27,298 nt of DNA from positions 1-27,298 of the IMG/VR virus record IMGVR_UViG_3300010354_000502; one strand, 5' to 3'. The position numbers and the translations under genes were made by a program. The notes under the pieces were generated by a model. It did not search any database. It had not been told where the DNA came from and saw nothing but the letters and a program-made list of their open reading frames with translations. Shown here in pieces: positions 1 to 27,298 of the stretch (its first letter is position 1; each line of letters begins with the position of its first letter). The stretch is from a virus.

Positions 1-417
1 CAAGTCGCTGATGACGCTGGAGAGTCCCAGCGAGATGTGTCCTTCGACATTTTCAAAGAAGCACATTCTTGGTCGCAGAATCCGAATTCCGTCTGCGATC
101 CAAGGCCAGAGGTGTCTTGGGTCGTCTTTCCCTCCACGCTTCCCTGCTGCGGAGAATGGCTGACAGGGATAACCTCCAGTAAGGATGCCCACTCGGTCAC
201 GAAATTCTTCGTATGGGAAGGTTTTAAGATCCGTCCATACAGGTGCTGCGTCCATGAGTCCCGCTTCCATTTTTGCAACCAAGTTCGCAATGGGGAAGGC
301 TTCGATCTCACAAAGAGCGACTGAGTGCAGAGTTGGGAGGACTCGTTTAAGTCCAAGCTCAATGCCTCCGTATCCTGCACAGAGGCCAATGTGTGTAATT
401 GCTTTGGTAGTATCCAC
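1..417 (-). CDS. DNA (cytosine-5) methyltransferase, partial (C-terminus outside window)
   Basis: Reading leftward from a GTG at 417, the frame stays open to the window edge and gives 139 residues of a C5-cytosine DNA methyltransferase. Motif I appears as GLCAGYGGIELGL (SAM binding) near residues 11-23. The catalytic PCQPFSAAGKR loop (motif IV) lies about 80 residues further on, and FFENVEGH (motif VI, ENV) is close to the edge. An in-frame TAG lies four codons upstream of the GTG, and no ATG is available in frame, so the GTG start is well supported. The target-recognition domain and motifs IX-X are beyond the window. It is the last visible member of the leftward early block. Phage enzymes of this family usually protect DNA from host restriction or alter its methylation; that role here is inferred. 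Confidence 0.93.
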   Translation of the reverse strand, partial: MDTTKAITHIGLCAGYGGIELGLKRVLPTLHSVALCEIEAFPIANLVAKMEAGLMDAAPVWTDLKTFPYEEFRDRVGILTGGYPCQPFSAAGKRGGKDDPRHLWPWIADGIRILRPRMCFFENVEGHISLGLSSVISDL

Positions 418-437
418 ATTACTTTTTTTCTATTGGT

Positions 438-644
438 TTACTCCATCCACAGCTTGAGTTTCAACTTCTTCGCTAGCCCTATGACCGCATCCACCTCGTT
501 ATCGTCGCTATTGTTAAAGCGCGTCTCCGACTTGAATGCTACCCATTTCCCGTCCTCTCGTCGGATAGTCTTGATGTTCTTCTTGAGCATCCACTTGAGG
601 CGCGGTGATAGTTCTTCTGGTAGGTCTGGGAATAGTCCGCTCAT
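438..644 (-). CDS. Small hypothetical protein, 68 aa
   Basis: The product begins MSGLFPDLPEELSPRLKWML and is a charged, mostly helical small protein ending KLKLKLWME. I recognise no family. The ATG at 644 was chosen because it overlaps the stop of the upstream gene by ATGA, the coupling used throughout this block. A longer reading from 725 would overlap that gene by 85 bp. The gene ends 21 bp before the methyltransferase GTG, so the two probably share a transcript. The basic stretch LKKNIKTIRREDGKW is compatible with nucleic-acid contact, but nothing diagnostic is visible. Confidence 0.65.
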   Translation of the reverse strand: MSGLFPDLPEELSPRLKWMLKKNIKTIRREDGKWVAFKSETRFNNSDDNEVDAVIGLAKKLKLKLWME

Positions 645-907
645 CGTGGTTCCGCTAGGATTAGTTCCGACTTGTGACGCGCTACCTCGTAGCCCCTGCC
701 TGTGTCGATGATGACGGCATCGCATCCGCGCATATCACGAAGGACATTCTTCATCCATCGCATTTCGTGTTCAAATTCTTCTCGGTATGGCGTGGTAAGT
801 GAGAGATACCCATTGTTTATGGCATCCATTGGTGTTAAGATTTCAAATTGCATTGTAGTATTTTGGAAAGTGGTTGCCCTGCGATAAACCTTCGGGCCAA
901 AGGACAT
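641..907 (-). CDS. Small hypothetical protein, 88 aa (or 71 aa from an internal ATG)
   Basis: This is an unrecognised small protein with a charged helical middle (YREEFEHEMRWMKNVLRDM) and a C-terminal AVIIDTGRGYEVARHKSELI segment. Two starts are plausible. The ATG at 907 gives 88 residues with a basic N-terminal extension. The ATG at 853 gives 71 residues and has the A-rich leader (actacaATG) typical of neighbouring genes. It follows the SSB-like gene by 34 bp from the longer start, and its stop overlaps the next gene by ATGA. No function can be assigned. Confidence 0.6.
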   Translation of the reverse strand: MSFGPKVYRRATTFQNTTMQFEILTPMDAINNGYLSLTTPYREEFEHEMRWMKNVLRDMRGCDAVIIDTGRGYEVARHKSELILAEPR

Positions 908-941
908 GAACTTCCGTTATCGCTCGGATGATTATTGTAGA

Positions 942-1247
942 TCAAAAAGGAATATCGTCCTTTTCATCATCCCACTTGTCGGGCTGAAGGATCTGCTTCA
1001 CCACGCTGGGCTTCTGTGCCTCCCAGTCTACGATCTTGCAGTTCCCGAGGATCGGTCCTTTTTCGCCTGCGGCCTTGCGCTCTTTGCTGATCTTCTGGAC
1101 CACAAATCCATCGTATCCATATTTGTCCTGCTCCTCGCGGATTAGAACGCTAATATTCAAGTACTTCTTCCCGTTTTTCGGTGATTCGTACAATGCGGTT
1201 TTGTCAATCTTGGTAGTGTCCAAGCTAATATCTATGGTTTGTTTCAT
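942..1247 (-). CDS. Probable single-stranded DNA-binding protein with SSB-type acidic tail
   Basis: The 101-residue protein starts MKQTIDISLDTTKIDKTALY and ends DKWDDEKDDIPF. The closing DDIPF closely matches the conserved acidic tail by which bacterial SSB recruits partner enzymes. The preceding region (KKYLNISVLI, YDGFVVQKISKER) has alternating hydrophobic residues compatible with a small OB fold, but the match to classical SSB is not obvious. Its ATG overlaps the stop of the PD-(D/E)XK exonuclease gene by ATGA, and RecT lies two genes further upstream. This places it in a recombination module. ssDNA binding is inferred from tail and context. Confidence 0.68.
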   Translation of the reverse strand: MKQTIDISLDTTKIDKTALYESPKNGKKYLNISVLIREEQDKYGYDGFVVQKISKERKAAGEKGPILGNCKIVDWEAQKPSVVKQILQPDKWDDEKDDIPF

Positions 1248-2053
1248 TGTTGTATGTATTTCGGTGTTTCAATCATTGCGATTCCTTCAACTGACTTTGG
1301 CCAAGTGTCGGTGGCAACACAGGTTTGCCATTTCGCTATGGCATTCATGTATCCAGCACGACCAATGTCAATCAAATTTTCGGACAATTCTACCCACGCA
1401 GTTTCGTGGGGGTGATCTGTTTCTATGAAGCAGAAGACGAACCTTGTGCGGCTTTCTCCGCTAGTGGCGTTCCATAGGTCGAGGTACAAGGCGGCTTGCC
1501 AATGGTAGCCGCGATTCACGATGTTGCGCTGGAGGTTCTCCAAGCTGTCGATGCTGGAGGTCGTCTTGAGGTCGAGTAGGCAGTCAAGGCCAGTCGGTAC
1601 AAGGTCGATCATGCCCTTGACCTCCGTCTCCCCGATCTTACCAAACACCGCAACCTCGGTTTCTGTCTTGCTACATGGCTGAAACTTCTGGGCGTACTCC
1701 TCACGGAAAATCTCGGCGCAATCCTGGGCAATGTCCACCTCATCCTCAGTGGCGATGATCTTGCCATCCATGCGTCGAGAGTCCCTCCATTCCCGCGCCT
1801 CCTTGGTTCGGTAGTCCGTGTAAGGACTGACCGCTACAAGCGATTCTAGGGGTTTTTCTGGCTCAAGAACGGCATAATGAATAAGTGTACCCAGCTCCAT
1901 TGCCTTGGAAATCTCCTTTTCCCGCCCGTGAAGCCATTTGTAGGGGCTTTTGTGGAAGTCCCAAAGAAGACTCTTGGACACTGGGCCGCCCCTTGGATTG
2001 AGGCGGGTTGCAGTGCGTGAGTAATAATCTGTGCAGTTTTTCTCGATTTTCAT
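1244..2053 (-). CDS. RecE/exodeoxyribonuclease VIII-like PD-(D/E)XK nuclease (DUF3799-like)
   Basis: This 269-residue protein has the layout of phage RecE-like or DUF3799 nucleases. There is an early S-x-LLWDFHKSPYKWL segment, then GTLIHYAVLEPE (residues 55-66, motif I His59). The catalytic core follows: GMIDLVPTG with Asp150, DLKTT with Asp161 and Lys163, and QAALY (Gln186, Tyr190). Enzymes of this type resect duplex DNA 5' to 3', leaving 3' tails for annealing. Its operon partners fit: an annealing protein upstream (RecT family, 2589-3380) and an SSB-tailed protein immediately downstream with an ATGA overlap. The start at 2053 has the local aacATG leader. The nuclease fold is well supported; polarity is inferred from the family. 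Confidence 0.88.
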   Translation of the reverse strand: MKIEKNCTDYYSRTATRLNPRGGPVSKSLLWDFHKSPYKWLHGREKEISKAMELGTLIHYAVLEPEKPLESLVAVSPYTDYRTKEAREWRDSRRMDGKIIATEDEVDIAQDCAEIFREEYAQKFQPCSKTETEVAVFGKIGETEVKGMIDLVPTGLDCLLDLKTTSSIDSLENLQRNIVNRGYHWQAALYLDLWNATSGESRTRFVFCFIETDHPHETAWVELSENLIDIGRAGYMNAIAKWQTCVATDTWPKSVEGIAMIETPKYIQQ

Positions 2054-2065
2054 GTTGTTTTTGGT

Positions 2066-2437
2066 TTATTCCCTAGCGAACCCAAGCAGTTCCGCTTGTT
2101 CTGGGGTTAGGTTTAATGAGTCGAGCAACTCATCTATCTTTCTATGCCTCTCCTCCTCTTCTTGACGCTTCAGAATATGAGCGATCACTGACTTCTTTTC
2201 TTTTTCGAACCACTCCTCTATTCGGGTAGTATTTGTTCTCTCTATTGACCTAGATGGCATGACCTTTCCAATCACATAATCGGAGTAGTACCCCATGCAA
2301 TCTGCCAGTTTTTCGCACTGCTTCAATAGCTTGTGGTACATTTCTATCGTGTTGGTAAGTTCGTCGTCCATCAAATCGGACAATTCGCTTTCGGTAATTA
2401 AATTGCTTTCTTCTTTTTTGTTTTTCTTGGTTTTCAT
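2066..2437 (-). CDS. Hypothetical coiled-coil protein, 123 aa
   Basis: This is a highly charged, mainly helical protein. It has a Lys-rich N-terminus (MKTKKNKKEE), a central segment with two Cys (KQCEKLADCMGYYSDYV), a long heptad-like stretch (EKKSVIAHILKRQEEEERH) and a C-terminal LTPEQAELLGFARE. No family is recognised. It lies between the exonuclease and the annealing protein, so it could be an accessory of the recombination module, but that is context only. Its ATG overlaps the stop of a 52-codon gene by ATGA and it ends 12 bp before the exonuclease start. Confidence 0.78.
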   Translation of the reverse strand: MKTKKNKKEESNLITESELSDLMDDELTNTIEMYHKLLKQCEKLADCMGYYSDYVIGKVMPSRSIERTNTTRIEEWFEKEKKSVIAHILKRQEEEERHRKIDELLDSLNLTPEQAELLGFARE

Positions 2438-2592
2438 TTGATGAACATCTTAATTGTGTCGAGTACTCGGTGGAAAATCCCGCAGTTTGGCACGGCAGTC
2501 CGTCCGAGGGCTTGAATGAGGGCAATCGTCACCTCCACATCCCGCCCAATCGGACGGGTTGGGGTGCTGAATGGTGTGTGGGTGACTCTCAT
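2434..2592 (-). CDS. Small hypothetical protein, 52 aa
   Basis: A short gene filling the gap between RecT and the 123-residue protein. It begins MRVTHTPFSTPTRPIGRDVE and ends VLDTIKMFIK. Its ATG overlaps the RecT stop by four bases (ATGA), and its own stop overlaps the next ATG in the same way. This is the main evidence that it is translated. The C-terminal half is a plausible amphipathic helix. No function is recognised. Confidence 0.68.
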   Translation of the reverse strand: MRVTHTPFSTPTRPIGRDVEVTIALIQALGRTAVPNCGIFHRVLDTIKMFIK

Positions 2593-3380
2593 GGCTCAAC
2601 CTCCTTGGTCATTGCCTCGAACGCTTCCGCGATCTTGTCGGCGTGAGGTTTCGCATTGCCCTTTGGTTTAGCTTCGGTCTTGGGTTCATCGACGATAACC
2701 TCGGCATCCTGCACGATAGGCTCGGTGGGTTCTTCTGGTTCTGGTTCTGCCACGAATGGGTTGAGCTTTGCGGGTGTAACATTGCGCGGAGGACTAGCGA
2801 AGTCCATTACCTCGTCGGTCGTGTACATTCCGAGGCTGATGTCCGAGGCATAAGCACGGCTCCAGAACGATGCGGCACGATAGCGCAACATCTGACCTGG
2901 CATCGTTAGCCACTTTGAGCCGTTCTTGGTAGACCATCCCTCCTTCCTCGCCATCTCAAGAGTGATTTTCTCCCCACGGAGTTCTTCGCCTGTCGCTACA
3001 TCACGGGCCACAGCATAACAACTTGTCGGGTTGTCGTCGTCGTCAAAAACGAAGCGCAAGGGGGTAAACTTGCCGGACGATTTGATCATTCCTATCAGTG
3101 CGGTTGCGCTCCAACTCGGTCGGCCGTGGATGATTGCGAGGTTTTGGGTGACCATCAGCACATCAATTCCAGTGCGTTTTGATACATTCAAAGCAATGGC
3201 GCAGTTCGGGACATTGTTGGCAAAGTCCTTGGGAACCATTGTTGAGGATGCTAGCATTTTTGCTTGCCGTTGGACTAGCTCAAATGCTTGCGTCTCCGCC
3301 GCCACTTGCGCCAGAATGCCCGTGTTTTGCGGTTCATGCGCCGCAATCGCGTCTGTTTTCTGTGTGTCGTTGTTTTCCAT
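2589..3380 (-). CDS. recT: RecT-family single-strand annealing protein
   Basis: The 263-residue product matches the RecT/phage recombinase family. It has QRQAKMLASSTMVPKDF near residues 38-54, then NCAIALNVSKRTGIDVLMVT, and the hallmark QNLAIIHGRPSWSATAL. Later come GSKWLTMPGQMLRYRAASF and TDEVMDF. The C-terminal 70 residues are an acidic, Pro- and Glu-rich tail (EPEPEEPTEPIVQDAEVIVD), commonly disordered in this family. RecT proteins anneal complementary single strands behind a RecE-type exonuclease, and that exonuclease is encoded downstream on the same strand. The start is an ATG with an A-rich leader, and its stop is coupled to the 52-codon gene by ATGA. Confidence 0.92.
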   Translation of the reverse strand: MENNDTQKTDAIAAHEPQNTGILAQVAAETQAFELVQRQAKMLASSTMVPKDFANNVPNCAIALNVSKRTGIDVLMVTQNLAIIHGRPSWSATALIGMIKSSGKFTPLRFVFDDDDNPTSCYAVARDVATGEELRGEKITLEMARKEGWSTKNGSKWLTMPGQMLRYRAASFWSRAYASDISLGMYTTDEVMDFASPPRNVTPAKLNPFVAEPEPEEPTEPIVQDAEVIVDEPKTEAKPKGNAKPHADKIAEAFEAMTKEVEP

Positions 3381-3448
3381 TTCGTTTTTCTGGTTGGGTT
3401 GGGGTTAGTTTGTCTCATTGTTTGCCTTTTACAAGCAAATTCCCGTGG

Positions 3449-3772
3449 TCACGCGATTTTTTCTATCGGTTTAGGCTTGTCGGTTGCTGTGTGCTGGCAT
3501 CTAGCGGCAATTCCCGCGACAATGCTGGCAAATGCAGGGTCGAATCCAGCCCGATTTAAGACCCGTTCCCGTGCATACATCGCGGTATTGTGGCAGGTTC
3601 GGTTGCATCGGTTGGTTGCGTCTTGGTAGGCGTGATGATCCGACCACAAGGCCATCACCACTTGTCTAGCCAGTGCCATTGTCTTGTGCCTAGTCGGGCC
3701 TAGAATGTCCTCTGGCGTTACATCGAAGGCCTTTGCCGTCTCATTCAGTAGTTTCTCGAAGTTATTTATCAT
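3449..3772 (-). CDS. DnaA domain IV-like DNA-binding protein (stand-alone)
   Basis: The 107-residue protein resembles only the C-terminal DNA-binding domain of the initiator DnaA. AKAFDVTPEDILGPTRHKTM (residues 13-32) followed by ALARQVVMAL is the first helical half. NRTCHNTAMYARERVL (residues 57-72) stands where DnaA has its GxDHxTV signature and recognition helix. There is no AAA+ domain. The ATG at 3772 is preceded by GGAGGA at good spacing, although those bases also code for the end of the overlapping 32-codon gene. A longer reading to 3823 would cover that gene. Such domains could bind DnaA boxes and direct or inhibit initiation; the window has a near-consensus DnaA box at 5586-5594 and an iteron-like region near 7106-7210. 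Confidence 0.75.
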   Translation of the reverse strand: MINNFEKLLNETAKAFDVTPEDILGPTRHKTMALARQVVMALWSDHHAYQDATNRCNRTCHNTAMYARERVLNRAGFDPAFASIVAGIAARCQHTATDKPKPIEKIA

Positions 3773-3867
3773 GCGGTTCCTCCATAGATGATCCAAAGAA
3801 TGAGAACGATAATCACAAGCCAAACGCTCCCAAGGATTGACTCTTCTTCGTGCGGGTCAAGGTTCAT
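3769..3867 (-). CDS. Micro-membrane protein, 32 aa
   Basis: A 32-codon gene beginning MNLDPHEEESILGSVWLV. Residues 12-28 form a hydrophobic segment (ILGSVWLVIIVLILWIIY) long enough to span a membrane, preceded by an acidic N-terminus. The stop TGA overlaps the start of the DnaA-domain gene by ATGA, and its own ATG overlaps the upstream stop the same way, so both ends are translationally locked into the operon. Function unknown. The acidic N-terminus and single helix suggest an inner-membrane peptide. Confidence 0.65.
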   Translation of the reverse strand: MNLDPHEEESILGSVWLVIIVLILWIIYGGTA

Positions 3868-4067
3868 GCGGTTGCCCCTTTCCCCTTGCGCCAAGCGTCC
3901 CAGAGGATGCAGGCGGCTTCGTGCCTAGTGATTGATACGGCATGAGCACCAGGATCGTAGATGCCAAGCATCGGCTTGTGCCGCTTCGATCCGCACATTA
4001 TGCACCAGCTGTTCGCATACCAGTGGAAGCGTGATCCACCAGCCTTCTTTGTTTTTATTGGTTTCAT
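3864..4067 (-). CDS. Hypothetical protein with a Cys pair, 67 aa
   Basis: This small basic protein begins MKPIKTKKAGGSRFHWYANS. It contains one CIMC pair near residues 22-25 followed by basic residues (GSKRHKPM). The C-terminal part reads HEAACILWDAWRKGKG. One CxxC with nearby His residues could hold a metal or be half of a zinc finger, but no family is recognised. It is ATGA-coupled to the gene on each side. The leader has the local AACAATG form. Confidence 0.65.
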   Translation of the reverse strand: MKPIKTKKAGGSRFHWYANSWCIMCGSKRHKPMLGIYDPGAHAVSITRHEAACILWDAWRKGKGATA

Positions 4068-4222
4068 TGTTCGGTTTGTTCGGGTTCTTCGTTTCTCATC
4101 TCTTCCCAGTAGTCGAGAGCGTCATCGGGGTCTTGCTCGTCGGGTTCAGTCGCGCAGACATAACAAGACGGGTTGCCGCCCCATTGCCCACAGCGGGAAC
4201 ATTGCCATTTAGCGGTTGTCAT
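4064..4222 (-). CDS. Small zinc-ribbon-like protein, 52 aa
   Basis: The product begins MTTAKWQCSRCGQWGGNPSC and carries CSRC at residues 8-11 and CYVC at 20-23, a compact treble-clef or ribbon-type zinc site. The C-terminal half is strongly acidic (DEQDPDDALDYWEEMRNEEP). It is linked to both neighbours by ATGA overlaps. A zinc-bound acidic microprotein could act by protein-protein contact with a host factor, but nothing more specific is visible. Confidence 0.66.
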   Translation of the reverse strand: MTTAKWQCSRCGQWGGNPSCYVCATEPDEQDPDDALDYWEEMRNEEPEQTEQ

Positions 4223-4458
4223 GCGCCACCCCTTTCCATAATTGCAATTGCCTTGCGTTCGCGGCTAAAAAATTCATCGCTTGCCAGCTGATAGCGGGAA
4301 CAAGTCCGCGCCACATCCCAAGCACGGTGAGCCTTTGCGCCCCTACTGATAGCCTCGGATCGTTTCCGCTCTCGTTCTCGGTTGTCGGTTTTGCATGGGT
4401 CACAAAGCCATCCCCCACTGCAAAGCTCGCAGCGTCCCTCGGAATCAAAGCGGCTCAT
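4219..4458 (-). CDS. Small Cys-rich (zinc-binding) protein, 79 aa
   Basis: It begins MSRFDSEGRCELCSGGWLCD and carries CELC and CDPC pairs within the first 22 residues, a likely zinc knuckle. A long basic helical region (DNRERERKRSEAISRG and onward) follows. The frame was preferred over an overlapping reading from 4448 to 4209 because it has ATGA overlaps on both sides and a coherent CxxC pattern. Zinc plus a basic helix suggests nucleic-acid binding; no family is identified. Confidence 0.68.
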   Translation of the reverse strand: MSRFDSEGRCELCSGGWLCDPCKTDNRERERKRSEAISRGAKAHRAWDVARTCSRYQLASDEFFSRERKAIAIMERGGA

Positions 4459-4796
4459 GCGCCCCTCCCTTCCGCCTTGGCAATCACGGCAAGCGCATTT
4501 TCGAGGTCTTCGTCACTCGCCATTGGGTGGGTCAATCTACGGAGTGCATCGAGCATTTCGGGCGCGGCTGCTATGAGTCGGGCGTTTGCCCACATTTCCT
4601 CCACGTCGTGGACATGAGGCCACCCGCTATCTTTCGTCTGGTGTTGGACTTGCGCGATGATCGTATCGCCTGAGCCGATGTGGGTATGGGTGAAATCCCA
4701 GCTTTCCCCATTGTCGGCGCACCTTATTGTTCCCGCGTTTGTATAGCCTCGGTGAATGCACCAAGGGCCGCTTGTATGTGTCGTTGTCGTTGTCAT
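4455..4796 (-). CDS. Conserved phage hypothetical protein (HTSGPW...ARLIAAAPEMLDAL type), 113 aa
   Basis: The protein has the two signatures of a widespread but uncharacterised phage family: HTSGPWCIHRG near the N-terminus and WANARLIAAAPEMLDALRRL in the second half. The usual length is about 80-120 residues, so it looks complete. A run of Thr at residues 2-6 is encoded by AACGAC-type hexanucleotide repeats that also form the leader. It is coupled to the downstream 79-residue gene by ATGA. The biochemical role of the family is not known to me. Confidence 0.8.
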   Translation of the reverse strand: MTTTTTHTSGPWCIHRGYTNAGTIRCADNGESWDFTHTHIGSGDTIIAQVQHQTKDSGWPHVHDVEEMWANARLIAAAPEMLDALRRLTHPMASDEDLENALAVIAKAEGRGA

Positions 4797-4799
4797 GGC

Positions 4800-5027
4800 T
4801 TAGTTTTCGATGTTTCCGTTTGCGTTGTAATGCTTATTCTCACAAGCACCGTCTATCCACACGCCGCCCCCATCAGCGGGCCACGCCTTGCGTATATCCG
4901 CGCCGGATAGGTTGACCCCTCGATCCCATGCTTTCCCCGTGAGGTCGAGCAGGTCGTCGCCAAACAATGCCTTGCCGGGCGCGTAGATGGCCGCGACGGT
5001 CGTTTTCGTTGTCGTTGTCGTTGTCAT
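4800..5027 (-). CDS. Hypothetical protein, 75 aa
   Basis: It begins MTTTTTTKTTVAAIYAPGKA and ends NKHYNANGNIEN, with a middle segment LTGKAWDRGVNLSGADIRKAW. No family is recognised. The ATG at 5027 was chosen over one at 5069 because the leader then matches its neighbour at 4796: both are embedded in AACGAC repeats that continue into Thr codons. The protein is hydrophilic with no membrane segment. It lies 3 bp upstream of the 113-residue gene, in the same transcript. Confidence 0.66.
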   Translation of the reverse strand: MTTTTTTKTTVAAIYAPGKALFGDDLLDLTGKAWDRGVNLSGADIRKAWPADGGGVWIDGACENKHYNANGNIEN

Positions 5028-5046
5028 GTCGTTGTCGTTGGTTGTT
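4999..5046 (-). repeat. AACGAC hexanucleotide microsatellite across a start codon
   Basis: On the minus strand, AACGAC and close variants repeat on both sides of the ATG at 5027. They form the leader and encode the poly-Thr N-terminus. A shorter run of the same unit flanks the ATG at 4796. Such tandem units can gain or lose copies by slippage. Six-base changes keep the frame, so variation would alter leader length and Thr count without destroying the gene. Confidence 0.6.
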
Positions 5047-5098
5047 AGTCTCATCAGCACGGGCATCACCCGTGGACGCCTTGCGGCGTTTCGACTTG

Positions 5099-5461
5099 TT
5101 AGAAATTGGAGACGATCACGCCCTCGTCGAATTCGATCAGCTCCCCGCTTTCACGGATGCGCTCGCGGATGATGTCGTCGATTTCGTCGTCATCCATGTC
5201 GCCCGTGATGCAAAGATGCCATTTCCAATCATGACCATCTCTGTCTGTTCCATAGAATTCGTCCGCCCAGTCGACAAGGCTCACATATTCCGCCCAGTCG
5301 CATCGGATGCCGACGCTGTCGAAGTCCATTTCCTCGCCCGTTTCGTCCTCGATGTTTTCAAGATGCTCCACAAGGGCGAGAGCACCCGCACGGGTGAAGC
5401 TTGAATCCTCGTCGTTGGCAAGGATGTCGGCGGCTTGGTAGGTTGTCAGTGTAGTTTTCAT
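5099..5461 (-). CDS. Acidic hypothetical protein, 120 aa
   Basis: This is a strongly acidic protein (many Asp and Glu, for example DDDEIDDIIRERIRESGELI) starting MKTTLTTYQAADILANDEDS. The N-terminal TYQAADILANDEDSSFTRAGALALVEHLE region is helical. The middle has DWADEFYGTDRDGHDWKWHL. Acidic early phage proteins are sometimes DNA mimics or inhibitors of host enzymes, but no family match is seen, so this is only a possibility. The upstream 177 bp is non-coding and carries repeats and a DnaA-box-like site, so this gene may begin a sub-operon. Confidence 0.75.
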   Translation of the reverse strand: MKTTLTTYQAADILANDEDSSFTRAGALALVEHLENIEDETGEEMDFDSVGIRCDWAEYVSLVDWADEFYGTDRDGHDWKWHLCITGDMDDDEIDDIIRERIRESGELIEFDEGVIVSNF

Positions 5462-5500
5462 TTTGTATCGTTGTATCTATTTTTTAAGGTTAGTTTATCA

Positions 5501-5574
5501 CCCTGCATCGCGGGTCACGCCTCGTTTGTTTCTAGGTTGCCATAATATCACTTGGCTTGCCCCTGCATCGCGGG
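5501..5574. repeat. 14-bp direct repeat pair at exact 60-bp spacing
   Basis: CCCTGCATCGCGGG occurs at 5501-5514 and again at 5561-5574. Each copy can fold as a small hairpin (CCTGC, ATC, GCGGG with one wobble). The second copy has an extended GC arm. On the minus strand each copy is followed within a few bases by GTGATA. They lie in the only sizeable gap among the early genes, directly before the acidic protein gene at 5461. They could be operator or protein-binding sites, or RNA hairpins in its leader. Confidence 0.6.
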
Positions 5575-5585
5575 GAGCGTTTGCT

Positions 5586-5594
5586 TGTGGATAG
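5586..5594 (-). promoter_or_regulatory. Near-consensus DnaA box
   Basis: The minus strand reads CTATCCACA, one mismatch from the bacterial DnaA box TTATCCACA. It is 12 bp beyond the second copy of the 14-bp repeat. The window encodes a stand-alone DnaA domain IV-like protein at 3449-3772, which makes the site worth noting. A single 8/9 match can also occur by chance. Confidence 0.35.
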
Positions 5595-5638
5595 CTTGCC
5601 AACAAATCGGAGAGTGACAAGCGGAAAATTGGGAAAGT

Positions 5639-5812
5639 TTAAGCGGGGTTTACAATTGCTACTTTGTTTCCGTCAATTGACTTAATTTCCACCGCGAAAA
5701 GATCCTCAAGCTCACTAGGAAAAACGCCAGTCTCGGCGTATTCCATCACTGCCTTTCCAATCATGTCGGAAACTTCACGGTTTGGCATCATTGCGTTGAA
5801 TACGATTTTCAT
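5639..5812 (-). CDS. Small hypothetical protein, 57 aa
   Basis: A short gene beginning MKIVFNAMMPNREVSDMIGK and ending SIDGNKVAIVNPA. A central segment (GVFPSELEDLFAVEIKSI) separates a helical N-terminal half from a probable beta hairpin. It is preceded by an A-rich leader (ccaaacagATG). The coherent amphipathic pattern and position in the early array support it. No family is recognised. Confidence 0.66.
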   Translation of the reverse strand: MKIVFNAMMPNREVSDMIGKAVMEYAETGVFPSELEDLFAVEIKSIDGNKVAIVNPA

Positions 5813-5832
5813 CTGTTTGGGGTTTGGTTTGG

Positions 5833-5973
5833 TTAAAGTCCCGCCGCGCGTTTGAAAAGTTCAAGATCGGACGGCCCCCAAGCACCGCCTTGAATGGCAA
5901 GACCGAGGATAATAATGGCAAGCAAGGCAATGCCAAGCGCGTATGTTTTAAGGGTGATGGGTTCTTCATTCAT
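5833..5973 (-). CDS. Small membrane protein, 46 aa
   Basis: This frame begins MNEEPITLKTYALGIALLAI, with a hydrophobic segment at about residues 11-27 (YALGIALLAIIILGLAI) and a charged C-terminus (DLELFKRAAGL). It was preferred over an overlapping frame starting at 5969 because its ATG overlaps the upstream stop by ATGA and it gives a sensible single-pass membrane protein. Function unknown; many phages encode such peptides for superinfection exclusion or envelope effects. Confidence 0.66.
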   Translation of the reverse strand: MNEEPITLKTYALGIALLAIIILGLAIQGGAWGPSDLELFKRAAGL

Positions 5974-6170
5974 CGCTTTTCCTTTCTGTAAATCGTGAGT
6001 GAACCATTTGACCAGTTGACGGCGAAATCATGGCCTTTGTGGCGGCTCAATAGTTTGGCGACAGCCTCACCTTCGGAGAAGGCAAAGGCGGAATCCATGT
6101 TTTCGATGATCGCCATGAAACCATTTGATCGGGTCAAAGGGTCAAGTGTCTTTTTTATGGTGATGCTCAT
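5970..6170 (-). CDS. Hypothetical protein, 66 aa
   Basis: The protein begins MSITIKKTLDPLTRSNGFMA and ends NWSNGSLTIYRKEKR. It contains an EGEAVAKLLSRHKGHDFAVN segment with an alternating helix/strand pattern typical of a small alpha/beta domain. No family is recognised. Both ends are ATGA-coupled, to the 46-residue membrane gene downstream and the 47-residue gene upstream. Confidence 0.7.
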   Translation of the reverse strand: MSITIKKTLDPLTRSNGFMAIIENMDSAFAFSEGEAVAKLLSRHKGHDFAVNWSNGSLTIYRKEKR

Positions 6171-6310
6171 GCCACACCCCTTTCCATGCGGCGAGTAAGA
6201 TAGGCGACAGCCCGCGCGATGCGATTGAATTGTTCATCAGGGACGCTTGCGAGTCCCTCGGACATGGCCGCGATAAGACGGCGACGAATTGCGATTGTTT
6301 GTTTGCTCAT
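6167..6310 (-). CDS. Small basic helical protein, 47 aa
   Basis: Starting MSKQTIAIRRRLIAAMSEGL, this Arg-rich peptide has two amphipathic helices (residues 5-20 and 25-42) separated by SVPDEQ. The ATG at 6310 was preferred to one at 6433 because the longer reading would overlap the upstream 50-residue gene, and because this ATG follows an A-rich leader (atcaaaccATG). The helical pair could be a dimerising DNA-binding peptide, but this is speculative. Confidence 0.66.
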   Translation of the reverse strand: MSKQTIAIRRRLIAAMSEGLASVPDEQFNRIARAVAYLTRRMERGVA

Positions 6311-6327
6311 GGTTTGATGAATTAAAG

Positions 6328-6480
6328 TTAAAGCCAGCCTAAGCCAGTGACGCGAAAGCGGCGACCGCTTGGCGATTTGATATCCATGGTGCCGAATGGA
6401 TACACTTTGACGATTCGGCAGACTTGCCCGCAATGGATAAAGGTCATGCCGACCGATGGTTTGTTTGTTGGTTTGTTCAT
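6328..6480 (-). CDS. First gene of the leftward operon: small basic beta-rich protein, 50 aa
   Basis: It begins MNKPTNKPSVGMTFIHCGQV and ends RRFRVTGLGWL. Strand-like segments (GMTFIHCGQVCRIVKVYPF, FGTMDIKSPSGRRFRVTG) suggest a small SH3-like or OB-like barrel. No family is recognised. It is the promoter-proximal gene of the leftward block. A candidate sigma70-type promoter lies about 40 bp upstream, so this is probably among the first genes expressed after infection. Confidence 0.7.
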   Translation of the reverse strand: MNKPTNKPSVGMTFIHCGQVCRIVKVYPFGTMDIKSPSGRRFRVTGLGWL

Positions 6481-6516
6481 GGTTTGAAGTGTGCCGTGGT
6501 TGCTGGCAACGAAAGC

Positions 6517-6545
6517 AATCTAGAATATGGATTCAGAATTGCCAA
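6517..6545 (-). promoter_or_regulatory. Candidate leftward early promoter
   Basis: The minus strand has TTGGCA (6545-6540), a 17-bp spacer and TAGATT (6522-6517). Directly upstream of the -35 element is a T/A-rich stretch that could serve as an UP element. Transcription would start near 6510, leaving a leader of about 30 nt before the ATG at 6480. Each hexamer is imperfect, but position, spacing and the AT-rich upstream tract all fit the main early promoter. Confidence 0.45.
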
Positions 6546-7105
6546 TAAAAAGTGAAGAAAAGATGAAACTTTTTTTGAGATTTAGCATTGACACCAAGCG
6601 AAACCCTTTAAAACAAGGCGTTTCACGCAATCACAAGCCATGAAGAAAAATCACGGAGAGATGCAATTTCCCGCGCCCTAGGGAAACGGAAACCAAGGCA
6701 AGCCAGCGATCAGAACGCAAGGAACATTCCCTTTGAACGCTAGGTGATGAATGAAAACCGAGAGCAGAGCATTCAAGCCAAGGGAACAGATAGGCCAGCG
6801 AATCAAACCACATAGCTGGGAAATCCATTCCCCATTCACAAGGAAAAACCATAACGCGCGGGAATCATTTGCTTAATCAATGCATTCCCATGATCATGCC
6901 CGTGCGCACATTCTCCTATGGTCGAATGGCTTACGGAAGGGGATTTCGCTGGAGCGAATTCTACAGATGGCTCAAAATCCGTCAAGCTTTTTCTTTATTG
7001 TCAGCTATTGGCAAATTGGGAATTAAGCACAACATACGGAGACCAGGCACCAAGTGTTCACGCGAACATCAACCTATTGTGTAGCACGACGATAATGATT
7101 TAGCA

Positions 7106-7210
7106 CGCAATCCAAGGCCAGCGACTAATCATTACCACGGCGCTAAGGATTCAGCGCAAGGCATAACGCAAGGCACCGACACGCAACACGCAAGCCAAGC
7201 ACGCAACACG
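7106..7210. repeat. Iteron-like CGCAA repeat cluster
   Basis: CGCAA recurs at least five times in about 105 bp. It includes CGCAAGGCA at 7155-7163 and 7167-7175 (12-bp period) and CACGCAACACG at 7180-7190 and 7200-7210 (20-bp period). The cluster ends at a G-rich tract. Short direct repeats in a gene-free region between divergent operons are typical of initiator-binding iterons in phage and plasmid origins. Origin function is inferred, not shown. Confidence 0.45.
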
Positions 7211-7361
7211 GGGGGAGGGGGTCGCGATCCCGTCGGTCGATTATTTCTGTAGCGGTCAACCAGCCCCACAAAAAATGCTTAAAGGGCGGATATTAGCGTT
7301 AGTAGTTTGATGACAGCGATAGTGGTTGATGCTGTGGTTAGAATGATGGATAACGATGTTG

Positions 7362-7389
7362 TTGACATTATTGTGGATTTCTGTAGGAT
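7362..7389 (+). promoter_or_regulatory. Candidate rightward (virion operon) promoter
   Basis: A perfect TTGACA at 7362-7367 is followed after 16 bp by TAGGAT at 7384-7389 (4 of 6 to the -10 consensus). It lies about 45 bp upstream of the first rightward gene. The same TTGACA plus 16-bp layout recurs at two other candidate promoters in the window (19141-19168 and 24971-24998, both minus). It would use host sigma70-type polymerase; no phage RNA polymerase is seen. Confidence 0.42.
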
Positions 7390-7434
7390 TTGGTTGAACT
7401 TCCACGGTGTGTGGGGGTGTACCTTTAATTATTT

Positions 7435-7692
7435 ATGTCTACCCCTGTTGCATACGATCTCCAAGGACAGAACGGCAGTACCGTATTGGGTGCTGGCCAT
7501 AGCTACTCTGGTAACATCCGCTGGATTCAAGTGGTGAATGACGCGGTGTTGAGTACGGTTGCTAGTGCGTCTGGCAATGTGCTTAACCCGACCCGTTTGC
7601 AGTCCATTACCCTTCCTGCTGGGTTGGGCATTGGTGGCCGATTCTCGTCGGTTGCGGTAACCTCTGGCGTTGTTATTGCCTACTTTGAATAA
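7435..7692 (+). CDS. Small beta-rich putative virion protein, 85 aa
   Basis: It begins MSTPVAYDLQGQNGSTVLGA and is rich in Ser, Val, Gly and Thr with alternating strands (RWIQVVNDAVLSTVASASGN, SSVAVTSGVVIAYF), as in small phage decoration or tail-associated proteins. There is no Shine-Dalgarno sequence; the ATG follows ttaattattt. Its last base overlaps the next gene (TAATG). As the first gene behind the candidate rightward promoter and beside the large tail protein, it is probably structural. Confidence 0.68.
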   Translation: MSTPVAYDLQGQNGSTVLGAGHSYSGNIRWIQVVNDAVLSTVASASGNVLNPTRLQSITLPAGLGIGGRFSSVAVTSGVVIAYFE

Positions 7693-10148
7693 TGTCGCAG
7701 TTTGCCCAGAGCGGTAGTGCGATGGATGATGCGATTGGCGAAGATGTCGATCGGCGTTTTGTTGGCGTGAACCAGAGGTTGCAGCTTAACCAGTTGCAGC
7801 CTGGTGAGGTAAGGGAGTCCTTGAATGGGCGCATGGAGGGTTACTGGAGGCCTCGTAAGGGGATCGTGGAGAAGACCAGTGCGTTTACTACTGGTGGGAC
7901 TCCGTTGCAGTTACCATTCTATCTGATAGACTCTCCCAAGACTATTAGCGGTGTGACAGTCCCAACGACCGGCACTATTCGCATTACAGTTACGGCTCAT
8001 GGATTTGAGGCAGGATCTACTGGTTGGGCAACCATAAGTGGTTTGGATTCTGCGGTTAATGGAGATTACTTGCTGTCGTATTTTGACGCAAATACGTTGC
8101 AGTACACAGTTGCGGGAGTGACATCGGTAACTGACACTACTGGCACTTTGTCCCAGATGCCGATCAACGATGCGGCAAACGCCAACGTCCGAGCATCCTG
8201 CCTGTTCAGCGACCCCAATACTGGCAACAAGGAGTACGTCATTATTGCCTTGGATACGGTAGCCAAGAAGGTTGATCTAGCGGACTACAGCGTCACGAAC
8301 ATCCCCTACCCTCCCGGACAAGCCCTAGGAGCCGACACCGACATGATACAGGTGTTTGACAAGGTGATGCTCTTCCGCGATGGGCAGCAGGCGTTTGAGT
8401 GGTATCCAAATGGGCGTTTGATTGATTCTGCAACTTCCAATGCCACCGCGAGTCCCAATACGGTGGTCACAATGAATGTCAAAGAGCATGGGTTGCTTGC
8501 TGGTGCATCTGTTACCATTGCTGGACTTACTGGAGGAACACCACCAAATGGAACCTATGTTGTAGCCTCTGTTACGAATCAAGACACATTTACATTTGTA
8601 GCCTCTGGAATATCGACAAGCACGACATTTGGCGTTTCTGCTGCCACCATGACCGATGGGTTCACCCTATCACCCGGAGGAGCATACACCCAACCACAGA
8701 CATTCAATATCCAAGCAAAAGATGTCGATGTTGTTTCTGGATTGGTTACTGCCACAGTTACTGGCAATGTTACCGTTAGGGCTGGAGACATCATCGTAGT
8801 TCGTGAGTCCGCAACACCAGAGCTTTCTGGGATGGTTGGGAATGAGTACTATGTGACCGAGGCAACGACCACTACAATTAAGTGGTACGCTCCTATTGGG
8901 GACTACAATACATCATCTTCTGATTCTTTTGAATTCGGTGGCAGGTTTAGCGTAGGTGGCGGATTCATACACCAACCCGGTGCGCCTTGGGGTGTGTACT
9001 TCCAGCGTAGATTGTGGGTTCCACACTACTACAACCAGTCTGGACCATACAACGCACCTATCTACACCAGCACCAAGATCACAGACGAGATCGCTGTTTC
9101 GGATATTCTGGACACTACGACCTTCGACCAGATCGAAAACCAGTTCCGCATCAGCGGTGGCACTGCTGACTATGTAGTTGGGATGCACGGGTTCTACGAT
9201 GATGCTCTGATCGTGTTTAACCGCAATAGTCTGCACCTTATTTCTGGTACGGTTGGAAGCCTACTGGACACCAAAGTTACGGAGTTGACCTCCGAGGTTG
9301 GATGCTTGGCACGTAGGACCATAGTTTCCCGTGGCAACATGGTCATGTTTCTGTCTGACGATGGGGTCTATGCCGTCGAGTTCCTCAACGATTATAACCT
9401 CCGTGGGGCCGAAGAACCAATTTCTAAGAACATTCAGCCTTACATCGACCGCATCAACAAGAATTATGCCGACCGAGCCGTAGGAGTACTGTTTGATAAC
9501 CGATACTACCTTGCTGTCCCGCTAGATTCAGCCCCCGGCATTGGGGATGCGCGTGGCAACAATGCAATCTTGGTGTTTAATTTCCTCAATAAAGGATGGG
9601 AATCGTTGGATACCTTCGGTGATTCGAGGTTTTTGATCGAAAATTTCGTAATTGGTAGCGCAGAAGTGCGCGACAACATCTATGCCGTAACCGCAAATGG
9701 TGGATTGCACCAAATGGAAGCAGCGGACACATCAAACGATAGTTTAAGCGTGTCAAACACATCAAGTGTTGTTGTAACACCAATAATTAACTCAAGGCTT
9801 ATTACCCGTGGCTATGATTTGGGTACCATGGAGCGCAAAAGGTTTACGGATGCCCAATTGGTAATGCAAAACCTACCGGGACAAAAAGGCGAATATAGCA
9901 TATCTTTTGCCTCTGAAGATCCAGATAATGCCGAGGAAATAGGAACTACTACACAGTTTCTTGGAGGTGAAATACTGGAACCTAGTTTCACCGGAGAGGC
10001 AGAAACCGCTGGCATTCGTTGCAGACTTGGTGGCATTCGCGGTTATACTGGCACGATGATCTTGACAAGAACCATTGGTTCCCCCAAGGTAAACTCCATT
10101 AAGGTTGCTGGTTCCGTTACCAACAGACAAATTATCTCACAGAAATAA
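7692..10148 (+). CDS. Tail protein with E1-FCCH-like repeats (tail-tube/stabilisation type), 818 aa
   Basis: The N-terminal part (FVGVNQRLQLNQLQPGEVRE, NGRMEGYWRPRKG) resembles the start of podovirus tail proteins of the tubular-B/stabilisation kind. Three repeats follow, at about residues 93-145, 248-305 and 345-400. Each has an AHGF/EHGLLAG-like turn and a VNGDY or PNGTY strand, as in the ubiquitin-activating E1 FCCH-like module common in phage tail proteins. The C-terminal half (ADYVVGMHGFYDDALIVFNR, VMFLSDDGVYAVEF) looks like a beta-propeller. It probably forms part of the tail below the portal. The next gene encodes a fibre-like protein. Confidence 0.75.
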   Translation: MSQFAQSGSAMDDAIGEDVDRRFVGVNQRLQLNQLQPGEVRESLNGRMEGYWRPRKGIVEKTSAFTTGGTPLQLPFYLIDSPKTISGVTVPTTGTIRITVTAHGFEAGSTGWATISGLDSAVNGDYLLSYFDANTLQYTVAGVTSVTDTTGTLSQMPINDAANANVRASCLFSDPNTGNKEYVIIALDTVAKKVDLADYSVTNIPYPPGQALGADTDMIQVFDKVMLFRDGQQAFEWYPNGRLIDSATSNATASPNTVVTMNVKEHGLLAGASVTIAGLTGGTPPNGTYVVASVTNQDTFTFVASGISTSTTFGVSAATMTDGFTLSPGGAYTQPQTFNIQAKDVDVVSGLVTATVTGNVTVRAGDIIVVRESATPELSGMVGNEYYVTEATTTTIKWYAPIGDYNTSSSDSFEFGGRFSVGGGFIHQPGAPWGVYFQRRLWVPHYYNQSGPYNAPIYTSTKITDEIAVSDILDTTTFDQIENQFRISGGTADYVVGMHGFYDDALIVFNRNSLHLISGTVGSLLDTKVTELTSEVGCLARRTIVSRGNMVMFLSDDGVYAVEFLNDYNLRGAEEPISKNIQPYIDRINKNYADRAVGVLFDNRYYLAVPLDSAPGIGDARGNNAILVFNFLNKGWESLDTFGDSRFLIENFVIGSAEVRDNIYAVTANGGLHQMEAADTSNDSLSVSNTSSVVVTPIINSRLITRGYDLGTMERKRFTDAQLVMQNLPGQKGEYSISFASEDPDNAEEIGTTTQFLGGEILEPSFTGEAETAGIRCRLGGIRGYTGTMILTRTIGSPKVNSIKVAGSVTNRQIISQK

Positions 10149-10153
10149 CCGCT

Positions 10154-11068
10154 ATGGGCGCAGTTAATACCACCTACACATTTACGGCTACTGACACAAT
10201 CACTAGCACTAAGATGAACAATATCATCGACCAGACAACGATGACATCTGATGCGGTTTTCACTAATGGAACAATCGAGGTTTCTTCTGGAAAGTTGCGC
10301 GTTGCCGCTGGAAAAATTACCTCAAACGAACTGGCAACTCCAGCTGTTACCACAGACAACATTACCAATGGATCTGTAACACCAGAGAAATTATCTACTG
10401 GGAAGGTTTCTTGGGGGAGTGATTACACAGATATTGGTTTCGGTGCTTCATCTAGCCCGTATTATTTAAGCATTACTCCATCTCGTACTTCCAATGGAAC
10501 TTCTGTATTGCAATTTGGGACTCAATCTGGAGTAAATACAAATGCGTCAATTACAAGGGAGTCAGGCGAGAACGGAAGACTATTTGTAACCCAAAATGGA
10601 ACTGGTGATTTAATTATTGAAAACAACAATGGACAGACTTATTTAACTGGTCCAAATGGATTTAAGTTTTATAAGGATGCTTCAAATTTTTCTCAGTTCC
10701 CTGTTCCAGATGGAACCGCTCCAATTTTTGGGATAAGGGCATGGGTTAGCTTTGATATGCTGCGAGATGCATCTGGAGCATCTAACACACTAAATACAAA
10801 TAGATTTATCTATAAGTCTGGAAATGTTTCTAGCGTTTTAAAAACAGACACTGGTCGTTTTCAGATAAATTTTTCAACTGATATGCCAGATACTTCTTAT
10901 ATGTATCAAGGATCTGGAAGAGCAAAGGTTGGCGATACTTCTGGAGATGTTATTATTGGAAGGCCGAATCTTGGGTCTAAAACAAATTCATCAATTGTTC
11001 TTGATGTGTTAAACTCCGGCGGAAGTAAATTTGATTCACCGGAAGTTTGCGTTTCAATTATTCGATGA
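10154..11068 (+). CDS. Putative tail fibre/appendage protein, 304 aa
   Basis: The protein is rich in Ser, Thr, Asn and Gly. It starts MGAVNTTYTFTATDTITSTK and has short repetitive strands (NGTIEVSSGKLRVAAGKITS, ELATPAVTTDNITNGSVTPE) typical of trimeric beta-stranded phage fibres. The C-terminal 100 residues are less repetitive and end EVCVSIIR, possibly a receptor-binding or trimerisation domain. It lies five bases after the large tail gene. Codons become visibly richer in A and T here than in the preceding gene, as often seen in recently exchanged fibre genes. Confidence 0.7.
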   Translation: MGAVNTTYTFTATDTITSTKMNNIIDQTTMTSDAVFTNGTIEVSSGKLRVAAGKITSNELATPAVTTDNITNGSVTPEKLSTGKVSWGSDYTDIGFGASSSPYYLSITPSRTSNGTSVLQFGTQSGVNTNASITRESGENGRLFVTQNGTGDLIIENNNGQTYLTGPNGFKFYKDASNFSQFPVPDGTAPIFGIRAWVSFDMLRDASGASNTLNTNRFIYKSGNVSSVLKTDTGRFQINFSTDMPDTSYMYQGSGRAKVGDTSGDVIIGRPNLGSKTNSSIVLDVLNSGGSKFDSPEVCVSIIR

Positions 11069-11397
11069 ACCAATACCTAGCGAAAGCATTTAATGACTAC
11101 TCAAATCACAACACAAACTTTGCACATTTGCTTGATTGGCATCTGTGTCATGGTTTTGTTTTGTGCCGTCCCGAATGCTTTGCAATTGGTTTCTTCACGC
11201 ACTCAAGCGATCCAACCACACCAACCCAACGGCATCATGCAGATTCGTTGTTTGTCACATACTGCGCTGGAGAAATGCCGTTTATCATGCGCGAGTTTGA
11301 TGGAGACTTTGAGTTTATCGTATTTCAACGCCAGTTCAAAAACAGTCCAAGCATAAGAATCTGGAACTATCAAAAAACCCTTAACAGAATAAAATAA
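11065..11397 (+). CDS. Hypothetical protein, 110 aa
   Basis: It begins MNQYLAKAFNDYSNHNTNFA and contains a His/Cys-rich central part (HLLDWHLCHGFVLCRPECF), then FVTYCAGEMPFIMREFDGDF. The ATG at 11065 overlaps the fibre gene stop by ATGA, which decides the start over one at 11047. The compact alpha/beta pattern resembles small proteins often found between fibre and ejection genes, but I cannot name the family. Its His and Cys residues could bind metal. Confidence 0.68.
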   Translation: MNQYLAKAFNDYSNHNTNFAHLLDWHLCHGFVLCRPECFAIGFFTHSSDPTTPTQRHHADSLFVTYCAGEMPFIMREFDGDFEFIVFQRQFKNSPSIRIWNYQKTLNRIK

Positions 11398-11398
11398 T

Positions 11399-12397
11399 AT
11401 GGGATCACTATTCGGAGGAAGCGCACCAAGCATACCTCAACCTACAGACATTTTCAAGGTCAATAAAAAGACTGGTCAGAATCTTGCTGGCGGACAACTT
11501 AAAGGTGTTACTGGGTATTATGGTCAAGCGTTGCCGGCATTCCTTGGGATGCAGGGAGAGTATACTCCACAGTTCATGGAGCAAGCGTTTGGTTTTGGCG
11601 GTCAAGCACTTACAGGACTTCAAGCATTACAACGCGCTGCTGGTACTGAGGCGGCGCAATCAATGGCAGACCTCCGCGCCCAAGAACTTGGTCAGATGAC
11701 TGGTCAAGTACCATTGACCCGTGGGTTGATGGAGGCACTTTCTCCGGAACAAGCCGCAGCAGTTCAAGCATCAGCGCAAGAAGCTGAAAGAGCTAGAGCG
11801 GCAGCGCAGGGAGTAACGCCACAAGAGCGCAGGACTTACGAGCAACAAGCCCGCGAGGGATTCCAAGCGGCAGGACGACTTGGTGGAAATGCCGCGATTG
11901 TCGAAGAGGCTATGGGACGCGAAAGTGTATTAGCACGCAAGCGTGCTGAAGCAGCAGATGCCGCTCAACGCAGTTATAACTTGGCAGGTGGATTTTACAC
12001 TCAACCGGGACTTAGTATGCTTGGATCAACCCCAGCATCTTACACGGCAGGAACATCTATTGGTGGAACCGCGCTTGGACTTGGGCAAACACTTGGACCG
12101 GAGCTTGACTACAACCTTCCATTGAATCTCGCCCGTGAAAGAGCAAGCGCACTTGACGCAAGAAACAAGGCCCAGTATGAAGCTGATATGCAAGCAAGGC
12201 AATCTCGCGCAGGGATGATTGGAAACCTTGTTGGGCTTGCTGCAATTCCATTTACCGGTGGTCTTTCCGCTGGTCTTGGGCTTACTGGTCTAGCAGGAGG
12301 AGCTGCAGGTGCAACTGGACTTAGCGGTCTTGGACTCTCTGCTGGTATGGGCTTTAGTAACCTATTCGGTGGAGTACCACGCGCAACACCAGTTTAA
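11399..12397 (+). CDS. Putative internal virion (DNA ejection) protein, 332 aa
   Basis: The product starts MGSLFGGSAPSIPQPTDIFK. The middle is an Ala/Gln/Glu-rich helical region (SPEQAAAVQASAQEAERARA and onward). The C-terminus (about residues 275-325) is Gly/Ala/Leu-rich and hydrophobic (GLAAIPFTGGLSAGLGLTGL). Helix-rich proteins with a glycine-zipper-like hydrophobic end are typical of podovirus ejection proteins that cross the host envelope. It is followed by two larger proteins of similar style, the usual trio. No sequence-level family match is certain. Confidence 0.7.
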   Translation: MGSLFGGSAPSIPQPTDIFKVNKKTGQNLAGGQLKGVTGYYGQALPAFLGMQGEYTPQFMEQAFGFGGQALTGLQALQRAAGTEAAQSMADLRAQELGQMTGQVPLTRGLMEALSPEQAAAVQASAQEAERARAAAQGVTPQERRTYEQQAREGFQAAGRLGGNAAIVEEAMGRESVLARKRAEAADAAQRSYNLAGGFYTQPGLSMLGSTPASYTAGTSIGGTALGLGQTLGPELDYNLPLNLARERASALDARNKAQYEADMQARQSRAGMIGNLVGLAAIPFTGGLSAGLGLTGLAGGAAGATGLSGLGLSAGMGFSNLFGGVPRATPV

Positions 12398-12404
12398 TAA
12401 GATT

Positions 12405-14183
12405 ATGGCATTAGTAGCAGGACAAGTACCAGTTTCTGGTTATCGAATCCCAGACTATTCTGGGGCGGCACAAGCAGCAGGAGCGGCGCAAGCAGCACCA
12501 TATCAAGTTGCGTCCGGGTTGGTCGGCCAAGTTGGGGATTACTTCAAGCAGCAAGGGGAGAAGAAGAAGCTGATTAAGCAAAGCGATGTTCAGATCGACG
12601 CAGCACTAAAACTATTTCCAGATTTGGCCCCTACATTGCAGGGTGTTCGAGATCAGATCCGCGACGAAAATGTGCCATTAGACGACCGAGCCGCCATCGC
12701 GGATTCTGTTGCTGGCCTCATTAATATGGGAACCAACCAGATGCGGTTCCAAGCCGAACAAGGAATGCAGCAGCAAAGGCTTGGCCTTGAGAGGATGCAA
12801 TATGAAACTGCAGCATCTAGAGCGCAAAGAGAATTTGATTTAAAAGTTTCAGAACAGCAGCAAAAAGATTATGCTGCATCTGCCGAAGCTATTGGATCAT
12901 TGGCAGCTCTTAAATCTGTTGAAGAGAAAACTGGCAAAAAGTTTGTTCCAGATGAAATCGCATCATCTGTAAATGAACTTGCTCAAAGTGGACAAGGGCA
13001 GGCAGCGGCCAATCTTATTTCTAAGTACTCAGCTGGTTTAGACCCAGCAATTAAAGCTGAATTCCAAAGCAAGAAAGCTCAAACACCAGTAAACATTAAT
13101 CTTCCTCAAGGCGGAACACAACAAATGGTTCCTAATGCTGAAGGTGTTTACGAGCCAATTAAAATTGCTGGATCTACTGGGCCAGATGACGCTGGCGTTC
13201 TCCCAAGCATGGTTCTTCCATTAACCGCGACCACTCCGGATGGGACTCCGCTAACAGTTAATGATATCCCACGGGGGGCGGAGAAAACTCAAGAAGTAGA
13301 CATTGAAGGTAAAAAATTTGATGTTTATGTTGATAAAAACTCTCCACTTGAGCCTGTTGATATTTATGGTGTTTATCTTGAAGGATTTGAAAACGCTCCT
13401 AAAGAACAATGGACTCCACAGAAAAAATTCCTTGTTCCTAAACAAGAAGAGCAAAGACAAGCTCCAGTTATTGGGCCGGGTTCTATTGGGTATGCTCCCC
13501 CAAAACCTCCGTCCGGCATGGTAATAGAACAAACCCCAGAAGGAGGGTTTAAATTTGTTCAAGGTCCGGGTGTCTCAGATCGCAGGGAAGAAGCAGCACA
13601 AGCAGCCAAAGAGCAAGGTATTTCAAGGGCTAAAATCGGCACACAAGATATCAATCGAGCTTTAGATGTCCTTGATTCTGGTGTTATGAAAGGATCTGGA
13701 CCACTTGCTTCATTTTATAGGGCCGGTGCAGCGAATTTTGTAAAAGGAACTCCAGAATACACGTTAGCTAAAAGTTTCATTGAACCAATTAAAGCAATGG
13801 TTGCTTTTGGTGAGCTTAGCAAGATGAGGTTGGCGTCACCAACCGGCGGCGCATTGGGTAATGTTGCAAAGTTTGAAACAGATATGCTGCAACAAACGGC
13901 AGGACAGCTTGACATTGATAAAACCGACCCTAAAACACTTAGGGCGAACTTAATTCGCCTGCAGGAACAGTATTTAGATGTTGTTCATGGAACCAGAGAG
14001 CAACGTAGAAAATTGTTGGATGAGGGCAAAATCACAGAAGAACAATATTTTGAAATTGAGTCGCAATACCCAGCATTTACAATGAGTACGACTGGCAGAA
14101 CAGTCCCTCGACAAATTGAGGGAATTGCACCAGAAGCTCAAAAAACAGAAGCAGAAAAAATCCTCGACGAACTTGGAGAATAA
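12405..14183 (+). CDS. Putative internal virion protein, 592 aa
   Basis: Starting MALVAGQVPVSGYRIPDYSG at 12405, just after the preceding stop; a longer reading from 12309 would overlap the upstream gene. An Ala-rich N-terminus leads into a Gln/Glu-rich coiled-coil-like region (roughly residues 110-165, including QQQRLGLERMQYETAASRAQ). Next comes a Pro/Gly-rich middle and a C-terminal helical domain (FGELSKMRLASPTGGALGNV, EQYLDVVHGTREQRRKLLDE). The layout suits the second ejection protein. No lytic enzyme motif is seen. Confidence 0.7.
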   Translation: MALVAGQVPVSGYRIPDYSGAAQAAGAAQAAPYQVASGLVGQVGDYFKQQGEKKKLIKQSDVQIDAALKLFPDLAPTLQGVRDQIRDENVPLDDRAAIADSVAGLINMGTNQMRFQAEQGMQQQRLGLERMQYETAASRAQREFDLKVSEQQQKDYAASAEAIGSLAALKSVEEKTGKKFVPDEIASSVNELAQSGQGQAAANLISKYSAGLDPAIKAEFQSKKAQTPVNINLPQGGTQQMVPNAEGVYEPIKIAGSTGPDDAGVLPSMVLPLTATTPDGTPLTVNDIPRGAEKTQEVDIEGKKFDVYVDKNSPLEPVDIYGVYLEGFENAPKEQWTPQKKFLVPKQEEQRQAPVIGPGSIGYAPPKPPSGMVIEQTPEGGFKFVQGPGVSDRREEAAQAAKEQGISRAKIGTQDINRALDVLDSGVMKGSGPLASFYRAGAANFVKGTPEYTLAKSFIEPIKAMVAFGELSKMRLASPTGGALGNVAKFETDMLQQTAGQLDIDKTDPKTLRANLIRLQEQYLDVVHGTREQRRKLLDEGKITEEQYFEIESQYPAFTMSTTGRTVPRQIEGIAPEAQKTEAEKILDELGE

Positions 14184-14187
14184 CAAG

Positions 14188-17148
14188 ATGGCAGCACCAA
14201 CAACATCTGGGATGACTCCAGCTAGAATTGAAAAAGGCATTGTCAAGCTAAATGACATGAGGCTTAACGCTTTGTCATCTGGTGATAATCAACTTGCGGA
14301 CGAATATGCCAGACAAATCAAAGTTCTAGGCGGCGAGCTGAAAATGGCAGACCCAGAAAAACGTACAAAGATGCAACTTGAGCAAAGACAAGCTCAAGAA
14401 GCGTTGAAAACAGGCACGCCTATTGGTATGCCGTCGACCGAGCTTGGTGGCGAGTTTCAATCAGCGTTTCCAAATGTTCCAACAATGGAATCTGCTGTAG
14501 AGCAGGTTGAACAATTTGAGACGCAGTTACCAAATTTAATTGGAAAGCTATTTCAAGCATCGCCAGATAAAGTTGATATTAAATCTGGTCTTCCAGCTAG
14601 GGATAGATTCAACATGGGTTATCTTCCAACACCTGAAGATAAATTAACTTATCTCAAATCAAAGTATGGTGACGACAATGTTTACAGTATCAATATTGCT
14701 GGTACTCAATCCAATGTAGTAAAGCGCAAGGATGGTAGCATTATTTTGGCTGACGAGGTTGGGGTTGGAGTTAAGGATATTTTGGATCTAAGCGGTGAAG
14801 TTGCACCTACAATTGCCTCAATAGGAGCTGCGGCTATGGCATCACCATCTGGCCCAGGTGCGATAGGAGCTGGCGGTGCCGCATATCTTAGTGTTTCGTC
14901 TTTGCAAGACGCTGTTATGAGGGATGCGCTTGGAACTAATATAAAGCCAGGTGAAATTCTTCAGCGTCGAGGTATTGAAACAGCACTAGGAATGGCTGGT
15001 GATGTGGCTGGTCTTGGGTTTGGTAAATACGCCGCAAGAAGAGTTGGTAAAAATATCACAAGTGGCATCGCCCAATCGCTTGATGAAGGTGCATCAGTTC
15101 TCAGAAAGGCTGGTTTTGATGTAGAAACACCCAAAGGTGCACTTCGTGGAATTAAAGGACTAAAAAAACAACAAGAACTTGCAGCTAGATTTCCAAGCAG
15201 CCAACAGAGAATGGCTAAAAACCTTTCTCAGCTTGGTCTTTATCAGGAGACGCTGAATACTGGACGACCCGTTACAGATAAAGCATTCCAATCCACATTG
15301 AGTGGACTTAGAACACAATATGATGATTTGCTATCCGAAATTGGCAAAAAGGACAAACAAGCGCGTGATATTATTGCATCGAACATTGACAGAAAGCTAG
15401 TGGAGCTTCAAAATCCTACATTTAAGGCTGAACCTATTGGAGAAGAGCTTCTTAGTTATTTGGAAGCTGGCAAAGCTCAAGTAAATGAGCTAAAAAACAA
15501 TGCATTCAACCAATTCTGGGATGAGGCCGATGCATCTGGGATAACATCAACCCCAGAGGATATTGCATCTGTGGTTAAAGGGGCAATATCAACATTTAAG
15601 GTAAAAAACAACCCCGCTGTTGATTCTATTGTAAATGATCTTAATAAAAAGACTCAAGATGGCATTGCTGCTATTCAGTTGCAAAAAAGAATAGCCAGCG
15701 GGGAAATTGATGCAACTCCAGAGTTGTTAGATCAAATTAAAAAAATGGAGCTTAATTCCGCTCCAATTGGCGTAAAGGAACTTAACGAGTATATCCAAGT
15801 TATTCAAGACGCTGTTCCTGGAGCTGATGCTATTGGTGGCAAAACAAAGCAACAAGTAGCCTCTGTTGCTGCAAACCAATTGCGACAATATAGAGACAAC
15901 ATACTGGAGCGGGCTGGTCTATCTGACAAATTTAAGCAAATTAACTCTCAATATGTTAATGATGTTCTTTTATTTGAGCGAAACTCTCCGGGTTCTATAT
16001 TAAAAGAAGCACTTGGAGACACGGTGCTTAGCCCAAGTCAGGCGGTTGAACGAGCAATATCAGACCCAAAAAACATTAGAGATGTGCTTCGTGCCGTGAG
16101 CCTTGGATCTCCAGAAAGAGCACCTTATATGCGTGGACAGCTCCAAAAAGCATACTTGAACAAGATTGGATTGACTGCTGATAGGGGAACGCCATCTGCA
16201 AAGATTGATTTCGACCCAGAAATAGTAACTGAGCTTTACGGGGTAAGTCCATCTGGCAAGGTTAATGAGAATTATGGCAAAATGATGGTTGATAAGCTAA
16301 ACGAGCTTAATGCCGCATTGGCTGACAAAAAACTTAATATCTCAAATGTAAACCCACGAGATATTTCTGATTTGTATTCAGCTCTTAGTGAGGACTCAAG
16401 AAAATCCGTCATTAAGAAAATTACCGAGAGTGTTCAGTTGCAATCGCAAGCTGATAAGATGCTTGATAACGCTTTGATTTCTGCTGCCAAAAAGGGTGAC
16501 TGGAATAAAGTAGACGTTGCCGAGTTTTCAAAGACGATGTTTCGAGTACCAGTGTCGGACATTAACTCGTTTATTACTCGGATGCCAAAGGCTGAGCGAA
16601 AAGTATTACAAGCTGATTTTGTTGCTGAACTTTTAGCTAGATACGGATCAAGTGGAAACTACACACCAAATGGTATTGAGCTTTTTGATGGGACTAAATT
16701 TTTAAAAGACTTCTCAAAAGACAGAACTCTAGGAACCCGTATTAGAAATATCATGGGTGAAGAGTTTCTAACTAAATTTAAAGCGGCTGCCGCTCATATT
16801 GACGCCAATAAAGTTACCGATAAGCAGATTGCTGAAGTGTCTGCAAAAGCCACATTAAGTCGTGGTGGTCCCGGGATTTGGCTAATTACTAGGCCGGGAT
16901 GGGTAGCCAATAGATTTTATGCAGCGATGCACGACAACAAAATGCTCATCCCGCTGCTTGAACTTCAAGCTAGAAATGTTGGTCCAGAGCAAATGGAGAA
17001 AAACATGAAAAAGGCTATCATTGGCGTGATGGGAACCCGTCGAGGGCTTGAGTCACTTGGGGCGCAAGGTCGGAATGATCCAGAGTTTTCCGCAGAAAGC
17101 CAAAAAATTCTGGATGAAGCCATTAAAAGTGGCATGATCCAAAAGTAA
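14188..17148 (+). CDS. Large putative internal virion/ejection protein, 986 aa
   Basis: This is the longest non-terminase gene. The start MAAPTTSGMTPARIEKGIVK at 14188 follows the previous stop by four bases. A Gly/Ala-rich hydrophobic stretch at about residues 207-235 (IASIGAAAMASPSGPGAIGA) could insert in a membrane. Long helical regions rich in Lys, Gln and Asn follow, and a conserved-looking end has GPGIWLITRPGWVANRFYA. Size, position and composition match the largest ejection protein of podoviruses. No transglycosylase catalytic motif was found. It shares the A/T-rich codon use of genes from 10154 onward. Confidence 0.7.
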   Translation: MAAPTTSGMTPARIEKGIVKLNDMRLNALSSGDNQLADEYARQIKVLGGELKMADPEKRTKMQLEQRQAQEALKTGTPIGMPSTELGGEFQSAFPNVPTMESAVEQVEQFETQLPNLIGKLFQASPDKVDIKSGLPARDRFNMGYLPTPEDKLTYLKSKYGDDNVYSINIAGTQSNVVKRKDGSIILADEVGVGVKDILDLSGEVAPTIASIGAAAMASPSGPGAIGAGGAAYLSVSSLQDAVMRDALGTNIKPGEILQRRGIETALGMAGDVAGLGFGKYAARRVGKNITSGIAQSLDEGASVLRKAGFDVETPKGALRGIKGLKKQQELAARFPSSQQRMAKNLSQLGLYQETLNTGRPVTDKAFQSTLSGLRTQYDDLLSEIGKKDKQARDIIASNIDRKLVELQNPTFKAEPIGEELLSYLEAGKAQVNELKNNAFNQFWDEADASGITSTPEDIASVVKGAISTFKVKNNPAVDSIVNDLNKKTQDGIAAIQLQKRIASGEIDATPELLDQIKKMELNSAPIGVKELNEYIQVIQDAVPGADAIGGKTKQQVASVAANQLRQYRDNILERAGLSDKFKQINSQYVNDVLLFERNSPGSILKEALGDTVLSPSQAVERAISDPKNIRDVLRAVSLGSPERAPYMRGQLQKAYLNKIGLTADRGTPSAKIDFDPEIVTELYGVSPSGKVNENYGKMMVDKLNELNAALADKKLNISNVNPRDISDLYSALSEDSRKSVIKKITESVQLQSQADKMLDNALISAAKKGDWNKVDVAEFSKTMFRVPVSDINSFITRMPKAERKVLQADFVAELLARYGSSGNYTPNGIELFDGTKFLKDFSKDRTLGTRIRNIMGEEFLTKFKAAAAHIDANKVTDKQIAEVSAKATLSRGGPGIWLITRPGWVANRFYAAMHDNKMLIPLLELQARNVGPEQMEKNMKKAIIGVMGTRRGLESLGAQGRNDPEFSAESQKILDEAIKSGMIQK

Positions 17149-17209
17149 TCGACAAAACCCTTGCGGAACTGACAATCAAAGGTTAAGAAGTCCAAGTGAC
17201 TTTGAACCA

Positions 17210-17776
17210 ATGAGTGACGACCCAAACGAAAAGCTGAAGCGTGACTACGTTGACGAGCGCGAGGAAAAGGCGGCTTGGTTCCTTGAAGTAAAGGAGCGAG
17301 CCAAGCACCAGCACGGCAACACGGTAGAGCATTACGCCCCAAACAAGGCGGCATTGGCGTTGTGGCTATCTGCACAGGGTGCTAGGCTATCGGACATACG
17401 CGCCAAAACAGGGCTGTCTCGTGAGATTATCCGTGGTCTTGAGTGGAGGCACAGCGACACCCTAGAGACAAAACGCAAAGAGTTCTCGATGCGGTATGCT
17501 ATTGCCGCGCAGGAGTATACCGACCTGTTGTTTGAGCGTTCACAGCAACTGTTTGACAATCCAGACGAACTAGCGAAGATTAGTCCCGACAAGCTGGCGG
17601 TCACTGTGGGCATCCTTACCGATAAAGCTGCACAGCTTACGGGCATGGCGACTACGGTAGTTGAGCATCGCAAAGGCCCAAGCCTAGATGACGCTGCTAA
17701 GATGATTGCTGACGCTAAAGCCCGTATCGCAAACAAAGTCAAGGAAAGCGCAGTTGAAGCGGAGATAGTCGCATGA
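17210..17776 (+). CDS. Terminase small subunit (putative)
   Basis: The 188-residue protein has a helix-turn-helix near residues 53-76 (LSAQGARLSDIRAKTGLSRE followed by IIRGLEWRH). It then has helical segments (AAQEYTDLLFERSQQLFDNP) and a charged C-terminal tail, the usual arrangement of a small terminase: DNA recognition, oligomerisation and contact with the large subunit. It sits one gene upstream of the large terminase. Its stop overlaps the next ATG (ATGA). The role is assigned from the HTH plus position. Confidence 0.75.
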   Translation: MSDDPNEKLKRDYVDEREEKAAWFLEVKERAKHQHGNTVEHYAPNKAALALWLSAQGARLSDIRAKTGLSREIIRGLEWRHSDTLETKRKEFSMRYAIAAQEYTDLLFERSQQLFDNPDELAKISPDKLAVTVGILTDKAAQLTGMATTVVEHRKGPSLDDAAKMIADAKARIANKVKESAVEAEIVA

Positions 17777-18105
17777 TTAAGGAACCAGAATCCAAGTTTG
17801 ACGGGCATCTCTGCTACCACTATACGGTAATGTATGACGGAAAGGCATACAAGTGCCACACTCTCTCTTACGCCTCGTATTTGGCTGAGAAGTTTCACTC
17901 CAAGGTGTGGAATGTAGTGCTACAAAAGCACATTGAACCTCACATTGGCCTCTGCGGATACTGCGAAAAATACAGTAAATTGCATTTTGTGGATGGCAAT
18001 CGAGGTTCGTTTCCTACAAAAGATGATGAATTTGGATGCGAAGAATGTGGTAGCGTTTATCGGATAATCGACATCCTAATGGAAACTGGCGCATACAAGA
18101 AATGA
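17773..18105 (+). CDS. Zinc-ribbon hypothetical protein between terminase genes, 110 aa
   Basis: It begins MIKEPESKFDGHLCYHYTVM. Two Cys pairs, CGYC (about residues 61-64) and CEEC (about 89-92), flank a hydrophilic segment, indicating a zinc ribbon. The N-terminal half has YDGKAYKCHTLSYASYLAEK. The gene overlaps both terminase genes by ATGA, so it is produced in step with them. It could be a packaging accessory, but no family is recognised. Confidence 0.75.
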   Translation: MIKEPESKFDGHLCYHYTVMYDGKAYKCHTLSYASYLAEKFHSKVWNVVLQKHIEPHIGLCGYCEKYSKLHFVDGNRGSFPTKDDEFGCEECGSVYRIIDILMETGAYKK

Positions 18106-20645
18106 ACTGGAGAAAGCACCAGATTCTAACGCCTCCAGACGATGACGAGGTGGCGTTGATGGACCCATCAGAGTTGATGGAGATACATCGGATATACCAT
18201 GAAGCTATTGAGAATGCTGACAAAGACCCATTCCGCTATGGATTTAGGCTTCCTCACTGGGAGAAGGCTGAGGAGCAACTGCAAGAGGTCAATGAGATTC
18301 TGGCTCTAGGTGGCAACCGTTGTCTTGGCGCAGAACAAGAAATCTATGACCCAGTTGCAGATTGCTACAAAAGGGTCGATGAGATTAAAGACCACTTTCA
18401 CGTCAATGCTTGGGACGGTCGTCGAACGGTGGTAGCACGTGCAGAGAAACCATTTCGCAAGCCTGTTGCGGGGATTTACCGAGTTTCCTTAGATAACGGG
18501 CAAGTTCTCTTTTGCTCAAAGGCTCACTTGCTCCTGACTCCCTTCGGATGGCGTTCCTTAGGATCGCTAGATGTCGGCGGTGTTCTAGTGTCTGCCCAGC
18601 CCTCATGTTCGCAACTCCAGCGGGAGTCCACTTTGGGACGCAGCCCTTTAAGGTTTCTTTCAAGTGCTCGGCGTTATTGGCAAAAAGCCCAAGATTTTCT
18701 GGGTCGTTGTTTTGCTTATTGCCGTCAATGTGGTGAACAACCTCTTCGGGTAAAAGGTAACGTCCAATCTTCTTCTCCATCACAAGGCGATGCTCAAGCA
18801 TGTACTTCTCTTTCCTGTAATACTTGCCGTTGCTCTTTGCTTCACGCTTCTTATTCTTTTCAACAACCATTGGATGATCTGGGCAATAAACCTCAATGTA
18901 CCCGGACTTGTTTATGTGGCGACCGCCCTGCCACTCTGGATGACCATCTCCAGCACGAGGCCCAGTCCTTTGGCACTTTATTCCATGTTTGCGGCAGACC
19001 TTGTAAATTGCCTTTGCGGTTATTCTTGAGTCGTATCCAGAGGACACTAGTCTTTGCGCTATCCAATCTTGGGTTTTACCTTCTTGGATGTAAGTGCGTA
19101 TCAATTCTACGGGGTATTGTATGTTTGCAGGCATGCGGCGACAATAGCACGGAACAGGATTATGTCAAGATCCTTTCCATCGATTACCTCCGAGATGATG
19201 TGGTGTGGGATTTTCATGTTCCCATTTATAATAACTACATTGCCTCGGGGGTAATTTCCCACAACAGCGGGAAAACTTCGTGGGGTTCGTACTGCGTGGT
19301 TAAAGCTGCCGTGGAGAACCCAAAGTCTGAGATATTCTGTTTTGCCCAGACATCCGAGGTATCCATCCGTCAGCAACAGAGTGCCGTATGGGGGTGGCTT
19401 CCTGCTGAGTTACGCTCCAAGCAGACTTCTGAGAATGCGTATATCTCGTACACCAAGAAGAACGGGTTCACGGACAACTCCTTAATCCTGCCTAATGGCT
19501 CGCAGATTATCTTTAAAACCTACTCGCAGTACCAGAATAACCCAACGATCCTAGAGGGCGCGGAGCTTGGTTCTAGGAACCCTCAGTGGCACAATATTGG
19601 GGTGTGGCTTGATGAGTACCTTCTTGGGCCAGACTTAATCAACACACTGCGGTTTCGTCTCGCTACTCGGAACTCCAAGATGCTTGTGACCTTCACGCCT
19701 ATTGACGGCTGGACTGAGGTCATTAAAGAGTATTTGGATGGGGCTAAGACTATTGAATCTAGAGAGGCAGATCTACTTAAGAACGAGGTCGTCCCATACG
19801 TTCAAAGGTCAAAGAAGCACAACGCCTCCGTTCACTACTTCCACAGCCAAGACAACCCATTTGGCGGCTACGAACGAATTAAGGACACGCTGCTAGGTAA
19901 ACCCCGCGAGGAGATTCTAATCCGCGCCTACGGGGTTCCAATGAAGTCCCATACGACCAAGTTCCCCAAATTCAACAAGGTGGTAAATGTCGTAGAGCCA
20001 GAGAAGATTCCGACGCGCAATGTTACGCGCTACCATGTTATCGACCCAGCTGGGGCCAAAAACTGGTTTATGTGCTGGGTTGCGGTGGACGAGACTGGGA
20101 CCTTCTGGGTGTACCGCGAATGGCCTGGTGTTGATGTCGGTGACTGGGCCGAGTGGCGTGGTGGCAAGTGGGTTCCAGGCGAGGGGGCTAAAGGACAAGG
20201 ATTCGGCATCCGCGACTATATCGAACTTATCGAAGAACTGGAAGGCGAGGAGGAAATCTTTGAGCGTCTGATTGACCCTCGGCTTGGAGCGGCAAAGTAC
20301 CAAGTGCAGGATGGTTCCTCATCGATTATTGAGGATTTGAATGATGCTGGTATGGTCTGCATTCCTGCGCCAGGGCTTGAGATTGACGATGGGTTGCAAG
20401 CCCTTATTGGAAAGATGTCGTGGGATACGACTAAACCGCTAGATTCGGTCAACCGACCGCATTTCTATGTCAGCTCGGAGTGTGAGAATATCATCAACGC
20501 ATTGTCGGAATACACGGGTGAGGGCGGTTTGAAGGAGGCATGGAAAGACCCAATTGACACCCTGCGCTATGCCGCTATCGCTAATCTAGATCATGTTGAC
20601 AGCAGCCAGTCATTTGTTACAACTCATGGGTCTGGTGGATACTAA
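18102..20645 (+). CDS. terL: Terminase large subunit precursor containing an intein
   Basis: This 847-residue precursor gives a 532-residue terminase after removal of residues 74-388. The ATPase Walker A is assembled only by splicing: LGGNR (69-73) joins SGKTSWG (389-395). Walker B is IGVWLDEY (Asp504, Glu505), with a coupling motif LVTFTP (528-533). The nuclease domain shows YHVIDPAG (Asp648), LIDPRLG (Asp725) and KDPIDTLRYA (Asp816, Asp819). The enzyme powers DNA translocation through the portal and cuts concatemers. The start overlaps the upstream stop by ATGA. Until the intein is removed the nucleotide-binding loop is broken, so packaging depends on splicing. Confidence 0.95.
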   Translation: MNWRKHQILTPPDDDEVALMDPSELMEIHRIYHEAIENADKDPFRYGFRLPHWEKAEEQLQEVNEILALGGNRCLGAEQEIYDPVADCYKRVDEIKDHFHVNAWDGRRTVVARAEKPFRKPVAGIYRVSLDNGQVLFCSKAHLLLTPFGWRSLGSLDVGGVLVSAQPSCSQLQRESTLGRSPLRFLSSARRYWQKAQDFLGRCFAYCRQCGEQPLRVKGNVQSSSPSQGDAQACTSLSCNTCRCSLLHASYSFQQPLDDLGNKPQCTRTCLCGDRPATLDDHLQHEAQSFGTLFHVCGRPCKLPLRLFLSRIQRTLVFALSNLGFYLLGCKCVSILRGIVCLQACGDNSTEQDYVKILSIDYLRDDVVWDFHVPIYNNYIASGVISHNSGKTSWGSYCVVKAAVENPKSEIFCFAQTSEVSIRQQQSAVWGWLPAELRSKQTSENAYISYTKKNGFTDNSLILPNGSQIIFKTYSQYQNNPTILEGAELGSRNPQWHNIGVWLDEYLLGPDLINTLRFRLATRNSKMLVTFTPIDGWTEVIKEYLDGAKTIESREADLLKNEVVPYVQRSKKHNASVHYFHSQDNPFGGYERIKDTLLGKPREEILIRAYGVPMKSHTTKFPKFNKVVNVVEPEKIPTRNVTRYHVIDPAGAKNWFMCWVAVDETGTFWVYREWPGVDVGDWAEWRGGKWVPGEGAKGQGFGIRDYIELIEELEGEEEIFERLIDPRLGAAKYQVQDGSSSIIEDLNDAGMVCIPAPGLEIDDGLQALIGKMSWDTTKPLDSVNRPHFYVSSECENIINALSEYTGEGGLKEAWKDPIDTLRYAAIANLDHVDSSQSFVTTHGSGGY
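18403..19134 (-). CDS. HNH homing endonuclease encoded antisense inside the intein, 243 aa
   Basis: The product starts MPANIQYPVELIRTYIQEGK. An N-terminal helix-turn-helix-like segment (TQDWIAQRLVSSGYDSRITA, residues 21-40) is followed by a phage-type HNH domain: GYIEVYCPDHPMV (78-90), YMLEHRLVMEKKIGRYLLPE (111-130), VVHHIDGNKQNNDPENLGLF (132-151), and AEH with His157. The ββα metal-site residues (His134/135, Asn143/147, His157) are present. Residues from about 181 onward run antisense to the intein N-splicing domain and look less conserved. The gene lies wholly inside the intein on the opposite strand to the terminase. It most likely cuts intein-free terminase genes to drive intein spread; that role is inferred. 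Confidence 0.88.
   Translation of the reverse strand: MPANIQYPVELIRTYIQEGKTQDWIAQRLVSSGYDSRITAKAIYKVCRKHGIKCQRTGPRAGDGHPEWQGGRHINKSGYIEVYCPDHPMVVEKNKKREAKSNGKYYRKEKYMLEHRLVMEKKIGRYLLPEEVVHHIDGNKQNNDPENLGLFANNAEHLKETLKGCVPKWTPAGVANMRAGQTLEHRRHLAILRNAIRRESGASEPLSKRELARYLRKLGKSPQQACEMVSLHVLPPFDDRPKH
19141..19168 (-). promoter_or_regulatory. Candidate promoter of the antisense HNH gene (leaderless)
   Basis: The minus strand has TTGACA (19168-19163), 16 bp, then TATTGT (19146-19141, 4 of 6). The expected start point, seven bases after the -10, is the A of the HNH ATG at 19134, so the mRNA would have no leader. No Shine-Dalgarno sequence precedes that ATG. The -35 element is the complement of codons for Tyr-Val-Lys in the intein C-terminal splicing segment, so the same bases would serve both. 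Confidence 0.45.
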
Positions 20646-20648
20646 CCA

Positions 20649-20837
20649 ATGAAAAAAGAACCTAAACCACTAACCGCCGACGGCCTTGTGCTTGACTGTT
20701 TGGTCGAGGCGTACTTTAAAAGGCTGCGAGCTGAAAGGCTAGGTTCTACCCCAAGACTTACTGAGGAGCTTAACATCCTTGAAGATGCCATCAGATACAT
20801 GAAACTAAAACAACTCCATGAAAACGACCAAAACTAA
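20649..20837 (+). CDS. Small hypothetical protein, 62 aa
   Basis: A charged, helical protein beginning MKKEPKPLTADGLVLDCLVE and ending MKLKQLHENDQN. Helices around residues 12-28 and 38-58 could form a hairpin or dimer. It starts three bases after the terminase stop, and its 3' end overlaps the next gene by 20 bp. No family is recognised; the position between terminase and portal suggests a packaging or head-assembly accessory. Confidence 0.75.
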   Translation: MKKEPKPLTADGLVLDCLVEAYFKRLRAERLGSTPRLTEELNILEDAIRYMKLKQLHENDQN

Positions 20838-21117
20838 AAAGACCCCCGCCAAACGCGGAAGACCGCCGAAATCCAAGGTAATTATTGACGAACGACCGTG
20901 TAGCATCGCCAGCCTAGTGGCCCAGCAGGAGGGACACTCCGAGGAATATCTAGTCCTACGGGTATGCAATAACCCTACTTGGGTAGTCGTCCGCATGGAT
21001 GGGGTGGCAGTCCCTGTAAAATGCCCAGTTCGAGTTTCAAACAAACTTGTTGGCAAACGGATAAAAGTATGCCTAGTATCGGGTGAACCCGAAGACTATT
21101 ACGAATACGCACCATGA
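20818..21117 (+). CDS. AT-hook-containing small protein, 99 aa
   Basis: The N-terminus MKTTKTKKTPAKRGRPPKSK holds an AT-hook core (RGRPP at residues 13-17) in a Lys-rich tail, which binds the minor groove of A/T-rich DNA. A compact beta-rich domain follows (EEYLVLRVCNNPTWVVVRMD, CPVRVSNKLVGKRIKVCLVS). The stop overlaps the portal start by ATGA. A DNA-binding protein translated with portal and terminase could bind the packaging substrate or travel in the head; this is inferred from motif and position. Confidence 0.75.
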   Translation: MKTTKTKKTPAKRGRPPKSKVIIDERPCSIASLVAQQEGHSEEYLVLRVCNNPTWVVVRMDGVAVPVKCPVRVSNKLVGKRIKVCLVSGEPEDYYEYAP

Positions 21118-23180
21118 GTCCAGAGCAAGAGATTGAAGACAATGCACTTATCTATGTTGATAAGGAGCCGGATATTGGTGCGTTGACCGATGCCTACGAT
21201 ACCTGTCTTATTGACCTTGACTACTACTTTGAGTCGTGTCTGCGGTCGTACAATGACAGGCGCAACATCTGGGATGGGAAGAGTGACGACCTCCGCAAGA
21301 ACGGAGCTAACGCTTTCCCGTGGCAGGGCGCGTCCGACCAAGAAGTCAATGTCGTTGGTGAGCGTATTGATATGTATGTATCGCTGTTTGACCAAGCTCT
21401 TCAGCGTTCCCACATTAAAGCATTCCCAACCTCGATGGCCTCAATGCCACGGGCGGCTGTAGTTTCGGCATTCCTCAAGTGGATGCGTTCTACTTACATT
21501 CCAGGCTTCAAGGATCAAATGGAGCTTGGTGCAAACTATTTGCTAGAGAAGGGGATCATGATCTCCTATGTCGGCTGGAAGCGAGAAAAAAGGACATATT
21601 TGCAACAAGTATCCGTCGAGCAAGTCGCTCAAGCATCCCCTGATCTAGCAGACCTTATCATTACTGGGGCTGACGACGAGATGCTTCTGACGCTTCTTCA
21701 GCAGGCATTCCCAGACTTGTCTGATAAACGCGCTAAGAAAGCTATCAAGGATATGCGTAAGACTGGCATGGCAGAGATTCCACTTGCTCGCCAGACCGTA
21801 GACTGCCCGATTGTCCACTCATGCGCCCCAGACGGTGAAGTTCTATTTCCTCCGTATGTCTCTGACCCTCAACGCTCTCCGTACATTTTCTGGCGCACCT
21901 TCCTAACATCTCAAGAGCTTGAGAAAAAAGTGACCAACGAAGGATGGGATCGCAAGTGGGTTGACTTTGCCATTAACAATCTGCGTGGGAAAGACTCAAT
22001 GTACCTTGACGGCGAGAAGGTCAAGACTGTGACCCGCCTGCCGATCACGGACGACAACGACCTTGTCATGGTGGTGTATGGCTACCAGCGTTTGATTGAT
22101 GAAGAGGATGGTTCTGAAGGTATCTACTGCTCTGTATTCCATCCACAAGCCGAAGGTTACGCCAAACACGAACTCCTTAACGGATATGACGACTATCCAT
22201 TTACTGTCACACGCCTATCCAACGACCAGAAACGGATGTACGAGGTTCAAACCTTTAGCGACATACTCCGTGGAGCGCAGATGCAAATCAAGACCGAGCG
22301 TGATAGCCGTATTGACCGTGCTTCTCTTGCTACTCTTCCTCCTCTCATGCACCCCGCTGGACGGCCACCGTCAGACTGGGGTCCAGGTCGTAGGGTTCCG
22401 TACCGTCGCCTTGGGGAAATCGCATGGGGTCCAGTGCCGCCAATGGACCAAGGTTCCATGGAGGCAGAGATGTCCATGAGAGCGCAAGCAGACCGCGCCG
22501 TGGGACTAGACCTCACAAACCCGCTTACGACCGCGAGACAGCAATTCTATGTGGGTAAGTTCCTCGATCATGTCCGCGATGTGCTTTCGATGGCGTGGAA
22601 GCTATTCCAGCGCATGGGGCCAGACGAGGTATTCTTCCAAGTCACGGGCAACCCAAACCCACAAGTGATGACCAAGGGCAACCCAGATGAGAACTTTAGC
22701 ATCACTGTGAACTTTGACTCGCTTGCTACCGATCCAGAGACGGCTGAAACTCAGCTCAAGAACATGGTGTCCTTGGTGCAACTTGACCGCAACGGCATCC
22801 TTGATGTGAATAAGTTACTTGAGTTCACTGCATCCAGTATTAACCCGATCTTTGCCGACTATGTTCTTCAGCCTATGGAGGAAGCGCAGCAAAAGGTGAT
22901 GAAGAACGTCACCGACGATCTTGCCAAAATCTTTGCAGGCATCGAGGTTCCAGCGCAACCCAACGGGGCGCAGATCGCAATGCAGTTGGTACAGGCCTAT
23001 GTCCAGCAACCAGATGTCGCACAACGCGCACAGCAGGACGAGGCATTCGCGGCACGACTCCAGAAGTACGCCGAGCAGTACCAGTTCCAACTTCAACAAG
23101 CCCAGAACGCAGAGATCGGTCGTATCGGCACGGCTCCAGCGCAGATGGGTGGAACGCAAACGCAAGGAATGCAGCAATAA
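21114..23180 (+). CDS. Portal protein
   Basis: The 688-residue protein sits directly after the terminase group. Its content is portal-like: an N-terminal SYNDRRNIWDGKSDDLRKNG and GANAFPWQGASDQEVNVVGE entry, a central DYPFTVTRLSNDQKRMYEVQ region, and a helical RIDRASLATLPPLMHPAGRP segment. The Gln-rich C-terminal helices (FQLQQAQNAEIGRIGTAPAQ) resemble a barrel or crown end. Twelve copies normally form the ring through which terminase pumps DNA and to which the tail attaches. Length is in the usual range for large podovirus portals. Confidence 0.85.
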   Translation: MSPEQEIEDNALIYVDKEPDIGALTDAYDTCLIDLDYYFESCLRSYNDRRNIWDGKSDDLRKNGANAFPWQGASDQEVNVVGERIDMYVSLFDQALQRSHIKAFPTSMASMPRAAVVSAFLKWMRSTYIPGFKDQMELGANYLLEKGIMISYVGWKREKRTYLQQVSVEQVAQASPDLADLIITGADDEMLLTLLQQAFPDLSDKRAKKAIKDMRKTGMAEIPLARQTVDCPIVHSCAPDGEVLFPPYVSDPQRSPYIFWRTFLTSQELEKKVTNEGWDRKWVDFAINNLRGKDSMYLDGEKVKTVTRLPITDDNDLVMVVYGYQRLIDEEDGSEGIYCSVFHPQAEGYAKHELLNGYDDYPFTVTRLSNDQKRMYEVQTFSDILRGAQMQIKTERDSRIDRASLATLPPLMHPAGRPPSDWGPGRRVPYRRLGEIAWGPVPPMDQGSMEAEMSMRAQADRAVGLDLTNPLTTARQQFYVGKFLDHVRDVLSMAWKLFQRMGPDEVFFQVTGNPNPQVMTKGNPDENFSITVNFDSLATDPETAETQLKNMVSLVQLDRNGILDVNKLLEFTASSINPIFADYVLQPMEEAQQKVMKNVTDDLAKIFAGIEVPAQPNGAQIAMQLVQAYVQQPDVAQRAQQDEAFAARLQKYAEQYQFQLQQAQNAEIGRIGTAPAQMGGTQTQGMQQ

Positions 23181-23196
23181 TCACCAACTTAATATT

Positions 23197-23457
23197 ATGG
23201 AATACAAACCTAAAACATCGTGGCTTAAGCAGCAGATTGCACGGAAGACTAGAGGAGTGCGCGATTACAATATTGCCGAAGCTCAAATGCAGGAAAAGCA
23301 AATGAAGTACCTGCAACGCAGCCCTAGATTTGCATCTCTTGATAGCGCAACACAAAAGGTTCAAGAGGACATCCGTGCTGACATCAAGGGCTACATCCAC
23401 GCCAAAAACAAGGCACGTGGCACGCAAAGTTCTGCTGAACGCAAGGTTGTCAAATGA
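23197..23457 (+). CDS. Basic helical hypothetical protein, 86 aa
   Basis: It begins MEYKPKTSWLKQQIARKTRG and is rich in Lys, Arg and Gln with long helices (NIAEAQMQEKQMKYLQRSPR; KVQEDIRADIKGYIHAKNKA). The ATG at 23197 follows the portal stop by 16 bp behind an A/T-rich leader; a longer reading would overlap the portal gene. The stop overlaps the next ATG by ATGA. It is the first of five consecutive basic small proteins before the scaffold gene. Function unknown. Confidence 0.72.
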   Translation: MEYKPKTSWLKQQIARKTRGVRDYNIAEAQMQEKQMKYLQRSPRFASLDSATQKVQEDIRADIKGYIHAKNKARGTQSSAERKVVK

Positions 23458-23600
23458 AGAAGCAGATGATCAAACGCGCAGATGGTTCCATGTCTCCTCG
23501 TGGGATGTGGGACAACATCCGTACAGCTAAAGGTTCTGGTAAAAAACCTACCAAGGAAATGCTCAAGCAAGAGCGCAAGATCAAGCGGAAGTCAAAGTAA
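23454..23600 (+). CDS. Very basic microprotein, 48 aa
   Basis: A 48-codon gene beginning MKKQMIKRADGSMSPRGMWD and ending KQERKIKRKSK, with Lys and Arg clustered in the second half. It overlaps the preceding stop by ATGA and the next start by one base (TAATG), so it is locked into the operon. The composition predicts nucleic-acid binding; no family is recognised. Confidence 0.7.
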   Translation: MKKQMIKRADGSMSPRGMWDNIRTAKGSGKKPTKEMLKQERKIKRKSK

Positions 23601-23842
23601 TGGAGAAGCGTTTCACCAAGGTTGTCAAGAACCCGAAGACTGGTCGCACACGAACCATCAAGTACGGACAGGCAGGTAAGGCTGCTGATGGAGGTGATCG
23701 TATTCGCCCAGGCACAAAGAAGGGGGATGCTTATTGCGCTCGTTCTGCCAAGATCAAGGGTGACTGGAAGTCTGACCCGAACTCGCCAAACAACCTCTCA
23801 CGCCGCAAGTGGAAGTGCCGAGGAAGCAAGTCCATGAAATAA
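23600..23842 (+). CDS. Basic conserved phage protein (DUF6321-like), 80 aa
   Basis: The sequence has a distinctive core, RIRPGTKKGDAYCARSAKIK, followed by DPNSPNNLSRRKWKCRGSKS. I associate this pattern with a small uncharacterised phage family (DUF6321-like); the name is from memory. It is strongly basic with two Cys about 27 residues apart. It follows the previous gene with TAATG coupling. It is possibly a head-associated DNA-binding protein, given its position between portal and scaffold. Confidence 0.75.
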   Translation: MEKRFTKVVKNPKTGRTRTIKYGQAGKAADGGDRIRPGTKKGDAYCARSAKIKGDWKSDPNSPNNLSRRKWKCRGSKSMK

Positions 23843-23846
23843 TCTT

Positions 23847-24032
23847 ATGAAGAAACCAAAAACTAAAGTAGCCAAGCAAGCTAAAGTGTCGAAGGTCATG
23901 CGGGAATACAAGGCTGGAACACTCCACGCTGGTCGTGACCCTAAAGGCCCGAAGAAAGCACCCGTGGTGAAGAGCCGTAAACAAGCGATTGCAATTGCAC
24001 TCAGTCAAGCAGGAATGTCAAAACGCAAATAA
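23847..24032 (+). CDS. Basic small protein (DUF6496-like), 61 aa
   Basis: It contains KVSKVMREYKAGTLHAGRDP followed by VVKSRKQAIAIALSQAGMSK, a pattern typical of the short DUF6496 family in which a basic helix is followed by SRKQAIAIALSEA. The family has no established function that I know of. Here it is the third of four successive very basic proteins under 85 residues. Confidence 0.8.
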   Translation: MKKPKTKVAKQAKVSKVMREYKAGTLHAGRDPKGPKKAPVVKSRKQAIAIALSQAGMSKRK

Positions 24033-24036
24033 ATCT

Positions 24037-24171
24037 ATGAAAAAAGGTAAATCATGTGGCTGCGGCCACGAAGAAAAGGAATATGGCAAAGGCAAGAACG
24101 GCAAAAAAGGCTACGTCGAGATCGAGATCAAGATGGGCCGTATGCCGAAGAAGAAAGCCAAGCGTAAATAA
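24037..24171 (+). CDS. Very basic Cys-containing microprotein, 44 aa
   Basis: It begins MKKGKSCGCGHEEKEYGKGK and ends RMPKKKAKRK. A CGCGH cluster near the N-terminus could hold a metal, and nearly a third of residues are Lys. The ATG at 24037 follows the previous stop by four bases. No family is recognised; the composition suggests DNA or RNA binding. Confidence 0.66.
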   Translation: MKKGKSCGCGHEEKEYGKGKNGKKGYVEIEIKMGRMPKKKAKRK

Positions 24172-24185
24172 ATAACCACCAACCA

Positions 24186-24395
24186 ATGACACCACTACCA
24201 CAACCAACCGTACAAGAAGCCGTAGCAGCACTATCCGACCGTGATGAGTTCAAGGTCATCGTCCAGTTCGTCCGTGACGAGCGTGAGCGTTTCTTTGGAG
24301 ATTTGCGCCAGTGCGTGGACGCTAACGAGGTGATGAAGGTCACAGGCAGCATTGCCACGCTGGACGAGCTTCTGGGACTACTGTCGTCGAAGTGA
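24186..24395 (+). CDS. Hypothetical helical protein, 69 aa
   Basis: It begins MTPLPQPTVQEAVAALSDRD and continues with amphipathic helices (KVIVQFVRDERERFFGDLRQ; SIATLDELLGLLSSK). Unlike the preceding four it is acidic to neutral. It ends the portal-proximal gene run; the next 745 bp contain no clear rightward gene. Small two-helix proteins at this position can be head assembly accessories, but the function is unknown. Confidence 0.75.
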   Translation: MTPLPQPTVQEAVAALSDRDEFKVIVQFVRDERERFFGDLRQCVDANEVMKVTGSIATLDELLGLLSSK

Positions 24396-24467
24396 CTTGA
24401 CAGATAACTTGATTTATGCCTAACTAACATCGCCAGAAATGGCTTTGTTTCATTGGTTTGGTTGTTA

Positions 24468-24506
24468 GGGGTCGTAGAGGTTTTTCGTTTTTCCCTCTAC
24501 GGCCCC
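24468..24506 (+). terminator. Strong hairpin after the portal/microprotein genes
   Basis: The arms 24468-24480 (GGGGTCGTAGAGG) and 24494-24506 (CCTCTACGGCCCC) form 13 pairs with one T·G wobble around a 13-base T-rich loop. The wobble pairs on the plus strand but would be A·C on the minus strand, favouring a rightward transcript. The downstream sequence is only moderately T-rich (gcttctttgtgg), so it may be a weak terminator or an mRNA-end stabiliser. Confidence 0.5.
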
Positions 24507-24554
24507 GCTTCTTTGTGGTAGTTAATTCATAATTGGACGCTTTATGTCCTTATT

Positions 24555-24737
24555 TTAATACGATTGAACTCCCGGCATTTGAGGAAGGCTCGTAGGCATA
24601 GTTCGCCTTAAACGGCGAGACCATGCTTCATACTCCCGTATATTCTTCGGAAAGGACGACTTACACACCAGCAAGCTGGAACCAATGATAGCAGAGGGTT
24701 GAGGCTGTAGGACTGCATCAAGCTCATTGGTCGTCAC
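24555..24737 (-). CDS. Uncertain minus-strand frame, 60 aa
   Basis: From a GTG at 24737 the frame runs 60 codons, beginning MTTNELDAVLQPQPSAIIGS and including FPKNIREYEAWSRRLRRTMP. Codon choice is plausible and an in-frame TAG lies just upstream, but there is no family match, no coupled neighbour and no leader signal. It lies downstream, in the leftward direction, of the small RNA terminator at 24859-24903, so readthrough of that terminator could transcribe it. It could equally be part of an unrecognised RNA or decayed sequence. Confidence 0.3.
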   Translation of the reverse strand: MTTNELDAVLQPQPSAIIGSSLLVCKSSFPKNIREYEAWSRRLRRTMPTSLPQMPGVQSY

Positions 24738-24858
24738 ACTCTATTTAGCTACGCCGCGACTTACTTCAAACGTAGTACCCTGTGAGACTTTTACCTAGAT
24801 CCCGTGCGGTCGTTTGAGCGTTCCTCGGTTTCTTCGATATGTCACTAACCCTCGCGGT

Positions 24859-24903
24859 AAAAAAAGGGCCAGCACGAGGAGATAGGAGTACTCGTGCCGG
24901 CCC
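24859..24903 (-). terminator. Intrinsic terminator, leftward
   Basis: On the minus strand GGGCCGGCACGAG pairs with CTCGTGCTGGCCC across a 12-base loop, followed by seven T. All 13 positions pair with one G·U on the minus strand; on the plus strand that position would be a C·A mismatch and no T run follows. The direction of transcription is therefore clear from the sequence. Confidence 0.85.
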
Positions 24904-24964
24904 TAGATCCAGAACATCTCTGCGCTGGAGGGGTGAAAGTAACGATGAGTCCTATCTCTCGTCA
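24859..24964 (-). ncRNA. Candidate leftward small RNA (~105 nt) with loop-pairing 5' end
   Basis: A promoter at 24998-24971 predicts a 5' end near 24964, and an intrinsic terminator ends at the T run 24865-24859. Near the 5' end, GAGATAGGA (24958-24950) is perfectly complementary to TCCTATCTC in the terminator loop (24887-24879). Between them UCCAG and CUGGA can close a small internal hairpin. The RNA could form a pseudoknot, or in an alternative pairing the 5' segment could extend to 16 pairs and break the terminator stem. No open frame of note is present. I know no matching RNA family. Confidence 0.6.
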
Positions 24965-24970
24965 ACGCAA

Positions 24971-24998
24971 ATAATGCACGATTTTTGCGTCATGTCAA
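24971..24998 (-). promoter_or_regulatory. Candidate promoter of the leftward small RNA
   Basis: TTGACA (24998-24993), a 16-bp spacer and CATTAT (24976-24971, 4 of 6 to TATAAT) on the minus strand. It lies at the right distance before the RNA ending at the intrinsic terminator. The layout matches the candidate promoters at 7362 and 19168, which also have perfect TTGACA and 16-bp spacing. Confidence 0.55.
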
Positions 24999-25140
24999 CA
25001 GACTTTTCAGTTCTAGAAAAAACGCGTGAGTTTTTGGGCAACTCAATACCTTACTAAACTACTTGACATAATAATGATTTTTGGCTTGACTTCATACGAA
25101 CACGCACCGCCGAGCGTAAATGGCGTTCTAAACAAACATT

Positions 25141-26181
25141 ATGAGTAATCCAGAAGCTACCGCCGAAGCTACAGAATCGGTGTCCAACCTGTCATTCGAG
25201 GAGCTTTTAGCTCAACGTGTGGCTCGACACACTGCCCCAGAAGAGGAACCAGAGGAACAACCCGAGGAACCCTCCGAAACCGAGGACGAAGAACCTGCCA
25301 GTCTAGAAGACGAGGAATCTTCAGAGGTTGAAGAGGAAGCCGACGAGGACGATTCCGATACTGAATCCGAGGAGCAAGCCGAAATTGACCTGCTATCGCT
25401 GACTACAGAGCAGATTCAATCTCTCGCCAAGAAGGGCAAGTCACGCCTCCTACAGCGCATTGGAGAACTGACAGCGCAAAAGAAAGCCCTTGAGGAGAAG
25501 ATTCAATCCCAGCCACAAACGCCAGCAAAGGTAATTCCTCAAGACGAGAACCCATTCCGTGATGTTACCTCATTCGAGGAACTGAAAGGAAAGTACGACG
25601 AACTTGAGAAGACCCTTGAGTCTACCGACGAGATCCTAGAAGAACATGAGGACTACGGTCCCGAGGACATTATCGTGGTAGGAGACAAGGAGTTTACCAA
25701 AAAGCAGATTCGGAAAGCCAACCGCAACGCTAGAGAGGCACTGACGAAGTACATCCCAGCTCAACAACAGCACCTAATCCAGGTTGCCCAGTTCGAGCAA
25801 ATGGCCAAGCAGTACCAGGAAGCGGCAAAAGTAGAAGTGCCAGAGATCCAAGACGAAGAGTCTGAGATTGGCAAGAGCTACAAAGCGTTGGTGTCGGACC
25901 CACTAGTTGACAAAGTAAAAGCACAAATCCCAGAGATTGGTTTCCAAATTGAATACATCCTAGCTCACGCAGCTCGGTCTATTTACGGAGGAAAGAAGAT
26001 CAAGGCCCAACCAGCGGTGGGAAATAAGTTGAAGGTAAATCCATCCTCAACCCCATTTGGTGCTGGCGCAGCTAAGTCTTCCACCACCAAGAATGCAAAG
26101 GTCGTAGATGCGTACAGCCGGTTTGAAAAAACTGGGAGTGCAGATGAATGGATTGCTGCCAGAATCGCTAAATTCAAATAA
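25141..26181 (+). CDS. Capsid scaffolding protein (putative)
   Basis: The 346-residue protein has an extremely acidic N-terminal third (about residues 35-85, long runs of Glu and Asp). A coiled-coil-like segment follows (SRLLQRIGELTAQKKALEEK), then a long helical middle (REALTKYIPAQQQHLIQVAQ). The basic C-terminus ends DEWIAARIAKFK. Acidic, coiled-coil proteins with a basic C-terminus immediately upstream of the major capsid gene are the usual form of phage scaffolds. It would guide procapsid assembly and leave or be degraded before packaging. No protease domain is seen. Confidence 0.82.
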   Translation: MSNPEATAEATESVSNLSFEELLAQRVARHTAPEEEPEEQPEEPSETEDEEPASLEDEESSEVEEEADEDDSDTESEEQAEIDLLSLTTEQIQSLAKKGKSRLLQRIGELTAQKKALEEKIQSQPQTPAKVIPQDENPFRDVTSFEELKGKYDELEKTLESTDEILEEHEDYGPEDIIVVGDKEFTKKQIRKANRNAREALTKYIPAQQQHLIQVAQFEQMAKQYQEAAKVEVPEIQDEESEIGKSYKALVSDPLVDKVKAQIPEIGFQIEYILAHAARSIYGGKKIKAQPAVGNKLKVNPSSTPFGAGAAKSSTTKNAKVVDAYSRFEKTGSADEWIAARIAKFK

Positions 26182-26200
26182 CTTCTAACTAACTAAAATT

Positions 26201-27196
26201 ATGCCCATTAGTGCTACCTATCAACCCAGCGCACCTGTCGCCAAGACTGGCCAAGGTTCCGCTATCTCTAACCGTGAGGATCTCAGCAACGAACTTGCTA
26301 TCCTTGCTCCCGAAGAAACCCCGATCCTTTCGCTCGCATCGAAGGGCAAGGCATCCTCAACCTACACCGAGTGGACCGTCGATAGCCTTGCTGCTCCCGT
26401 GACGAGTGGTGTTTCGGAAGGTTCCGATGTGACTTCGTTCAGCGACAAGTTTGCTGATCGCGCTCGCCTTGGTAACTACATCCAACTCATGCGCCGCGAC
26501 TATCTCGTGTCGAACCTGCAACAAGCTGTGACGAGCGTTGGCCCTGCTAACATCGCCCAAGCCGAAGCCAAGTCGATGCGTGAACTCAAGCGTGACATCG
26601 AAGCTACCCTCGCCTCCGACAACGAAATGACTGTCGAAAACGGTGCTGGTACTCCCTACGGTATGCGCGGTCTTGGTAAGTGGATTCAGTCCACCGCTCA
26701 AGCCACGAACCCAGTTCCCGCTGCTTATCGTACGCCTTCTGGCTCGATCCTCAGCGCGGCTCCTACGGAAACCACCTTCAACGATGTTATCGGTTCGATC
26801 TTCTCCCGTAATGGCGAGATGAACAGTCTCACGCTAGTTGCTAACGTCGCTCTCCGTAAGGTTGTTTCGGGCTTCACCCGTGCCACTGCTTCGGCCAGTA
26901 GCCAAACCTACCACGTCAATCAAGACGCTACCAGCAAGGCTATCACCTTTGCTGTTAACCTCTATGACTCTGACTTCGGTATCGTTAAGATCGTTAACGG
27001 CAACCCAAGCTGCATGACCGCCTCGAATGGTCTTGGCTATGTTATCAACCCGAAATACCTCGGCTTCAACACCCTCATCCCGATGGGTGCTACCCGTCTT
27101 GAGAACCAAGGTGGTGGCGAGCGTGGTTATATCGACGTTGCTGGTACGCTGGTTGTTAAGCATCCGCAAGCTCACGGCAAGATCGCCTATTCCTAA
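26201..27196 (+). CDS. Major capsid protein, SU10-like (DUF5309)
   Basis: The 331-residue protein carries the DUF5309/SU10-like capsid pattern: LAILAPEETPILSLASKGKA, then TYTEWTVDSLAAPVTSGVSE, GNYIQLMRRDYLVSNLQQAV, an acidic ELKRDIEATLASDNEMTVEN segment and a C-terminal VINPKYLGFNTLIPMGATRL. These proteins have the HK97 fold. The gene follows the scaffold by 19 bp and begins behind an A-rich leader (ctaaaattATG). Codon choice is visibly more biased to C-ending codons than in surrounding genes, as expected for the most abundant virion protein. Confidence 0.93.
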   Translation: MPISATYQPSAPVAKTGQGSAISNREDLSNELAILAPEETPILSLASKGKASSTYTEWTVDSLAAPVTSGVSEGSDVTSFSDKFADRARLGNYIQLMRRDYLVSNLQQAVTSVGPANIAQAEAKSMRELKRDIEATLASDNEMTVENGAGTPYGMRGLGKWIQSTAQATNPVPAAYRTPSGSILSAAPTETTFNDVIGSIFSRNGEMNSLTLVANVALRKVVSGFTRATASASSQTYHVNQDATSKAITFAVNLYDSDFGIVKIVNGNPSCMTASNGLGYVINPKYLGFNTLIPMGATRLENQGGGERGYIDVAGTLVVKHPQAHGKIAYS

Positions 27197-27233
27197 TCTT
27201 AACTGAAAACACTAACTAGAAAGACATAAGAAT

Positions 27234-27298
27234 ATGCCTCAACTTGCTAACCAAGAATCGCGTGGTTTCACCCACTCGTTCCGTATCACTGGTGCTGA
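27234..27298 (+). CDS. Gene following the major capsid protein, partial (N-terminus only)
   Basis: The ATG at 27234 opens a frame reading MPQLANQESRGFTHSFRITG to the window end. It follows the capsid gene by 37 bp behind an A-rich leader (cataagaatATG). Only about 21 residues are visible, so no product can be named. Position suggests a decoration, head-completion or head-tail joining protein. Confidence 0.6.
   Translation, partial: MPQLANQESRGFTHSFRITGA

Follow-up and report, generated by a model that had tools for sequence, protein, structure and literature searches.

The window analyzed here, a 27,298-nucleotide stretch of viral DNA (positions 1 to 27,298 of IMG/VR record IMGVR_UViG_3300010354_000502), carries structural genes at 7435–27196 on the plus strand and exonuclease VIII-like and RecT-like genes at 942–5461 on the minus strand. 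Among named phages, no close DNA relative of the window was found, and a protein-level relative of its terminase was found only in phage C75C1. The gene for the terminase large subunit (18102–20645, plus strand) encodes an 847-residue precursor, which splicing would reduce to 532 residues, the length of intein-free relatives. Comparison with empty alleles delimits an N-extein (18102–18320) and a C-extein (19266–20645), the latter starting with SGKT and matching PF03237 (Terminase_6N). Between them, an intein running from Cys1 to Asn315 (18321–19265, plus strand; terminase residues 74–388) interrupts the Walker A motif at GGNR^SGKT, with Ser as the +1 residue. Because intein-free relatives read NEILALGGNRSGKTSWGSYC across the junction, the insert comprises exactly 18321–19265, and precisely this segment is absent from the empty alleles.

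The initial annotation had proposed an intein from Cys74 to Asn388 with good splicing blocks, and its coordinates proved right. Searched alone, the intein matches PF14890 (Intein_splicing) with 37.4 bits against a cut-off of 35.8 in Pfam, and its catalytic residues are intact. The residues expected of a class 1 intein are present, namely C1, a block B SKAH with H69, and a C-terminal HN315 followed by the +1 Ser; C1, H69, D297, V300, Y306 and N315 are invariant in 44 inteins. A predicted Hint fold and the exact in-frame insertion at a conserved motif likewise conform to this class. An AlphaFold2 model built on the intein alignment comprises an N-terminal splicing domain (residues 1–90; 18321–18590; pLDDT about 98) and a C-terminal splicing domain (residues 279–315; 19155–19265; pLDDT about 97), the latter also matching TIGR01443 (intein_Cterm). 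Foldseek retrieved the Mtu RecA mini-intein, which matches the N-terminal splicing domain, and the NpuDnaB and gp41-1 inteins. The linker between the two domains (residues 97–273; 18609–19139) is open and predicted to be disordered, with a pLDDT below 50 over most of its length. Pfam and further family searches gave no endonuclease match to the forward linker, as the initial annotation had maintained; the intein thus lacks the same-frame endonuclease domain that bifunctional inteins carry between their splicing blocks.

The part of the intein with low pLDDT corresponds to the DNA that encodes a nuclease on the other strand. An open reading frame at 18403–19134 (minus strand) specifies the 243-residue, well-formed HNH protein that had been claimed from the sequence alone, matching PF13392 (HNH_3) at 2e-10 in Pfam and phrog_10730 at 9e-26 among phage families. 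Its HNH_3 core (HNH residues 115–151; 18682–18792, minus strand) holds the motif EVVHHIDGN...N..H, and H134, H135, N143, N147, N154 and H157 are invariant in 48 homologues. Both the catalytic motif and the family match are those of an HNH homing endonuclease. The protein is modeled by AlphaFold2 with a pLDDT of 91.6; its top PDB match in Foldseek, I-HmuI (1u3e), is weak (E 0.09, probability 0.77). The two frames are in a phase in which position 1 of the HNH codons and position 1 of the forward codons form one base pair. The HNH domain had been placed wholly in the linker. This placement holds for the HNH core, but not for the C-terminal part of the protein, as about 60 C-terminal codons (18403–18590) overlap the N-terminal splicing domain. 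This segment consequently codes for structured protein on both strands, and shows only 3/6/4 variable sites at its three codon positions, out of about 62 each. As some loci seemed to lack the HNH reading frame, decay of the nuclease gene to a pseudogene was considered; we make no such claim because in the seven loci read, the frame runs at least up to the C-terminal region before it meets a stop, and the HNH core is intact.

We analyzed how selection acts on the two superimposed frames. When the HNH gene was rewritten with synonymous codons, 3000 times for each codon table, the forward frame acquired about 8–10 stops on average and was free of stops in 0 of 3000 trials, while the natural sequence has none (P < 1/3000). 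Of the 25 sites at which a stop-creating codon pair would interrupt the forward frame, none uses one, compared to 35 of 68 control sites. These patterns indicate that the forward frame is kept open through codon choice. Counts of variable linker sites at forward codon positions 1/2/3 in four terminase-intein groups are 26/69/16, 15/54/10, 46/104/47 and 20/71/13, i.e. forward position 2, which is the wobble position of the HNH codons, varies most, the opposite of an ordinary gene. In the splicing blocks beyond the HNH overlap, the ordinary pattern is seen, with forward position 3 most variable (e.g. 24/13/76). Three more lineages with enough variation behave alike, position 2 being fastest in the linker and position 3 in the splicing blocks. 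In the terminase groups, pN/pS ranges from 0.12 to 0.23 in the HNH frame (minus-frame value for the window gene, 0.19), from 1.56 to 2.36 in the forward linker (2.36 in the 315-residue group) and from 0.12 to 0.27 in the N-terminal splicing domain read forward. Judged by these substitution tests, the HNH frame, on whose selection in relatives the initial annotation had let its proposal hinge, is under purifying selection, and the forward linker evolves as if free of purifying selection on the forward product. The further assertion that the same DNA serves as an open forward linker and a reverse nuclease gene is borne out by the lack of forward stops and by the low pN/pS of the HNH frame.

The layout is not confined to the window. 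A terminase-seeded scan of viral contigs uncovered terminase inteins with minus-strand HNH genes in related phages, as the initial annotation had suggested looking for; they measure 295, 310, 314 and 315 residues and were accompanied by HNH-less mini-inteins of 130–136 residues and by empty alleles. In a scan with the HNH alignment, 79 of 79 further loci faced a long open frame that matched splicing domains, and seeding with divergent HNH members added 49 loci, all opposite splicing domains and 47 with a continuous opposing frame. All 128 further HNH homologues classified in the two scans are thus opposite intein splicing domains, a count that includes near-duplicates, several contigs common to the scans and a few loci cut by contig ends with one splicing block only. 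The codon phase is identical wherever it could be scored automatically; for one locus of the 79 (L180), two frames were candidates. The elements interrupt their hosts at GGNR^SGKT, at Walker A positions of the GGNRxGK^T type and elsewhere. Host proteins comprise several terminase families and helicases of ResIII/SNF2-like (L089), SNF2 (L213), strawberry-notch (L313, L218) and DEAD (L287) type. Among 36 HNH relatives in bacterial genome records, five show the layout (L213–L216 and L218), whereas most of the others, like 11 viral controls, are free-standing and face neither a splicing domain nor a long open frame on the other strand. The five records derive from Acidobacteria, Deltaproteobacteria, Opitutae and Polaromonas, and their nameable hosts are SNF2 and strawberry-notch-type helicases. 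Going by these sequence comparisons, the antisense-HNH layout recurs widely in phages and in several host proteins.

Cultured phages carry such elements as well. Pseudoalteromonas phage PHS3 (KX912252.1, L322) has a 300-residue terminase intein with an antisense HNH gene. Its record annotates the HNH gene, but the intein was overlooked, and the annotated terminase consequently lacks its N-terminus. The PHS3 splicing domain is divergent and escaped detection by Pfam; the intein was recognized by its exact insertion, its Cys1 and HHN|S ends, and weak matches to custom splicing-block models. Phage AL (MT002875.2, L321) is recorded on the same host species, Pseudoalteromonas marina; its terminase has the empty site (GGAG^SGKS) and shares 98.3% identity with that of PHS3. 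What separates the two is an exact, in-frame insertion of 900 bp whose flanks (about 500 bp upstream, 200 bp downstream) are 98–100% identical, and the pair renders homing directly testable. Eight records of Pectobacterium and Dickeya phages (Ymer, Abuela and relatives) contain another antisense-HNH intein at a different Walker A position. In Pectobacterium phage Ymer (OP748252.2, L129; 1050–3362, minus strand), the intein-bearing terminase is annotated as a hypothetical protein.

We mapped seven intein states onto a tree of 79 terminase C-exteins. The states require 26 changes, compared to a possible minimum of six; empty, mini and antisense-HNH alleles are scattered, and empty alleles adjoin HNH inteins. 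Between the window and L001, third codon positions are 0.96–0.97 identical in the intein and 0.57–0.75 in the exteins. Between L034 and L036, they are identical in the splicing blocks, beyond the HNH overlap or along its margins, and 0.56–0.70 identical in the exteins. Some C-extein identities involving L002 were left out, as they came from ungapped comparison and understate similarity. The discordance on the tree and these near-identical inteins show horizontal transfer of the intein between diverged terminases. A sporadic distribution and horizontal transfer of the carrier are also what characterizes an HNH homing endonuclease. Distances between HNH proteins and between splicing domains correlate with r = 0.41 in a Mantel test, in which the maximum of 999 permutations was 0.42; as r does not exceed every permutation, we do not claim strict co-descent of the two parts.

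It is highly probable, in our view, that the window holds a mobile intein which occupies a terminase's Walker A motif and for which an independent HNH gene, antisense to the intein's linker, provides the homing endonuclease. Read forward, the DNA would encode two splicing half-domains with a long, disordered linker between them, and the intein would excise itself to restore the terminase. Read in reverse from its own start, it would yield an HNH nuclease that resembles I-HmuI and other enzymes encoded in introns. The probable role of this nuclease is to cut, at the insertion site, terminase genes without the intein that co-infecting phages bring along, whereupon recombinational repair would copy the intein into the cut gene; the phage's exonuclease VIII-like and RecT-like genes could contribute to the repair. 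Splicing, expression of the HNH protein in the cell, cleavage of empty alleles and a benefit of separate expression are steps we infer. The element would thus work like a homing intein, while its anatomy departs from the in-frame layout of bifunctional inteins.

The nuclease might instead be a hyperparasite for which the linker is a harmless site of residence and HNH-less mini-inteins are the homing target; the intein as such would have ceased to home. HNH-less mini-inteins (L050, L054, L055–L065) do interleave with HNH inteins on the terminase tree, but so do empty alleles. Moreover, splicing blocks outside the HNH overlap were co-transferred, with 96–100% third-position identity, and it is the entire intein that has been gained or lost between PHS3 and AL; we regard this explanation as unlikely. 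Another possibility is that the HNH protein serves packaging or the exclusion of rival phages, mobility being a by-product. HNH proteins adjoining terminases help packaging in some phages, and most of the host proteins found are terminases. However, the same element resides in helicases and is absent from close relatives, which argues that it is not essential for packaging, and exclusion of intein-free rivals would be compatible with homing; such a role is very unlikely to be the main one. There is likewise only a slim chance that the linker is translated with splicing lost, the insert persisting as a tolerated loop with a hidden nuclease. In a phage methylase, the ShiLan HNH insertion persists without splicing (PMC11855218), and the window insert is an open frame too. 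Against this idea stand the invariant catalytic residues, the low forward pN/pS of the N-terminal splicing domain, the confidently predicted splicing fold, and the expectation that an unspliced insertion in Walker A would destroy the ATPase. Finally, codon bias can create long antisense reading frames, but the chance that the minus-strand frame is such a shadow or an annotation artifact is negligible given its HNH family matches (1e-10 to 1e-26), its purifying selection and its recurrence in unrelated host proteins, and the codon-position and recoding tests rule it out.

Returning to the homing intein with an antisense nuclease, a promoter-like site (TTGACA-16-TATTGT with a TG; 19141–19168, minus strand) found by sequence scan ends 6 nt before the HNH ATG and is also found in L001, L002, L083 and L085; it would start a leaderless HNH mRNA. 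Comparable sites precede 26.5% of 49 HNH starts and 0.8% of control windows. The -35 element coincides with a conserved forward Val-Lys pair, encoded by GTCAAG in 36 of 42 distinct HNH inteins, and since it overlaps forward codons under constraint, the promoter evidence is suggestive only. Among other lineages, a Shine-Dalgarno match of at least 5 bases precedes 16 of 43 HNH starts, compared to 5.7% of all ATGs, and the strength of the HNH Shine-Dalgarno correlates with that of other genes on the same contig (Spearman 0.46, p 0.013). In the window, neither the HNH gene nor any of 19 genes checked has a clear Shine-Dalgarno. The HNH gene is on the same strand as the window's exonuclease and RecT genes and opposite the structural genes, an arrangement that would allow separate timing of HNH expression. 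The promoter-like site here and the ribosome-binding sites at HNH starts elsewhere make it plausible that, in this layout, nuclease dose does not depend on terminase expression.

The usual view of inteins has the homing nuclease encoded in frame, nuclease and host protein being made together. The arrangement described here would separate expression of the nuclease from that of the host gene, and explains inteins that seem to be nuclease-free. In many phages, one DNA segment encodes two unrelated proteins, one on each strand and each subject to selection, offering a clean natural system for studies of antisense dual coding. Some group I introns have an endonuclease gene antisense to the host gene; they involve no dual coding because an intron needs no open forward frame. 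I-HmuI-type homing endonucleases (PDB 1u3e), which combine an HNH with DNA-binding regions and provide the best, albeit weak, fold match, are encoded in an RNA-splicing group I intron, whereas the HNH gene of the window lies opposite a protein-splicing element. In split inteins ("fractured genes"), a free-standing endonuclease gene separates the intein halves and the host gene is in two pieces; in the window, by contrast, the host frame runs through the nuclease gene.

Mycobacteriophage TerL inteins also sit in terminase ATPase motifs; those tested splice, and some cut intein-free terminase genes (PMC5050341). Their endonuclease is a same-frame domain of the intein, unlike the separate antisense gene of the window (PMC5050341). 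In the ShiLan insert of phage methylases, an HNH gene lies in another frame on the same strand, and its authors found no intein or intron splicing element (PMC11855218). Both elements are open host-frame inserts that hide an HNH gene in another frame and spread as mobile elements. They differ in that the ShiLan HNH gene is same-strand and the insert has no splicing domains, while the window element has an antisense HNH gene and a complete splicing domain. The ShiLan element, same-strand and out-of-frame, is the nearest precedent in the open literature searched. The initial annotation knew of no described intein with an antisense nuclease, and we found no report of one in the open-licence PubMed Central literature; novelty is provisional.

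A broader scenario is conceivable, though we put it forward tentatively: these may be ancient, widespread, bidirectionally coding selfish elements with their own nuclease promoter and ribosome-binding site, which moved intact among terminases, helicases and other ATPases and yielded split inteins once the forward frame broke (compare L311, below). The layout may bear on the origin of split inteins. At L311 (IMGVR_UViG_3300049489_001113, minus strand of the locus), an AAA+-like ATPase has its splicing domains on two open reading frames. The N-part stops within the linker, the C-part shows an ATG (AAAGAGGTCGTCAACATG) immediately ahead of the C-terminal splicing block, and the antisense HNH gene lies between. 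L311 looks like a natural split intein derived from the antisense-HNH class, and may be a link between the two layouts.

Several further loci bear on neighboring types of insert. A 989-residue N6/N4 DNA methylase frame on a contig of a Nitrospira MAG (L231; 1523–4489, minus strand) faces an antisense HNH gene in the same phase; no splicing domain was detected in this frame, and the locus is possibly an antisense counterpart of the ShiLan element. In Mycobacterium phage Constella (L130; 1878–3305), an annotated methyltransferase has a same-strand HNH gene in another frame, resembling ShiLan. Two relatives of the window terminase (L064, 380–3007; L031, 6001–9513) contain, close to the C-terminus, a second insert whose ends are intein-like, at KD^CIDVLRYA. 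This second insert has an in-frame LAGLIDADG-like motif, and the L031 protein holds both inteins.
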